Of a stretch of DNA of 64,000 nt, positions 1 through 64,000 are shown piece after piece. The position numbers were made by a program, and so were the translations under genes. Under the pieces are notes generated by a model. That model was not told the DNA's origin. It saw only the letters and a program-made list of their open reading frames with translations, and did no database searches. This DNA is from Flavobacteriales bacterium 33_180_T64 (GTDB lineage: Bacteria; Bacteroidota; Bacteroidia; Flavobacteriales; Flavobacteriaceae): the NCBI GenBank assembly GCA_002162685.1, contig MAAQ01000022.1, forward strand, positions 1-64,000, in the 5' to 3' direction. The number at the start of each line of letters is the position of its first letter. Position 1 is the first letter of the stretch.

Positions 1-1949
1 GATCCTGAACTTGTCGTTTCTTCAAAAGTAACTATTGCTGTTCCACAGGTATCACTTGCGGTTAAAGTCTCTTCAACTGGGATACTATCACAATCTACAG
101 TTGTATTTCCTGGAAGCGCCTCATTAAATGTTGGATTAATAGTGTCTTCAATAGTAAAAGTAGCTTCTTTTGTAATTTGATTTCCGCAATCATCAGACAA
201 TGTAAAAGTTACAGTTTCTAAACCTGTATTTCCACACATAGCACTCAAACCTGAACTATTATTGGTAATCGTTGCTACACCACAAGAAACTGTTCCAGAA
301 AAACTATCAAGCCATGATGCAAAAGCTACATCAAAATCAGTTACATCATCACATTCAAGAATCATACCAATAGGTTCGTTAGTCCATGTTGGACCTTCAA
401 ATATTATTTTGTCTAATCTGCCTTGAAAAATATTCACATAATACACAAAACCGTCTAAAGGGTTTTGCATCATATGTACAATTCCAGACCCAAAATTAAT
501 AGGAGCAAAACTAGAAACATCGCTAATCCAATTCATAGTACCATCAGTAAACGTCGCTACATTTATCCAGTCTCTAACATAGTCGGTAAAAAAATACTTA
601 CCATTCATACTACTTCCTAAAGCATCTCCTTGAATATAGACACCACAAATAGCCGCATTTCCTCTAAATTCAATACCAGTAGTTGGAGATTGAGCAGTTC
701 CAATACGAGGGTCAGTAGGAGTAACACCATCAAACCATGGAACGCGTGCTTCATTAGAATTTCCATGTCGCCATGCAACTTCAGGTCTATCATGTACAAA
801 ACGTCTAAGTGCTGGATCAAAACTATCATTGAACGATGTTGGTTGCGTGCAATTGTCTGCGAAAAGCACGTTGCCTTCATCAGGATTTGTTGCTCCAGTA
901 TTATAGTAATTACTATTAACTGTTTGTCCTTCATATAAAGGCCATCCACCATTTAAGCCTCCTTTATCAAAAATATGAAGATCTTCCCATGTAACCCAAC
1001 CTACATCAGCGATATGAATAATTCCTGGGTTACCATCATTTGGATTGGTACTCCCACTACCAGCTTGAATAGACATTCGAAATGGGTTTCTTAAACCCAT
1101 AGACCACATTCGGGATTTAGGCGAACGCGGATTAGCAGCTTCATAAAACGGATTAGATGCTAATCCATCACCAGTTACTGGATCTAATCGTAATATTTTT
1201 CCACAGAGAGAAGTTAGCATTTGACTTCTAAATGCACCAACATTTTCTTCAGGTCTCATAATACCATCATCAATTGCCTGTTGGTAATAGGTTTCTGAAG
1301 CGTTACCATCATCAATCGAATTATAACTAGCATTATCACCTGTTGAAACTAAAAGCGTACCATCATTAGCAAAGATTATGGTTCCACCAGCATGAGATTC
1401 GTGAGTTAAAGGCACACCTGTAGAAATCGATTCTCCTAAAAGTACAGTTCTTGAACTATAATTTGTTGTTAAAGGGCTATTAGAAATATTAAGTTGATAG
1501 CGCGTTACTCGACTTATAGATGCTTCATAATAATCGTTATCATCTGGATCATAACTAGGTGTACCAAAATTCATTAAATGTTCCCTATCAACCATATAAA
1601 ACATATATACTAAACCATTCGTGTCAAAATTTGGGTCTAGACAAAAGCTAGCAAATCCGAAATCTCTCCAATCACCTACTTCATCTGAAATATCGAGTAC
1701 TGGCGTTGCTTGTTTGACATAAGTTGTTCCGTCCCAATTAGAGACATAAACATGTCCGCGTTTTTCCCAAACGAACATTTTAGTACCATCTTGATTAAAT
1801 ACAACACCCATAATAGTATTGTAACCAGATTGCACTTCAACTGCTGAATAGCCTGTGGGTAATTGCGCATTAACAATACATGTGAAACAAAAGAAAATAA
1901 CAAGGAAGATTAATCTTCTAAGTTTTAAAATATTTACGTAGCAAAACAT
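1..1949 (-). CDS. Glucose/sorbosone dehydrogenase-like secreted protein (C-terminus off the window)
   Basis: An uninterrupted frame of about 649 codons starts at the ATG at 1947-1949 and runs off the left edge. The N-terminus is a signal peptide ending in NAQ. Residues of roughly 30-450 look like the six-bladed propeller of the glucose/sorbosone dehydrogenase (PQQ-type sugar dehydrogenase) family, with stretches such as HESHAGGTI, GDNASYN, SLCGKILRLDP and WSMGLRNPFR. From about residue 540 there are Cys-containing HYR/Ig-like repeats (for example VTFTLSDDCGNQITKEATFT and a following similar unit), as in T9SS-exported flavobacterial proteins; a sorting domain would be expected off-window. It probably oxidises sugars or merely binds glycans; PQQ dependence is inferred from the family. 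Transcribed away from the TauE gene, which ends 215 bp upstream. Confidence 0.78.
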   Translation of the reverse strand, partial: MFCYVNILKLRRLIFLVIFFCFTCIVNAQLPTGYSAVEVQSGYNTIMGVVFNQDGTKMFVWEKRGHVYVSNWDGTTYVKQATPVLDISDEVGDWRDFGFASFCLDPNFDTNGLVYMFYMVDREHLMNFGTPSYDPDDNDYYEASISRVTRYQLNISNSPLTTNYSSRTVLLGESISTGVPLTHESHAGGTIIFANDGTLLVSTGDNASYNSIDDGNASETYYQQAIDDGIMRPEENVGAFRSQMLTSLCGKILRLDPVTGDGLASNPFYEAANPRSPKSRMWSMGLRNPFRMSIQAGSGSTNPNDGNPGIIHIADVGWVTWEDLHIFDKGGLNGGWPLYEGQTVNSNYYNTGATNPDEGNVLFADNCTQPTSFNDSFDPALRRFVHDRPEVAWRHGNSNEARVPWFDGVTPTDPRIGTAQSPTTGIEFRGNAAICGVYIQGDALGSSMNGKYFFTDYVRDWINVATFTDGTMNWISDVSSFAPINFGSGIVHMMQNPLDGFVYYVNIFQGRLDKIIFEGPTWTNEPIGMILECDDVTDFDVAFASWLDSFSGTVSCGVATITNNSSGLSAMCGNTGLETVTFTLSDDCGNQITKEATFTIEDTINPTFNEALPGNTTVDCDSIPVEETLTASDTCGTAIVTFEETTSSG

Positions 1950-2164
1950 AATATCGAAGTTAATTGGTTGTGAAAAATCTTGCTACTAATCTTAATGTTA
2001 CATTAAAGATAAGCATATAACTCCAAAAATGACTCCGTAAACAGTAATATCTTAGGTTAGAAATTTCTATTTATTAATCAACTATATAAACTACAATAAG
2101 GTTTTGAAAAAATGAGGCTATCTAATAACAGCTATTGTTATGATAATACTTTAAAGTTTTCGCA

Positions 2165-2965
2165 TTACGAAAGTTCTTTTAGAATAATATATATTCCCAT
2201 AATTAGAACAAACCATCCAAAACTTTTCTTTAGTTTTTTACCGTCAATAAACTTTGATAAATAAACACCTAAAAAAATACCTATTACAGAAACAGTTGTA
2301 AAACGAATTAAAAACATCCAATCAATTTCTAAATTTTCAATATCGCCAATAAAGCCAATTAACGATTTTATAGCTATAATTAGCAGCGATGTTGCGACAG
2401 CTTTTTTCATTGGCAATTTTGCCAATAAAACTAAAGCAGGTATTATAAGAAACCCTCCTCCTGCTCCAACAATTCCTGTTAAGAGACCTACAACTAAACC
2501 TTCAGTAACAATAAGTAGATAATTATATTGTATTTCCGTTTCTTCTTCTTCTTTTTCGTTATGATTATTCTTAATCATAGAAATTGAAGCTACTAACATC
2601 ACTATGGCAAAGAAAAGCATAATGGCCATGTTTTTAGTAACTAAGAAATCACCAATAGAAAATAATTCTTGAGGAATGGCTGGCATCAAAAACTTGCGAG
2701 TAGCATAGACTGCTATAAAGGCTGGAATAGCAAAAACAATAGCAGTTTTAAAATCTACTAAGCCTTTTTGCATATTTCTAATTGCACCTACCAAAGCTGA
2801 AACTCCAACAACAAAAAGTGAATATGCTGTTGCTGTGACTGGATTTATAAACATAAAATACACAAAAATAGGAACCGTCAAAATAGAACCGCCTCCCCCA
2901 ATAAGTCCTAGAACTACACCTATTATTAATGCGCCTAAATATCCTAAAACTTGTGTAAAATCCAT
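2165..2965 (-). CDS. TauE/SafE family sulfite/anion exporter
   Basis: A 266-aa, very hydrophobic protein with about eight predicted membrane helices in two similar halves. Each half opens with a glycine-rich helix: GLIGGGGSILTVPIF near residue 20 and GIVGAGGGFLIIPALVLL near residue 165. That two-repeat pattern and the length fit the TauE/SafE (DUF81) family of inner-membrane permeases for sulfite, sulfoacetate or related anions. A short charged cytoplasmic loop (NEKEEEETE) separates the halves. The substrate cannot be read from sequence. It follows the LacI-type gene on the same strand after 101 bp, but nothing links it to sugar use. Confidence 0.88.
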   Translation of the reverse strand: MDFTQVLGYLGALIIGVVLGLIGGGGSILTVPIFVYFMFINPVTATAYSLFVVGVSALVGAIRNMQKGLVDFKTAIVFAIPAFIAVYATRKFLMPAIPQELFSIGDFLVTKNMAIMLFFAIVMLVASISMIKNNHNEKEEEETEIQYNYLLIVTEGLVVGLLTGIVGAGGGFLIIPALVLLAKLPMKKAVATSLLIIAIKSLIGFIGDIENLEIDWMFLIRFTTVSVIGIFLGVYLSKFIDGKKLKKSFGWFVLIMGIYIILKELS

Positions 2966-3066
2966 TATCGCAAAACTAATTATAAAATATAATTAGAACC
3001 CCCTTATACTCAAATAATTTATCACAATTTCTAATTTTCGCTTTAAAGACTAATTTAAAAACACGC

Positions 3067-4074
3067 TTATTTAGTTGTACCACGCAATTGCAGTTTGGTT
3101 TTTATGGTCTTTGTTTCTGTATCTCTTGATGTTTTGTTTTGCAAACGGTTTATTAATAACTCAACAGAAGCTTTACCGATATCTAATGTATGTTGTGATA
3201 CCGTAGATAATTTGGGATCTGTAAACTGAAGTACATTTTCATCAGAAAATCCAATTATCGATAAATCCTGAGGGATTTTATAATTAAACTTTAAAGCCTT
3301 TTGAAGTGCTACCACTCCAGTTATATTATCGATAGCAATAATACCATCAATAGACGTATTCGTTTTAAAAAGTTGCTCTATACGTCCCTCAATAGAACCT
3401 TCTTTTTTAATTGCAATAACTAAGGCTTCTGACTTATAATTTCCAGCCTCTTTTAAAGCTTCAAGATACCCGTTAGTTCTTAGTTTTCCGACACTTAACT
3501 CATCTATATCACTAATAAGTGCAATATGTTTTCTTCCTTCAGAAAGCAGATATTTAGTCGCTTGGTAGGCGGCATCAAAATCGTCTATTATAACTTTATC
3601 AGTATTTATTTTATCTGAAACTCTATCAAACAAAACAATGGGGATGTTTTGTTGCAAAATGGCATTAATATGTTCGACATCATTTGCTACTTGAGTTTCT
3701 TCAGCTAAAGACATTATAAATCCATCTACACTCCCATTAGACAACAATTGAAGACTATCTAACTCTTTAGAAAACTTCTCGTTAGAGACACAAGTAATAA
3801 TATCATAGCCCTGTTTAGATGCTTCCATTTCTATAGCATATAAAGCCTTAGCAAAGAAATGATTTAATATGTTTGGTATGATAACACCAATAGTATTTGT
3901 TTTGCTGCTTTTAAGACTTACTGCTAATTTATTAGGTTTATAATTTAAAAATTTTGCTAAAGCCTTTACACGTTCTATTGTATCTGGACTTATCTCATCG
4001 CTATTGTGCAGTGCTTTTGATACCGTAGAAACCGATACACTTAATTGTTCTGCTAATTGTTTTAGTGTTACCAT
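3067..4074 (-). CDS. LacI-family transcriptional regulator
   Basis: A 335-aa cytoplasmic repressor or activator. Residues 2-55 form the classic LacI helix-turn-helix (TLKQLAEQLSVSVSTVSKAL) and hinge, and residues 60-330 the periplasmic-binding-protein-like effector domain (TIGVIIPNILNHFFAKAL, DGFIMSLAEE, DGIIAIDNITGVVALQKAL, IIGFSDENVLQFTDPKLSTV). Length and domain order match the CcpA/LacI group. The start is the ATG preceding the HTH without extension. It lies just beyond the left end of the glucan cluster, downstream of the DUF255 gene (82 bp), so it could respond to an intracellular sugar such as glucose or an oligosaccharide; that is inference only. Confidence 0.92.
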   Translation of the reverse strand: MVTLKQLAEQLSVSVSTVSKALHNSDEISPDTIERVKALAKFLNYKPNKLAVSLKSSKTNTIGVIIPNILNHFFAKALYAIEMEASKQGYDIITCVSNEKFSKELDSLQLLSNGSVDGFIMSLAEETQVANDVEHINAILQQNIPIVLFDRVSDKINTDKVIIDDFDAAYQATKYLLSEGRKHIALISDIDELSVGKLRTNGYLEALKEAGNYKSEALVIAIKKEGSIEGRIEQLFKTNTSIDGIIAIDNITGVVALQKALKFNYKIPQDLSIIGFSDENVLQFTDPKLSTVSQHTLDIGKASVELLINRLQNKTSRDTETKTIKTKLQLRGTTK

Positions 4075-4156
4075 ATCTTTAAATATAAACTTGGATTTTC
4101 AAAAAAAATATTGACCATTAATATAACTCTATTCAAATAAATAATCAAAAGTGTAA

Positions 4157-6274
4157 TTACTTTGATAGTTGCTCTACAGCTTCTTTGGAATCTGAAACAG
4201 GTAATTTACATGCTCCATTGACACAAACATAGATATAGGTGTCGTCTTCAATAAATCTATTCTCCATGATAGGCAATTGACTTTCGCTTGTAGCGCCAGC
4301 AATTAAAATATTTGGTAAATAGTAATGATTAACTTCTTTCAGTTTTTCTAAAGCATTAGTTCCAGAAATAGCGACTTCATAGTAAGGATTAGAATAATTT
4401 AAATATAGTGAGAACCAATTTGAATATCCTGATGGAGCTTTTTCCAATTGCGCATTAATATTACTTAGCATCTGCTTTGCCATATTAGAATATGTCTTAT
4501 TAGAATAATAATGGCTTAATTTAAATAAACTTTCAGCCAAAACTGAATTAGAAGAAGGAATAACATTATCTATAACTTCAATCTTTCTTGTAATTAAACT
4601 TGTTTCTGTATCTGAAGTAAAATAAAACATCCCATTTTCTTTATCCAGAAAATGAGTAATACTGTAATCCATCAAATCTTTAGCCATACCTAGCCATTTC
4701 TCATCTAAAGTTGCTTGATATAATTCGATAAGTGCCGAAATCGTATGGGCATAATCTTCTGAAAACCCTTCGATAGTACTTTTCCCATTTTTATAATTAT
4801 GGAATAAAGAGCCATCATTGTCTAATTGGTGTTCTTTTATAAAAGTTGCATTTTTAAGAGCTTTATCTAAATATAATGGATTGTCTAATACACGATAAGC
4901 ATCCACATAAGCCTTTAACATTAATGCATTCCAAGATGTCAGAACCTTATCATCAGTTCTTGGTCGTTCTCTAGTATTTCTTACCTTAGAAAGTTTAGTT
5001 TTCCAATTTAATTTCTTCTTATTTAAGTCGTCTTGAGTTAAATTGAAAGTCTCTAAAAAGTCGGCATCTATTTTTGTTTTATAAAGGACATATAGATTCT
5101 TTTCCCATTTACCAGTAGTATTTATATTATAATACGATTTAAACACCTCAAAATCATGTCCTAATTCAGCTTCTAATTCTTCTTTGGTCCAAGAATAAAA
5201 CACACCTTCTTCTAATAGCCCTTCGTCATTTTTGCTATCAGCATCCAGTGAAGAATAAAATGCGCCATCGTTTTGAGTTAACTCTCTTTCAATAAAATCG
5301 AGCGTTTCTATTACAACCGTTTTAAAAGATTCATTTTTGGTTAATTGATATGCATTTGCATAGAGACTCACCAATTGTGCATTATCATATAGCATTTTTT
5401 CAAAATGTGGAATATGCCATTTATTATCAACCGAATATCTTGAGAAACCACCTCCTATATGGTCATATATACCGCCATTTGACATTTTGGTCAATGTAGT
5501 AACTACAAAATCTTGTAAATTTTTATCCTCATTTTGAAAACTATACCTCAATAAAGCACTTAAATTACTGGGCATAGGGAATTTTGGCGCCTTTTTTTGT
5601 CCGCCATTTTTAAAATCTAAAGACGATTTCCAAAGTTCAACCATAGCATGTCCTTTTTCTACATTGAATTGAACGTCGTCTTTATTAATTGTAATTAAAT
5701 CTGAACTCTTGACCCCTTCTGTTAGCTGTTCTGCAAATGCAATAACTTTTTCAGGATCGTTTTTATACAAACTAGATAGCTCTTCCAGAACTTTTGTCCA
5801 TTGCGTTTTTGTAAAATACGTACCTCCAAAAACAGGTCTTCCATCAGGTAATGCTATACAATTAAGAGGCCATCCACCTCTTCCAGTCATGAGTTGAACA
5901 GCATTCATATAAATTTGATCGACATCTGGTCGTTCTTCACGATCAACTTTTATGCTAATGAAATTCTCATTCATTAGTTTAGCTACAGAATCATTCTCAA
6001 AACTTTCTTCTTCCATCACATGACACCAATGGCATGCCGAATATCCAACAGAAATTATGATAAGCTTATTTTCTTCTTGAGCTAAATTTAAGGACTCAGT
6101 ATTCCATGCCTTCCAGTTTACAGGATTATAAGCATGCTGAAGTAAATATGGACTCGTTTCTTTAATTAAATCATTAGAGATTGGCCCAACATCATCAGTT
6201 GCCGTTCTATTTTTCTGTGAGCAACTATGAACCGAAATAACTAAAAGTATGGTATATATTATTTTTTTCAACAT
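4157..6274 (-). CDS. DUF255/thioredoxin-fold lipoprotein (YyaL/SPATA20 family)
   Basis: A 705-aa protein of the YyaL/spermatogenesis-associated protein 20 family. An N-terminal lipoprotein signal ends at Cys18 (VHSC). Residues 35-200 are the DUF255 thioredoxin-like domain with the family's CHWCH motif (Cys81 and Cys84) and the MNENFISIKVDREERPDVD segment. The remaining 500 residues form an (alpha/alpha)-barrel resembling N-acylglucosamine epimerase/GH-type folds. Most relatives are treated as cytoplasmic, so the lipobox is notable: here the CxxC centre would lie in the periplasm or at the surface. No activity is established for the family. It is separated from the last glucan-cluster gene by a terminator-like hairpin at 6333-6365. 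Confidence 0.87.
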   Translation of the reverse strand: MLKKIIYTILLVISVHSCSQKNRTATDDVGPISNDLIKETSPYLLQHAYNPVNWKAWNTESLNLAQEENKLIIISVGYSACHWCHVMEEESFENDSVAKLMNENFISIKVDREERPDVDQIYMNAVQLMTGRGGWPLNCIALPDGRPVFGGTYFTKTQWTKVLEELSSLYKNDPEKVIAFAEQLTEGVKSSDLITINKDDVQFNVEKGHAMVELWKSSLDFKNGGQKKAPKFPMPSNLSALLRYSFQNEDKNLQDFVVTTLTKMSNGGIYDHIGGGFSRYSVDNKWHIPHFEKMLYDNAQLVSLYANAYQLTKNESFKTVVIETLDFIERELTQNDGAFYSSLDADSKNDEGLLEEGVFYSWTKEELEAELGHDFEVFKSYYNINTTGKWEKNLYVLYKTKIDADFLETFNLTQDDLNKKKLNWKTKLSKVRNTRERPRTDDKVLTSWNALMLKAYVDAYRVLDNPLYLDKALKNATFIKEHQLDNDGSLFHNYKNGKSTIEGFSEDYAHTISALIELYQATLDEKWLGMAKDLMDYSITHFLDKENGMFYFTSDTETSLITRKIEVIDNVIPSSNSVLAESLFKLSHYYSNKTYSNMAKQMLSNINAQLEKAPSGYSNWFSLYLNYSNPYYEVAISGTNALEKLKEVNHYYLPNILIAGATSESQLPIMENRFIEDDTYIYVCVNGACKLPVSDSKEAVEQLSK

Positions 6275-6332
6275 ATGAATTGTATTACTACACTCAAATT
6301 AATATTGATTAACATCAAAATATACAATTAAA

Positions 6333-6365
6333 AAAAGCGTGTTTAACAAATATAAACACGCTTTT
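6333..6365 (-). terminator. Intrinsic terminator at the end of the glucan cluster
   Basis: A perfect 13-bp inverted repeat (AAAAGCGTGTTTA at 6333-6345 and its complement at 6353-6365) with a 7-nt loop. In the leftward direction the stem ends in a run of six U, as expected for the terminator of the upstream T9SS gene. In the other direction it also ends in four U. It isolates the glucan cluster from the DUF255 gene. Confidence 0.8.
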
Positions 6366-6397
6366 AATAAATTATAGGGTATAAGGGAACTATATTC

Positions 6398-7801
6398 TTA
6401 TTCTTTGATAAGTTTTATTGTTTTTGTTCCATTATCACTTTCGATTTTGGCAAAATATAAACCAGTATTAATATTAGCTGTACTAATCTCAATGTCACTA
6501 GCATTTGGAGTTAATCTAGAAACTTGTTTTCCTAACACATCATAAAGAACAATAGAACGTATTGTTGTATTACTTTCTACATTCCAATTATTTAAAGTTG
6601 GATTAGGATACACTTTAAATTGAGCAGACGTAAATTCATTTGTCCCTAGAGTTGTGTTTTTATGAAAATAAATATTGTCATACCAAACACTAGCTAAATT
6701 AGAAGTGATACCAATTTGAGCAATATCATTTACTGCAAAACTCCCTGGTATTGTAACATCTACTGAAACCCATGTTCCAGTTATCACTCCAGGAGAGGTT
6801 CCATCATTTATATTAATTTCGAAAGCAGAAGCTTCCGCTCCTCCAAAAGCAAAATCAACAAGTTTAAAGTTAAAAACTTTACCTATTATATTAGTTTCAT
6901 CAGTAAAAAAATCAAAATGGAAATTTGTAAATCCAGTTGCATCTATTCTATTATTCTGAAAATCTATTCCTTGACAAGGCAATCCAAGATATAGTTGTGT
7001 AGGATTACCAGCAATCATAACTTCTGATACAGCAGGATTACCACACCAACCAGCACTAAAAGTATCTAAGGTTACATCTGCATATGCATCACTATAAATA
7101 GAAATCACATCAGCAGGAGCTCTATTAGGTGGTGTTGGCGCTGCAATTATAGGAGGAGATGGGCAGGCAGAACAATTTGGACCACCACAATCGATTTCAG
7201 TTTCTCCGTTATTTAAAATTCCATCATTACACGTTTCTGGAGCAGGTGCTGCAACAGCAGTTATATTATCTACATAACTTGTTGAAACCGGACTACAATC
7301 TCCAGCACCACAAACCCATCCATTTGCTACACTATCCCATAAATTAAAGAAAAATATTTTCTCATAAATCCCTGTTGGTACTGGTAGATTATCTCTAGGA
7401 ATCGTAAAATCAAAAGTTAATACTTCCCAACCAGAACCTGTATGACTAGCATCAGTTGCCGCAGGACCTCCTCCAATGCCTCCATCAGCTCTAGCTAACA
7501 TGTCAAATGCAGTATCAGAATATACATCAACAGTAACGACTTTAGTTACACCAGACAAATCAATATAGTCGCCTTGTAAAGTAAGCTCTGCTTGTTGCCA
7601 TGGCGCTGAAGCAGCTCCAGTAATAATTTCAAGTACATTACCGTGTGTTCCTCCCATTTCAGGATCAGCTACAATCGTAGCACTACCAGGACCGTTAGAA
7701 AAAGCAAGTGCTGGTGCTGGGCCTTCAAAGTCTTCTAATACCACCTGAGAATATCCAAAAGATACAGTCAAAAGCAAGAAGAAAAATGTAATTTTTTTCA
7801 T
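6398..7801 (-). CDS. T9SS-secreted probable glucan-binding protein
   Basis: A 467-aa secreted protein without a recognisable catalytic domain. It has a signal peptide (FGYSQ), an N-terminal beta-sandwich-like region (20-175), a Cys-rich linker near 193-215 (CNDGILNNGETEIDCGG), a second beta-sandwich near 225-385 and a T9SS type A sorting domain (395-467: KVYPNPTLNNW, VLYDVLGKQV, GLYFAKIES, KTIKLIKE). The second sandwich begins NVISIYSDAYADVTLDTF and closely resembles two repeats in the 634-aa lipoprotein of this cluster (NVISMFSDAYTNVTVDTW). I infer a carbohydrate-binding role. A TGTATAGGT box lies about 66 bp upstream of the start, so the gene may have its own copy of the cluster's regulatory signal. 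It is last in the leftward gene series. Confidence 0.8.
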   Translation of the reverse strand: MKKITFFFLLLTVSFGYSQVVLEDFEGPAPALAFSNGPGSATIVADPEMGGTHGNVLEIITGAASAPWQQAELTLQGDYIDLSGVTKVVTVDVYSDTAFDMLARADGGIGGGPAATDASHTGSGWEVLTFDFTIPRDNLPVPTGIYEKIFFFNLWDSVANGWVCGAGDCSPVSTSYVDNITAVAAPAPETCNDGILNNGETEIDCGGPNCSACPSPPIIAAPTPPNRAPADVISIYSDAYADVTLDTFSAGWCGNPAVSEVMIAGNPTQLYLGLPCQGIDFQNNRIDATGFTNFHFDFFTDETNIIGKVFNFKLVDFAFGGAEASAFEININDGTSPGVITGTWVSVDVTIPGSFAVNDIAQIGITSNLASVWYDNIYFHKNTTLGTNEFTSAQFKVYPNPTLNNWNVESNTTIRSIVLYDVLGKQVSRLTPNASDIEISTANINTGLYFAKIESDNGTKTIKLIKE

Positions 7802-7867
7802 GATATTTTAGTTTTAATTAATTTGAATTACAAGAACTGATTTTTTATTGGCTTTTATAGCATTTAA

Positions 7868-7889
7868 CACCTATACAAAAACTATACGT
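7868..7889 (-). promoter_or_regulatory. Candidate operator: two CTATAC boxes 11 bp apart
   Basis: Plus strand carries CACCTATACAA followed directly by AAACTATACGT, so two CTATAC cores are spaced one helical turn apart. The first copy is identical to the 11-mer repeated twice at 27295-27316 (complementary strand). It lies 66-88 bp upstream of the T9SS protein start. Binding by the cluster's LuxR-type regulator is inferred, not shown. Confidence 0.45.
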
Positions 7890-8008
7890 AGTGAAATTAA
7901 AAGAAAAAATAATTTCATTTAAAATAATCATAATTAATTGATTATTAAGATTTTAAATCAAAATAAGACAGCAACAATCATGAAGATTATATCCATACAA
8001 CCACAACT

Positions 8009-11000
8009 TTAGCTTTTTACTTCAAAAAGAGATGGACTAGTGTTATTATTAGTAATAATAATCAAAGGATTCTTATTTTGATTTACAGGCTTTATATCTC
8101 TACTATCATGAGGCACATAAAAACCACTTTTTTTAGGAGAAACATATTCAAAATTGGTATTTCCATCACCTAAAAGTACAGTTCCAAATCCTGCATCATA
8201 ACGTGTAGTTTCTACTTCTACTCCATAATGATTGCCAACTGTTATAATATCTTGAAACCCATCATGATTAACATCTAATACTAATATTGATTTTATAGGT
8301 GAAATTTGTGTTTCAATTGGAAGCGTTTTTCTAATAAGTTTACCGTTTTCATTAATTAAAATAATACTTTCAAAATTTTCAATTTCATAAACAACAGCGT
8401 CGTCAATTTTGTCCTTAGGTAGAATGTCTATTAATTTTGAAGATGCGAAACTGTGATAATCTTTAAACTTCTCTGAAATATATGGCATTTGTTGACTTGT
8501 ACATTCTCTTCCTCGAAGTGGTACATAATCATCTTTATAATATTTGGCTAAGACAACATCATTTGTGCCATTATTATCAAAATCGTTAGCATAAACTTTA
8601 AAAGGGTGTTCTTTAGAGGCTTTGAATTTATTGTTTCTTCCCAAGTTACCAATGATATAATCATCATCACCATCATTATCTAAATCACTAGCTGCTATAG
8701 ACCACCAAATTCCTCTGGTATTTTTAAGTCCATATGCTTCAGAATTATTTTCAAAAACGCCCTTTTCATTTGTCAGTACTGTAATCTCCATCCATTCACC
8801 TACTAACATAAGGTCTTCATCACTATCATTATCAATATCTGTAAAAACGGCATCTGTAACCATTCCTATATTATCTAAAGAAGCTGCAATTCCTGTAGAA
8901 GCTTTTTTAAAACTGCCATTATCATTTATTAATAAATAACTCGTGGCTGGAAACGTATATTTACCTGAAATAAGTCGTGTTCCAACAAATAAATCTAAAT
9001 CACCATCTCCATCTATATCTGAAGATTTAACACATTGCGAACTTTGATAAATTGAAGGTATTGCTTTATCATTTTTAGAAAAATTACCCGTTCCATCATT
9101 AATATATAACCTATCTTTTAATAATACATTTCCTATTTCGAATTCATTACCACCACTTGCTACATATAAGTCTAAATCATTATCACCATCTACATCAACA
9201 AAGAGACATCCTAAATCTTCAGAAGCTTTGTCTTTTCCCCAAGGTTGAGAGATGTTCTTGAAAAACTTTCCATTTTCCTTTTGTATATAAAGCACCCCAC
9301 TTTGACCTAGAGCGCCACCAATAAAAATATCATCCAAGCCATCGTTATTGACATCTTCAACTGCAGAAAACGGTCCGTTTTGAGATAATTTATGAGGCAA
9401 TAAAATTTCTTCAGTAAAATCATTAAAGTCATTTTCTTTATGGACAAAATCTAAGCCTGCATCTTTTGTGTTTATTTGGGATACAAAAGTCTTTACTATT
9501 TTAGGCTCTTTTAAAATTGAAGACGCTTTAGCCTCTTTTGCTGTTAGTGTCATATTAGCGTTAACATTATCAAAAACATTAACAGTTCCATTTGGCCAAA
9601 TCACTTCTACCTTCTCCACCACAGTATCTTTTCCTAATCCAAAAAACAAACCATGCTCAACGGATGACAAAAAACCTCGAGTTACTGTATGTTCTGCCAT
9701 TTGTAACTTACCATTATGATGAATGATTGCTTTAGCACCAATTCCAAACGTATTTTTCTCAGAACCTTCTAATTCAATTTTTAAAAAATTACCAGTAGTT
9801 TTATTTTCATACACAAAAGCAGGCGCATCAATATTATTAGTTATGACATCCAAGTCACCGTCATTATCCAAATCACCATAAGCCATACCATTAGAAAAAC
9901 TAGGTGTATCAAATCCCCATGTTTCAGTTACTCTCTCAAACTCTAAATTTCCTTTATTTCTAAACGCATAATTGGATATTCGTTGCGAAGGGGTGTTTTT
10001 ACTTAGCTGAAATAAATCATCTGCTGTAGCATTTTTACCTAGGTTTTGTACTTTAGATCTATAATCATTATTATCGACATCTTTTTTTATACCATTAGAA
10101 ACTATAATATCTTTCCATCCATCATTATCTAAATCAACAAGGAGGCTTGCCCAACTCCAATCGGTATTAGATATTCCAGACATATTAGCAATATCTGAAA
10201 AGCTTCCTAAGCCTGTATTAATTTGTAATGTATTAGCCATATATTGATGATGAGCGCCAGACTTAACTAAAGTATTAAATGCTTCAGTACTCATAGAAGC
10301 CATATTAGTTTTTGAACGGTAATGATCTTCTGGCGTCATATCTGTAGTGATTAAATCTAATAGACCATCATTATTAATATCACCTGTATCAGAACCCATA
10401 CTAAGTTGTGTGATATGCTTTAACTCTTCATTAATCACATTTCGAAATGTTCCATCACCATTATTATAATACATAAAATCAGGCTCCGCATAATCGTTTG
10501 CTACATATAAGTCCATCCAGCCATCATTATTAAAATCTGTAGCATTAACACTCAAACCATAAGACACATGCGTTGAAATTCCTGTTTCTTCAGATACATC
10601 TTTGAATTTACCATTATCATTTCTGTACAATCTATCTCTAAAAAACTTATACTGTTCTCGAGGAATTTTATTTACTAATAATAATTTTTTATCTGCTATT
10701 TGATTGACCTGATACATATCCAAATCGCCATCATTATCCATATCAAAAAATACGGCTTGAGTAGAAAATCCAACATCGGCAAGACCATATTTTATTGCCG
10801 ATTCTGTAAATGTTAAATCTTGATTATTGATGTATAATTGATTTCTACGATCTTCAAGTTTCGAGGAATTACCGTTTCTACTAACATAAATATCGAGATA
10901 CCCATCGGCATTTACATCAGCCATTGTCACACCCCAAGTCCAACCTGAATTTCTTGCTGCTTTAGATTTTTTTGTAATATCTTCAAACTCAAAGTTCCCT

Positions 11001-11305
11001 TTATTTAAATATAATCTATCTGCGACCTGATTTCCTCCAAAAAAGACATCTTGCAAGCCATCATTATTTATATCTCCAATGGCTACACCAGACCCAACGT
11101 ATATTTGACTGTAATAATAATGATTGAAATATGTAGACTCATTAATCGTATTATTAAAATCAATACCTGTTTTTTCTGAAGGTAATAGTTTAAGTGAACC
11201 CACTAATTCGTTTGGATAAAGATTTCTACTTGGTTCTTGTTGACAAGTAAATAATGTAATACAAACAAGTATTAAGAATACATATTGACGATTCAGTGTT
11301 TTCAT
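8009..11305 (-). CDS. VCBS/FG-GAP repeat lipoprotein with ASPIC/UnbV domain
   Basis: A 1098-aa lipoprotein (lipobox FTCQQ, Cys21) built of repeated FG-GAP/VCBS blades, each with a DxNxDGxxD calcium-binding-like loop (DINNDGLQDVFFGGN, DVNADGYLDIYVSRN, DLDNDGDLDVITNN). An ASPIC/UnbV-type module sits near 490-570 (VEVIWPNGTVNVFDNV), and more repeats follow. The arrangement, length and motifs such as the RSKTNMASM segment and RGRECTSQQMP are shared with the two proteins at 57.6-64 kb. Such proteins accompany SusCD loci in marine Bacteroidetes; the function is unknown, and surface glycan binding or scaffolding is the usual guess. It follows the GH17 gene by 101 bp on the same strand and is probably co-transcribed. 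Confidence 0.88.
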   Translation of the reverse strand: MKTLNRQYVFLILVCITLFTCQQEPSRNLYPNELVGSLKLLPSEKTGIDFNNTINESTYFNHYYYSQIYVGSGVAIGDINNDGLQDVFFGGNQVADRLYLNKGNFEFEDITKKSKAARNSGWTWGVTMADVNADGYLDIYVSRNGNSSKLEDRRNQLYINNQDLTFTESAIKYGLADVGFSTQAVFFDMDNDGDLDMYQVNQIADKKLLLVNKIPREQYKFFRDRLYRNDNGKFKDVSEETGISTHVSYGLSVNATDFNNDGWMDLYVANDYAEPDFMYYNNGDGTFRNVINEELKHITQLSMGSDTGDINNDGLLDLITTDMTPEDHYRSKTNMASMSTEAFNTLVKSGAHHQYMANTLQINTGLGSFSDIANMSGISNTDWSWASLLVDLDNDGWKDIIVSNGIKKDVDNNDYRSKVQNLGKNATADDLFQLSKNTPSQRISNYAFRNKGNLEFERVTETWGFDTPSFSNGMAYGDLDNDGDLDVITNNIDAPAFVYENKTTGNFLKIELEGSEKNTFGIGAKAIIHHNGKLQMAEHTVTRGFLSSVEHGLFFGLGKDTVVEKVEVIWPNGTVNVFDNVNANMTLTAKEAKASSILKEPKIVKTFVSQINTKDAGLDFVHKENDFNDFTEEILLPHKLSQNGPFSAVEDVNNDGLDDIFIGGALGQSGVLYIQKENGKFFKNISQPWGKDKASEDLGCLFVDVDGDNDLDLYVASGGNEFEIGNVLLKDRLYINDGTGNFSKNDKAIPSIYQSSQCVKSSDIDGDGDLDLFVGTRLISGKYTFPATSYLLINDNGSFKKASTGIAASLDNIGMVTDAVFTDIDNDSDEDLMLVGEWMEITVLTNEKGVFENNSEAYGLKNTRGIWWSIAASDLDNDGDDDYIIGNLGRNNKFKASKEHPFKVYANDFDNNGTNDVVLAKYYKDDYVPLRGRECTSQQMPYISEKFKDYHSFASSKLIDILPKDKIDDAVVYEIENFESIILINENGKLIRKTLPIETQISPIKSILVLDVNHDGFQDIITVGNHYGVEVETTRYDAGFGTVLLGDGNTNFEYVSPKKSGFYVPHDSRDIKPVNQNKNPLIIITNNNTSPSLFEVKS

Positions 11306-11406
11306 AATTAGTTTAAAAATTAATTCTAGTTAAGATACAGAATTTGCGAGATATAACCTTATACGTTACTTACAAAATTGAATTAATAAACGTTAAAAAT
11401 TCACGC

Positions 11407-12339
11407 TTAAAACTTTAGCTTCTCATGTTTATCCCAAAGTCCCCAAAAAGCACCAACATCACCTTCATCTCCAGTTTTCCAAGATTCGTCAAATGATGAA
11501 AAATAGAACACTTCCGTATTTGTTTTAGCAACCCAAGCTTGCGTATTAACAAAATACTTCATCGCATTTTCTTCTGAAGAAAAGGCTCCCTTCAAACTTC
11601 CGCCTTCACTTGGCCAACCTGTTTCTGTAATAATTACTTTCTTCCCTCTTGCTGCATCTGTAGCTTGACCAAACATTTGTTGCATATGACCTAATGCACC
11701 ATCAATATGGCAACCTTCCCAATAAGGGTAACAATTACTTAAGATAACATCACTAATTTCAACAAGCTCTGGATGTATAGAAAATTCGTAATAGGCGTCA
11801 ACATAACCTACTTGAACACTTGGCACAGCATCTTTTACACGTTTTATATACGCTAGTAATTCTTCTAGTGATAAATCATTTCTATAGAGTACTTCATTTC
11901 CAACAGCAGCTATATCAACAACACCTTCTTTTGCTAATTGAATTAGTCCTTCTATTTCTTTTTCATTATCTTCTTTATTATCACTCAACCAAGCACCAAC
12001 CATGGTTTTCATTCCGTGTTTATGTGCAATACGAGGAATATGCTCATTTCCTTCAATACAAGAAAATGACCTCACCCATTTTGAATAAGGCTTCAAAATT
12101 TTAACTCGTCTTTCTACTTGTTCTTCGGTTATGATATCTCCTGGTTCTTGACCATCTTCATACATGCTAAAGCAAATGCCATGCATTCCTTTTTTTAACG
12201 TAGTTCTCCAAAGTACTTTTAACTCTTCGATTGAATATGTATCAAAATCAATTCCTGAATGTTCAGCAAAATCGACATCAACTTGTTTGGCAAGAGTGAC
12301 ACTATTATTTATATAATATTCTTCGTTTCTATATGACAT
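11407..12339 (-). CDS. Cytoplasmic GH17-family beta-1,3-glucan hydrolase
   Basis: A 310-aa protein with no signal peptide or membrane segment. Residues of about 52-310 form a GH17 (beta/alpha)8 barrel: the proton donor is Glu149 in AAVGNEVL and the nucleophile Glu239 in IITETGWPS. It is clearly homologous along its length to the C-terminal domain of the upstream permease fusion (shared VRSFSC.EGNE.IP, VGAW.SD, NCYP.WEG, FSSFDESWK). The two genes are 1 bp apart. GH17 enzymes cleave or transfer beta-1,3-glucosyl linkages, so it should process imported laminari-oligosaccharides in the cytoplasm. Strict hydrolysis versus transglycosylation cannot be decided from sequence. The roughly 50-residue N-terminal extension is unassigned. 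Confidence 0.85.
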   Translation of the reverse strand: MSYRNEEYYINNSVTLAKQVDVDFAEHSGIDFDTYSIEELKVLWRTTLKKGMHGICFSMYEDGQEPGDIITEEQVERRVKILKPYSKWVRSFSCIEGNEHIPRIAHKHGMKTMVGAWLSDNKEDNEKEIEGLIQLAKEGVVDIAAVGNEVLYRNDLSLEELLAYIKRVKDAVPSVQVGYVDAYYEFSIHPELVEISDVILSNCYPYWEGCHIDGALGHMQQMFGQATDAARGKKVIITETGWPSEGGSLKGAFSSEENAMKYFVNTQAWVAKTNTEVFYFSSFDESWKTGDEGDVGAFWGLWDKHEKLKF

Positions 12340-12340
12340 T

Positions 12341-14707
12341 TTAACTGTATTTTAATTTTTCATCCTTATCCCAAATTCCCCAACGTGCACCTAATTCGCC
12401 TTCAATACGTACTTTCCAAGATTCATCAAAAGAAGAAAAATGGAATATTTCAATCCCTTCATTATTTGCCCATTCTTGAGTTTGAATAAAATACTTCATT
12501 GCATTCAATTGCGATGGATGAGCAGCTTCAACTGATTGTCCTTGACTTGGCCAACCTGTTTCTGCAATAATTACTTTTTTACCTTTGGCTACTTGTTTTG
12601 TTATAGCATACATTTCTCTTAAATGCTGGAGCGAGTCTTCCACACTAAACCCTTCCCAGAACGGGTAACAATTTGTAAGAATTACATCGGTTACTTCACA
12701 TAAATTTGGGCGCTTATAATATTCATAATACGTATCAACATATCCAACAGGAATATCTAAACCAAACAAGGCTTCTTTTACTCTTTTAATATAATTTATG
12801 AGCTCTTGCTCTGTAATATCTCCACGAAGTAATACTTCATTCCCTACAGCCGCAATGTCTACTTGTCCAGATTTCGCTAGTTTAATTAATGCCGTAATTT
12901 CTCTTTCATTGCGCTCTTTATCATCACTAATCCAAGCGCCAACAATAGATTTTATGCCTTTATTATGCGCTTTCATTGGAATGAGTTCATTCCCTTCTGT
13001 ACACGAAAAGGATCTCACCCATTTTGTATAAGGTGAAATGATTTCCATACGTCTATGAATTTGTTTTTCTGTAAGTATGTCTCCCGCATCTTGGCCTTCA
13101 ACATAAGGACTAAAACAAAGTCCATGTAATCTATTCTTTAATTTAGAATCAAATAAACGTTTAGCATCCGAAAAGTTCATTTTACTAAAATCGATTTTAT
13201 TATAATCAAGAAGATTTAAGTTCTTAGTAGGTATATTAATAAGGTTACCTGCTCCTATTCCTGAAGACACATCTTTCTTTTTCTTCTTTTCTCTTCGCTT
13301 TTCTAATTCTGCACTGATTGCTAAGGCTCGTTCTTCTGTGATGTCATAGTCTCTCATAACATACATGGCGATTGCAGTTCCCAATATCGGAAAAACTGAA
13401 AAGAATACTCTTAACCCAGTAACAGCTCCATCTGGTTGAGATACTGCTCCTGGTGTGAAATCAACTAAAGACATTATGAGCCCACTTAACAAACCAGCAA
13501 TTGCTAATCCAAATTTAACCATCCACCAATAAATTGCCCCAAAGATACCTTCGCGTCGTTGTCCGAAATTTAGTTCATCTAAATCACAAACATCTGCCGT
13601 CATAGACATCATAAGTGTAAACAAACCACCGATACCAAAAGAAAAGAAAGGCATCGCAATTAAGAATAAATAAGGTTTTCCTGGTACAAATAAGAACCAT
13701 AACATAATATAGCCAACAATTGAAATACCCTGAGATACCAAAAAGGCATCTTTTTTTCCCATTTTCCTTGACATACTAGCAACAACAGGAATAACAAGGA
13801 ATGTTGTAACTAAAGCACCAACACTACCGAAAAGTGTAGGCCAAATCCAAGCACCTTCATCACCTGTAACGCCATCAAACAAATAGTAAACTATTATAAA
13901 AAACGAGAAACCTGCTATGGTATTAAACGCATTAAAAATAAAGAATGTAGAAATACATAATTTTTTAAATGGCTCTAACTTAAATGCTTCTTTAAAACCT
14001 TTTAGTATTTCTTTTAAACCTCCTCCAACATTACTAAAGGTTAATGGTGTTAAAGTTTCATCATCTATGGTAGATTTATCTTTAATAAATAATGCTGGAA
14101 CTACAGCTAAAATTGCACAACCAATACCAACCCAAACGGCAAGTGTTCGAGTTGCGACATCTGCAGATTCAAACCAACCTTTATCATACATAATAACCCA
14201 AAACCAAGGCGCAATTACCCAAGCCCATTGACCTATCCATTGTGCAACAGCCATGATGCTTGTTCGTTCATGAAAATCATCACTCATTTCATAACCCATT
14301 GCCACAAAAGGCACACTAAAAATGGTTAGTCCTAAGTAAAAAACTAGTGACCAAATTAAGAAATAAATAAAATTATAATCCAAGCCACTTTCACGATATA
14401 GTTGCCACATTAAAGAAAATGATATTCCCATAATAATAGCACCTAAAAAAACATAATGACGCCGTCTTCCCCATTTTGATCGTGTATTGTCAGAAATAAA
14501 TCCCATAATAGGATCTGTAATGGAATCAAATACACGAGGTAAGAAAAACAAAACGCCCCACATCCAAGTCGGAAACCCTAAATCCTGAACCAATACTACC
14601 ATAAAGATCCCCAAAGCAGCTGGAAACATTTGATTAGCAAGCATGCCTAAACCAAAGGCAATTTTTTTACCTACTGGTACTTTCTTAGAGGAATCTTTAC
14701 TACTCAT
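12341..14707 (-). CDS. MFS (GPH-type) sugar permease fused to a C-terminal GH17 domain
   Basis: A single 788-aa frame. Residues 1-475 are a 12-helix MFS permease of the glycoside-pentoside-hexuronide type, with VFDSITDPIMGFISDNTRSKWGRRR near residue 60 split as a typical loop 2-3 motif. A basic linker (EKRREKKKKK) near 475-490 leads to a complete GH17 barrel at about 527-788, with donor Glu in AAVGNEVL and nucleophile Glu in IIAETGWPS. Both ends of MFS permeases face the cytoplasm, so the hydrolase should sit at the inner exit of the transporter. The basic linker fits the positive-inside rule. No stop or frameshift is visible at the junction. The free GH17 that follows is its paralogue, pointing to tandem duplication with one copy captured by the permease. 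Confidence 0.9.
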   Translation of the reverse strand: MSSKDSSKKVPVGKKIAFGLGMLANQMFPAALGIFMVVLVQDLGFPTWMWGVLFFLPRVFDSITDPIMGFISDNTRSKWGRRRHYVFLGAIIMGISFSLMWQLYRESGLDYNFIYFLIWSLVFYLGLTIFSVPFVAMGYEMSDDFHERTSIMAVAQWIGQWAWVIAPWFWVIMYDKGWFESADVATRTLAVWVGIGCAILAVVPALFIKDKSTIDDETLTPLTFSNVGGGLKEILKGFKEAFKLEPFKKLCISTFFIFNAFNTIAGFSFFIIVYYLFDGVTGDEGAWIWPTLFGSVGALVTTFLVIPVVASMSRKMGKKDAFLVSQGISIVGYIMLWFLFVPGKPYLFLIAMPFFSFGIGGLFTLMMSMTADVCDLDELNFGQRREGIFGAIYWWMVKFGLAIAGLLSGLIMSLVDFTPGAVSQPDGAVTGLRVFFSVFPILGTAIAMYVMRDYDITEERALAISAELEKRREKKKKKDVSSGIGAGNLINIPTKNLNLLDYNKIDFSKMNFSDAKRLFDSKLKNRLHGLCFSPYVEGQDAGDILTEKQIHRRMEIISPYTKWVRSFSCTEGNELIPMKAHNKGIKSIVGAWISDDKERNEREITALIKLAKSGQVDIAAVGNEVLLRGDITEQELINYIKRVKEALFGLDIPVGYVDTYYEYYKRPNLCEVTDVILTNCYPFWEGFSVEDSLQHLREMYAITKQVAKGKKVIIAETGWPSQGQSVEAAHPSQLNAMKYFIQTQEWANNEGIEIFHFSSFDESWKVRIEGELGARWGIWDKDEKLKYS

Positions 14708-14708
14708 A

Positions 14709-16217
14709 TTATCGATTTTTAGTTGGTATTACTATCGTTTGTATTGCTTGAGCTCTTATTTTAATATTGACATGACTCTCCTTAAGATTTAGAGTAAAAT
14801 TCTTAGCTACTTTTCCTTCATTAAAAATGACGACTGCTATAGAATTATCAAGGTTTCTTGCAGCTACTACCATAAGGTCTTCATCTGGGTTTTCAACATC
14901 AATAACTACAGCTCCTGGTCGTATATATTTACTGAAATGCACCATCGTATAATAAATTGGCGTGAAATACACTTCATCTGAATCTGGATCTACAATAATT
15001 GGAGCTACACACCAATTTTTAAACCAATTAGGTCCACCTTGCCTATCCAAAACCATGTTCCAATCCACCCAGCCGTCTACCCAATTATTAAGGCAACCAA
15101 TAATATCTCTTGCATATCGATTTACAGGTGCATATTTTGGGTGCAGATACTTTTCATCTTCGGCAGCCCAATCCCAACCCCAATCTGTAGCTTCTTTAGA
15201 CCAATACCATGTATCATCCTGCCATTTTGGAACTTCAGAATCAACACAACCTTCTGTTTCAATTAAATATTTGTTTGGTGCTTTATTATGAGCATATTGT
15301 AAAGCTTCAGGAAAAATCTCATAGGTGCTTTCATACCAATGAATTGCTGTTCCGTCATAATACTTAGAAGATGCTTTATCTTTATACATCACATCAACCC
15401 ATTCTTTTAGGCCTGCTCTATTTTGATCATAACCCAAAATTATTTTATCGCCTTTACCATCGGCTTCTAATTTTGGTCCTAAATGGTGTTGAACAAAATC
15501 TGTCATTTCTTCTGGTGAATAATGCATGCTTTCCCAGTTATTCCCATTTCCATGAGGTTCATTTTCTACTGTAAACCCCCAAATATCTATGCCTTCAGCT
15601 TTATAAGCATCTACATATTTTGAAAAGAATAAAGCCCAAGTATCGTAATACTTTGGGAGTAGTTTTCCGCCAACCCAATCTTTATTATCTTTCATCCATG
15701 GTGGTGCAGTCCAAGGAGATGCGAAAATCTCAAATCCATCTTCAGATACAGCCATTGCGTCTTTAATCATAGGGATTAAATCATCCATATCATCTTCAAT
15801 TGTAAAATGATCTAAATTCATATCACCTTCAACAGGCGCATATGAATATTGACTTAAAGAGAAATCGCATGAATTCATATGCGTTCTGGTTAACGAATAA
15901 TTAGCACCTTCTTTACTGAAATACGCTTTTAAAATTGTGTCTCTATTTTTTTTACTAAGCTTATTTAATAAATAGGCTGAGGATTCTGTAAATGCTCCTC
16001 CAAATCCTGTAATCGTTTGAAGCTTTTTATCTACTAAAATTTTTAAAACAACCGAAGAATCTACTGGTGAAAATTCGGTAATTCTCGTCAGTTTGTTTCC
16101 ACTAGCAGATGTTTCATATACTTCAACTTCTAGCAATTTTTCTTGCTTTTGTTTTTCATTACAGCTTAGCATAAGTAGAATAAAAAGTGGATAAATTAAA
16201 TAGCTTAGTGTTTTCAT
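14709..16217 (-). CDS. GH30-family beta-glucanase lipoprotein (probable endo-beta-1,6-glucanase)
   Basis: A 502-aa lipoprotein (lipobox MLSCN, Cys19). It has the GH30 barrel plus flanking beta-domain: ITGFGGAFTESSA near residue 70, SPWTAPPWMKDN near 168, acid/base Glu220 in GFTVENEPHGN, nucleophile Glu near 322 in LIETEGC, and a C-terminal beta-sandwich (VVAARNLDNSIAVVIFNEG). GH30 includes glucosylceramidases and beta-1,6-glucanases. Between GH16, GH17 and phosphorylase genes, removal of beta-1,6 side chains of laminarin is the likely task. It should act at the outer membrane surface or in the periplasm. It starts 27 bp after the GH17 lipoprotein gene and ends 1 bp before the permease fusion. 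Confidence 0.88.
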   Translation of the reverse strand: MKTLSYLIYPLFILLMLSCNEKQKQEKLLEVEVYETSASGNKLTRITEFSPVDSSVVLKILVDKKLQTITGFGGAFTESSAYLLNKLSKKNRDTILKAYFSKEGANYSLTRTHMNSCDFSLSQYSYAPVEGDMNLDHFTIEDDMDDLIPMIKDAMAVSEDGFEIFASPWTAPPWMKDNKDWVGGKLLPKYYDTWALFFSKYVDAYKAEGIDIWGFTVENEPHGNGNNWESMHYSPEEMTDFVQHHLGPKLEADGKGDKIILGYDQNRAGLKEWVDVMYKDKASSKYYDGTAIHWYESTYEIFPEALQYAHNKAPNKYLIETEGCVDSEVPKWQDDTWYWSKEATDWGWDWAAEDEKYLHPKYAPVNRYARDIIGCLNNWVDGWVDWNMVLDRQGGPNWFKNWCVAPIIVDPDSDEVYFTPIYYTMVHFSKYIRPGAVVIDVENPDEDLMVVAARNLDNSIAVVIFNEGKVAKNFTLNLKESHVNIKIRAQAIQTIVIPTKNR

Positions 16218-16244
16218 ATTGAACAGTTTTACATGACATAATTA

Positions 16245-17534
16245 TCAATTTGCCATGATTTCGTTTAGTGTAGGCGGTACCAATACACCGTCTAGAAGGA
16301 TATCTTTATCACCATTATAAGTTTTTATTATTGGGTGTCTATTTCTTGTTAACCCATTAAAAACTCCTTTATCTACAAAATCCCAGATTGGATATTTTGC
16401 CTTTCCATCTAAAGTAAAAAGCCCAAAATGATTTTCAGAACCATTAGGATGATGCGCATCTTTCCATTGTTCGTTAAATGCTTCAAAGTAAAAACATGAA
16501 ATCCCTTCTTTGTTAGTCCATTCACGCATCAGCTTATAAAACAAACCTTGTTTATACTCATCTGTTGCTCTAGATCCATTAGCGCCATAAAAGCCTTTAG
16601 ATGTTGTTGCCCAACCTGTCTCACCAATATGAATAGGCTTATTCACTCCAATACTTTTCATGTAATTGCCAACACTATCATATTGGCGTTTTGAAAAATC
16701 AACAGCACGCTTCATCGCAGCATCTATTTTTTCAATAGTTGTAAGGTGTTCTTCTGCTTCAGGAATACCCCAAAACTCAGGGTTGTAATGCGAATTATGA
16801 AATGGATAAGTATGCATCGAGATATAATCGACGGTTTTCGCTAATTGTTCTAAATCTATTGTATGGTACTGGCGTTCTCCTCCTCCCCAAGACGCAAAAT
16901 CATCCGAACTCGTAATCCATAAGTCTTTTGGCAGTTCACCTTCTTGCTTTAAATCTTGCAGATGCGATACCCATTTTAAAATCACTTGAGGTTGTACATA
17001 ATAACTTGTAGCCCATTTCACCATAGCTTCATTCCCTACAGCGATCACTTTTACAATATCTGGATATTGCTTTGCTAAAGTCACAGCTCTTTCTATTTCG
17101 GCTGCATTATTTGGACTTTCCACATCATGATTTACAGGTTGATCTGTCCATGCATTAAGACAATCTATCCAAGCTCCTAACATCACATACATTTCAAAAT
17201 TTGGATCTTCTTTTTTTAGTTCATCAATAGCTTTTAAAACATTTGAAGCATGAGGTAAAGGCAATTGTACATTATAGGTTCTCAAAACCTTTATACCCAT
17301 TGCTGACAATAATTTCATATCCTCTTTTAGCTCTAGTATAGAAGGTTGACTATCTCTAGATTTTTCACGATAACCACCATAAGATATCGCCAAATAATTA
17401 GGATTTCCGAGTATATCTTTAGCCACAACTTGTTTAGGTATTTGCATTTCTTTTTTTGCTTTTGGATTTTGATTGCAAGACAACATGATCATTGAAATTA
17501 TCACAACTATTATTATGTTTATGTTCAATTTCAT
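16245..17534 (-). CDS. GH17-family lipoprotein
   Basis: A 429-aa lipoprotein (lipobox MLSCN, Cys20) with a GH17-type barrel from about 40 to 400. The donor is Glu169 in VIAVGNEAM and the nucleophile Glu305 in IHIGETGWAT. It begins with a strand typical of the family (YLAISYGGYREKSRDSQP, then MGIKVLRTYNV). It is more distant from the two cytoplasmic GH17 domains than they are from each other, so this is a separate lineage. Location outside the cytoplasm implies action on laminarin or its larger fragments, as exo-hydrolase, endo-hydrolase or transglycosidase. The next gene of the operon (GH30) is 27 bp downstream and the phosphorylase gene ends 12 bp upstream. Confidence 0.85.
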   Translation of the reverse strand: MKLNINIIIVVIISMIMLSCNQNPKAKKEMQIPKQVVAKDILGNPNYLAISYGGYREKSRDSQPSILELKEDMKLLSAMGIKVLRTYNVQLPLPHASNVLKAIDELKKEDPNFEMYVMLGAWIDCLNAWTDQPVNHDVESPNNAAEIERAVTLAKQYPDIVKVIAVGNEAMVKWATSYYVQPQVILKWVSHLQDLKQEGELPKDLWITSSDDFASWGGGERQYHTIDLEQLAKTVDYISMHTYPFHNSHYNPEFWGIPEAEEHLTTIEKIDAAMKRAVDFSKRQYDSVGNYMKSIGVNKPIHIGETGWATTSKGFYGANGSRATDEYKQGLFYKLMREWTNKEGISCFYFEAFNEQWKDAHHPNGSENHFGLFTLDGKAKYPIWDFVDKGVFNGLTRNRHPIIKTYNGDKDILLDGVLVPPTLNEIMAN

Positions 17535-17546
17535 GTTTTGAGTTAT

Positions 17547-20500
17547 TTATTTTAACATCGTTTTATTAACACTAACACTAATTTTATCAATTAAACCAGA
17601 GCGCGTAAACACTTCATTACTTATGTCTTTGTCTAGAGTTAAACTTTTAATATTTAAAATTGAACTATCTGCATAGGTTACAGTTATACTATTTTCATCG
17701 CCTATATTATATATTATTGGAACTTGACAATAGGTAAAAGCTAATGTGCCTTTTTCTAAATTGATGTCTTTCCAATTTTTATTAATATCTACATAGTTGT
17801 AGGTTTTTTTGTTTACTAAAAACTCATCTATTCTTAATAAGCTTGGGTTAAATGTCAATTGTCCAGCTTTAACAAATGCGCCCAACTCGCCTATACGTGA
17901 CAGAATATCTTCTTTTACTTGTCCGGTCATACCAGGCTGCTGCGCTCCTTTCCCGCCAGGTGTATGTGAATAAGGATCAGTTGGGAAAGCACCATATAGT
18001 TTTGGCGTTTTATGGGCGCCAATACCTGCATTGATTTCGTAATAATGTTCTAACAGTTTCCCAATCGTTTCATCATTTTCTTTATCGGTAATTGCTTTTA
18101 AACAGCTTTCTTGTACTGCTAATTGCAATTTTGAAACCATATGCCAATAAATAGAACCTAAACCTTCATAACCGTAAAAGGTTCCTGATCGTCCTGTAAA
18201 AGCTTTATGATTAAACACCTCTTCAAAAGTTTGAAGTAATTGTTCGGTTTCTTTTTGAGCAAGCGCTCTATATTTTGTATTGTCAAGACTAACTAAAGCT
18301 GCTTTAAGACTATTAGCATTATTAAAATTTCCATTGAAATGAAATGCACCATTAATATCCTTTGTAACAATTTGAGTATTGCCATCCTTAACTAATTGCT
18401 TTATTAATTCTGAATTTTCAATAGCTTTTTTTGGAATTGTATTCTTCACCATAAAGCGTGGTAATTCTTTATTTGGATACAACAAATAACTGTACTGATC
18501 TGCTCTAAACAACTTACTTTGTTTCATAGCATCAAGCACCTTAAGCGCTTCCAAAGAATTTAAATACCCAGAACTTAAAGTTGCAACCTGACCTTCAAGC
18601 ATTTCATCTAAATATGAAATAGAAATTTCAGACTCATTAACAACCGACATTAAATTATAAGCGTGATATAAATTATCATTTCGCTTGTTTGCATCAATCG
18701 TATGCTCTAAATAGTCTAATGTAGTTGTAATAAAACCCTGTAATGCTTTAAATGAAAGCTCTACTTTATTTCCTGAAAATGCTTTGTTATAAATTGTCGT
18801 TCTAAATAGACTTCCAGCTTCACCTAAACCGTCAAGAATAACTTTTCTATCTCGATCAGAAATTGCTCCAGGCAACAAGTTTTTATTGTCATCTAAAGTT
18901 TTGCTAATACTATTAAAAAAGATATATAACTCTTCTGAAATTGGAATACTTTCACCAGTTTTGTTTGGTACAATAGTTTTAAAGAACTCTAGGAAACGTC
19001 TTAAATAATTAAGTGTCACCATAGAAACACCATTTCCTACTAAAGCATTATTGGCATCATTCCATTCTGGTCTTTGCGTATTTAACCAAATTCCTCCTTC
19101 AGGAATAAAATTGGACACTTTTGCTAAAACAGTCGCTAATATTTTTTCAATAAAATTAACCTTACAAATAAAGAAGTTTTGATCTCTTAATAAAGCCCCA
19201 TCTGCGCCTAGCTCTAATCGCTTTTCACGAATTTTTTCATCTAAGGCTTCATCAAATTCGATGGTGTCTTTAGGGTTACTTAGTGTTTCTTGATAAGTTT
19301 TGATTTTATAAGGTACATTTGCGTACACAAATAAATCCTGATTAAAATAGCTCGTTAACTTACCAGGATTATGATTTTCAATAAATTCTAAAAACTTAAG
19401 CAAGTAAATAATTTGATGATCTCCCCAATATCCAATATATGACCAAGGATCATCTGGTTCTATAGTTTCCCAATCAAAACCGCTTTTTGTTACACGATAC
19501 GGATTATAGCCATCAAAAGTCGTTGCATTCAAGAATTTATGGATCATACTTTCTATAAACTCAGGATATGCATGTGCTAAAGCTTCCCAATTTTGGAAAA
19601 TATCACGCCAATTTCCTTCGTAATCCAAAATTTTAGAACCGTCAACTTCACTACGTGTATTGATTGAAAATTTATTCCATGGTCTACTAGGATCTCCATG
19701 TCGTCGACTAAACTTTAAAGGCATGTATTCTAAGCATAAACGTCTAAAGTTTTTATCATCGCTTTTGTAGGCTATAGCTTTTAATTCTGAAATTGAAAAT
19801 ACTTCAGGTAAGTTCTTTAAAATAGCATTAGCTTTTGAAAAAACTTTTACATTAGCCTTAGATAGATAGTTCGTGAAATCCCATTTTTCGATTGTATAAT
19901 TATCATCAAAAATTCCACCACGCATAATATTAAATAAGGTATTTGCAAAATGCCTAGTATCGTTTTGCTTGTCTGCTGTAAGTTGTATACCATCTGCAGA
20001 CGCATTAAGCTCTATTAAACGTTTTGTACCATTATCAATATCATTTTGAACCGCCTCTGCTAATTGCTTGTCATTATGTATTCGGTGTATAATTTCTGAA
20101 ATTGAGTTATGATCTTGATTTACATTACCAATTAACGCCCATTCGCTTTTTTCATTTGCAGGCAATTCGATATCAGTATTAATAAAATAAGCGCCTTTTT
20201 CAGCTCTAATATCTATTTCTTCTATAATATTATTTGTTCTTCGGAAATCTTGCAATTGAAGAGACGACAGTAAATACTTAGGATTTTCTAGACCAATAGA
20301 CCAGGCTATATTAGCTTTTAAAGCTTCGCTTGGTTCTGCTTTATCAACAATAATAGCGCTCAAAGCATAAATACCTAAACCAGCTTCTTTTTCAAGTTCA
20401 TTCTTTTTATAAGCATCTACAAGATTACTAACTCGGTTTTGAGTGTCTGATGGCACGCCATATGGTACAATATTCTGAAAACCATCGAGTATAGATATGC

Positions 20501-21023
20501 TGATTTTGGAAGTAGAATTATTTAACAATGTCGACTTTTTTACAAAGCCAAATTCGTCACTTGAATTCCATTGATATCGAAACGTTAATTTTAAATCATA
20601 ATTAACTTCTTCAAAAATCACTTTATTTCCGTAGGCGTTTTTATAAATATTTCTTGACGTCTGATATAAACCCTCTTGGCGAATTGAAAACGGTTCCCAT
20701 AGTTGTTTTGAATTGACCCAAAAGATAGACTTACTTCCTGTTATTTCAGCAGATTCTGTGATTTTATCATCAGTGTAATATGGGAAAAATGCAAACTCAC
20801 TATTTTGTCGCCCAGCAGATAAACCACCATTACTGGAAACGAACATCCAGTGATTAGAATCACTTACAATGCTCATAAAAAACGAACGCATCTCATCACA
20901 ATTAGAAATCTTAAAGTAAGATTCGTTATCAATCACCACCTGCTCCATTGATGTAACGCCCGTTAATGTTTCGTTTATACTTTTCTCTATCATAAGTGAC
21001 TCCGTAAACTTAGTATTCAACAT
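17547..21023 (-). CDS. Probable beta-1,3-glucan phosphorylase, GH149-like
   Basis: A 1158-aa cytoplasmic protein with no signal peptide. It opens with features of GH94-related phosphorylases (SSNGGLSAGRQNSEFAFFPYYTDDKI is recognisable near residues 63-88) and continues into a large (alpha/alpha)6-barrel region, with the acidic stretch RSEVDGSKILDYEGNWRD near 460, GYWGDHQII near 530 and a phosphate-site-like segment HTPGGKGAQQPGMTGQ near 1030. Length and architecture fit GH149 (about 1100 aa), established for Euglena and bacterial beta-1,3-oligoglucan phosphorylases; GH161 is the main alternative. It would convert imported beta-1,3-oligoglucosides and phosphate into glucose-1-phosphate, saving ATP. 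It lies inside the cluster, preceded by two hairpins in the 85-bp gap after the GH16 gene. Confidence 0.75.
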   Translation of the reverse strand: MLNTKFTESLMIEKSINETLTGVTSMEQVVIDNESYFKISNCDEMRSFFMSIVSDSNHWMFVSSNGGLSAGRQNSEFAFFPYYTDDKITESAEITGSKSIFWVNSKQLWEPFSIRQEGLYQTSRNIYKNAYGNKVIFEEVNYDLKLTFRYQWNSSDEFGFVKKSTLLNNSTSKISISILDGFQNIVPYGVPSDTQNRVSNLVDAYKKNELEKEAGLGIYALSAIIVDKAEPSEALKANIAWSIGLENPKYLLSSLQLQDFRRTNNIIEEIDIRAEKGAYFINTDIELPANEKSEWALIGNVNQDHNSISEIIHRIHNDKQLAEAVQNDIDNGTKRLIELNASADGIQLTADKQNDTRHFANTLFNIMRGGIFDDNYTIEKWDFTNYLSKANVKVFSKANAILKNLPEVFSISELKAIAYKSDDKNFRRLCLEYMPLKFSRRHGDPSRPWNKFSINTRSEVDGSKILDYEGNWRDIFQNWEALAHAYPEFIESMIHKFLNATTFDGYNPYRVTKSGFDWETIEPDDPWSYIGYWGDHQIIYLLKFLEFIENHNPGKLTSYFNQDLFVYANVPYKIKTYQETLSNPKDTIEFDEALDEKIREKRLELGADGALLRDQNFFICKVNFIEKILATVLAKVSNFIPEGGIWLNTQRPEWNDANNALVGNGVSMVTLNYLRRFLEFFKTIVPNKTGESIPISEELYIFFNSISKTLDDNKNLLPGAISDRDRKVILDGLGEAGSLFRTTIYNKAFSGNKVELSFKALQGFITTTLDYLEHTIDANKRNDNLYHAYNLMSVVNESEISISYLDEMLEGQVATLSSGYLNSLEALKVLDAMKQSKLFRADQYSYLLYPNKELPRFMVKNTIPKKAIENSELIKQLVKDGNTQIVTKDINGAFHFNGNFNNANSLKAALVSLDNTKYRALAQKETEQLLQTFEEVFNHKAFTGRSGTFYGYEGLGSIYWHMVSKLQLAVQESCLKAITDKENDETIGKLLEHYYEINAGIGAHKTPKLYGAFPTDPYSHTPGGKGAQQPGMTGQVKEDILSRIGELGAFVKAGQLTFNPSLLRIDEFLVNKKTYNYVDINKNWKDINLEKGTLAFTYCQVPIIYNIGDENSITVTYADSSILNIKSLTLDKDISNEVFTRSGLIDKISVSVNKTMLK

Positions 21024-21037
21024 GTTTTTATTTATAC

Positions 21038-21055
21038 TCTAAAGTAACCTTTAGA
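21038..21055 (-). other. Intercistronic hairpin next to the phosphorylase start
   Basis: A perfect 7-bp stem (TCTAAAG and CTTTAGA on the mRNA strand) with a GTTA loop, ending 14 bp upstream of the phosphorylase ATG. No U-run follows, so it is not a terminator. It may influence translation initiation or protect an mRNA 5' end. Confidence 0.5.
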
Positions 21056-21065
21056 TGTGTTTAGA

Positions 21066-21088
21066 AGGTCGAGTAATAGCCTCGACCT
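21066..21088 (-). other. Intercistronic hairpin after the GH16 gene
   Basis: A GC-rich 8-bp perfect stem (AGGTCGAG with CTCGACCT) around a 7-nt loop, 20 bp after the GH16 stop codon in the transcript. There is no U-run on the mRNA strand. It could block 3'-exonuclease decay and so stabilise the upstream (surface protein) part of the operon mRNA. Confidence 0.5.
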
Positions 21089-21108
21089 ATTAAGTTAATG
21101 TTATCAAT

Positions 21109-21939
21109 TTATTGATACACTCTTACGTAATCTACCAACATGGTTTGTGGAAATACAGTTGTATTATTTGGTGAACCTGGGTAGTCTCCACCTACTGCAA
21201 CATTCATAATAATATAAAATGGTTGATTAAACACCCATTCGCCAGTGACATCTTCTGGTGTGATTTGATTATACAACACATCATCTACATAATAATTAAT
21301 GTAATCTTCTCCCCATTCTATACCAAAAATGTGAAACCCTGTATCAAAGCGGTCATTTTCTAATTCATAAGATTTAGTGATACCTTCACTTGCAAAATAT
21401 CCTGGACCGTGAACGCTACCACTGACTAAAGTAGGTTCTTGTCCACGGTTTTCCATGATATCAATCTCACCGACTTGCGGCCAACTAACTTCAGAATTTG
21501 CTCCTAACATCCAAAATGCAGGCCAAAGTCCCTGTCCCCAAGGCAATTGAATTCTAGCTTCGATACGACCATATTTTTGCTCGAATAAATCTTTAGTTAA
21601 TAGTCTAGCAGACGTATAACCAGAACCTTCATATGATTCTTTAATGATGTTAAATTTTAGAACACCATCTTCAATATTGATATTCTCTGAACGATCGGTA
21701 TAATATTGCAGTTCATTATTTCCCCAACCATTACTACCTGTTCCTATATCATAACCCCAAACACTACTGTCTGGTGCTCCATCAATATCAAATTCTTGTG
21801 ATAATGTGAGATTATTATATGTGGTTACAGTTTGAGTTTCATCTGTTGAACAACTGATTGAAACCAGCAATACTATAGTAAGTAAAGACGTAAATAATAT
21901 CTTTAATGTTCCAATTTTATATTTATATGTAAAATTCAT
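21109..21939 (-). CDS. GH16-family endo-beta-1,3-glucanase (laminarinase) lipoprotein
   Basis: A 276-aa lipoprotein (lipobox SISC, Cys30). The GH16 beta-sandwich spans 45-276 and carries the family signature EIDIME, with nucleophile Glu158, Asp160 and acid/base Glu163. The extra residue (EIDIME rather than EIDIE) is typical of bacterial laminarinases of subfamily GH16_3, as are GNNELQYYTDR, LPWGQGLWPAFWMLG and the closing MLVDYVRVYQ. It should cut laminarin backbones at the cell surface, generating oligosaccharides for the rest of the pathway. It lies 30 bp downstream of the glycan-binding lipoprotein gene in the operon. Confidence 0.93.
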   Translation of the reverse strand: MNFTYKYKIGTLKILFTSLLTIVLLVSISCSTDETQTVTTYNNLTLSQEFDIDGAPDSSVWGYDIGTGSNGWGNNELQYYTDRSENINIEDGVLKFNIIKESYEGSGYTSARLLTKDLFEQKYGRIEARIQLPWGQGLWPAFWMLGANSEVSWPQVGEIDIMENRGQEPTLVSGSVHGPGYFASEGITKSYELENDRFDTGFHIFGIEWGEDYINYYVDDVLYNQITPEDVTGEWVFNQPFYIIMNVAVGGDYPGSPNNTTVFPQTMLVDYVRVYQ

Positions 21940-21969
21940 GATCTTAATTTTTAATTATACTTCTATATA

Positions 21970-23874
21970 TTAGTTATGAAAATACATGTTATCAATAAAC
22001 ACATCTGTAACCTCAAAAGGCTGACCCACTAGGATATATTGAGCCAAATTTGATTGTCCCGTTAATCCGATAAAATCGGTTAGAGGAATATCTAAACTCA
22101 CCCATTCGCCTTGGTTAGGGTTAGCGATACTAATTTCATACTCTGAATCATCACCACCACCAAAAGCATCATCTGGCCCAAAATCAACTAATTTCACATT
22201 AAATGTTGTAACATCTGGAGACCAGATATCTAAATGAAAATGCGTCATACTTGAAGCATCAATAGTAGCAGAGGTAGTTTCTATACCGACAAAACCAAGG
22301 TCTGTATATTTTTTTGCTGCTTGCCCATCAACCATTACATCCTCAAAAACTGTTGCTGCTGCAGACCAATCTGTTCGCCATGTATCTACAGTAACATTTG
22401 TATACGCATCGCTAAACATTGAAATCACATTTGCTGCTGGATCTGTTGGTGTAGGAGCTGCATTTCCTGGTGATGTTGGCACGCCCCAGAAATACACATT
22501 GTCTAAATAAAAATTTGTGAAATTAGTTCCATTGTTTTCATAAATAATAAGTCCTAGATTATTTTTATTAGCTATCGTAAGTGAAACATCAAAGCTACTC
22601 CAAGCGCCTTCAGTTAAATCGGAACTAACGAGTGTCGTAGACATATCAGAGTCATCGCCTCCACCTTCAACACCATCATTACCAAAATCTCTAATGGTAA
22701 TTTTTAATTGTGTTCCAGGATCTAATGTTTCAGGAATAAATACATCGAAATGAGCAAATGACATTTCAGAAGCATTTACAGTTGGATTAGAAAAACTAGT
22801 CCCAACAAAATTGAAATCCGTATAGTTTAGTACATTATCACCATTAACCACAAAATCATCAGAAAGTGTCGTTTGATATGGTTCCCAAAAACCATTATAA
22901 AAATCTACTGGGACATTCGTATAAGTATCACTAAAGATAGAAATTACGTTAGCTGAATCTTGAGTTGGAATTGGTGCTTGAGTAAAGTCTCCTAAGGAGA
23001 TAAGTGTTAATGAACCTTCAGCATCAACACCATCTAAAGTGGCAGTAATTATTGTAGTTCCTGCCGAAATTATCGTTATAACTCCTAATTCATCAATAGT
23101 GGCAACACTAGGATTAGAAGAGCTAAAAACAAAATAACTTGGTGCAGCAATTACTGTTACATCTTGACCTGAAGCCAAATTGAATGTTTCTGTCAACCCA
23201 GTTACACTAGCACTAGCACCAATAAAACTTTGTTGAACAAGATCTTCTCCATTAAGAATTGCTGGCCTTGGTTGCGCAACAGTGCCTAATTTTTCAAATT
23301 TAACTTCATCAAACCAAAATGAAAAACCAGTCCCATTTTCAGGTCCTTCAGCATACCAAAGCATACCGCGTTCTTGAGTTAACTTTGAAGGATCTGGTAT
23401 TGGTATGATATATTTTTTCCAATTAGTAGTTAATTGAATCGTTCCAGAAATTTGAGCTTGAAACTTATTTTCTCCAAAGTCTTGTCCGAAACCAATATCA
23501 TTGATTGTTCTTGCTTCAGATCCTTTTGCCCAAAAAGTTAAGGCATCAAAATCAGATAAATCTCTTCCGCTAGCTGTGCGAAAGATAGCACCAGAGTATG
23601 CTCCATCAGGATCTCCTACATTAGGCACATCAAATCTCATTGCCGCTGCACTTCCATCGTAAGTTGTTTCAGTATCTACTGTAAACGCTTCAAAAAATGA
23701 GTCTCCAAAAGGAAAGTAATCTAAGCCTGCACTAAAACCATCTATGAATATATCCCCATTTTGTGGAAAACCAGCTTCTACAGCATCATCTGAAATATCT
23801 CTATCACAACCTAATATAGCAATACATGCCAATAGGAATGTAATTTTTGAATTAATAAAATTTACGTTTTTCAT
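21970..23874 (-). CDS. Multidomain surface glycan-binding lipoprotein
   Basis: A 634-aa lipoprotein (lipobox ILGC, Cys23) without catalytic motifs. In order: a jelly-roll, CBM-like domain (about 30-200; DALTFWAKGSEARTINDIGFG, FWFDEVKFEKLG), a bacterial Ig-like BIG2 domain (about 205-290; SSNPSVATIDELGVITIISAG), and two repeats of a beta-sandwich (about 300-465 and 470-634), each starting with NVIS.FSD.YTNV and containing DFG.D...GGGDDS. The repeats match the second sandwich of the T9SS protein at 6.4-7.8 kb. The position between the outer-membrane fusion protein and the laminarinase suggests the role of SusE/F-like surface glycan-binding proteins. Laminarin as ligand is inferred from context. 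Only 11 bp separate it from the upstream gene. Confidence 0.83.
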   Translation of the reverse strand: MKNVNFINSKITFLLACIAILGCDRDISDDAVEAGFPQNGDIFIDGFSAGLDYFPFGDSFFEAFTVDTETTYDGSAAAMRFDVPNVGDPDGAYSGAIFRTASGRDLSDFDALTFWAKGSEARTINDIGFGQDFGENKFQAQISGTIQLTTNWKKYIIPIPDPSKLTQERGMLWYAEGPENGTGFSFWFDEVKFEKLGTVAQPRPAILNGEDLVQQSFIGASASVTGLTETFNLASGQDVTVIAAPSYFVFSSSNPSVATIDELGVITIISAGTTIITATLDGVDAEGSLTLISLGDFTQAPIPTQDSANVISIFSDTYTNVPVDFYNGFWEPYQTTLSDDFVVNGDNVLNYTDFNFVGTSFSNPTVNASEMSFAHFDVFIPETLDPGTQLKITIRDFGNDGVEGGGDDSDMSTTLVSSDLTEGAWSSFDVSLTIANKNNLGLIIYENNGTNFTNFYLDNVYFWGVPTSPGNAAPTPTDPAANVISMFSDAYTNVTVDTWRTDWSAAATVFEDVMVDGQAAKKYTDLGFVGIETTSATIDASSMTHFHLDIWSPDVTTFNVKLVDFGPDDAFGGGDDSEYEISIANPNQGEWVSLDIPLTDFIGLTGQSNLAQYILVGQPFEVTDVFIDNMYFHN

Positions 23875-23885
23875 TTTTCTATTTT

Positions 23886-26800
23886 TTACTTTCCAATATT
23901 AATATGTATATAGGTTCTAATTTCCCATTCGTTACCATCATCAAATCCAACAGTACTTACTGTTGGTTCTCCGAATTCTGGAGCTTGATTTGGAAGGTAG
24001 CGTGGTGAATACTCATTAAGAGATCTCCATGTACCACGTATTCCAATTTTTGTATTTGGTAAAACAAACCAATCTGGTTTTCCTAATGTTGTAGAGATGT
24101 CTAGCATTAACTGCACCGGATAAGTAAGGTTGAAATCTCTATGATAATCAAATGGTCCCCAGTCATTTATTTTAACCGATTGTGTGATTTTAAATTTTCT
24201 ATAAATAGCTCTAATATCACCACCAAAACGGTCAATTAAACGTGCATCACTACCATTAGCTTGCCCATTCCCAGCATAAAAATTAGCTATAAACCCTAAA
24301 TCTGGACTTACTTTTGATACAACCCTTGAATGCGCTTCCCATAAATCTTCAGCAGGCGCCGAATTAGGAAATGCAAACGACGTACGGTTACCTAAGAACC
24401 CAATCGCTGCATCCTGAGCTGTAGGGTGATGACGAAATACAAACCCTAAATTCATAGCAAATTTTGCGTCTTCTGCTCTATCATTATCCCATTCATACAT
24501 CCATGTTCCTGGTGTAGGATCATAGGTTAATAAAAATTCACCAGCTGTTGTTTCTCTATTTGCTCTTACAGCAAATGGATCATCTTGAATATTTCTAAGC
24601 CTTCCTGGAGCTTGAACATCATTAGGCATCGCATCTACAATTGGTTTTTGCCATAAAAAGTTAGGTGCTATTTGAAAATTACCAAATGAGTATGTAAATC
24701 CTGTTAAAACATTAGTTTGGTTTCCGCTACCACTATCTTTTAGTCTCCAACCTGTGAATGTTTTTGTATAATCTCCACCACCATTAGCAACTAATCCCAT
24801 GGCTGCACCTTGAGCGTACCAGTTAAATCGTCCTTTTTGATATGTTATTTTAGCTTTCCCTCCCCAATTATCATTTGAATTCACACGATCTACGAGAATA
24901 TTATAATTTCCTGTAGTTCCTCCATCAACAACTTGAAATGTTCTTCCGTTTAAAGGGTCACCTGCCCATATACCACCAATTTCAATACCTAGATTTCCAA
25001 ATTTTCTTTTAATATGTAGTGTTGCTCTTCTCGTTTTAGGCAATGGAACTGCAATTGAAGTGACAGCCTCACCTACATCGTCAATATCTTCATGATAAAC
25101 ACCTGTAACGTCATATTTTCCAATTGTACGACTATATTTTAATAGAACCGCTGGATTTGCTCCCCACCATAGTTGAGGTCCAAATGCTGCTTTTAAGCCT
25201 TTTAAACCTTTCTTACCATCAATTTCAATACCCATGGTTTCCCCATTATAAATATCTAAGTTCTCTCCATAATTTGCTTCTGGATATAACCCAAAGAAAT
25301 CACCTTCATAACCCCAATGGTAATGACCAGTTCTATAGAATCCTCTTAAATCAAAATCTTTAGCATTCCATTCAAACGACGCATTATAAACTTGAACACG
25401 GTTATTATCTGACAAATCAATAGTTCCATCTTCGGTTTCTACGGTTACACTTCTTCCTCTGTTTTCATAGAAAATTTCATCAATAGGGTTTTCTGCTACA
25501 TTTCCTAGCACATTAAAATTAACATTAGCACGCATATTAGAGGTTGGATTCCCTTCTACACCTATAAAATAAGATTGCATATGATCAAACCCGAGTTGAT
25601 TTGGGTACACATTTTCGTCTGGATTTGCAGTATCTGGTGTTGTAATTAATGATCCTCCAGTGTTGTATGTTGTAAACTCTGCTCTTAAATTGCTTAATCT
25701 AATTTTATTAGAACTGCCACCAGAAAGCGCTGCTTTGTCGCCTCTAGCTCTTAAGACAGCATCCATTAATTGAATATTCATAAAATGATTTCCAATAAAA
25801 TCCTGAGTGATTCCTTCATCATAAGGATTTAATTGATGAACTTCTTTAAGCGCATAATAAGCAGCACGAGGATACAAGTCATATAATCCACGTGCATTAG
25901 TTGGTCCTTTAGCACAGATTCCAAACCACTCTTCATTCATGTTATTTTCGTTGCCTTCTAAGTCTAAGCTATAACCTCCATTAGACCAAGACGCATTATT
26001 ATCATGTACATCTAAATTTTTAGTTTGCCCGAATTTCCACCAACCATCACTAAATTGAAATGTAAAACCACCTAAAGAATTTTCAGATTTTCCTAATCCA
26101 GCAGCATTCTCATAAATATCTTTCCAGTTATTTACCATATAATAGGCTTGAGATTTTTGGTCTTCTTGATTTTCTATCGCATTAAATGCATCTGCACCAA
26201 ACTCTGTAAATAGGATTGGCTTATTCAATTTTTCTTTTACTGTTTGAAAAGCATCTGTAAAAGTTGCTCCACGATACATATTTGTTCCAAAGATGTCTAT
26301 GTCTTTGCACTCTTCAGCAATAATATCTATAAATAGTACATCTCCATTACAAATAGCCATAGGGTGTGTGGTATCAATCGCTTTCATTGCAAGAACAGCC
26401 TCATTAAAAAGCTTATACATTGCTCTTGCTCTAACCGTTGATTTTCTATCTTCTAATGGTATATCTTCGGTTTCAGCTCCTCCCCAGAAAAGCCCATAAT
26501 TATTTTCGTTACCTAATAAAAACAATAAGAGTCCTGGAGTATTTTTATAGTCTTCAACCATTGTAGTTACTTCGGATAATAGCAACTCACGAGTAAGCTC
26601 ATCTGAATATTCTGTATTTGGAATCCATGCACCATTTAAAGTCAAACCATAACGACCAAATGAATGATTAAGCATTGTATAGATGCCATAATTTTCGTAG
26701 ATATACTGAATCCATTTTGGTTGAATGCCTGTATATTGTCTTATAACATTTACACCCATGTTTTTTAACAACCCCATTTCTGCATCGAGAGCCGCTTTAA

Positions 26801-27011
26801 TCGTGTCATCTGATTGTTTCCATAAGCTATATGAATAATTTGTGCCAATTGGAATATAATCCCAATTCATTCCATTAATCATAAAATCTTTCCCGTCAAC
26901 TTTTAATCTCATCCCCTCGCTACTGTTGTCAACAGAAACTTTATTTGCTTGTGCAAAAACTGAAAATGTTACTAAGAAAAGAAATAGTCCAAGAATATTA
27001 TTCTTCATCAT
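23886..27011 (-). CDS. Glycoside hydrolase (clan GH-A, GH2-like barrel) fused to an outer-membrane beta-barrel
   Basis: A 1041-aa protein with a signal peptide (SVFAQ, cleavage near residue 20). Residues 25-400 form a TIM barrel resembling the catalytic domain of GH2, with acid/base Glu169 in LLLFLLGNENN, nucleophile Glu270 in ILFTEFGADAF, and NGMNWDYIPIGTNYS at the entrance. The sandwich domains that precede a true GH2 barrel are missing. Residues from about 405 to the end alternate polar and hydrophobic residues in many amphipathic strands separated by short turns and long loops (ATLHIKRKFGNLGIEIGGIW, GGKAKITYQKGRFNWYAQGA, TNVLTGFTYSFGNFQIAPNF), closing with EWEIRTYIHINIGK, as in porins. 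It is the first gene of the glucan operon. Surface or periplasmic orientation of the barrel and exact substrate are not known. Confidence 0.82.
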   Translation of the reverse strand: MMKNNILGLFLFLVTFSVFAQANKVSVDNSSEGMRLKVDGKDFMINGMNWDYIPIGTNYSYSLWKQSDDTIKAALDAEMGLLKNMGVNVIRQYTGIQPKWIQYIYENYGIYTMLNHSFGRYGLTLNGAWIPNTEYSDELTRELLLSEVTTMVEDYKNTPGLLLFLLGNENNYGLFWGGAETEDIPLEDRKSTVRARAMYKLFNEAVLAMKAIDTTHPMAICNGDVLFIDIIAEECKDIDIFGTNMYRGATFTDAFQTVKEKLNKPILFTEFGADAFNAIENQEDQKSQAYYMVNNWKDIYENAAGLGKSENSLGGFTFQFSDGWWKFGQTKNLDVHDNNASWSNGGYSLDLEGNENNMNEEWFGICAKGPTNARGLYDLYPRAAYYALKEVHQLNPYDEGITQDFIGNHFMNIQLMDAVLRARGDKAALSGGSSNKIRLSNLRAEFTTYNTGGSLITTPDTANPDENVYPNQLGFDHMQSYFIGVEGNPTSNMRANVNFNVLGNVAENPIDEIFYENRGRSVTVETEDGTIDLSDNNRVQVYNASFEWNAKDFDLRGFYRTGHYHWGYEGDFFGLYPEANYGENLDIYNGETMGIEIDGKKGLKGLKAAFGPQLWWGANPAVLLKYSRTIGKYDVTGVYHEDIDDVGEAVTSIAVPLPKTRRATLHIKRKFGNLGIEIGGIWAGDPLNGRTFQVVDGGTTGNYNILVDRVNSNDNWGGKAKITYQKGRFNWYAQGAAMGLVANGGGDYTKTFTGWRLKDSGSGNQTNVLTGFTYSFGNFQIAPNFLWQKPIVDAMPNDVQAPGRLRNIQDDPFAVRANRETTAGEFLLTYDPTPGTWMYEWDNDRAEDAKFAMNLGFVFRHHPTAQDAAIGFLGNRTSFAFPNSAPAEDLWEAHSRVVSKVSPDLGFIANFYAGNGQANGSDARLIDRFGGDIRAIYRKFKITQSVKINDWGPFDYHRDFNLTYPVQLMLDISTTLGKPDWFVLPNTKIGIRGTWRSLNEYSPRYLPNQAPEFGEPTVSTVGFDDGNEWEIRTYIHINIGK

Positions 27012-27125
27012 TTAGTTATTTTTAATTAGTTATTTAAGGAAAGGATTACTAGGTTTTGATTAAATACCTAGATACTAGTGCTGTAAAAAAACAACTCCAA
27101 ACCTTTATTGGATACTTGAAAGTAA

Positions 27126-27141
27126 ATGTATACCTATACAT
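27126..27141. promoter_or_regulatory. Palindromic candidate operator ATGTATA-CC-TATACAT
   Basis: A perfect 7-bp inverted repeat around CC, about 115 bp upstream of the first operon gene. The minus strand reads TGTATAGGT within it, the same 9-mer found twice at 27295-27316 and once upstream of the T9SS gene at 7869-7877. Confidence 0.5.
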
Positions 27142-27294
27142 TAATATAATGATAAAATTGACCTCAACAAAAAACATACATTTCAAAAAATAGTGCAATT
27201 TATTGCGAATTACGCAGCTATTCACCTGTTTAATACCTATTAAAGCTATATCAAACATTAAAACTATAACGTTGTAACACGTTAAAAAAGTGAA

Positions 27295-27316
27295 TTGTAT
27301 AGGTGTTGTATAGGTG
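27295..27316 (+). repeat. Perfect 11-bp tandem repeat (TTGTATAGGTG twice)
   Basis: Two identical copies of TTGTATAGGTG abut exactly (27295-27305 and 27306-27316), so the repeat unit equals one turn of DNA. It lies 22 bp beyond the stop codon of the SusR-like regulator and about 285 bp upstream of the operon start. This geometry suits side-by-side binding of a dimeric LuxR-type protein. Confidence 0.55.
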
Positions 27317-27337
27317 GAATAGGAGAATGTATGGTCG

Positions 27338-30145
27338 TTAAATTTCCAAAATGTAATTCGTTAAACTAGATTCGTGTGGTAAGTCCATTTTTTTACGAAG
27401 TCTATAACGTTTAACCTCGACACTTCTAGAAGAAATATTTAGCAATGGTGCGATCTCTTTTGATGATAGATTTAACCTTAGATAAGCACAAAGTCTTAAA
27501 TCGTTTGGTGTTAATTTTGGGTGCTTAGCTTTTACTTTTTTCAGAAAGTCTTTATCAGCATTATTAAATGCTTCTTGAAAGAATTTCCAGTCATCAGTAT
27601 TATTTAAGTTTTTATCAATAATCTTAATAACTGGTTTAAGTTCATTATTTTGATTAACATTCTTTAATTCTTCTTTAATACTATTTAAGAATTCATTTTT
27701 CTTAATAAGGCTCATCGTAGAAATTGCTAACTCACGACTTTTATTATCAACATCTTTTTTAAGCTGTTCATTTCTTAAAGTCATTAACTCTTGGTCATTT
27801 TCTAATTGCCTGAGTTCTAACTCTCTTTCGGCATCAAATAGTAGTTTTTCTTCTTGTCGTTTATACTTTCTTTTATAAATAGTATGCATAAGGAATGAAA
27901 AAAGAAGCACTGTTAGTATATATATAAAAACCATAAGATTTGAGATATACCAAGGTTTATCAATCTTAAATGAATATGCTACAACATTATTTGTTATTTG
28001 GCTACCTACTCTACCACGAACACTTAAGGTATAATCACCATGAGATAAATTTTTAAATAACTCTGTTGAAGATTTAGACCATTCACTCCATTTATCATAA
28101 CTTCCTTCTAGTTTATATTGATATTCAGCCTCTAAATATTTATCAAATTCTGCTATGCTGTATGTGATTTCAAAATTATTATTCTTATTATGAAATTCTT
28201 CTGAAGCGGAAGGCTCTAAAATTCTTTTTTCAGAATCGATTCCGAAATTATATATGGAATTAATTTCAATAGTATAAGATTGGTTTTTCATCTTATCAAG
28301 ATCAATAATAATATAACCAGATGACGTTCCTAAGAGGTGTTTTTGGTTTTCAATTGGAGAAATATTTTCATACCCAGTGACACTTTTTCGCAAATTACTA
28401 GACAAAGGAATTGTATTAATTTTTGGAATATCGCTTAATATGCCTGGAGAAATGTATTTAATATTTCTAACAGAAAAACTCCAAAGTTTGTTTGGAGTAT
28501 TCACTAGCTTTCCTGATACATAATTTAATGAATCATAAGCTTGACTTAAAATAGTATCTTTTTTAAACGCATTTATTACTGTATCGTAAGCATAAATACC
28601 CTCTTTATAAGCGTATAATATTTTAGAGTCATATTTTAACAAACTTGAATGCAAACCTTTTTTTACAGAGTTTTCTTTGCTTGCCTTTAATACTTTGCTA
28701 TATGTATTATCTATATCTAATTTAAAAACACCTTTATACTCATGACTAACAAAAACTTGATTTTCGTCAATTATTTCAAAAAACTTAGAAGATATATTGA
28801 ATCCTTCAATTTTATTTCTCAAGGACCAACTATCATTCGATTTCTCTAAAACACTTAAACCATTATAATTACCTTGAAGTAGTAAATTTTTATTATCAGG
28901 GATTTGCTTAATTCCCCAAGTTCCTTCAATACTAGAAATCTGTTGAGCATTTTTACCATTAATAACAAAGGTTCCTAAATCATGCCCACAAAAAAGCGTA
29001 GAATTATAAACTTCCAAACACCACACTTGTCCTTTAGTACCTTCGACAAACTCAAATTCATTATTAGAATTCATAGCCCTAACAAACAAACCTTGATTAG
29101 TTCCTATATAAAGCATATCATTATACACTTTTGATGTATGAACAGCTCCTAAGTGCCCCATTTTATCATCATATTCCTTAAATGGAGACGAACTATTAAT
29201 ACAATTGACACCATTATCTAATCCTAACCAAATATTTTCGTCTGCATCTTCAAAAACTGAAAGCACAGTATTATTAGACAAGCCATTATTTTGGTTGAGT
29301 ACATAATCTATTTCTCCATCAATTGTAATATTAATAATACCTTTAGAAATTGTACCAATAGCAAAACTACCATCTTTAAGCCTAATACTACTATATACGG
29401 TTAAACTAGAAAGAATTTCATTCGCAGGAATATCCCATTTAGAAAGCAATCCATTATTAAAAACGAAAAATCCTTTTTGGTTTGTTTGAATAATTAAATG
29501 CCTATCAATATTAAATATATTAATGATTCTATTAGACTTCAAAACCTCATCATCAGAAAATAATATTTCTTTACCATTTTCAATTTTAAAAACACCTTGA
29601 TTTAACCTTTGAAAATATATCGTATTATCAACTTTAATCATTTTAGTTAAAGTTGTTTCAGAATCTATAATATGGAATAATTTTGTGGTTGTACTATAGC
29701 TATAAATTCTATTTAAAGACTGAAATACAATAAACCCATCTAGTGCGATAATATTCCAAATCTGTTCGTCTTCAATCATAGAAGATTGTAGGTTTTTGGA
29801 TAGCGACGTATATATTAATTCATTAAAGTTGTTACGTTCCCAATACCCAAATTCCATATAACACCCTGTATAAATACGATTCCCTACGGTTTTAACAGAT
29901 CGTAATATAGTTTGATTAGGAGTCGCATATAACTTCCATAATGCGCCATTAAATTCTAATAATCCAATATTATTAGCAACATAAATATACTTGCTGTCAG
30001 ATTGAGAGATAGCCCAATTTTGATTTTCGGCTTTGTATATTTCAGGAGTAAAAACTTGAATTGGAGAAATCTCTTGCGCAGTAGAGGTTAAGCTAATCAA
30101 TAGACAAACAAATAAGTTAAATAGCTTTATTTTTTTATAGCGCAT
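27338..30145 (-). CDS. SusR-like membrane-spanning regulator (propeller, Y_Y_Y, LuxR-type HTH)
   Basis: A 935-aa one-component sensor. A signal segment is followed by a periplasmic beta-propeller of two-component-regulator (Reg_prop) repeats at about 25-640 (GLSNNTVLSVFEDADENIWLGL split over blades), a Y_Y_Y domain at about 670-735 (YKLEGSYDKWSEW, LSHGDYTLSVRGR), one transmembrane helix near 745-768, a charged coiled coil to about 830 and a LuxR-type helix-turn-helix in the last 60 residues (LNLSSKEIAPLLNISSRSVEVKRYRLRKKM). There is no histidine kinase or receiver domain, so signal passes directly from periplasm to DNA, as proposed for SusR. Placement directly upstream of the glucan operon makes it the prime regulator candidate, sensing beta-glucan oligosaccharides by inference. 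Confidence 0.88.
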   Translation of the reverse strand: MRYKKIKLFNLFVCLLISLTSTAQEISPIQVFTPEIYKAENQNWAISQSDSKYIYVANNIGLLEFNGALWKLYATPNQTILRSVKTVGNRIYTGCYMEFGYWERNNFNELIYTSLSKNLQSSMIEDEQIWNIIALDGFIVFQSLNRIYSYSTTTKLFHIIDSETTLTKMIKVDNTIYFQRLNQGVFKIENGKEILFSDDEVLKSNRIINIFNIDRHLIIQTNQKGFFVFNNGLLSKWDIPANEILSSLTVYSSIRLKDGSFAIGTISKGIINITIDGEIDYVLNQNNGLSNNTVLSVFEDADENIWLGLDNGVNCINSSSPFKEYDDKMGHLGAVHTSKVYNDMLYIGTNQGLFVRAMNSNNEFEFVEGTKGQVWCLEVYNSTLFCGHDLGTFVINGKNAQQISSIEGTWGIKQIPDNKNLLLQGNYNGLSVLEKSNDSWSLRNKIEGFNISSKFFEIIDENQVFVSHEYKGVFKLDIDNTYSKVLKASKENSVKKGLHSSLLKYDSKILYAYKEGIYAYDTVINAFKKDTILSQAYDSLNYVSGKLVNTPNKLWSFSVRNIKYISPGILSDIPKINTIPLSSNLRKSVTGYENISPIENQKHLLGTSSGYIIIDLDKMKNQSYTIEINSIYNFGIDSEKRILEPSASEEFHNKNNNFEITYSIAEFDKYLEAEYQYKLEGSYDKWSEWSKSSTELFKNLSHGDYTLSVRGRVGSQITNNVVAYSFKIDKPWYISNLMVFIYILTVLLFSFLMHTIYKRKYKRQEEKLLFDAERELELRQLENDQELMTLRNEQLKKDVDNKSRELAISTMSLIKKNEFLNSIKEELKNVNQNNELKPVIKIIDKNLNNTDDWKFFQEAFNNADKDFLKKVKAKHPKLTPNDLRLCAYLRLNLSSKEIAPLLNISSRSVEVKRYRLRKKMDLPHESSLTNYILEI

Positions 30146-30256
30146 AGCGTTAATTGTTTATAGAAATCGATTAAGTTAACAAGAGATTAGTTCTACAAAA
30201 TAATACTTAAATTACAGATTACAAAACTTGTATTAACATGTCGTTTATAATTACAA

Positions 30257-31141
30257 TTAACGCTTAAACTCCAAACGCTTGGTTTGAATCACTTTAGAAT
30301 CTATCACTGTACTATTAATAAAAGTCATAATTTCATCTAACTCGTCAAATGCGATAGCGGCCACTTCATGCTGCCCGCCTTCAACTTGAAATAAATAGTA
30401 GGAAGATTTTAATTTTTCCAATTGTTTGAAAACAACTTCGGAACCATTTAGAATTAAAAATCCCTTATCATTGTTGTTACAAAAATGATGAGGAGCCTTG
30501 GCATAAGGCACAATGTTATCGTCTGTACCATGAAACAAAATTGTTGGTACTGCATTATCATTTGTAATATAAGATTCATCTACTAATGCTCCTGCAAAAG
30601 ACACTACTCCTGCATACTTTATAAGATCATAATCTGAAGTGTCTTCTATAAAATAATCTTTCATATACACAGCACTTAAGACAGCTTCAGCACCAGCACT
30701 ACTACCTCCTGCTATGATTTTTGTTGTATCAATATGAAATGCATTACTATTATTTATAATATAATTTGTTGCATCAAGAAAATCTTCAGCAGCATTTGCA
30801 AAAGTGAATAATTTTTGTTCTTTTGAACACTTACAACCAAATCCTGTTTTTGCTCCTTTTCTGAGTAATCGATAAGAAATAGAGACACCAACAAATCTTT
30901 TGGTGGTTAAATAATTCATTAATTGCTGTTCGTCTTGCCCGTTTTTTGATCCTCCAGAAAATCCTCCTCCATGCATCCAAATTAAAACAGGAAGCTTTTC
31001 ATTTGGCTGTATATCATCTGGTGCATACACATCTAATTTTAAAGAATCTGTATTTTTAACAGCATAGGTATATGTATTTACATGTTGCGCTGAAGAAAAA
31101 AAAGAAACAACAAAAAAAGAAATTAAAAATTGATATTTCAT
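30257..31141 (-). CDS. Secreted alpha/beta-hydrolase (carboxylesterase-like)
   Basis: A 294-aa alpha/beta-hydrolase with a signal peptide ending FFSSAQ. The oxyanion-hole motif HGGGFSGG is at residues 57-64 and the nucleophile elbow GGSSAG at 145-150 (Ser148). The acid is probably in HGTDDNIVPY, and the His in GGQHEVA near 258. This is the pattern of the HSL/carboxylesterase group. An unusual CKCS pair near 103-106 might form a disulfide or bind metal. Substrate is unknown; deacylation of glycans would fit the neighbourhood but is unsupported. It lies 111 bp upstream of the SusR-like gene on the same strand and may be its own unit. Confidence 0.85.
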   Translation of the reverse strand: MKYQFLISFFVVSFFSSAQHVNTYTYAVKNTDSLKLDVYAPDDIQPNEKLPVLIWMHGGGFSGGSKNGQDEQQLMNYLTTKRFVGVSISYRLLRKGAKTGFGCKCSKEQKLFTFANAAEDFLDATNYIINNSNAFHIDTTKIIAGGSSAGAEAVLSAVYMKDYFIEDTSDYDLIKYAGVVSFAGALVDESYITNDNAVPTILFHGTDDNIVPYAKAPHHFCNNNDKGFLILNGSEVVFKQLEKLKSSYYLFQVEGGQHEVAAIAFDELDEIMTFINSTVIDSKVIQTKRLEFKR

Positions 31142-31333
31142 GTTTAAAATACGTAGAAATTTAAAGTCAAACCAATAGAGGTTGTACTAAGATTAATTAG
31201 AATTAATAGTCTATTAGACAAAAATACTATAAAACCATTACAAAAAATCTTATGTAATTAATTAAACATTCATAAAACTATAGCTATTACTAACACAAAA
31301 GCTTACTATTTATATCAATCTCAAAAAAAAGCT

Positions 31334-32428
31334 TTATAATTTATATGTCCCAGTTTCTACTTCAGTAATAATTTGATTAAGTCTATTATGAAATCTTTCT
31401 GGGGCAGATTTCAACACTTTTTTTATATCCGTTATAGCCAATTTAATATCTCCTAAAAAGTAACGACTAAGGCCTCTATTTAGTAGTAAAGACCAAGAGT
31501 CTGGATAGTCTTTTAATTTTGCTCTATTGTACTCATAAGCATCTTGATAAAACTCATTTCTCAACAAGAAGGCTCCAAAATCATACGCTTCATAGGCAGT
31601 AACGTATAAATCTGCGGCATCATTTTTAGCAACATCTAATTCATCAGCTCTATTTAATTTTTTAAGAATTTTTATTTTAGTCCCTAAATTCGTTAAATTT
31701 TTATTGGCTGCGAACCCACTATAACCTCCATTTACAGATCGATTTGCCCATTCTAATGCTTCTTCTAAATTTGTGTTGTGATTTAAACACCAATTCGCAG
31801 CATCATTCCAAGCCTGCCAATGATAGGTATTAATACCCCTAAGTTCGCTTCTAAAACTTTCAACAACTGTCATGTTTAAATCAACTTCAACTTTAAAAGG
31901 AATACGTTGTTGTCCCCATTCTAAACCAATAATTAATGTGTTTTCTGTTCTGTCTAAGAATTCAAAATCTAATTGTTCAGAAAAAGGAGAGCTTACAGAA
32001 TTAACATCTACACGTAAAGAAACATCTTTTTCAACATCTAGATAATAGCTTCCCCATTGATTGTTATGATGTGCAAACAATAATGTAAACGTATTTCCTT
32101 TGGGAATGATATGAAATCCATATTTCCCTGCCTTTAATAGTTGTCCTTCAATTAAAACATCAGTACTAAACTCAATTGTAGTATTCATATTAGCACCTGC
32201 TCTCCAAGGGATTGGGTTACCCTCTTGAGGTATTACTCTTGCATTGTTCCAAACATCTCTGCCTCTTACGGCTGGACTACTATAATTAATTGTGATATTA
32301 GTAACCCCTAATTTCTGACTTTCGTTAACTTCAGAACTCGATTGAGGAATATTTAAAGTATGAAACTGTGCAAAAGCAACAAACGTAACTAATACTAAAA
32401 CTGATGTTGTGTAATACTTCTTTAACAT
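31334..32428 (-). CDS. DUF2911 protein with C-terminal TPR-like region
   Basis: A 364-aa exported protein (signal peptide ending FVAFAQ). Residues 25-190 form the DUF2911 domain (NITINYSSPAVRGRDVWNN, PWRAGANMNTTIEFST, LKAGKYGFHIIPKGN). The rest (about 200-364) is helical with TPR-like repeats (WSLLLNRGLSRYFLGDIKLAITDIKKVL). DUF2911 proteins are frequent in Bacteroidetes; their function is not established. A second, shorter member is in the metal-efflux operon at 36.1 kb. The gene is divergent from the membrane AraC regulator, with 150 bp between the starts. Confidence 0.87.
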   Translation of the reverse strand: MLKKYYTTSVLVLVTFVAFAQFHTLNIPQSSSEVNESQKLGVTNITINYSSPAVRGRDVWNNARVIPQEGNPIPWRAGANMNTTIEFSTDVLIEGQLLKAGKYGFHIIPKGNTFTLLFAHHNNQWGSYYLDVEKDVSLRVDVNSVSSPFSEQLDFEFLDRTENTLIIGLEWGQQRIPFKVEVDLNMTVVESFRSELRGINTYHWQAWNDAANWCLNHNTNLEEALEWANRSVNGGYSGFAANKNLTNLGTKIKILKKLNRADELDVAKNDAADLYVTAYEAYDFGAFLLRNEFYQDAYEYNRAKLKDYPDSWSLLLNRGLSRYFLGDIKLAITDIKKVLKSAPERFHNRLNQIITEVETGTYKL

Positions 32429-32554
32429 TTTGTATCTTTTTAATTGATTATTATAGACAAAACTAGCCTCCTAATAGCAATATAGTCTCCTAATTCTTGA
32501 AATGTGGAGAAGGATTTAAGAGCATTTTAACACCTAGGGAATTTGTTTATTATC

Positions 32555-32562
32555 TATTTTTG
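32555..32562 (+). promoter_or_regulatory. Possible -7 box TATTTTTG of the AraC gene
   Basis: Matches the Bacteroidetes TAnnTTTG consensus, 17 bp upstream of the ATG at 32579. No TTTG -33 element is found at the usual 19-21 bp spacing. If real, it lies inside any longer reading frame and supports the ATG start. Confidence 0.35.
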
Positions 32563-32578
32563 TAAAAACAGCTTTGTA

Positions 32579-33577
32579 ATGAGTTTACCAATAGTTCTAA
32601 TTATTTTTTCAAGTATCTCTCTTGTCACTTGTGTTTTTATGATTACCTATTTTATAATTATAAAACAAGAGCACAAACTTATAGACTTGAGTCTCGGATT
32701 ATTATTTTTAGCAATTGCATTAAGAATTTTAAAATCTGTTTTCTATTATGTATTTGATGGCGTTTCTGCTATTGGTGTTGCGTTTGGCTTTTTAGGATTT
32801 GCAGCTATTGGGCCACTTCTTTATTTTTACTTTAAACTCTCCAAAAATCGATCTTATACGTTAAAACTAAAAGATATAACTCACTTTATATTTGCACTAT
32901 TTGGATTTACAATTATAGCTACTTTAGACCTTTATCATGCTGACTTTTATTTAGCAGCAAAGGTTCAATTCTCAAGTTATTTAGTATACATTGGATATTC
33001 CTATATTTTTGTTAAAGAAGATGATAAGCCCAGTAAATGGCATCATTCCCTTTTCTATGCTATGTTATGTTTGTTGGCTGTGCTATTTTATCAGTTTTAT
33101 GTAGGCAATATGATCTCCTATACTATTGGTACAGCAATGGCTTCTTTAATTATTTATGTCTTATTTTTTATAGCGCTTAAAACACCTTCTGTACTAAAGA
33201 AAACTAAATCAGATAAACTTTCTGGAGGTTTATTAGATAAAATTAAAAACGCTATTGAAATAGATAAAATTTATACACAACCTGCTATAACGCTATCACA
33301 GTTTTCTGAAACCATAAACACACCGACATATTTAGTATCTAAAGCAACCAAATCAATTTATAAGAAAACGTTCCCAGAGGTTATTAATAGCTTTAGAATT
33401 AAAGACATCCAAAAGAAATTAGCACTGCCAGAGCATACCAACGATAAAATTGAAGACCTCGCTTATGATGTAGGCTTCAACTCCTCTTCAGCTTTTTATA
33501 ACGCGTTTAAAAAAGAAACATCTATGTCTCCAAGAGCTTATCAAAAAATTGCTCATGATAGATTATATACACATTAA
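32579..33577 (+). CDS. Membrane-bound AraC-family transcriptional regulator
   Basis: About 332 aa from the ATG at 32579. A longer frame begins with a TTG at 32543, but its extra 12 codons overlap a TAnnTTTG-like promoter box, so I prefer the ATG (MSLPIVLIIFSS). The N-terminal 215 residues hold about seven membrane helices. The C-terminal 100 residues are an AraC/XylS DNA-binding domain with the second helix-turn-helix clearest (IEDLAYDVGFNSSSAFYNAFKKETSMSPRAYQK). This layout is typical of flavobacterial integral-membrane AraC regulators with unknown signals. It is the only plus-strand gene between 1 and 46 kb. Targets may be the divergent DUF2911/TPR gene or the metal operon that ends 83 bp downstream. 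Confidence 0.88.
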   Translation: MSLPIVLIIFSSISLVTCVFMITYFIIIKQEHKLIDLSLGLLFLAIALRILKSVFYYVFDGVSAIGVAFGFLGFAAIGPLLYFYFKLSKNRSYTLKLKDITHFIFALFGFTIIATLDLYHADFYLAAKVQFSSYLVYIGYSYIFVKEDDKPSKWHHSLFYAMLCLLAVLFYQFYVGNMISYTIGTAMASLIIYVLFFIALKTPSVLKKTKSDKLSGGLLDKIKNAIEIDKIYTQPAITLSQFSETINTPTYLVSKATKSIYKKTFPEVINSFRIKDIQKKLALPEHTNDKIEDLAYDVGFNSSSAFYNAFKKETSMSPRAYQKIAHDRLYTH

Positions 33578-33660
33578 GATATGATTGCTTAACAACACAC
33601 AACATAAAGTTGATTACTCACAAATAATCTAATCAATAGAAGACTAAAATATTTCAAGAA

Positions 33661-35412
33661 CTATTCTATCGTTTGCTTTACACTTCCACAAGTTAACATC
33701 GCATTACCAAAGTATGGGTTAATTACTTTTTCCTCTCTGCTTAACCAATATGCACCATTATTATTATCTGCCATAGGACAAAATTGACTATACACTTTTT
33801 CATTTATTCCAAAGGTTTCAACAGCACTAATTAAATCCATCGACAAATGCTTAAAGTAATCCCTATGCAACTTTATATCAGGTGTTTTTGAAATAGAATT
33901 AACCGAATATTTAATCCCCTTTTCAAATGCCATCCATTTATTATGAGCCTCAAGATTATCTAATAATTTCATTTCGACTTTGCCTAAACTATTAAGCATA
34001 GCATCTGCATACTTTATTACTGATTTAGGATCATCTTTCACTAAGGCATCTTTTAATTCGATATAATTATTGAACACCATTTTTAACTGCTCTTGAAATT
34101 TGGCAGCTACTATTACTCTTTTACTTTCAGTCGTCTTTAATATTTCCATTCCAAAATGTCCTTCATGTCCTGTCATTGTTTTGCTGCCAGTTTTATTCAT
34201 CATAGATTTTTTACCTTGTAATTGTGCAGATGCATCTACTGTAAATGTCCCATTGGTTACAATTTCGTCTCCCTTTTTGAGTCCTTCAAGAACTTCATAT
34301 TGTTCTTCTAATTGTTTTCCTAATGTTATTTCTTGCATTTCAAAAATTGGTTCATTAGGACTTGTTTTTAAATATACAACAGAGCGTTTTCCTGTCCATA
34401 ATACTGCTGACGAAGGAATCATTAAACGTTCCCCATTAAAAGATAGCGTATTTTCAACATATCCTTCTACAAACATGCCCGTTTTAAACTCGCGGTTTTT
34501 ATTATTTAAGACGACTCTAAGCTTAACCGTTCTTGTTGCTAAATTAAATGTAGGGTCGATAAAATCTACTTTATTTTTAAATTCCTTATTTGGATAAGCA
34601 TTAGTAATCACAGTAATATCTTGTCCTTTTTTGAATAATTCAATCTGATTTTCATAGACATCAAACAAGGCCCAAACTGTATTTAAGTTAGCGATTTTTA
34701 ATAAGGCTTGTCCTTGTTTCACATAATCGCCTTGCTCAACCAATTTCTCGGAAACTGTTCCTGAAACAGTTGCATATATAGGAACATTTTGTTTTACTAT
34801 TCCTGAAGCTTCTATTTGATTGATTTGGTTTTCAGAAATTTTCCAAAGTTTTAATTTATTCCGAACAGCTTTGTATAATGCAGGCTGTGATTCTTTTAAA
34901 GATGACGTCGTAATTAATTCTTGTTGCGCTGCAAATAATTCAGGAGAATAAATGGTTGCTAACAATTGTCCTTTTCGTACCTCTTCTCCTACAGAGTTAA
35001 TACTTAAACGCTCAATTCTTCCTGAAAAATAACTCGCTTGTACGACGTTAGCTTCTTCATTTTCTGAAACCTTTCCAGATAACTTAATAGCAGTATTTTT
35101 GTTTGTATTTTTTCCAACAAAAGAAGTTTGTATATTCGCTAATGCCATAGCGTTATTTGTTAGTTTAAATTCATTTGCATTAAGTCCGTCTGCACCAGAT
35201 TCGGCAGGAATTAAATCCATACCGCAAATTGGACAATCGCCAGCTTCAGGCAACATAATTTGTGGATGCATAGAACACGTCCACAGTTGATTTTTTTCGA
35301 TTGATTCTGCATGATTATGTTCTGCTTTTTCATTGATTGAATTTCCAAAAAACAACCAACCTAAAAGTAAACCAACTGCTAAAACCCCTGAATAGATTAT
35401 ATATTTTTTCAT
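33661..35412 (-). CDS. cusB: CusB-like RND efflux adaptor with heavy-metal-binding and DUF3347 domains
   Basis: A 583-aa periplasmic membrane-fusion protein. It has an N-terminal membrane anchor, a heavy-metal-binding YHS-like domain near 49-78 (WTCSMHPQIMLPEAGDCPIC plus GMDLIP), then the usual beta-barrel, lipoyl and hairpin region (VVQASYFSGRIERLSI, PIYATVSGTVSEKLVEQGDY, NTVWALFDVYENQIELFKKG). A DUF3347 domain makes up the last 150 residues, ending FCPMADNNNGAYWLSREE and TCGSVKQ. It should link the CusA-like pump to the CusC-like channel and deliver Cu(I)/Ag(I). The C-terminal domain is the same as the free DUF3347 protein encoded 4 kb upstream. It is the last gene of the operon. Confidence 0.9.
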   Translation of the reverse strand: MKKYIIYSGVLAVGLLLGWLFFGNSINEKAEHNHAESIEKNQLWTCSMHPQIMLPEAGDCPICGMDLIPAESGADGLNANEFKLTNNAMALANIQTSFVGKNTNKNTAIKLSGKVSENEEANVVQASYFSGRIERLSINSVGEEVRKGQLLATIYSPELFAAQQELITTSSLKESQPALYKAVRNKLKLWKISENQINQIEASGIVKQNVPIYATVSGTVSEKLVEQGDYVKQGQALLKIANLNTVWALFDVYENQIELFKKGQDITVITNAYPNKEFKNKVDFIDPTFNLATRTVKLRVVLNNKNREFKTGMFVEGYVENTLSFNGERLMIPSSAVLWTGKRSVVYLKTSPNEPIFEMQEITLGKQLEEQYEVLEGLKKGDEIVTNGTFTVDASAQLQGKKSMMNKTGSKTMTGHEGHFGMEILKTTESKRVIVAAKFQEQLKMVFNNYIELKDALVKDDPKSVIKYADAMLNSLGKVEMKLLDNLEAHNKWMAFEKGIKYSVNSISKTPDIKLHRDYFKHLSMDLISAVETFGINEKVYSQFCPMADNNNGAYWLSREEKVINPYFGNAMLTCGSVKQTIE

Positions 35413-35414
35413 TT

Positions 35415-36125
35415 CTATTTATTTTTTCTTTTTAATAATTTTCTAATTGATGGTGACGATGTAAACCCTAGTAAAAACCCACTTAATACAGTCATCAAAC
35501 CTAATAGAGAAAAGACTCTTAATACGATTGTATTAAAGTTATCTCTACCTTCATAATCCATTGTATGTGTCATCCATAGAAAATCAAACCAGCGCCAACT
35601 TCGATGTCTAACTGTTTGAAATTTTCCATCTTTAATAGACACATAAGCTTTAAGGGTTTCATCTGCTTGATAGGATATAACATAGGCAGGTAACAGCTTT
35701 TCTCTATATTCGTGATGCTTTCCCGTTTCATTAATCTGTTCAATAGTTTCTACTACTAAGCCACTCTTCATATTGAGTTTCGCTATATACAAAGCCTCTT
35801 TTTTGGTGATATTAGTTTTTAAACTTCCGTCAATGGCATTGTATAATTGCTTTTTGTTAATCCAATAATAGGGCGAATTATTAATGTCTCTCAATTCAAT
35901 AGTATTGATACCGCCAGAAACATTATACTGTGATGGACTAATGAGATTACTAAATGCTTTAGGCTGATACTCTAAATTTTTAAAATGATCTCCATGAATA
36001 TCGTCAATATCTGTCCAACTAAAGTATAAACCACTTATAGTCCAAAACAAAAATTGAATTCCTAAAAACAAACCTAAATAACGATGTGTTTTTCTAATTT
36101 TTAATGCTGTATGCCTGTTTATCAT
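35415..36125 (-). CDS. PepSY-type membrane protein
   Basis: A 236-aa protein with an N-terminal membrane helix after HRYLGLFLGIQFLFWTISGLY (split as the helix near 15-36), a periplasmic PepSY-like region (KEALYIAKLNMKSGLVVETIEQ near 115-140; AYVISYQADETLKAYVS) and a C-terminal helix (VLRVFSLLGLMTVLSGFLLG). Conserved His residues at helix ends (TAL.IRKTHRYLG, DFLWMTHTMDY) resemble those of PepSY-TM proteins linked to iron or copper redox at the membrane. The function is unproven. It is 1 bp from the upstream DUF2911 gene, firmly in the metal operon. Confidence 0.8.
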   Translation of the reverse strand: MINRHTALKIRKTHRYLGLFLGIQFLFWTISGLYFSWTDIDDIHGDHFKNLEYQPKAFSNLISPSQYNVSGGINTIELRDINNSPYYWINKKQLYNAIDGSLKTNITKKEALYIAKLNMKSGLVVETIEQINETGKHHEYREKLLPAYVISYQADETLKAYVSIKDGKFQTVRHRSWRWFDFLWMTHTMDYEGRDNFNTIVLRVFSLLGLMTVLSGFLLGFTSSPSIRKLLKRKNK

Positions 36126-36126
36126 C

Positions 36127-36717
36127 TTATTGATTTATTTTGAATGGAAAGCTAATTGTTACCTTTTCCCAAGCAAAAGAAATATTGCCCTGTGTTTCAC
36201 TAATCTTATTTACTTTATATTCTAAATGCTCTGTAATTTTATCTGAAACATTTGGTGTCACTCGAAATCGTATCACATCATCCTTCTCATCATACTCGTC
36301 TTTCCCATGTTGATCCCAATTTTTATTAATCATTATAGTCCAATCCTCCTTTGATGGAATTGTAAAAAACCCATATTTCCCTTTTGGCAATAATTCTCCA
36401 TTTATGACTAAATCCTTATTAGTTTCTAACCAAGTGGCATTATGAGCTCCAGCTTGCCAAACATTATCATAACCAACTAATCCACCGAAAATGATTCGTC
36501 CTCTAACTCCTGGCGAAGAGTAATCAATATGAATATGAGCATCTCCAACCATTTCCATTGTAGATGTATGCGGGCTCAATACTTTCTTCTTTGGTGCTTC
36601 ATCCTTATCAGATGTTGTAATATGATTTTCATGTTCGCCTTTTTCTGCTTGATGTGCTTCTTTTTTACAACCCAAAACTGAAACTGTTAACACAAGTACT
36701 ATTATTAAATTTTTCAT
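36127..36717 (-). CDS. DUF2911 lipoprotein
   Basis: A 196-aa lipoprotein (lipobox VLGC, Cys17) followed by a His/Glu-rich linker (EAHQAEKGEHENHITT) that could bind metal. Residues 50-196 are the DUF2911 domain (IHIDYSSPGVRGRIIFGGL, WQAGAHNATWLETNKDLVI, LPKGKYGFFTIPS). No enzymatic function is known for this family. It sits 2 bp from the copper ATPase gene, suggesting a periplasmic accessory role in metal handling. Confidence 0.86.
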   Translation of the reverse strand: MKNLIIVLVLTVSVLGCKKEAHQAEKGEHENHITTSDKDEAPKKKVLSPHTSTMEMVGDAHIHIDYSSPGVRGRIIFGGLVGYDNVWQAGAHNATWLETNKDLVINGELLPKGKYGFFTIPSKEDWTIMINKNWDQHGKDEYDEKDDVIRFRVTPNVSDKITEHLEYKVNKISETQGNISFAWEKVTISFPFKINQ

Positions 36718-36719
36718 AA

Positions 36720-39215
36720 TTATATTTTAATATTTCTTAATCGTAATGCATTTACAATTACAGACACTGAACTAAAACTCATTGCTAAAGCGGCAATCAT
36801 TGGTGAGAGTAATAACCCAAATATTGGATATAAAACACCTGCTGCTATTGGAACTCCTATTACATTATATATAAATGCAAAAAACAGGTTCTGTCTTATA
36901 TTTTTAACGACGTTATGACTTAATTTTTTAGCTTTAACGATACCTTGTAAATCACCTTTAACTAAGGTTATTGATGCACTTTCTATAGCAACGTCTGTTC
37001 CTGTTCCCATTGCGATACCAACATCAGATTGTGCTAAGGCAGGAGCATCATTAATACCATCGCCTGCCATTGCGACAACGTTACCTTGGTCTTGAAGTTT
37101 TTTTATTTCATTAAGCTTGTCTTCTGGAAGACATTCAGCTTTATAATGTTTTAAATTTAATTGCGCGGCGACTGCTTTTGCTGTGTTTTTATTATCCCCT
37201 GTTAGCATTATTACTTGAACACCATTATTTTGCAATTCTGCAATAGCGTTTTGGCTCGTTTTTTTGATAGCATCAAAAATGGTAACATAACCTATTGCTT
37301 CATTCTCTATTGCTATATATGAAACTGTTTTACCCTGTTCTTGTTCAACGATAACTTTATTTACTAAACTTTCTGTAATAACAATAGAAAATTGTTCTAA
37401 TAGTTTAGCATTACCTAAAGCAATTTTTTTATTGTCAACTGTACCAGTAACGCCTTTTCCAGTTACTGCTTCAAAATCATTTACTTTAGTGATTGCTACA
37501 TCTTTTGATTTTCCATAATTCACAATAGCTTCGGCTAATGGATGCTCACTATATTGATTCAAGGATGCTATATATTGTACTAAAGTTGTCTCTCCTATAG
37601 AATTCGTTGCTATTACTTTTTCAACTGACGGTTTCCCCTCTGTTATTGTTCCTGTTTTATCTACAATAAGAGTATCTACCTTATTCATTTTCTCTAATGC
37701 TTCTGCATTTTTAATCAAAACACCAGATTGCGCACCTCTACCAACACCAACCATAACAGACATTGGCGTTGCCAAACCTAATGCACAAGGGCAAGCAATA
37801 ATTAATACTGCAATAGCATTTACAAATGCAAATACATAAGCCGGATCTGGACCAAAAATTACCCAAACAATAAATGTTATTACTGAAACAATTAATACAA
37901 TAGGAACAAAATATTTAGAGATTTTATCGGCTAATTTTTGAATAGGCGCTTTTGAGCGACTTGCGTTATTTACCATATGAATGATTTGAGAAAGCAAGGT
38001 TTCTGAACCTACTTTTTCGGCTTTCATAATAAATGACTTTGTACCATTGATTGTTCCCGAACTGACTTTATCATCTACATTCTTATCTACTGGAATAGGT
38101 TCACCTGTAATCATTGATTCATCAATGTTACTATGACCTTCTATAATACTACCATCTACAGGTATTTTCTCGCCAGGTTTTACTCGTAATAAATTACCAT
38201 GTTCAATTTGATCAATAGCAATTATCTTATCCTCACCATCTTCTACTAACGTCGCTGTTGAGGGTACTAATTTTAGCAATTCTTTTATTGCGCCACTTGT
38301 TTGACTATGCGCTCTTGCTTCTAATAATTGTCCTAACAATACTAATGAGAGAATGACTGTTGTGGCTTCAAAATAAACAAAAACGTTACCATCAGTAGTT
38401 TTAAAATCTGATGGAAATACATCTGGAAATAACATAGCAAATACGCTAAACAGCCAAGCAATTCCAGAACCAATACCAATAAGCGTAAACATATTTAGGT
38501 TCGTTGTCTTAATAGATCTCCAAGCACGCTCAAAGAACATCCAAGTAGCGAAAAATACAACAGGAATTGATAATACAAATTGAATCCAATTCCATTTTTT
38601 TTGTTCTAAAATGGTATACAATGGATTATTATTTAACATTTCAGACATTGCTATAAGAAATATCGGAACTGTAAAGGCTACTGCAACCCAAAACTTATTT
38701 AATAGTTTTTTATAGGTTTTATTTTCTTCTGAAATAGCACCTTCCAATGGAATTAAATCCATACCACAAATTGGACAAGATCCAGATTCCTCTTTTATGA
38801 TTTCTGGATGCATAGAGCAAGTAAACTGCGTACTAGAAGGAACTATATTTATTTCTTCAACCAAGTCCATACCGCAAACAGGACAATCTCTTGCTTTATC
38901 ATAAATTTTATTACCTTCACAATGCATTGGACAGTAAAACGCTCCTGTAGCCTTTCCGTTTGGTAATATTTTCTTTTCTTTTTCGTTAGTATAATTATGC
39001 TCTCCATCTTTATGAATGCTGTATCTTCCTCCTTCTTTTTGAAGAGAGTTTTGAAATGTTTCTATGGAGATATGTTTTTCCATTTCAATAGTCGTTTCTG
39101 CTTTGTCTAAATCTACTGTAGCTTTTAAAACACCTTCCACTTTTGAAAGGACTTCTTCTACGTGACTGCGACAACCGTTACAGGTCATTCCGTATATATG
39201 GTAGGTATGTTTCAT
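36720..39215 (-). CDS. copA: Cu(I)/Ag(I)-type P1B-ATPase with two heavy-metal-binding domains
   Basis: An 831-aa heavy-metal ATPase. Residues 1-65 are an HMA domain with metal-binding Cys12 and Cys15 (GMTCNGC). Two HMBD/YHS-like zinc-ribbon motifs follow at about 93-120 ([18 protein letters not shown]) and 132-157 ([17 protein letters not shown]). The ATPase core has the CPC ion motif at 475-477, phosphorylation motif DKTGT at 519-523, the HP motif in SEHPLAEAI, and MLTGDN and [10 protein letters not shown] near 680-740. The CPC site and N-terminal HMA support copper/silver export from cytoplasm to periplasm, where the Cus-like system takes over. It lies 3 bp after the haem-binding protein gene. 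Confidence 0.93.
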
Positions 39216-39218
39216 CTT

Positions 39219-39677
39219 TTATCGTTTATAAACTATCTTTAAATCATCAATCCATTTGATTATTAGCTCTTCATCACTTTCAGATAATTTAGCCCTTCCA
39301 TGAATTAATGTGTATGATGATAATGGCATTTTACCATCCTTAATTTGACTTATAATTGATTTTATTTTACTTTTTTTTCTTCTATCTGAATAGTTTCCCC
39401 ATTCATTAAAATTTAATTCAGCTTTACCGTCTTCTATATGTCTCCCCATAAACCAAGCTATTGGTTGAATTTTATGATACCAAGGATAGGCCGTATTATT
39501 ACTGTGACAATCATAGCAAGATATTTTGAACTTACTTTGTATTGTTTCTGAAACATTATTTACTATCATAAAATCTGTTTCATATACAATATCGCTTTGA
39601 TTGAGAGTTGTGGGAATAAATTGTATTCCCACAAATACAACCAATGCAACCAATGCTATGATTTTAAAAATCTTCAT
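39219..39677 (-). CDS. Haem-binding domain protein (single CxxCH)
   Basis: A 152-aa protein with an N-terminal membrane or signal helix (IIALVALVVFVGIQFIP) and one c-type haem motif CYDCH near residue 54, followed by SNNTAYPWYHKIQPIAWF and HIEDGKAELNFNEWG. These segments are typical of the haem_bd family in Bacteroidetes, thought to be small periplasmic cytochromes. Its place in a copper-export operon suggests a redox role, perhaps keeping copper in a defined oxidation state; that is inference. It directly abuts the DUF3347 gene. Confidence 0.85.
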   Translation of the reverse strand: MKIFKIIALVALVVFVGIQFIPTTLNQSDIVYETDFMIVNNVSETIQSKFKISCYDCHSNNTAYPWYHKIQPIAWFMGRHIEDGKAELNFNEWGNYSDRRKKSKIKSIISQIKDGKMPLSSYTLIHGRAKLSESDEELIIKWIDDLKIVYKR

Positions 39678-40328
39678 TTAATTGATTTGCCTTTTGATAC
39701 TCCCACATTTCATCATTTTTGAGCCGAAATATGGATTTTTAATAGCTTCTACCTCACTTAACCAGTAAGCACCTTTATTGTTATTTGCCATTGGGCAAAA
39801 ATCTTGATATAAAGTTTTCTCTGTTCCCAATAAAGTAATCAAATCATTAATATCAGTACTTAATGTTTCAAAATGCTCTCTTTGATGGTCAATAGCGCTT
39901 TTTACAATATGTTCTGCTTGTTCTTTAGCGCTTTCATATATTTCCATATACTCTTTATGTGTGTCGTCTTTTAAGGTCGTCATATCAAACTTCGAAAAAG
40001 CAGTCAATAATACTGTTCCTCCTTTTGCTGTCGCAGCTTCGTCTGTGGCAACCAAACCGTTCTTTATTTGGATGTATGCGTCAATAATTGGAGATGTTGT
40101 TACATTTTTTTGAGCATTGATATCAATAGCTCTTTCTCCCTTATGGGTATATTTATCGTGATGTCCGTCACTATTATCATGATTCATATTTGAATGGTCA
40201 TCACTTTTCACTTCTGAATGATGCCTATCATCATTGTTATCTGCTTTTTTATTGCCATTACAAGATGTTACTGTTAACGCAATGAATGCTATTGCTAAAA
40301 CTCCTGTTATTACCGTTGAATGTTTCAT
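39678..40328 (-). CDS. His-rich DUF3347 lipoprotein
   Basis: A 216-aa protein with a lipoprotein signal (TVTSCNG, Cys23). A His/Asp/Asn-rich stretch at about 30-65 (DDRHHSEVKSDDHSNMNHDN) is likely metal-binding. The rest is a DUF3347 domain, ending FCPMANNNKGAYWLSEVE and KCGSIKRQI. That C-terminus matches the end of the CusB-like adaptor in this operon, including the paired Cys. A soluble periplasmic copper-binding protein comparable in role to CusF is plausible. The gene starts 10 bp after the TolC-like gene. Confidence 0.87.
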   Translation of the reverse strand: MKHSTVITGVLAIAFIALTVTSCNGNKKADNNDDRHHSEVKSDDHSNMNHDNSDGHHDKYTHKGERAIDINAQKNVTTSPIIDAYIQIKNGLVATDEAATAKGGTVLLTAFSKFDMTTLKDDTHKEYMEIYESAKEQAEHIVKSAIDHQREHFETLSTDINDLITLLGTEKTLYQDFCPMANNNKGAYWLSEVEAIKNPYFGSKMMKCGSIKRQIN

Positions 40329-40338
40329 TTTTTTATTT

Positions 40339-41580
40339 TTAAGTTGTTAAATAATTAATAATTGTTGTTTGCAAAAAATATTTTTTAATGGACTCTATTT
40401 GATTGATTTGAAATTTTAATTGTAGTTCTTGAATATCAAGAACATCATTAAAATCAATAGTTCCTGTTTCATAACTCTTTACTAAAATCTTTTCTGCGTT
40501 TTTAGCCTGTTTCAAATTTTTGGTTTGTGTATTGTAGCTAATTCTTGCAGAAACACGGTTTTTAATTGCTTTATCCAATAACGTTTCTAATGTATTGAAG
40601 CGTTCTTGTTTTTGAAAAGTGATTTCTTTCTGTTTGAGTTCGTTTTGCTTCGTTTTTGATTTGTATTTCTTATTAAAAAGAGGAATAGACAGTGATACCA
40701 TTGGCATTACAATATCTTTTCCGTTATCATTAAAAATCATATTTGGTCTTTCAGAAACAGCAATATAATCTAACCCAAAGCCAAGCATTGGGCTGCTTTC
40801 TTTTTGATTTAATAATTCCGATTGCTCAATAGATTGATACAGTTTATCATATTTAGTTAATTCTGGATGTACTGTTAAATTTTCAATAGTAATTAAATTA
40901 TTCTCTAAAGGAATATTCAACACATCAACCACATTAATTACTATTGCCTTATCTCTATTTAGATGTTTATTAAATGTGGTTTGTTCTGCCAAATATTGCT
41001 GCATTAAAACCTGTTTTAATTGCTCTAATTCATTTTGACGCATTTGCAATCGCAATACATCTACAGCTGATGCTTTTCCAACTTCTACAGAAGTTAAAGC
41101 CAAGATTTCATAGGTTTTAAGTAGTCTAATATTTTCAGTTAAAACTTTTTGCTTTGCTATATTGGCATATAAATTATAATAGGATTCCGACACTAAAGCT
41201 ACCAGTTTCCTTTTAGCAATTACTATATCTTCATATTTTGCATCAGCCATTGAACTCACATAATTTTCCCGTGTAGTTATAGTCCCAAACCAAGGAATCA
41301 TTTGTTTAGCTGTTACTTTAAAACGTTGTGATCCTGTTCGTGTCTCTGGTTCACTTACAAAATAACCAACACCAATTTCAGTATTTGGAAGTGTATCAAC
41401 TTCATTTACTTTTTCGGATGCAATCTTATATTGTAGTTCAAATTTTTGAATTTCTGGATTATTCGTCAACGCTTCATCTACTAATGTTGTTAGTTGTTGA
41501 CTTTGAACAGAAAGAACAAAGAGGAAAGAACAAAGAATAAAGACTGTATTTACTATTTTATATATGTTTTTTGCTTTCAT
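40339..41580 (-). CDS. cusC: TolC/CusC-family outer-membrane efflux protein
   Basis: A 413-aa outer-membrane channel with a signal peptide (FVLSVQSQ). Two TolC-type halves are visible: long amphipathic helices (ILALTSVEVGKASAVDVLRL near 155-175 and ILVKSYETGTIDFNDVLDIQ near 370-390) and short strands (TEIGVGYFVSEPETRT, GFGLDYIAVSERPN). The sequence is short for the family (about 450 aa is usual) but complete. It should form the exit duct of the Cus-like tripartite pump. Start and stop overlap (TAATG) with the CusA-like gene, indicating translational coupling. Confidence 0.9.
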   Translation of the reverse strand: MKAKNIYKIVNTVFILCSFLFVLSVQSQQLTTLVDEALTNNPEIQKFELQYKIASEKVNEVDTLPNTEIGVGYFVSEPETRTGSQRFKVTAKQMIPWFGTITTRENYVSSMADAKYEDIVIAKRKLVALVSESYYNLYANIAKQKVLTENIRLLKTYEILALTSVEVGKASAVDVLRLQMRQNELEQLKQVLMQQYLAEQTTFNKHLNRDKAIVINVVDVLNIPLENNLITIENLTVHPELTKYDKLYQSIEQSELLNQKESSPMLGFGLDYIAVSERPNMIFNDNGKDIVMPMVSLSIPLFNKKYKSKTKQNELKQKEITFQKQERFNTLETLLDKAIKNRVSARISYNTQTKNLKQAKNAEKILVKSYETGTIDFNDVLDIQELQLKFQINQIESIKKYFLQTTIINYLTT

Positions 41581-44500
41581 TAGACTACTATTTTAGGTGT
41601 ATTCTCTATGTTTTTTTGTATAGATTTTAAAGACATTTCTTGTTTCCAACTATATAAAACAGGAACAATAAAATAAGATGTTATATCTATAATCATACCT
41701 CCAAAAATTGGAATTGCCATTGGTATCATAATATCACTTCCTCTACCAGTTGAGGTTAGTACTGGTAATAATGCCAAAATTGTGGTAACAGTTGTCATTA
41801 AACAAGGTCTAATACGTTTGCTTGCGGCTTCTAATGCTGCTGCTCGAATAGCTTCTTTATTTGAAGGCTTCTTTTTCTCAAAAACTTGTGTAAGATAGGT
41901 TGCCATTACCACACCATCATCTGTAGCGATCCCGAACAAGGCAATAAACCCTACCCAAACAGCAACACTCAAATTGATAGTTTTCATATTAAAGAGTTCC
42001 CTTAAATTTTCTCCGAAAAAGCTAAAATTTAAAAACCAATCTTGTCCATACAACCAAATCATTATAAAACCTCCTGCAAATGCCACAGTGATTCCTGAAA
42101 AAATCATTAATGAAGTGGCCGCTGAACGGAATTCAAAATAAAGAATCATAAAAATAATAAACAAGGCTAATGGTACTACAATAGTCAATGTCTTCTCTGC
42201 TCGCAATTGATTTTCGTAGGTCCCTGTGAATTTGTAATTAATTCCTTTTGGTACAATTAACTCTCCAGAATCTATTTTTTGTTGAATCAATGCTTGTGCA
42301 TTTTCGACCACATTTACTTCGGCAAAACCGTCTAACTTATCGAACAGCACATAGCCTACCAAAAAGGTATCTTCACTTTTAATAACTTGTGGTCCTTGCT
42401 CATAACGAATATTTGCTAATTCACTTAAAGGTATTGGGCTTCCATTTCCAATAGGAACATAAATGTTTTTTAAATCGGTAGGATTTCCTCTTAACTCTCT
42501 TGGGTAGCGTACGCGTATACCGTAACGTTCACGCCCTTCAACAGTTTGTGTTATTTCCATACCTCCAATAGCAACACTTAAAACATCTTGAACATCTTTA
42601 ATAGAAATCCCATACCGTGCAATTTTCTCCCTATCTATATCAATTAACAAATAAGGTTTTCCTACAATTCGATCTGCAAAAACGGCTTCTTTTTTTACAC
42701 CTTCAGCTTGTTTTAAAATACCTTCTAATTGGATTCCAAACGCTTCAATTTGCTTTAAATCTTGCCCTTTTACTTTTATTCCCATTGGTGCTCGCATACC
42801 CGTTTGCAACATTACCAAACGTGTTTCTATGGGTTGTAATTTAGGAGCAGAAGTCACGCCAGGTAATTTGGATACTTTTACAATTTCATTCCAAATATCA
42901 TCTGGATTCTTTATTTCTGGACGCCAGTTACGGTAGAATTCGCCGTCTTTGTCTTCAATTAATTGCTGTCCATTTATTTCAGGATTTAGCATTGAATTTT
43001 CATCTGTACTATTAGGGTTTTCAATAAACCTACCATCTTTCAACTCAAATAGGCCATCATTATTTACTTTATAACGTTGACGTTTCCCTTCTGCATTCAG
43101 CATATATTCTGATTTATACTGAATCATATTCTCATACATTGATAAAGGTGCAGGATCTAAAGCAGATTCTGTTCTACCAGCTTTTCCAACCACAGTTTTA
43201 ATTTCTGGAATACTTGCCACAGCCATATCTAATTGCTGTAGTACACGTTTATTTTCTTCAATACCCGAATGTGGCATTGAAGTTGGCATCAATAGAAAAG
43301 AACCTTCATTTAAAGAGGGCATAAACTCTTTCCCCGTATTTTTCATTATATAAAACCCAAAAACCACAATAGATACTGGAATGGTAAAAAAGAACAACTT
43401 ATTTTGCAACGCCCACTTTAAAATTCGTGTGTAATACTTCTGAAACACCGTAAAAACACCTAGCAGTCCGAAACAAACAATTGAAACAAAAATAAGATTC
43501 AAAAAGATACTTTTATCAACACCCAACGGTCTCCAGTAGGTTGCTAAAAGAAATACAATGGCTGCTACAGAAATAATAATATTAATAACATTTTTTGGAA
43601 GTGAAAAACGAAAATTCGAAATAGAAAAGTGAAAGATTTCTTGTTGTATTAAAGATGTAATTCCGAACCCTATTAATACTAAACCAAGCCAATTTCCGTA
43701 TATAATGGTGGTAACACCTGAGATTAGTAAAAGTCCACTAATTATAAATTTTGTTATCTGCCGAGTACTTCTCTTTTTAAATATATAGGCGGCAAAAGGT
43801 GGAATTAAAAACAAAGCAATTATTAAAGCAGCAGTTAGAGCAAAGGTTTTTGTAAATGCCAATGGTCTAAATAATTTTCCTTCAGCTCCAATCATTGTAA
43901 ATACAGGAACAAAACTTATAATGGTTGTCATTACTGCTGTTAGAATAGCTCCGGAAACCTCGGAAGTTGCATTATAAACGACAGTGTTTATAGGTAAATT
44001 TTCTGTGTCTTCATCTAAATGCCGAATGATATTTTCGGAGAGGATGACCCCAACATCAACCATTGTACCAATAGCAATAGCGATACCTGACAATGCTACA
44101 ATATTAGCATCGACATTAAAGATTTTCATCGCTACAAAAACCATCAATACTGCAACTGGCAGTAAGCCAGAAATTAACACAGAAGCTCGTAGGTTAAATA
44201 CCATTACAATAATTACTAAAATGGTAATTAATATTTCTAAAGTCAGAGCTTCGTTAAGTGTATCTAATGTTTCATGTATGAGTTCTGTTCTATCATAAAA
44301 AGGCACAATAGTTACTTGTGATGTTCTTCCATCTGTTAATACTTTAGAAGGCAATCCTGCACTTAATTCTGTTATCTGTTTTTTTACATTCGTAATAACC
44401 TCCATTGGGTTTGCGCCATATCTTGCTACTACAACACCACCAACAACTTCTGCGCCTTCTTTGTCTAAAATACCTCTACGTGCAGCAGGACCTAAAGACA

Positions 44501-45344
44501 CTTTTGCAATATCTTTAATTTTAATAGCCGTAAAATCTTCTGATGAAACTACTGCATTTTCTATATCTTCAATAGATTCTACATACCCCAAACCACGTAC
44601 TAAATATTCTGCTTTATTTATTTCTAAAGTCTGTGCACCAATATCTGCATTACTTTCTTTAACTGCTTTTACTATATGATGTAAGCCAATATTGTATTGA
44701 CGCATTAATTCTGGATTTACATCAATTTGATATTCTTGAACATAACCACCTATGGACGCAACTTCTGAAACACCGCTTGCAGATGATAAAGCATATTTTA
44801 CATAGTAATCCTGAATACTTCGTAATTCGTGTAAATCCCAACCACCAGTAACATTGCCATTTTCATCACGTCCTTCTAGTGTGTACCAATATATTTGTCC
44901 CAATCCTGTAGCATCAGGTCCTAAGGCAAGATTAACACTTTCTGGTAATAAACCGCTTGGTAAAGAGTTTAGTTTTTCAAGAATTCGACTTCGACTCCAA
45001 TAAAACTCTATATCCTCTTCAAAGATGATATAGATACTCGAAAAACCAAACATTGAAGAACTACGTATGGTTTTCACTCCTGGAATTCCGAGTAGAGAAG
45101 TGGTAAGTGGATATGTGATTTGGTCTTCAATATCTTGTGGCGAACGCCCTTCCCATTTAGTAAATATAATTTGCTGATTTTCGCCAATATCGGGAATAGC
45201 ATCTACTGCTACTGGGTTACTAGGCAAGAAGCCAGTTTTCCAATTAAAAGGTGCATTTATTGTTCCCCATCCTATAAATAGAACAAGTAGAAGTACTGCA
45301 ACAAGTTTATTTTCTATTAAAAATTTGATGCTTTTATTTAGCAT
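41580..45344 (-). CDS. cusA: CusA/CzcA-family heavy-metal RND efflux pump
   Basis: A 1254-aa inner-membrane RND transporter. I take the ATG at 45344 (MLNKSIKFLIENKLVAVLLL), which matches family N-termini; an in-frame ATG at 45371 would add nine residues but lies 2 bp from a small hairpin. Motifs include AVDAIPDIGENQQI, EGRSPQDIEDQITYPLTTSL, the proton-relay helix region GIAIAIGTMVDVGVILSENI and GIATDDGVVMATYL. It is about 200 aa longer than Escherichia coli CusA, through extra helices near 560-640 and a periplasmic insert near 770-850, a form seen in Bacteroidetes. Met-rich TRLVMLQTGMRAPMGIKV supports Cu(I)/Ag(I) rather than divalent metals. Confidence 0.92.
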   Translation of the reverse strand: MLNKSIKFLIENKLVAVLLLVLFIGWGTINAPFNWKTGFLPSNPVAVDAIPDIGENQQIIFTKWEGRSPQDIEDQITYPLTTSLLGIPGVKTIRSSSMFGFSSIYIIFEEDIEFYWSRSRILEKLNSLPSGLLPESVNLALGPDATGLGQIYWYTLEGRDENGNVTGGWDLHELRSIQDYYVKYALSSASGVSEVASIGGYVQEYQIDVNPELMRQYNIGLHHIVKAVKESNADIGAQTLEINKAEYLVRGLGYVESIEDIENAVVSSEDFTAIKIKDIAKVSLGPAARRGILDKEGAEVVGGVVVARYGANPMEVITNVKKQITELSAGLPSKVLTDGRTSQVTIVPFYDRTELIHETLDTLNEALTLEILITILVIIVMVFNLRASVLISGLLPVAVLMVFVAMKIFNVDANIVALSGIAIAIGTMVDVGVILSENIIRHLDEDTENLPINTVVYNATSEVSGAILTAVMTTIISFVPVFTMIGAEGKLFRPLAFTKTFALTAALIIALFLIPPFAAYIFKKRSTRQITKFIISGLLLISGVTTIIYGNWLGLVLIGFGITSLIQQEIFHFSISNFRFSLPKNVINIIISVAAIVFLLATYWRPLGVDKSIFLNLIFVSIVCFGLLGVFTVFQKYYTRILKWALQNKLFFFTIPVSIVVFGFYIMKNTGKEFMPSLNEGSFLLMPTSMPHSGIEENKRVLQQLDMAVASIPEIKTVVGKAGRTESALDPAPLSMYENMIQYKSEYMLNAEGKRQRYKVNNDGLFELKDGRFIENPNSTDENSMLNPEINGQQLIEDKDGEFYRNWRPEIKNPDDIWNEIVKVSKLPGVTSAPKLQPIETRLVMLQTGMRAPMGIKVKGQDLKQIEAFGIQLEGILKQAEGVKKEAVFADRIVGKPYLLIDIDREKIARYGISIKDVQDVLSVAIGGMEITQTVEGRERYGIRVRYPRELRGNPTDLKNIYVPIGNGSPIPLSELANIRYEQGPQVIKSEDTFLVGYVLFDKLDGFAEVNVVENAQALIQQKIDSGELIVPKGINYKFTGTYENQLRAEKTLTIVVPLALFIIFMILYFEFRSAATSLMIFSGITVAFAGGFIMIWLYGQDWFLNFSFFGENLRELFNMKTINLSVAVWVGFIALFGIATDDGVVMATYLTQVFEKKKPSNKEAIRAAALEAASKRIRPCLMTTVTTILALLPVLTSTGRGSDIMIPMAIPIFGGMIIDITSYFIVPVLYSWKQEMSLKSIQKNIENTPKIVV

Positions 45345-45396
45345 TGATTTGTATTTTAAACAGTTAGACATAGGTATTTAAGAGAATACCAAATAC

Positions 45397-45428
45397 GAAA
45401 AAATAGCCTAATGGAATATTTCCATAGG
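45397..45428 (-). terminator. Terminator or attenuator-like hairpin before the CusA-like gene
   Basis: On the mRNA strand a 9-bp stem with one bulged U and a 3-nt loop (45407-45428) is followed by CTA and six U (45398-45403). It sits between the HYC_CC_PP gene and the pump operon, so it may reduce read-through into the operon. A second 6-bp inverted repeat (GGTATT/AATACC, 45373-45390) lies just downstream. Confidence 0.55.
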
Positions 45429-45452
45429 ACATTACAGTCTATTGTTTAAAAA

Positions 45453-45866
45453 TCAAATTAAATATGTCTCGTCAAGTTTGTAGATTTCCCTGACGACCAA
45501 AGGAGGAGAATAATCTCTATAAGAATTAATCTCTTCTTCTATATTTTCAAAAAGATTGATATAAGCATATACAAAAGAGGTGATAAATTGTTGTTGTTCA
45601 AAAGAAAATGTGTCAACAGAAAGTTTTAATTCATCTTGACTGTCAACAACCATTTGTTTATCATTACAACAGTTCTTTTTAGTTATTGAACAACCTTTAC
45701 TTGATGGTTTTTCCATTTCCATTCCGCAGGTTTTAACCTTATTGAAAATTGCAGTATCAACCAAAGTATCTCCACAATAGTGCATATCAATAGTAAATGA
45801 CATCGTAGAAAACAACACTACAAAAGCCATTAAAAAAGACATTACTTTATGGAACACTTGTTTCAT
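45453..45866 (-). CDS. HYC_CC_PP family small secreted protein
   Basis: A 137-aa protein with a signal or anchor segment (SFLMAFVVLFSTMSF), then the motif that names the family: MHYCG near residue 30, CG.EME with several Cys, NCCND near 66, and a Pro-Pro pair in DYSPPLV near the end. This family is found in Flavobacteriia beside copper and other metal-efflux genes; its role is unknown, and the Cys/His/Met content suggests metal binding. It is the first gene of the leftward metal cluster, 82 bp from the CusA-like frame and separated by an attenuator-like hairpin. Confidence 0.85.
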   Translation of the reverse strand: MKQVFHKVMSFLMAFVVLFSTMSFTIDMHYCGDTLVDTAIFNKVKTCGMEMEKPSSKGCSITKKNCCNDKQMVVDSQDELKLSVDTFSFEQQQFITSFVYAYINLFENIEEEINSYRDYSPPLVVREIYKLDETYLI

Positions 45867-46465
45867 ATAAGTTATAAAATTACTAAAAATTTAATAAACA
45901 AAATATTCATTTTCAACAAAGAAAATCATAATACTCAATTATACCAAGATTTTATAATAAGTTTAATACATTAATTGATAATATTAGTTACTTCCCGATA
46001 CAGAAAGTGATTCTTCAATATGAATAGGATTTTGTCTTCAACTATTTCATAAACAAATTTGCATAATATTATATTTATGGTAGTATATTCATATAAATGT
46101 GGTGTTATGGTTAAACCATTAGAATGATAGATTTGATTAATCGTTACAAAAGGGTTTTAAAAAGATACTCTTTATCTATACCGTCTTGCACCTAATATAG
46201 GCTCCGCTACTTTAAAGAACCGTAAAAACATACAATATAAATCATTACTAATAAATGACTGAATAATACAAGAATACAAAAAAAAAGTATCAGAAAATCA
46301 AATTCAAATAGCTTACTTTGACATAATTTTGAAACACAAAATATGCTAATCATTTTATCCTTTTAGGCTTCACTGTGTCGGTAGTATTGGTTTCTTATTT
46401 TTTCACACGAAAGACTGAGAAACAATAGTAATACATCCCAAAACAACTAACTTTAAAAACAACAA
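45867..46465. other. 599-bp intergenic region with an att-like site
   Basis: Separates the metal operon from the right-hand glycan locus; the flanking genes are divergent. It is AT-rich with no convincing gene, tRNA or transposase remnant. It holds the mnmE-3'-end-like 18-mer at 45988-46005, a short palindrome CCTAATATAGG near 46191, and a TAATTTTG box at 46324-46331 that could be a -7 element for the permease gene, though no -33 partner is visible. Confidence 0.6.
45988..46005 (-). other. mnmE-3'-end-like 18-bp site (candidate attachment site remnant)
   Basis: The minus strand reads TTCTGTATCGGGAAGTAA, encoding FCIGK and a stop, the universal C-terminus of the tRNA-modifying GTPase MnmE (TrmE). 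No mnmE gene precedes it: an in-frame TGA lies four codons upstream. The 3' end of mnmE is the attachment site of SGI1-type integrative elements, whose 18-bp core is nearly the same. A remote att copy is therefore plausible. No second copy was noticed in the window. Confidence 0.5.
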
Positions 46466-47866
46466 ATGTCAAATAAAAACAAACTTTCAATAAAAGAAAA
46501 AATAGGATACGCTCTTGGTGATACTTCTGCCAATATTGCCTGGCGTACGATTGGTCCTTTTTTACCCATATTTTATACAGATGTATTCGGGTTAGGAACT
46601 GTAGCCGTAGCCACTTTATTATTGGTGATTCGATTAGGTGATGGTGTTACCGACTTGGTTATGGGGACAATTGCCGATAGAACAAAAACAAGATGGGGAA
46701 AGTTTAGACCATGGCTTTTATGGACAGCCTTGCCTTTTGGAGTTGCTCTCGTATTACAGTTTACAACACCAAACTTAAGTCTCTCTGGAAAACTAATATG
46801 GGCATACGCTACTTCAATTTTTTACACCTTGGCGTATACAGCTAATAATGTTCCCTACTCTGCTTTAATGGGAGTGATGACTTCAAATCTAAAGGAAAGA
46901 ACACAATTATCCTCATTCAGGTTTCTTGGAGCTTACTTTGGAGGCATCATTGCTACCATTGGAGTGATTGTATTAGTCGATTTTTTAGGAAATGGAAATG
47001 ACAATTTAGGATATCAATATACGATGTATGTCCTTGCTATTATTTTGGCTTCATTTTCAATTATCACATTTTTTACCACAAGAGAACGAGTTCCCGCTCC
47101 AAAGAACTCAACAGTAAGTATCAAACAAGATCTTAAAGATATTGCTAACAATAAACCGTGGATCATCCTTTTATTTTTAGGGTTTGTTTTTGTCACATAC
47201 AATATTATAAAACAAGGATCAGCTATGTTTTACTTTACACATTTTGTAGATGACTCTAATAATTTCTTCGGAAGCCTTTCAAAATGGGGTGGTAAAAATG
47301 GCTTGGCAGGCTTATATATATTATCTCTGTTAATCATCTCCATGATATCCACATTTTTCGCCCCTTATTTAACAAAACTCCTTGGTAAGGTTAAATTGTT
47401 TATTATATGCATTGCGTTTTCAGCTATTACCGCTGCTGTTATGTTTTGGCTAAAGTCAGATCAAATTGGATATATCTTTAGCCTAGGAATCATTTCAGAA
47501 TTTGGCGCTGGAATTATGCCTGTCCTATTCTTTGCTATGCTTGGAGATGCTGCTGATTATTCAGAATATAAAAATGGTAGACGGGCTACCGGACTTATTT
47601 TCTCAGCTGGTGCTTTTGCAATGAAATTTGGGAGTGGTGTTGCTGGTGCAATCACTTTATTGGTTCTAAATATCTATAGTTACGACGGACAAGCCATCGT
47701 TAAAACATCTGAAATGCTTCTGGGCATTAAACTCAACATGAGCATTGTTCCTGCTATATTTGTTTTATTTGGCATAGTAGCCTTATTCTTTTATCCATTA
47801 AACACGAAAAAAATGGAAGAAATCGAACTAGAACTAGAACAAAGAAGATCTGATGTAGAAATTTAA
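46466..47866 (+). CDS. GPH-family sugar:cation symporter (MFS)
   Basis: A 466-aa, 12-helix permease of the glycoside-pentoside-hexuronide:cation symporter family (MelB/XynB-like). Typical motifs are KIGYALGDTSANIAWRTIG at the N-terminus, RLGDGVTDLVMGTIADRTKT near 55-75 followed by WGKFRPW, and ADYSEYKNGRRATGLIFSAG near 365-385. It imports di- or oligosaccharides with Na+ or H+ across the inner membrane. The epimerase gene begins 6 bp downstream, so the two are an operon and the substrate should be a disaccharide or hexose handled by that enzyme. Confidence 0.92.
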   Translation: MSNKNKLSIKEKIGYALGDTSANIAWRTIGPFLPIFYTDVFGLGTVAVATLLLVIRLGDGVTDLVMGTIADRTKTRWGKFRPWLLWTALPFGVALVLQFTTPNLSLSGKLIWAYATSIFYTLAYTANNVPYSALMGVMTSNLKERTQLSSFRFLGAYFGGIIATIGVIVLVDFLGNGNDNLGYQYTMYVLAIILASFSIITFFTTRERVPAPKNSTVSIKQDLKDIANNKPWIILLFLGFVFVTYNIIKQGSAMFYFTHFVDDSNNFFGSLSKWGGKNGLAGLYILSLLIISMISTFFAPYLTKLLGKVKLFIICIAFSAITAAVMFWLKSDQIGYIFSLGIISEFGAGIMPVLFFAMLGDAADYSEYKNGRRATGLIFSAGAFAMKFGSGVAGAITLLVLNIYSYDGQAIVKTSEMLLGIKLNMSIVPAIFVLFGIVALFFYPLNTKKMEEIELELEQRRSDVEI

Positions 47867-47872
47867 TATCCA

Positions 47873-49033
47873 ATGAAATCCGATTATGAACATTTAAAAA
47901 CGGAACTCCAGCATGAATTAATTAGACTGGCGGATTTTTGGATTTCTAACTGTATTGATTATCAAAACGGTGGATTTGTAAGCGAACTAGACAATGAAAA
48001 TTTAGTTCGTCAAAATTCATCCAAAGGCGTCATATTAAACACAAGAATACTTTGGGGTTTTTCTGCTATTTCTAATCATTTAAAAACTCAAGAATACAAA
48101 GCTATTTGCGAGAGATCCTTTACCTATTTAAAAAAATTCAATGACAATGTACATAAAGGATTGTACTGGGAACTAAATCATAAAGGTCACGTCCTTGACT
48201 CAACTAAAAATAGCCTAGCGCAAGCACATGCTATATATGCCTTATCAGAATATTATTTATTTTCTAGAAATGAAGAGGCCAAACTATGGGCCATTGAAAT
48301 TTTTGAAACTATAGAAAGTAATGCAAAATTAAAAACAGGTTTAGGTTATTTAGACAACTTTAATGAAATTTGGCATCCTACATCTCCTAATCCAAACACT
48401 AAACGACTAGGTACTCATATTCATTTTTTAGAAGCCTACACCTCTTTACTAAAAATACACCAAAGTCAAGCCTTGAAAAATTCTATTAAAACCATCATAG
48501 AAACAATTCTTACTAGATTTTTACACAAGGACTTTTACTTTGAAACAATAATGGATGTTGATTGGAACCCAGTAAGTGAACATGTTTCTTTCGGACATAA
48601 CGCAGAAGTCTCGTGGATATTAGTAGAAGCAGCTCAGGCTTTAAATGATCCTATATTAATTAAGCAAACAGAATTAACACTCATAGATGTTACGAACAAA
48701 CTTATAACAGAAGCTATTACTAACCTAGGATCTGTTTTGCATAAAAGAACAGTTGAAACCAACAAAACGGATACAAACATACTTTGGTGGACACAAACGG
48801 AAGCTTTAATCGCTCTATTTTATGCGAATAGCATCCAACCCAATAATGATATATATATAAAAGTGTCAATTAAAATATGGGAGTTTATTAAAGAATACTT
48901 TATAAATCACACCTACGGAGAATGGTATGCTCTACTTGACTCGAATGGAAATCCGAATCCAAAAGAATACAAAGTTGGTATGTGGAAATCATTATATCAC
49001 AATGCAAGACTTTGTATAAAACTTAATAAATAG
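47873..49033 (+). CDS. AGE-family epimerase, cellobiose 2-epimerase-like
   Basis: A 386-aa cytoplasmic protein of the N-acylglucosamine/cellobiose 2-epimerase superfamily ((alpha/alpha)6 barrel). Recognisable segments are DYQNGGFVSELDNEN, LNTRILWGFSAI, NSLAQAHAIYALSEYY, DWNPVSEHVSFGHNAEVSW, WWTQTEALIALFY and GMWKSLYHNARLCI. The last two correspond to WW.QAEA and GPWKCPYHN.R of cellobiose 2-epimerases. The usual SYGHDIE motif is changed to SFGHNAE: the His and Glu are kept, the Asp is not. It would epimerise the reducing-end glucose of a beta-disaccharide to mannose or interconvert a related sugar. It is paired with the symporter and ends at a terminator. Confidence 0.84.
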   Translation: MKSDYEHLKTELQHELIRLADFWISNCIDYQNGGFVSELDNENLVRQNSSKGVILNTRILWGFSAISNHLKTQEYKAICERSFTYLKKFNDNVHKGLYWELNHKGHVLDSTKNSLAQAHAIYALSEYYLFSRNEEAKLWAIEIFETIESNAKLKTGLGYLDNFNEIWHPTSPNPNTKRLGTHIHFLEAYTSLLKIHQSQALKNSIKTIIETILTRFLHKDFYFETIMDVDWNPVSEHVSFGHNAEVSWILVEAAQALNDPILIKQTELTLIDVTNKLITEAITNLGSVLHKRTVETNKTDTNILWWTQTEALIALFYANSIQPNNDIYIKVSIKIWEFIKEYFINHTYGEWYALLDSNGNPNPKEYKVGMWKSLYHNARLCIKLNK

Positions 49034-49037
49034 TAAC

Positions 49038-49083
49038 TAAAAAAAACCAACAGTATTTAATAAGATACTGTCAGTTTTTTTTT
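49038..49083. terminator. Bidirectional intrinsic terminator
   Basis: Between convergent genes. The inner stem ACAGTAT/ATACTGT (49050-49056, 49065-49071) and an outer A-run/T-run stem are separated by a 2-nt internal loop. Runs of six or more T on either strand follow the stem, so it can terminate both the epimerase (+) and the GH3 gene (-). Confidence 0.82.
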
Positions 49084-49101
49084 GACTAAATTCAAATATT
49101 A

Positions 49102-51405
49102 CTACTTTAATTCGAAACTACTAGTTAGCTTCGTATAAGAACTTCCTCCTACAAAGATTTCAAAATCTCCTAACTCAAGAAGAAACTCTCCTTTATTATT
49201 ATAAAAACCTAAAGATTCTTTATTTAAAGTAAACTCAACGGTCTTTGTCTCTCCAACTTCAAGTGTTACTAATTCAAATCCTTTTAATTCTTTTACAGGT
49301 CGCGTTACACTTCCTACCAAATCTCTAATATAAAGCTGTACAACTTCTTTACCCGCTAATTTCCCTGTATTGCTAACATCAACAGTTATGTTCACCTCTT
49401 CATTTATAGCATATACCCGCTTATCAAGAGTTAATTTAGCATATTCAAATGTGGTATAACTCAATCCATAACCAAAAGGATATAATGGTGTGTTTTCTAT
49501 GTCACTATAATGAGACCAAAAAACTAAATTCGGATTATTCTTATCTAAAACAGGTCTTCCTGTATTTTTGTAATTGTAGTATATAGGTATTTGACCAACA
49601 TTTCTAGGGAAGGTCATTGGTAATTTTCCACTAGGATTGTAATCACCATATAGTACTTGAGCAACTGCATGCCCCGTTTGAGTACCAAGTTGCCATGCTT
49701 CTACAATAGCTGGAATATGTTTATCTGCCCAAGAAATTGTTAATGGTCTCCCGTTATTTAACACCAAAACAATCTTCTTATTTACCTTATACACTTCTTC
49801 TAAAAGCTCCTGTTGTAATCCTGGCAATCCTAAATCGGTCCTACTTCTTCCCTCTCCACTTTGAAAACCGTGCTCACCTAAAACTAGAACAACAACATCA
49901 GCCTCCTTTGCTGCATTAATAGCCTGATCAAACTCACTCTTATCGTTAGTATTAACACTAATTTCGTTTACAAATTCTGCATTACCAACAGTAACATCAG
50001 TTCCTTTTTTATAAACTAAAGTATTACCCTTATAAGCCTGCATACCTGTCAATATAGAAACTGCTGTACTATCTTTAGATGCAATTCTCCAACTTCCTAA
50101 AGGGCTATTATTTTCATTTGCCAACGCTCCTATCAAGGCTATTTTTTGACCTTCTTTCTTTAGAGGCAACAATTGTTCTTCATTCTTTAATAAGACTATG
50201 GATTTTTTAGCCACATCTAATACCGCTTCCATATGTTTTGGGCTACCAATGACTTCTTTTTCTCTACTCTCGTCACAATATTTATACGGATCATCAAACA
50301 ACCCTAGCTCAAATTTCACTGTTAAAATCCGACTTACAGCATCATCAATCACCGCTTCTTTTACAACACCATCCCTAACTAATTGCACCAATTCTGTAAC
50401 ATAAATATGAGATTCCATATCCATATCAGAACCAGCTATAGATGCAATCTTTGCAGCATCTCTGTTATCTTTAGCATATCCCCAAACAACGAGTTCACGT
50501 ATAGATGCCCAATCAGAAACAACAAAACCCTTAAAACCCCATTTGTCTTTTAAGATATCTCTTAATAAGTAAGAACTCCCAGTTACCGGAACACCATCCA
50601 ACTCATTAAAACCATTCATTAAGGTTTTAACACCTATATCTACTGCAGCTTTAAATGGTGGTAACACCATATTATGTAAAGTAGAGTTCCCAACATCTAC
50701 AGTGTTATATTCTTTACCAGCTTCTGAAAATCCATAGGCAGCAAAATGTTTTGCACAAGCAGCAATGGTATTTACATCCGATAAATCATTTCCTTGAAAA
50801 CCTTTAACTCGTGCAACAGCTATCTTACTTCCTAAAAATGGGTCTTCACCTGCTCCTTCCATAACTCTTCCCCATCTTGGATCTCTTGAAATATCCACCA
50901 TAGGAGCAAATGTCCAGTTTATCCCTGCTGCTGAAGCCTCAGCAGCAGCAACTTGGGCAGATCGTTCAATAGCCTCGAGATCCCAACTTGCAGCTTCTGC
51001 AAGAGGAATTGGACTTAAAGTTTTATATCCATGAATCACATCAAAGCCAATAATTAAAGGGATACCAAGTCTAGAATCTTCGACTACTATTTTTTGCACA
51101 GCTCTAACTGCTTTAGCTCCTCTAACAGATAACATCGAACCAACAAGTCCTTGTTTTAAATGTTCATATTTCATCTCTGCATCTCCATCATCCGGCACAG
51201 GCCCAGTAACATCCCAAAAACCATTGTATTGGTTCATTTGACCCACTTTTTCCTCAATGGTCATTAGTTTTAATAGAGAATCAACTTTTTTTTCTATTTC
51301 CTCAGTTTTCGTAGGTGACTCTACTGTATTCTTTTTAATTTTATCACATGTCATAAACGTTGCAATTACTGTTATGTAAAAAATGTATTTGATTTTTTTA
51401 TTCAT
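49102..51405 (-). CDS. bglX: GH3-family beta-glucosidase lipoprotein (BglX-like)
   Basis: A 767-aa lipoprotein (TFMTC, Cys20). The order is GH3 N-terminal TIM barrel (about 40-370; PLIIGFDVIHGY, FAPMVDISRDPRWGR, AAYG after ACAKHF), the C-terminal alpha/beta sandwich (about 400-620) and a fibronectin III-like domain (650-760; ELKGFELVTLEVGETKTVEF). The nucleophile is Asp298 in GFVVSDWAS and the likely acid/base the Glu in GEGRSRTDLGLPG. Full length for BglX. It releases glucose from beta-linked oligosaccharides in the periplasm or at the surface. It is convergent with the epimerase gene; its substrate may come from either glycan locus. Confidence 0.92.
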   Translation of the reverse strand: MNKKIKYIFYITVIATFMTCDKIKKNTVESPTKTEEIEKKVDSLLKLMTIEEKVGQMNQYNGFWDVTGPVPDDGDAEMKYEHLKQGLVGSMLSVRGAKAVRAVQKIVVEDSRLGIPLIIGFDVIHGYKTLSPIPLAEAASWDLEAIERSAQVAAAEASAAGINWTFAPMVDISRDPRWGRVMEGAGEDPFLGSKIAVARVKGFQGNDLSDVNTIAACAKHFAAYGFSEAGKEYNTVDVGNSTLHNMVLPPFKAAVDIGVKTLMNGFNELDGVPVTGSSYLLRDILKDKWGFKGFVVSDWASIRELVVWGYAKDNRDAAKIASIAGSDMDMESHIYVTELVQLVRDGVVKEAVIDDAVSRILTVKFELGLFDDPYKYCDESREKEVIGSPKHMEAVLDVAKKSIVLLKNEEQLLPLKKEGQKIALIGALANENNSPLGSWRIASKDSTAVSILTGMQAYKGNTLVYKKGTDVTVGNAEFVNEISVNTNDKSEFDQAINAAKEADVVVLVLGEHGFQSGEGRSRTDLGLPGLQQELLEEVYKVNKKIVLVLNNGRPLTISWADKHIPAIVEAWQLGTQTGHAVAQVLYGDYNPSGKLPMTFPRNVGQIPIYYNYKNTGRPVLDKNNPNLVFWSHYSDIENTPLYPFGYGLSYTTFEYAKLTLDKRVYAINEEVNITVDVSNTGKLAGKEVVQLYIRDLVGSVTRPVKELKGFELVTLEVGETKTVEFTLNKESLGFYNNKGEFLLELGDFEIFVGGSSYTKLTSSFELK

Positions 51406-51872
51406 AATCTGTCTTTAAAAGTAATTTATAATATTCATAATCAACTTATTACTAAATACTACCGTGTTCTATTTCCTTCAAAACATCAAACATAATAGTA
51501 TCATTTTGTCCATAATTATACATATTTATAACATTTATATGAAATAAATCATCTTAAATATCATCATAAAATAAACATATAATCACAATAACCGAAACAC
51601 CATTACCTTCTATTAATTCAAGGTTTACAACTAATAAACAGAATTAGACATCATATTTTTTTTGTAAAATTATAGTATTGATCACAATAACACTTAACTT
51701 ATATAATCAAAAAATGATATTATTTTTACTTAATACCATACAATAATACACAACGTAAAACCTGATTTAAATGAAACTAACGAAGTATTAATACATCATT
51801 AACCACGCTATTTAGAAAACCCAAAGCTAATACTCTAAAAAAAAACACCTATTAAAGAGAACACCTAAATAA
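51406..51872. other. 467-bp intergenic region
   Basis: Upstream of the GH3 gene and downstream of the AraC-type gene, both on the minus strand. Very AT-rich, no coding frame or repeat of note. CAAACATA at 51487-51494 (TATGTTTG on the minus strand) matches the TAnnTTTG -7 consensus and is a candidate GH3 promoter about 80 bp before its start; no -33 element was found. Confidence 0.5.
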
Positions 51873-52748
51873 TCATAGAACTCTTTTTATTCCTCCACTG
51901 AATTCTGTTTTAAACTCACTAGGTGTACAGTTCTTTACCTTTTTAAAGATCCTATTAAAATTTGCTATATTATTAAACCCGCACTTAAAACTAATCTCCC
52001 CAACACTTAAATCAGTCTCTAACAACATTTTACTAGCATAACTTATACGCGTATTGTTTACATACGATACAAAGGTTTTTCCTGTCCTCTTTTTAATAAA
52101 CCTATTAAAAGATACCGGGCTCATGTTTACTAATCCAGAAATCTCACTTAGCGATATCTTTTTATCGTAATTATCTTGAATGTAATCATACACCTTTTTT
52201 ATTTTAGAACTATTTTCAAAATTTCTAATCTGAGAAAAAGTAGTAGACAACATGCGTTGATTCCTCGAATTAGCCAAATCATAAAGTATCGATATAAACT
52301 CTAAATAATAGTCAATACCATCAATTTTAGAAAGCTGCACCAACCTAGAAGACATCTCTCTAGACGTTTTTTTAGAAAACAAAATTCCGTGAGTAGACTT
52401 ACTAAGCATATCTTTTATTGGTTTAAAAATTTTCCTAGCCAAAAACTTCTCATCTAATAGGTCGTAATTAATATGTATTGTAATTTCATGAATTTTTTTA
52501 CAGACACAATTATGTAATTCCCAGCCATGCACCAAATTAGGCCCAACCAAAACCAATTCTATATCGTCTATCTCCTCTACACTATCACCTACAATTCTAC
52601 GCACCCCTTTTCCGTTTTGAATAAAATTCAATTCAAGCTCCGGATGAAAATGAATTGGAAAATCGAAATCATCTTTAACTCTATCAAAAACCAAAAAACT
52701 ATCTTCAGGTGTTAATTGCGTTATCTCTCTATGAATATTACTTAACAT
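51873..52748 (-). CDS. AraC-family regulator with cupin sensor domain
   Basis: A 291-aa soluble regulator. Residues 15-110 form a cupin-like sugar-sensing domain (DFPIHFHPELELNFIQNGKG, VLVGPNLVHGWELHN). Residues 190-290 hold the two AraC/XylS helix-turn-helix motifs (KISLSEISGLVNMSPVSFNRFIKKRTGKTF split across helices, and SVGEISFKCGFNNIANFNRIFKK). It is divergent from susC with 210 bp between them, the usual position of a local activator of a SusCD locus. No membrane segment is present, so it senses an imported sugar. Confidence 0.92.
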   Translation of the reverse strand: MLSNIHREITQLTPEDSFLVFDRVKDDFDFPIHFHPELELNFIQNGKGVRRIVGDSVEEIDDIELVLVGPNLVHGWELHNCVCKKIHEITIHINYDLLDEKFLARKIFKPIKDMLSKSTHGILFSKKTSREMSSRLVQLSKIDGIDYYLEFISILYDLANSRNQRMLSTTFSQIRNFENSSKIKKVYDYIQDNYDKKISLSEISGLVNMSPVSFNRFIKKRTGKTFVSYVNNTRISYASKMLLETDLSVGEISFKCGFNNIANFNRIFKKVKNCTPSEFKTEFSGGIKRVL

Positions 52749-52825
52749 GGTGTATCTTTTTTAGTTGTGTTAAAAATATATTAATATTTGATAAAATGAT
52801 ATTATATATACATCAAATATGAGTC

Positions 52826-52833
52826 TATTTTTG
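52826..52833 (+). promoter_or_regulatory. Possible -7 box TATTTTTG upstream of susC
   Basis: Fits the TAnnTTTG consensus of Bacteroidetes promoters and would give an untranslated leader of roughly 120 nt. No TTTG was found at the normal -33 distance, as may be expected for an activator-dependent promoter. Confidence 0.35.
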
Positions 52834-52958
52834 TATCAAACGAAATTACTTCATTTGCTATTAGCTGATACAAATTTATCTTTTTTTAGAATATAAATTT
52901 ACATTATTCAATAGCATAATTAAAAAAATATTTTTAACTGACTAATTTTTAAACACTT

Positions 52959-55900
52959 ATGAAAAACAAATTATTAAGAAAATTACTTTTCTTTGGAGGT
53001 TTTATAATGAGTCTGTCCATATATGCTCAAAGCATCACTGGTACAGTATCTGATAATAATGGACCACTTCCTGGAGCAAATGTAATTGTAAAAGGGACCT
53101 CAAATGGAACGACCACAGATTTTGATGGGAATTTCACTTTAAATGAGGTAGATTCAGATGCGGTACTTACAGTCTCGTTCTTGGGTTATATTACACAAGA
53201 CGTAAAAATTGCAAATCAATCAACTATTAATATTGTATTAATAGAAGATGCTAGTCAGTTAGATGAAGTTGTTGTTGTTGGATATGGAAAAACATCTCGA
53301 CGTTTTGTGACAGGAGCTATTACTACAGTGAAATCTGAGGACATCACAAAAACACCTGTAATTTCAGTAGATCAAGCATTGCAAGGTAATGCAGCAGGTG
53401 TAACAGTTATTAACGCTGGTTCACCTGGTACTTCTCCACAAATACAGATTCGTGGTTTAAACACTTTTGGAAACAGTCAACCATTATATGTAATAGATGG
53501 TATTGTTTCTGGAGGATTAAATGAAGTGAATCCTAATGATATTGAATCGATCGATATTTTGAAGGACGCTTCTACTGCCGCTATTTATGGCTCTAGAGCA
53601 TCAAATGGTGTTGTATTAATTACCACAAAGAAAGGTAAAGCTGGAAAAACTAAAATTACAGTAGACTCTTATGTTTCAGTACAGTCACTACCAAAAGAAT
53701 TAGACTTACTTAATTCTTCTCAATTTGAGCGCTATGCTTCAGAAACTTTCGGGTTGCCAAACAGATATACTGATGATCCAGCTTCGACTCAACGCAATAC
53801 GGATTGGCAAGATGAAGTATTCCAATCTGGAGTCACCCACAATACTAATTTAGGAGTCTCTGGGGGAAGCGATTCTGCTATTTTTAATATATCTGCAGGG
53901 TACTTAGACCAAGAGGGAATCATTATAAATACAGGTTTCAAAAGAGCCTCTTTTAGAGCTAATAGTGAGTTTAAATTAGGTGATAAATTCAAGATTGGAG
54001 AAACCTTATCGGTTGCAGATTCAGAAATGTTAAATGAAGAAGAGAATGGGGACAGAACTTTACTGGAACACACAATAAAATCTCTTCCCTACACTCCTGT
54101 TTACAATGCAAATAATCCTGGTGGCTTTGGAGGTACAGACACCGCTTTAGACGCAGGTTCTGATGCAGAAAATCCTGTAAGACTTCAAACTATCGGAAGC
54201 AATACTACCGAAACCATGAAAATTCTAGGATCGCTTTATGCTTCTTATGAAATTATCGATGGGTTAAATTTTAAATTTCAATATGGTTATGACCGCTCTA
54301 CAGCTGAGAACAATATTCATAGACCTTCTTTTGATGAAGGAATTAATGAAAGAGCCGCGGCAGAAATCATTCAAGGAACTAACATTTTTAGCTCCAATAC
54401 CTTTACAAATGCATTGACTTACTCAAAATCATTAAATGATATTCATAATTTTGATATGTTAGTTGTTGTAGAAAAGTTCGAAGCTACAACTAGGAATAAT
54501 CGTGCGCAAAGTTCAAACCCTTTAACTGATGCGATTACCGTAATACAAGGAAATGCAACCGTAACCAACCAGTTATTTGAATATGGGTTAATATCATATA
54601 TCGGAAGACTTAACTACAACTACGACGAAAAATACATCTTATCGGCTTCTATACGTCGTGATGGATCATCACGTTTTGGTTCAAACAATAGATGGGGAAC
54701 CTTCCCTGCTGTTTCTTTAGGATGGGCAATAAGTGAAGAAGACTTTTTAAAAGACTCAAATCTTTTTAGTAATCTAAAACTTAGAGGATCTTGGGGTGTT
54801 ACAGGAAATGACGGATCTCAAGATTATGTTTATCAATCAGGTTTAATCTCAGGATATAACTATAGTGGATTTGCAAATAATACTGGTGTTTCAAATTTCG
54901 GAAGCGCAAATCCAGATCTTAAATGGGAAGAAGCTACACAAATAAACATTGGTTTGGATGCCGCATTCTTAAACAACGCTTTAAAGGTATCATTAGAATA
55001 TTATAATAATGAAAATGAAGATGTGATTGTACCAATCCCTAATGTATCGTCAGATGGTCTAGGGGAAGCATTTACACAACGTAACGGAGCATCAACCAGC
55101 ACTAAAGGTTTTGAATTAAATCTTGGATATACTCATGACAAAGGTGGTGATTTTACTTGGGCTGCTAATGTAAACCTTGGAACCTCAAAAAACGAAGCTA
55201 CAGATCTAGGTGATTTATCATTTATTGAAAGTTCAATTTTTGAAGGAGAAAATTTATCGAGAATTACAGAAGGAGAATCTTTATTTTATTTCTATGGTTA
55301 TGAAACTGACGGCTTATTTCAAGCAGGTGATGATACTAGTGCTCAACCAAATGCAGCAGCTGGAGATATTCGTTTTGTAGATCAAAATAATGATGGCATT
55401 ATCGACAGTGAAGATAACGTGAAAATTGGAAATCCATTTCCTGATTTTACGTATGGTATAAACCTAACTGCTAATTACAAGCAATTTGATTTTTCATTAT
55501 CTTTAACAGGCGTAAGTGGTAACGATGTATACAATACAAATATTTATGATCTAGAAGGCATGACGCGTTTATTTAATGCTGGAACGTCTGTTCTAAATAG
55601 ATGGACACCAACCAACACTAACGCTTCTGTTCCTAGGTTTACTTTAGATCATTCTGATAATGTAAATCGTTCAGATCGTTTTGTCGAAAATGGTGCCTAT
55701 GCTAAACTTAGAAACTTAACTATTGGATACAGCTTAAAGGACACAGAGCTTCAAGGTATTGCTAATGGAGCACTATCTAAATTAAGATTTTATATAGCCG
55801 CACAGAATTTATTTACCATTTCTGATTATTCTGGGTATGATCCTGAAATTGGAGGTAGTTCAACAGTAAACCCAGGTCAACAATCTGCAGCTGCAGGTGT

Positions 55901-55967
55901 CGGTATAGATAGAGGTGTTTACCCGCAACCTAGATCGATTATCGCTGGTTTACAATTTGCATTTTAA
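52959..55967 (+). CDS. susC: SusC/RagA TonB-linked outer-membrane transporter
   Basis: A 1002-aa TonB-dependent receptor of the SusC/RagA type. It has a signal peptide (LSIYAQ), a carboxypeptidase-regulatory-like domain (25-100; ITGTVSDNNGPLPGANVIVK split at its turn), the TonB-box region (QLDEVVVVGYGKTSRR), a plug with the SusC signature QIRGLNTFGNSQPLYVIDGI near 170, and a 22-strand barrel ending RSIIAGLQFAF. Length is normal. With the SusD lipoprotein encoded 27 bp downstream it should form the pedal-bin importer for an oligosaccharide. It is the only SusC in the window; the substrate is inferred to be a beta-glucoside from the nearby GH3. Confidence 0.96.
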   Translation: MKNKLLRKLLFFGGFIMSLSIYAQSITGTVSDNNGPLPGANVIVKGTSNGTTTDFDGNFTLNEVDSDAVLTVSFLGYITQDVKIANQSTINIVLIEDASQLDEVVVVGYGKTSRRFVTGAITTVKSEDITKTPVISVDQALQGNAAGVTVINAGSPGTSPQIQIRGLNTFGNSQPLYVIDGIVSGGLNEVNPNDIESIDILKDASTAAIYGSRASNGVVLITTKKGKAGKTKITVDSYVSVQSLPKELDLLNSSQFERYASETFGLPNRYTDDPASTQRNTDWQDEVFQSGVTHNTNLGVSGGSDSAIFNISAGYLDQEGIIINTGFKRASFRANSEFKLGDKFKIGETLSVADSEMLNEEENGDRTLLEHTIKSLPYTPVYNANNPGGFGGTDTALDAGSDAENPVRLQTIGSNTTETMKILGSLYASYEIIDGLNFKFQYGYDRSTAENNIHRPSFDEGINERAAAEIIQGTNIFSSNTFTNALTYSKSLNDIHNFDMLVVVEKFEATTRNNRAQSSNPLTDAITVIQGNATVTNQLFEYGLISYIGRLNYNYDEKYILSASIRRDGSSRFGSNNRWGTFPAVSLGWAISEEDFLKDSNLFSNLKLRGSWGVTGNDGSQDYVYQSGLISGYNYSGFANNTGVSNFGSANPDLKWEEATQINIGLDAAFLNNALKVSLEYYNNENEDVIVPIPNVSSDGLGEAFTQRNGASTSTKGFELNLGYTHDKGGDFTWAANVNLGTSKNEATDLGDLSFIESSIFEGENLSRITEGESLFYFYGYETDGLFQAGDDTSAQPNAAAGDIRFVDQNNDGIIDSEDNVKIGNPFPDFTYGINLTANYKQFDFSLSLTGVSGNDVYNTNIYDLEGMTRLFNAGTSVLNRWTPTNTNASVPRFTLDHSDNVNRSDRFVENGAYAKLRNLTIGYSLKDTELQGIANGALSKLRFYIAAQNLFTISDYSGYDPEIGGSSTVNPGQQSAAAGVGIDRGVYPQPRSIIAGLQFAF

Positions 55968-55994
55968 TATATTAATTATTGATATTTAGAAAAC

Positions 55995-57410
55995 ATGAAA
56001 AAAATTAAAATCATAATCACCGGAATCATTGCCGCAACAGGCATACTGATCTCATGTGATGAATCTGACATCGAATTGAATAACCCAAATGAGTTATCAG
56101 CAGAAACATTCTTTGAAACAAGTGCTCAATTAGAATCTGCTGTAACATCATGCTACGCTTACCTACAGGACGTAGGTAACTATGCAAGATACCAGTTTTA
56201 TATTAATGATAATATCGCAGGCGAAAATTATGCAGCTGGTAATTTAGAAGCAGATAAACAACAAATGATCAACCATCAGGTAGATGAAGCTAATAATGGT
56301 AATAATCAGTATTGGGATCATAACTACAAAGGTATTGGTCGTTGTAATTTTGTAATTGATAATGAAGAGAATTTTGGAGACATTGATGCTACAGAAATTT
56401 CTCAACGCTTAGGGGAAGCACGCTTTTTAAGAGCTTTATATTACTTTAATATTGTTACCAAATACGGCGAAGTCCCACTGGTATTATCAACAGAATCTGT
56501 TGCTGGAGGACGACCAAAATCACCAGTTGCTGATATTTATAGCGCGATAGTTTCAGATTTACAATTTGCCACTACAAATTTACCAGCAGTTGGAGTTCAA
56601 GAACAAGGACGCACTACTTCTGGGGCTGCATGGGCATTGTTAGGAAAAGTACTATTACAAAGTGAAGATTATACAGGAGCAAAATCTGCCCTATCGAATA
56701 TTTCAGGATATACATTAGTACCAAATTACAGAGACAATTTTACGGTAGCTGGAGAGCACAATAGTGAATCACTTTTTGAAATTCATTATGATGAAGCGTC
56801 TGGAAATGGTGATTCTTGGAATCAAGATGGACTAGGTAATTCTGAGACTTCATTTAGAGCTCAGGAATATTCTGGATGGTTTAATGTAAAACCTAGTCAA
56901 GATCTTTTAGATGAATTCGAAGATGGTGATACACGTTATTCAGACACCTTCTACTCTATTGATGCTAGCGATAATGGCACTATGACCAACACTTACAACA
57001 ACGGAAATAGCACCTATATTTCTGGAGGTATTGGACCAGATGACAATCCTGCGTGGCGTAAATATCAAAACCTAGATGATAGACCTTCAGAAACTGTAGA
57101 CAGTGGTATTAACGCAAGAGTACTCCGTTTTGCTGATGTCTTATTAATGCAAGCTGAAGCAGAAATTCGCTCAGGAGGTTCTGAGGCAGTAGCCCTAGGC
57201 TACTTAAATCAAGTAAGAAACAGGGCTTCAGTTTCAATGCCAAATGTATCTGTTTCTGGCACAACAGCAATATTAGCTGCTATTAAACATGAAAGATGGG
57301 TAGAATTAGCAGGCGAACAGTCACGTTATATGGATTTGCAGCGTTTTGACGGATTCTCCTACCTAATGCCAATACCTAATATAGAATTAACCGCTAATAC
57401 TAATTTATAA
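55995..57410 (+). CDS. susD: SusD/RagB nutrient-binding lipoprotein
   Basis: A 471-aa lipoprotein (lipobox LISC, Cys21). It contains the SusD/RagB fold: N-terminal segment LNNPNELSAETFFETSAQLE, TPR-like helices (RLGEARFLRALYYFNIVTKY followed by GEVPLV) and the C-terminal motif block RVLRFADVLLMQAEAEIR, LNQVRNRA and IKHERWVELAGEQSRYMDLQRF. It covers the extracellular face of the SusC barrel and captures the glycan. It is translated from the susC transcript and followed by a strong terminator hairpin. Confidence 0.96.
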   Translation: MKKIKIIITGIIAATGILISCDESDIELNNPNELSAETFFETSAQLESAVTSCYAYLQDVGNYARYQFYINDNIAGENYAAGNLEADKQQMINHQVDEANNGNNQYWDHNYKGIGRCNFVIDNEENFGDIDATEISQRLGEARFLRALYYFNIVTKYGEVPLVLSTESVAGGRPKSPVADIYSAIVSDLQFATTNLPAVGVQEQGRTTSGAAWALLGKVLLQSEDYTGAKSALSNISGYTLVPNYRDNFTVAGEHNSESLFEIHYDEASGNGDSWNQDGLGNSETSFRAQEYSGWFNVKPSQDLLDEFEDGDTRYSDTFYSIDASDNGTMTNTYNNGNSTYISGGIGPDDNPAWRKYQNLDDRPSETVDSGINARVLRFADVLLMQAEAEIRSGGSEAVALGYLNQVRNRASVSMPNVSVSGTTAILAAIKHERWVELAGEQSRYMDLQRFDGFSYLMPIPNIELTANTNL

Positions 57411-57436
57411 TTTTGAATTTTTTGTTAATTTGAATT

Positions 57437-57472
57437 AAAATCCTGTATAGATTCATCTATATGGGATTTTTT
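57437..57472 (+). terminator. Terminator after susD
   Basis: A long near-perfect inverted repeat (57437-57470; about 15 bp including two wobble pairs, tiny loop) ends in TTTTTT. It separates susCD from the tandem VCBS genes, although partial read-through is possible. Confidence 0.78.
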
Positions 57473-57479
57473 ATATTTG
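57472..57479 (+). promoter_or_regulatory. Possible -7 box TATATTTG upstream of the VCBS genes
   Basis: Matches TAnnTTTG and lies just after the susD terminator, about 110 bp before the ATG of the first VCBS gene. The -33 element is not clear. It suggests the VCBS pair can be transcribed separately from susCD. Confidence 0.35.
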
Positions 57480-57590
57480 TATAGTGCCATTTATACTAAC
57501 AACACATAAACTACTATATCTATTTCATAATCAAAACAAACAGGTATCTGGTTTATGATTAAAAAACCTTAAATCTACAATAGCAAAAAG

Positions 57591-60500
57591 ATGACAGTAT
57601 TTAAATATCTTTTCCTAATTATACTCATTACTTCCTGCTCAAAACAAACAGATCGTAAACAATTTAGTATACTGAATTCTAAAGATTCTGGAATCACATT
57701 TATGAATGCCTTAACCGAATCTGATACTCTTAATTATTTTAATTATCCTTATATTTATATGGGAGGAGGTATTGCCGTTGGCGACTTCAATAACGACAAT
57801 CTTCAAGATCTTTATTTTACAGGAAACATGGTAAGCAACCAGTTGTACTTAAACAAAGGAGGACTGATTTTTGAAGATGTAACAACACAAGCAAATGCAG
57901 GTTTGGGTAAGGATTGGTTTTTAGGAGCCACTACCTGTGATATTAATAATGATGGCTGGCTGGATATTTATCTAAGTGTTTCAGGTAAAAATAACCTTTG
58001 TCCCAACAAACTTTTAGTCAACCAAGGCCCTAATCAAGAAGGCTATATTAGCTTCAAGGAAGAGGCTGAAAAATATGGAATTGCAGATAAAGGCCATAGC
58101 ACCCAAAGCACCTTTTTTGATTATGATAATGACGGAGATCTCGATTTATATGTAGCCAATTACCCCATTACCCCCTTTAAAACCTCTCCAGATATTTTTA
58201 AAAAGCATATTGAACATGCCAATACTCAACATTCTAACCATTTGTACACTAACAATGGTGATGGTACATTTACAGAAAATACCAGAGCCGCAGGAATGCT
58301 ATCCTATAGTTTATCTCTAAGCGCTGTTGTGAGTGACCTCAACAATGACGGCTACAAAGATATTTACGTGAGTAACGATTTTGCTAGTGCAGATTTTTGT
58401 TATATAAATAATGGAGACGGTACCTTTAGAAATACCATCGAACAATCTACAAAACATACCGCTCTTTATGGCATGGGAGCAGATATTGCCGATTTTAATA
58501 ATGATGGTTTTTTAGACATTTTCCAAGCAGACATGGATGCTTCAACAAACAAACGCTCTAAAGCCAATATGTCCAGCATGAACCCTCAAGTATTCTGGGA
58601 CACCTATAATTCTGGACTCCACTATCAGTACATGCACAATTGCTTGCAATTAAATACAGGAATACTAGACACAACAAAAACACCAACATTTAATAATATT
58701 TCCAGGATTTCGAATACTTCAACCACAGATTGGAGTTGGGGACCTGTTTTTGCCGACCTTGACAATGACGGGTGGAAAGACTTATATATTTCTAATGGTA
58801 CAAGACGAGAAATCAACAATACCGATTTCTTTAATACTATTAAAAAAAACCGCACGTCCTTTTCAAATAACAAAGCCACTGAAGCATTAAACAATTCTCT
58901 AAAAATCCCATCAGAAAAAACAGATAATTTTGCTTTTAAAAACACAGAAGATCTTTCCTTTAAAAAAACGAATACCCAATGGGGACTTGAATACAAAGGG
59001 TTTTCCAATGGTGTTGCTTATGCCGATTTAGATAATGATGGTGATTTAGAAATCATTCTAAATAATATAGATGATACTGCTGTTATTTTTGAAAACAATA
59101 ATATCGCCAATAATAATTATTTAACTCTCAAGTTTAACGGCCCTAAGCAAAACCCTAAAGGAATTGGCGTAAGATGCACTCTCAAGGTCAATGAAACACA
59201 ACAGTTTCAAGAATTAACGTTGGAACATGGTTACATCTCGGCTATGGCTCCACTACTACATTTTGGTATTGCAAAAGAAGTTGCAATAGATACGTTAACT
59301 ATACAATGGCCTGACGGAAAAAGGCAAATCTTAACACATATTAAAGCCAACAAAACACTTACATTAAACCACTTAGACGCGATCCAAAATGAGCCAATAA
59401 AGAACAGTAATACACACACCATTTTCACTTCTAATAACACCGTTCTAGATTCAATATTTAGTCATAAAGAGAATGAATATGATGATTATAAGAAAGAAAT
59501 TCTTTTACCTCATAAAACATCTACATTTGGCCCTTATGTCTCTGTAGGAGATCTAAATAAAGATGGTTTAGATGACTTTTATATTAGTGGAGCATCTCAT
59601 CAAAAAGGAGGCTTATATTACCAAAACAAAGAAGGATCTTTTGACCCTATGACCTTCGACTTAGAACAACATAAGCATCAAGAAGATATGGGGTCGCTAA
59701 TTTTTGATGCTGATAAAGATGGAGACCTCGATCTGTATGTGGTTAGTGGTGGTAACGAATTTGAACCAGGCTCCGAACAACTTCAAGATAGAATCTATAA
59801 AAATAATGGTTCAGGAAAACTGTCTATAACAAAAAACGCCCTTCCAAAAATGCATACTAGCGGCTCTCGGGTGTATCAATTTGATTACGATAAAGATGGC
59901 GACTTAGACCTGTTGGTTTGTGGAAGACTTGTACCGGGTAACTACCCCTCGCCTGCCAAAACTTATATCCTAGAAAATGTAAGCACACAATCTACTATTA
60001 AATTTATAGACGTTACAGGTGCTATAATTCCTGAGTTCAATAAGCTTGGGTTAACAACCGCAGCAGATTTGGTAGATATCAATAATGATGGATGGCAAGA
60101 CATTGTTATTGTTGGCGAATGGATGCCAATACGCGTATTTAAAAATAATCAGGGAGAAAATTTTTCTGAAATCACAAATCAGTTGGGATTAGAAGAAACA
60201 ACAGGATGGTGGTTTAGTATTAAAAGTGGTGATTTTGATGGTGATGGTGATTTAGATTTTGTGGCGGGAAACCTCGGACTCAACTACAAATACAAGTCAT
60301 CAGATGACGAAACATTTGACATCTACTTTAACGATTTTGATAAAAACAATAAAAACGATATTGTACTAAGTTATTATAATGAAGGTGAAAAATACCCAGT
60401 TAGAGGACGTTCTTGTTCATCATCTCAAGTAAATGAGATTAAAGACAAATTTAAAACCTATAACGAATTTGCTGAAGCTACCTTAGTAGATGTTTATGGA

Positions 60501-60911
60501 GAAAATCAATTAGAAGATGCTTTGCACTACCAAGTAAATACATTTGCTTCTATGTATATTGAGAACACAGGAGATACATTTATATTACACCCCTTACCCA
60601 AAGACATTCAACTTTCTAGTGTGAATCAGCTTTTAGTAGACGATTTTAATAAGGACGGTTATCTAGATATTCTTGCTGCTGGAAACCTATATGCCTCAGA
60701 AATAGAAACCCCAAGAAATGATGCTGGTACTGGGTTATTTCTAAGCGGAAATGGCAAGGGCGAATTTAAACCCTATTCAATTTCTAACAGTGGATTTTAT
60801 GCCCCCAAAGATGTTAAAGACATGGCTTTAATAACGGTTGACGGAACACAAATGATTCTGATAGCGAATAATAATGAGGCTGCGCAATTTATTGAAATAA
60901 GAAATAAATAG
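57591..60911 (+). CDS. VCBS/FG-GAP repeat lipoprotein with ASPIC/UnbV domain (tandem copy 1)
   Basis: A 1106-aa lipoprotein (ITSCSK, Cys16) with about a dozen FG-GAP/VCBS blades bearing DxNxDG-type calcium-binding loops (DFNNDNLQDLYFTGN, DINNDGWLDIYLSVSG, DFDGDGDLDFVAGNLG). An ASPIC/UnbV segment lies near 530-590 (LTIQWPDGKRQIL). Conserved landmarks shared with its two paralogues in the window are RSKANMSSMNP near 323, LEHGYISAMAPLLHFG near 545 and a Cys-bearing PVRGRSCSSSQ near 940. It is probably anchored on the cell surface beside the SusCD importer. Biochemical function is unknown. The next paralogue begins 12 bp downstream. Confidence 0.9.
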   Translation: MTVFKYLFLIILITSCSKQTDRKQFSILNSKDSGITFMNALTESDTLNYFNYPYIYMGGGIAVGDFNNDNLQDLYFTGNMVSNQLYLNKGGLIFEDVTTQANAGLGKDWFLGATTCDINNDGWLDIYLSVSGKNNLCPNKLLVNQGPNQEGYISFKEEAEKYGIADKGHSTQSTFFDYDNDGDLDLYVANYPITPFKTSPDIFKKHIEHANTQHSNHLYTNNGDGTFTENTRAAGMLSYSLSLSAVVSDLNNDGYKDIYVSNDFASADFCYINNGDGTFRNTIEQSTKHTALYGMGADIADFNNDGFLDIFQADMDASTNKRSKANMSSMNPQVFWDTYNSGLHYQYMHNCLQLNTGILDTTKTPTFNNISRISNTSTTDWSWGPVFADLDNDGWKDLYISNGTRREINNTDFFNTIKKNRTSFSNNKATEALNNSLKIPSEKTDNFAFKNTEDLSFKKTNTQWGLEYKGFSNGVAYADLDNDGDLEIILNNIDDTAVIFENNNIANNNYLTLKFNGPKQNPKGIGVRCTLKVNETQQFQELTLEHGYISAMAPLLHFGIAKEVAIDTLTIQWPDGKRQILTHIKANKTLTLNHLDAIQNEPIKNSNTHTIFTSNNTVLDSIFSHKENEYDDYKKEILLPHKTSTFGPYVSVGDLNKDGLDDFYISGASHQKGGLYYQNKEGSFDPMTFDLEQHKHQEDMGSLIFDADKDGDLDLYVVSGGNEFEPGSEQLQDRIYKNNGSGKLSITKNALPKMHTSGSRVYQFDYDKDGDLDLLVCGRLVPGNYPSPAKTYILENVSTQSTIKFIDVTGAIIPEFNKLGLTTAADLVDINNDGWQDIVIVGEWMPIRVFKNNQGENFSEITNQLGLEETTGWWFSIKSGDFDGDGDLDFVAGNLGLNYKYKSSDDETFDIYFNDFDKNNKNDIVLSYYNEGEKYPVRGRSCSSSQVNEIKDKFKTYNEFAEATLVDVYGENQLEDALHYQVNTFASMYIENTGDTFILHPLPKDIQLSSVNQLLVDDFNKDGYLDILAAGNLYASEIETPRNDAGTGLFLSGNGKGEFKPYSISNSGFYAPKDVKDMALITVDGTQMILIANNNEAAQFIEIRNK

Positions 60912-60923
60912 ATATTTTATACA

Positions 60924-63900
60924 ATGATGCTTTATAGTTATATTTCAAAGAGACATTATATTTTAGCTTTAGGATTACTTATTCTTTTGGGATGTAATAC
61001 TGAACAAAAAAAAGATGACATTCAAAAAAAAGAAACACTATTTAGTAAACTCTCCTTTAAAGACACTGGAATTACATTTAACAATCAAATCGAAGAAAAC
61101 AGCAATAACTTCTTTGTTGTTTATAATTATGCTTACAATGGCGGAGGTGTAGCTATTGGGGATATTAATAATGACGGTCTATCAGATATCTATTTTACAG
61201 GTAATCAAGTTGGCAATAAGCTCTATTTAAATAAAGGTAATCTACAGTTTGAAGACATTACAGAAACTGCTGGAGTCTCTGCTATTAATGGGTGGAGTAA
61301 CGGGGTTGTAATGGTAGATATTAATGGAGACAATCTACTAGATATCTATGTTTGTAGAGGTGGCTGGAAAGGCTCAGATATAACGCGTTCTAATCTTCTT
61401 TTCATAAACAATGGCGATACGACATTTACTGAACAAGCAGAAAAATACCATATAGCAGACAAAGGCTTCTCTATGATGGCTTCCTTTTTTGATATGGATA
61501 ATGACAACGATTTGGATATGTATTTAATCAATAGACCCAATAAGTTTTTTCTTACCCATGATGATATAGCTAAAGGTAAAAAAGAACAAAACCCTCTGAA
61601 TAGGCAAAAATTATTTGAGAATAAAGAAGGCACCTATGTAGAAATAGGGCTTTCATCAGGTATAGACAACACCTATGCTTATGGTCTGGGACTAGCAACA
61701 TCAGATATAAACAATGATGGATTTAGTGACATTTACGTGGCTAATGATTATTTTGAAAGTGATTATTTTTTTAAAAACAACGGAAACAACACATTCACTC
61801 AGGATCTTACCACTATGACTAATCATGTAGCATTTTATGGTATGGGTGTTGATGTGGTTGATTTTAACAACGATGGTTTTGAAGATCTTATTGAGTTAGA
61901 TATGACACCATCAGATTATGAGCGTTCAAAAACCACAATGGCAAGCATGAATGTAGATGGGTATCAGCGTATTTTAGAAAAAGGAAATCATTACCAGTAT
62001 ATGCATAATATGCTGCAAATAAATAATGGTAATGGTTTTTTTAGCGAGATCAGTCAATTTTCTGGAATTGCCAAAACCGATTGGAGTTGGGCTTGTTTAG
62101 GTGCCGATTTTGATAACGATGGTTTTAGAGACCTATTTATAACCAACGGATTTAGACGTGATGCATTTGATAAAGATGTTACCAATGAATTTTTAAAGTA
62201 TGTAACCTCTAAAGAAAAAAAGCAGCGGTCAAAAAGAGAAAACGTCAAGCATATTGTAAATATGTTTAACGAAAATAAAATTCATAATTACATTTACAAA
62301 AATGATGGTGATCTTAAATTTACTTCAAAAGTTAAAGATTGGGGTTTTGAAGATGCCAGCTTCTCTAACGGTGCTGCCATTGGAGATCTTGATAACGACG
62401 GAGACTTAGATTTGGTAGTTAACAATATTAACGATAAAGCCTTTATATATTGTAATAATACCGAAAAAACAGGACGGAACTTTATTAAAATTAAACTGAA
62501 AGGTCCTAAACAGAATCGTTTAGGATTGGGTGCTAAAATCACGCTATACATTAAGGATAGTATCCAATATTATGAGATGAAAAATGTACGAGGTTATCTA
62601 TCATCTGTAGAGCCGATCGCACATTTTGGATTAGGATCACATCAGGTTATTGATTCCCTTCATGTGGTTTGGCCAGATCAAAAAACGAGTCGCATTTACA
62701 ATACAAAAGCCAATATGACCCAAGTTATAAGGTATAGTAATGCTACAAAAATCATTACAAAAAAGAACAGAGATATTGAACAGCCTCTGTTTGTAGACAT
62801 CACCAAAACAGCCTTTTTAAACTCTCCATTTTCACATTGTGAAAATACTTTTAACGATTTCAAGGATCAAACTCTATTACCACATAAACTCTCTACAGAA
62901 GGGCCTTGTATCGCAGTTGCAGACATCAATGAGGATGGACTGGAAGATTTTTTTGTTGGAGGCGCTTCACAGCAATCAGGAAAAATCTTTATTCAAAAAG
63001 AAGGAAATCGTTTTATCGAATTACCACAAAAGGATCTTCTGAATGACAAAAATCATGAAGATACTGCGGCTGTTTTTTTTGATGCAAATGATGATGGGTA
63101 TAAGGATCTCTACGTCGTTAGCGGTGGCAATGAATTTCCAGAGAATTCTGAGCAATATCAAGATCGATTATATTTAAATGATGGAAAGGGACATTTTTCT
63201 AAAAGTAATAGTTTACCAAAAATATTAAGTAGCGGTAGCTGCGTAATCCCATTAGATTATGATAAAGATGGTGACTTGGATCTATTTATTGGTGGTCGAC
63301 TTATTCCTAAAAAATACCCATTAGCTCCTAAAAGCTATATCCTTAACAACGACTCAGGAAAATTTACAGATGTAACAGAACAAATAGCTCCAGAGCTAGA
63401 ACACCTTGGTATGGTTACAGATGCCTCTTGGCAAGACATAGATGGCGATTCTAACAATGAATTACTCATTGTTGGTGAATGGATGCCGATCACCGTTTTT
63501 CAATTAACACAAGGACAATTTACTCGAAAAATAATGTCTAGTTTAGAAAAAACCAATGGCTGGTGGAACACCATTGAAGCTAAAGATTTGGATGGCGATG
63601 GCGATCTAGATTTTGTATTAGGCAACCTTGGAGACAATTACAAATTTAAAGCTAGTAAAGAGAAACCATTTTATGTCTTTGCTTCAGATTACGATAAGAA
63701 CGGCACCAACGATATTTTTCTAGCTAAAAACTATAAGGATAAAATAGTCCCAATTCGTGGTAAAGAATGCGCTACAGAGCAACTCCCCCATTTGTCTAAA
63801 AAATTTAAAACCTATAGCGAGTTTTCAAAAACCGATATTGGTGGTCTTTTAGGAGATATCGATCCAACATCACAGAAACAAGAGGCATTTATATTTCAAT

Positions 63901-64000
63901 CTACCTTTTTAATTAATGACCAAGGAAATTTAATGCTTAAACCAATGCCTAATGAAGCACAATACTCTACGATACAAAGTGTAGTGATTGCCGATTTCAC
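60924..64000 (+). CDS. VCBS/FG-GAP repeat lipoprotein with ASPIC/UnbV domain (tandem copy 2, 3' end off window)
   Basis: An open frame from the ATG at 60924 (MMLYSYISKRH) through the right edge, about 1025 codons present of an expected 1100. The lipobox LLGCN gives Cys24. It has the same layout as copy 1: FG-GAP blades (DINNDGLSDIYFTGN, DMDNDNDLDMYLINR, DYDKDGDLDLFIGGR), RSKTTMASMNVDGYQ near 350, ASPIC/UnbV-type VWPDQKTSRIYNTKANMTQV near 590, and PIRGKECATEQLP near 950. Divergence from copy 1 is substantial, so this is an old duplication rather than a recent one. It is co-transcribed with copy 1 (12-bp gap). Confidence 0.88.
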   Translation, partial: MMLYSYISKRHYILALGLLILLGCNTEQKKDDIQKKETLFSKLSFKDTGITFNNQIEENSNNFFVVYNYAYNGGGVAIGDINNDGLSDIYFTGNQVGNKLYLNKGNLQFEDITETAGVSAINGWSNGVVMVDINGDNLLDIYVCRGGWKGSDITRSNLLFINNGDTTFTEQAEKYHIADKGFSMMASFFDMDNDNDLDMYLINRPNKFFLTHDDIAKGKKEQNPLNRQKLFENKEGTYVEIGLSSGIDNTYAYGLGLATSDINNDGFSDIYVANDYFESDYFFKNNGNNTFTQDLTTMTNHVAFYGMGVDVVDFNNDGFEDLIELDMTPSDYERSKTTMASMNVDGYQRILEKGNHYQYMHNMLQINNGNGFFSEISQFSGIAKTDWSWACLGADFDNDGFRDLFITNGFRRDAFDKDVTNEFLKYVTSKEKKQRSKRENVKHIVNMFNENKIHNYIYKNDGDLKFTSKVKDWGFEDASFSNGAAIGDLDNDGDLDLVVNNINDKAFIYCNNTEKTGRNFIKIKLKGPKQNRLGLGAKITLYIKDSIQYYEMKNVRGYLSSVEPIAHFGLGSHQVIDSLHVVWPDQKTSRIYNTKANMTQVIRYSNATKIITKKNRDIEQPLFVDITKTAFLNSPFSHCENTFNDFKDQTLLPHKLSTEGPCIAVADINEDGLEDFFVGGASQQSGKIFIQKEGNRFIELPQKDLLNDKNHEDTAAVFFDANDDGYKDLYVVSGGNEFPENSEQYQDRLYLNDGKGHFSKSNSLPKILSSGSCVIPLDYDKDGDLDLFIGGRLIPKKYPLAPKSYILNNDSGKFTDVTEQIAPELEHLGMVTDASWQDIDGDSNNELLIVGEWMPITVFQLTQGQFTRKIMSSLEKTNGWWNTIEAKDLDGDGDLDFVLGNLGDNYKFKASKEKPFYVFASDYDKNGTNDIFLAKNYKDKIVPIRGKECATEQLPHLSKKFKTYSEFSKTDIGGLLGDIDPTSQKQEAFIFQSTFLINDQGNLMLKPMPNEAQYSTIQSVVIADF

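Follow-up and report, generated by a model that had tools for sequence, protein, structure and literature searches.

A clan GH-A glycosidase joined to a predicted outer-membrane β-barrel in a flavobacterial laminarin locus

Introduction

Laminarin is a major algal sugar store, which Bacteroidota are generally held to import through SusCD. Enzymes ahead of outer-membrane barrels are known from autotransporters of the EstA type, which carry enzyme passengers; in type V autotransporters the passenger precedes a C-terminal barrel of 12 strands, with a helix in front of the barrel. Porins usually end with an aromatic residue.

Several described systems lie closer to the protein reported here. According to the text of the respective reports, Formosa has a transporter–CAZyme fusion, MFS-GH17B (PMC6246565), and BuGH158, which bears an Ig-like domain, has N136, E137 and E220 as essential residues (PMC7157763). 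The laminarin PUL (polysaccharide utilization locus) of Muricauda lutaonensis holds a 'GH2 beta-glycosidase' beside GH149, GH16, GH17 and GH30 (PMC13188888), and a 'GH0' stands beside the same four families in laminarin PULs (PMC10108472). In their passages on these loci, the two papers mention no fused barrel for either protein. Both are probably homologous to the fusion described below, judging by their position in the locus rather than by sequence. In passages of open papers that touch on such fusions or on laminarin loci, we found no description of a hydrolase–barrel fusion.

We analysed a stretch of 64,000 nucleotides (hereafter the window) from Flavobacteriales bacterium 33_180_T64 (contig MAAQ01000022.1). 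Our main reading, to which we assign a probability of about 0.58, is that one of its genes specifies a pore in the outer membrane that contains its own β-1,3-glucan hydrolase and works with a lipoprotein partner within a laminarin locus.

Results and discussion

Both halves are encoded by one open reading frame

The fused gene P0001 (23886..27011; this and all features below lie on the minus strand) encodes 1041 residues and a stop. The single unbroken frame had been recognized in a preliminary description that left the strand unstated; it runs from an ATG at 27011 to 23886, and the plus-strand reading of the same interval contains 67 stops. Glycosidase and barrel were found in-frame within one open frame in all 80 kept loci (80/80), a count that includes L059 and L048, whose first residues are missing at a contig end. 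The fusion was also found in 28 of 296 sampled Bacteroidota genomes, in one case cut by a contig end. This recurrence rules out a sequencing or assembly join of two genes. A signal peptide without a lipobox can be read from the sequence at approximately residues 1–20 (26952..27011), and a lipobox-like motif occurs in just five of the 80 fused homologues. The whole-chain AlphaFold2 model was poor (pLDDT 65.7, pTM 0.46). The assignment of the 1041-residue protein as a clan GH-A glycosidase joined to an outer-membrane β-barrel holds on the analyses of its two halves given below.

The glycosidase half is closest to GH158

Residues 25–400 (25812..26939) form a GH158/GH2-like clan GH-A domain according to Pfam, Foldseek and profile comparisons. 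Pfam GH2_C matched across residues 75–279 (3.9e-7), the best Foldseek match was GH158 (1.2e-11) with GH158 and GH2 among the best rows, and a profile of this half scored 4.3e-10 for 6pal (GH158) compared with 2.5e-9 for GH2. The best fold and profile matches are therefore the GH158 endo-β-1,3-glucanases (BuGH158, PDB 6pal; 9oro), at 15–18% identity in the Foldseek rows, and GH2 enzymes score nearly as well. The family had been called uncertain, and it is so: GH158 endo-β-1,3-glucanases/laminarinases are closest, slightly ahead of GH2 by both fold and profile. The sandwich domains that precede the TIM barrel in GH2 enzymes are lacking, as had been noted earlier, the TIM barrel's first elements appearing within approximately the first 70 residues, counted with the signal peptide.

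The catalytic pair previously picked out by eye, E169 in GNEN (codon 26505..26507; predicted acid/base) and E270 in TEFG (codon 26202..26204; predicted nucleophile), is intact. Counted along the profile alignment, N168, E169 and E270 align with N136, E137 and E220 of BuGH158, and all three were unchanged in 24 aligned rows, two relatives at 31–32% identity included. Each glutamate closes a predicted strand (161–166 and 266–271), assumed to be strands 4 and 7 of the TIM barrel. The TIM barrel, the glutamate pair and the asparagine before the acid/base together place the N-terminal half in clan GH-A. In the fusion this domain precedes an outer-membrane barrel, whereas in BuGH158, as described in its report, the partner domain is Ig-like.

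The C-terminal half is a predicted outer-membrane barrel

Residues 437–1041 (23889..25703) are predicted to form an outer-membrane β-barrel of approximately 24–26 strands, the exact number being uncertain. The AlphaFold2 model of residues 402–1041 (pLDDT 70.9, pTM 0.70) has approximately 26 long strands, and the best 50 Foldseek rows listed for it were all outer-membrane barrels by title, at low TM-scores (maximum 0.43 among the rows listed) and high rmsd. Two-residue alternation gave z values of 3.6–3.9 against shuffles, compared with 1.6–2.2 for a SusC barrel as positive control and −1.0 to 1.1 for eight other stretches. Thus the earlier proposal of some 630 porin-like residues stands as to the barrel, which AlphaFold2, Foldseek and alternation all favour, and needs adjusting at its limits. 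The barrel starts near residue 437 rather than 405, because residues 403–429 (25725..25805) are a helical stretch whose sequence continues in barrel-less relatives and which appears to end the GH domain; moreover, the protein ends in Lys in the window, and in Met, Ser or Lys across the compared loci, not in the aromatic residue common in porins.

The barrel had no Pfam family match, with 30 barrels searched, and no sequence match in the PDB. It is carried by 30 of the 296 genomes, in fused form in the 28 mentioned above and in broken genes in the other two (G119 and G235); single-sequence and 30-row profile searches of these genomes detected no free-standing barrel at E≤0.001.

The gene lies in a laminarin locus beside a constant lipoprotein neighbour

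The neighbouring genes make up a laminarin pathway, in agreement with the glucan locus suspected at first. They encode a GH16 with a lipoprotein-like N terminus, a candidate endo-β-1,3-glucanase (21109..21939); a GH149 β-1,3-glucan phosphorylase in which no signal peptide was seen (17547..21023; 1783.7 bits, cut-off 1150); a GH17 (16245..17534) and a GH30 (14709..16217), both with lipoprotein-like N termini; an MFS-GH17 fusion (12341..14707), the inner-membrane counterpart of the outer-membrane fusion; and a further GH17 (11407..12339). Upstream of the fused gene lies a Y_Y_Y/LuxR-type regulator (27338..30145), with a homologue in 61 of the 80 loci. The co-location of β-1,3-glucan enzymes that characterizes laminarin PULs extends over these 80 loci, those cut by contig ends included: GH16 was present in 75, GH149 in 57, GH17 in 49 and GH30 in 39. 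Formosa MFS-GH17B, as far as its report describes it, likewise unites a transporter and a glucan hydrolase in one protein in a similar locus, and the window holds an MFS-GH17 too; it differs from the barrel fusion in being an α-helical inner-membrane protein with another GH family.

Eleven bases downstream of the fused gene begins the gene for a 634-residue predicted lipoprotein (21970..23874), with Big_2 and CBM_11 matches below cut-off. A homologue was present in 80/80 fused loci. Among the testable rows, 58 of 61 fused ones (window excluded) and 0 of 21 standalone ones had it at most 1.5 kb downstream; three rows (two standalone, one fused) in which the sequence after the gene was shorter than 1.4 kb and no lipoprotein was detected did not enter this count. 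L176, one of the three fused rows lacking it, is truly without the lipoprotein and lies outside any laminarin locus; L036 was scored as lacking it in this count, though locus-wide searches detect a homologue. The L104 genome has its homologue upstream. The locus comparison of neighbours covered 22 standalone and 21 fused loci chosen by hand.

Relation to SusCD and orientation of the barrel

As in the SusCD/SGBP systems of Bacteroidota, an outer-membrane barrel is here constantly accompanied by a lipoprotein within a glycan locus. Unlike SusCD, the barrel carries a hydrolase, and the features of SusC and TonB-dependent transporters were not found: neither plug nor CarboxypepD_reg domains gave a Pfam match in the whole protein or in 30 barrels, and a SusC HMM derived in this analysis does not detect the fusion. 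Of the 52 loci flanked by at least 9.8 kb in each direction, 42 gave no SusC/D with phmmer and the derived HMM; the other ten hold SusC and SusD upstream of the fusion, and strict replacement of SusCD as a general rule is therefore rejected. PF07980 SusD was lacking in five of 40 fused genomes tested (a set without G304, G314, G319, G328 and G406); these five are 99–100% complete and retain both the fusion and a lipoprotein homologue. Since PF07980 SusD was also absent from 4 of 20 standalone genomes (G306, G322 and G376 left out), SusD absence alone does not indicate the barrel. Several standalone-GH loci (L164, L166 and L169) have neither barrel nor SusCD nearby.

These counts bear on the reading that transport is not the barrel's role, import being left to SusCD elsewhere: the barrel would only tether a periplasmic hydrolase to the outer membrane, or be plugged, or act as a sensor. 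We regard this as unlikely. It is consistent with the SusD found in all four tested genomes of the window's own family (the window's genome has four SusD), with the ten loci that have SusCD upstream and with the standalone glycosidases, homologous and barrel-less, that occur in otherwise similar loci; the five fused genomes without PF07980 SusD, the constancy of the lipoprotein and the near invariance of some outward loops argue against it. Loops S5–S6, S7–S8 and S23–S24 are nearly fixed (0.17–0.29 bits), several other outward loops are variable, and the mean entropy is the same for outward and inward junctions (0.81 bits each). Strand residues that face the lumen are better conserved than those that face the lipid (mean entropy 0.86 versus 1.34 bits, a difference matched by none of 5000 random face choices); lower entropy on this face may hold for many barrels.

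The orientation of the barrel bears on a second alternative, in which an autotransporter-like barrel serves as the anchor for a glycosidase that is threaded out to the surface as a laminarinase. The enzyme does stand ahead of a C-terminal barrel, as in the EstA type, and the barrel-only model predicts a helix before the first strand (403–422). However, the same helix sequence also ends barrel-less relatives and so seems part of the GH domain, leaving a linker of approximately seven residues that is too short to span the pore; the barrel, at approximately 26 predicted strands, is about twice the size of a 12-strand one; and its conserved parts are lumen residues and some outward loops. Furthermore, the 13 outward junctions total 254 residues compared with 60 for the 12 inward ones, loop lengths that suggest a periplasmic N terminus and hydrolase rather than surface exposure. 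The first strand showed no face preference and the inward junction S18–S19 has 21 residues, which leaves doubt about the side on which the GH domain lies. Compared with EstA-type proteins, the fusion thus has a larger barrel, a short linker and a probably periplasmic enzyme, and 12 strands, a helix through the pore and an outside passenger are not what was predicted for it. Surface display is improbable in our view.

That residues 405–1041 form soluble sandwiches or a solenoid is very improbable and was rejected: moderate AlphaFold2 confidence with low-confidence loops, low TM-scores and the lack of a Pfam match would fit it, but the strands modelled by AlphaFold2, the Foldseek rows, the controlled alternation scores and the short–long junction pattern favour a membrane barrel.

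A putative pore with its own hydrolase

Under our main reading, that of a pore with a built-in hydrolase, the barrel is most likely a putative laminari-oligosaccharide pore acting beside or instead of SusCD, with the hydrolase at its inner mouth. GH16 would cleave laminarin at the surface; the 634-residue lipoprotein, as the barrel's partner, would capture glucan in the way that SusD and SGBPs serve SusC, and hold the pieces at the pore; and the pieces would cross the outer membrane via the barrel. The GH158-like domain, approximately seven residues from the first strand, may sit at the periplasmic mouth, and would in that case act on incoming glucan, not supply the pore from the outer side. 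Cutting the pieces as they emerge would prevent their exit, and coupling of cleavage to passage in this way is plausible. GH30 and GH17 would complete degradation in the periplasm, the MFS-GH17 fusion would carry the products across the inner membrane and GH149 would phosphorolyse them in the cytoplasm. The computations establish the fusion, the fold class of the barrel, the intact catalytic pair, the locus, the steady association with the lipoprotein and the loss of the barrel in some relatives; the periplasmic side, where the other enzymes act, the partnership, the transport and the substrate are inferred.

A bolder version, which we put forward tentatively and hold to be doubtful, is that of a TonB-independent catalytic porin, in which a wide barrel is capped and gated at its periplasmic mouth by the hydrolase so that only glucan that the enzyme can bind and cut passes, cutting makes uptake one-way, and barrel and lipoprotein form a second, unrelated solution to the problem solved by SusCD, sufficient for laminarin import in SusD-less lineages.

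A widespread barrel, paired with a lipoprotein, appears to be concealed under a 'GH2' or 'GH0' label, including in genomes without PF07980-visible SusD. If it transports, surveys of laminarin loci that require SusCD miss part of the uptake, and a single protein allows a direct test of whether passage across the outer membrane is coupled to hydrolysis. The fusion may offer apparent laminarin feeders a means of algal sugar intake that complements the usual transporter pair or dispenses with it.

Loss of the barrel in relatives of the glycosidase

A tree was built from 86 glycosidase rows and two outgroup rows, with three too-short rows omitted and only 22 of L001–L080 included. For joint loss of barrel and lipoprotein, independent contrasts gave three for, none against and one tie, which at p 0.25 does not reach statistical proof. 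A late gain of the barrel by all fused rows is disfavoured by the fused rows adjoining the root, the rooting being unsure (quick method, very long outgroup branches), and by barrel remnants behind the stop of three standalone GH genes (50, 58 and 33 aligned residues; E values of 1.6e-6, 1e-5 and 0.004), which indicate that the barrel was lost in those three.

Fusion of a glycosidase to an outer-membrane barrel

The fused gene lies on the minus strand (27011 to 23886) and translates from an ATG start into 1041 aa, so that the single frame joining hydrolase and barrel in the preliminary description was borne out. Its product runs from a signal peptide without a lipobox through the glycosidase domain, a helix (residues 403-429) and a linker of ~7 residues to a barrel of ~600 residues. 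A scan of genome contigs matched at least 586 stretches, at least 580 of them encoding a relative, and the best 80 were kept as the locus set. Glycosidase and barrel shared one open frame in all 80 kept loci (69-80% identity; the loci L048 and L059 start at a contig end), arguing against two genes joined by a sequencing error. When 296 Bacteroidota genomes were searched with the fusion, 44 gave a match at E≤0.001; 28 of these carry the fusion, which in one genome is truncated at the edge of a contig, and 16 have glycosidases that are barrel-less, broken or remote. A single copy is present in the window's own genome. The fused gene of genome G235 (L118:1124-3222) is in two pieces, broken by in-frame stops.

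Pfam gave no match for the window's barrel at E≤1, and NCBIfam reached only 0.17. With 30 barrel members the best Pfam E was 0.017, seen in two members, and a 30-row profile found no PDB sequence at E≤10. AlphaFold2 modelled the barrel alone (81 rows) with pTM 0.70 and ~26 long strands. All 50 listed of 803 Foldseek matches were outer-membrane barrels by title, among them TonB receptors, LptD, FimD, AlgE, OpdQ and a chain of the Mtr complex, at TM ≤0.43 and rmsd 12-20 Å; the class is therefore clear and the family is not. The hydrophobicity gap between strand faces was 2.49 versus 1.43±0.21 for shuffled sequences (0/2000 as high). A structure-free alternation scan gave z 3.6-3.9 for the barrel, 1.6-2.2 for a SusC barrel and -1.0 to 1.1 for the controls (glycosidase, SusD, GH16, lipoprotein, GH149, GH30, FG-GAP and OEP). 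Model, titles and controlled scan thus agree that the C-terminal half is a membrane barrel, as had been proposed, and we regard fusion and barrel as very probably real.

The hydrolase domain

Pfam matched GH2_C over residues 75-279, together with a second sub-threshold match, and Foldseek ranked GH158 laminarinases top with GH2 glucuronidases next (identity 15-18%, with TM ~0.5 relative to the target). In a profile search with 24 rows, the GH158 endo-beta-1,3-glucanase BuGH158 (PDB 6pal) scored best (4.3e-10), then another GH158 (1.4e-9), with GH2 closely behind (2.5e-9), so that the family is as uncertain as first described: the hydrolase belongs to clan GH-A and falls between GH158 and GH2. 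Asn168, Glu169 and Glu270 were unchanged across the 24 aligned rows and, counted along the profile alignment, pair with Asn136, Glu137 and Glu220 of BuGH158, which upholds Glu169 and Glu270 as the predicted catalytic pair. According to excerpts of PMC7157763, replacing these BuGH158 residues abolished activity.

Topology and conservation of the barrel

Strand junctions alternate between long and short, the 13 odd ones totalling 254 residues and the 12 even ones 60. Since long loops point outward in known outer-membrane barrels, the first strand, and hence the glycosidase, would start in the periplasm. The helix ahead of this strand is similar to the tail of barrel-less relatives and thus seems to be part of the enzyme. 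A periplasmic enzyme is therefore probable, although the first strand does not favour either face, one of the even junctions (S18-S19) has 21 residues, and mean entropy is the same for outward and inward junctions (0.81 bits). Lumen-facing residues were more conserved than lipid-facing ones (0.86 versus 1.34 bits, 30 rows; 37/143 versus 15/145 invariant). Among the outward loops, S5-S6, S7-S8 and S23-S24 hardly vary (0.17-0.29 bits) and S15-S16 stands at 0.58; variable ones include S1-S2 and S25-S26 (1.5-1.7 bits). Conservation is similar in the two halves, at 0.84 bits for the barrel and 0.76 bits for the glycosidase (51 rows).

The laminarin operon and the proposed function of the fusion

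Downstream on the same strand follow, in order, genes for the lipoprotein, GH16, GH149, GH17, GH30, MFS-GH17 and GH17, with gaps of 11, 30 and 85 bases from the fusion to GH149 and 12, 27, 1 and 1 thereafter. The 634-aa lipoprotein (21970-23874, minus strand) has weak Big_2 and CBM_11 matches only, and a homologue adjoins the fusion in all 80 loci. The other neighbours were GH16 (75), a regulator (61), GH149 (57), GH17 (49), GH30 (39), SusD (12) and SusC (11), counts that include losses at contig ends. Where each flank reached at least 9.8 kb (52 loci), SusC and SusD occurred together in 10, always upstream. A strict lipobox pattern was found in 46/80 lipoproteins, and by eye in 6/6 inspected of the remaining 34. 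It is often followed by ERD or DRD and more acidic residues, resembling the flavobacterial signal for lipoprotein surface export. The MFS transporter fused to GH17 (12341-14707, minus strand), as described in Formosa, places an inner-membrane transporter-hydrolase fusion beside the outer-membrane one.

We favour a pore for laminari-oligosaccharides with the lipoprotein as its partner (probability about 0.58). That the hydrolase acts as a gate, and the fusion as sole importer in lineages lacking SusD, appears doubtful. A PF07980 SusD search of 60 genomes found none in 5/40 fused and 4/20 standalone (barrel-less) ones. The five fused genomes (G066, G144, G051, G255 and G204) are 99-100% complete and hold the fusion with a lipoprotein homologue and MFS, GH16, GH30 or GH149 genes, without a SusC match in the stretch around it; in G144 the homologue lies upstream and is the weaker match, and in G204 the fused gene is divided between two contig ends. 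The window's genome has four PF07980 SusD.

In the literature, excerpts describe a 'GH2 beta-glycosidase' among the genes upstream of GH17 in a M. lutaonensis PUL (PMC13188888), and highly expressed North Sea bloom laminarin PULs written GH149-GH0-..., one variant 1 PUL lacking susCD (PMC10108472). We infer that this 'GH2' and 'GH0' are the fusion protein; the lipoprotein may correspond to the protein named 'PKD' in published loci. Excerpts of PMC6246565 place GH16, GH17A, GH30 and an MFS-GH17B fusion in a Formosa B locus, and report its three laminarin PULs as most strongly expressed on laminarin; L018, from a MAG of Formosa sp. Hel1_33_131, carries the fusion. The parts seen of these three papers and of PMC11345257, PMC6298971 and PMC11093988 do not mention a fusion of a hydrolase with an outer-membrane barrel.

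Elsewhere in the window are two large FG-GAP/UnbV_ASPIC proteins, one where the laminarin operon ends (8009-11305) and one after a SusCD pair (57591-60911). The latter closes a second sugar locus (46466-60911: MFS, GlcNAc 2-epimerase-like, GH3, AraC-type regulator, SusC, SusD, FG-GAP protein). A heavy-metal efflux cluster (CusB/HlyD-like, P-type ATPase, OEP, AcrB-type pump) occupies 33661-45371.

Fused and standalone architectures

When barrel-less relatives served as queries, numerous standalone glycosidases came up, most of them in open frames of 433-507 aa. GH149 adjoins most fused and most standalone genes, often with GH17 and MFS. The lipoprotein was present in 20/21 fused versus 0/22 standalone loci and, with contig ends set aside, lay within 1.5 kb downstream in 58/61 fused versus 0/21 standalone rows. 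SusD and GH16 lie upstream of standalone L112, L159 and L160, with SusC too in two; a divergent SusC-like gene (851-882 aa) occurs in standalone L170 and L173 and fused L183 and L187, a SusC-like piece occurs in L162, and no SusCD was found in ~9 kb upstream of L164, L166 and L169.

A quick tree of 88 rows needed seven fused/standalone changes, at least four forced by starred branches. Behind standalone L117, L168 and L173, tblastn detected the first 50, 58 and 33 barrel residues (E 1.6e-6, 1e-5 and 0.004), that of L117 behind the gene's stop and immediately before GH149; the barrel was therefore lost there. The lipoprotein is absent from all three as well, and GH16 from L117 and L168, L173 retaining one on the opposite strand. 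Independent contrasts for joint loss (three agreeing, none disagreeing, one tie; p 0.25) are too few for proof.

The fused gene L176:9080-12370, which the tree places as sister to the f29-family standalone clade, has neither lipoprotein nor laminarin locus and adjoins genes resembling those of sugar-nucleotide synthesis. The standalone glycosidase L169:9156-10676 carries an extra tail whose end resembles a barrel strand, and the GH149 of this locus is in three pieces.
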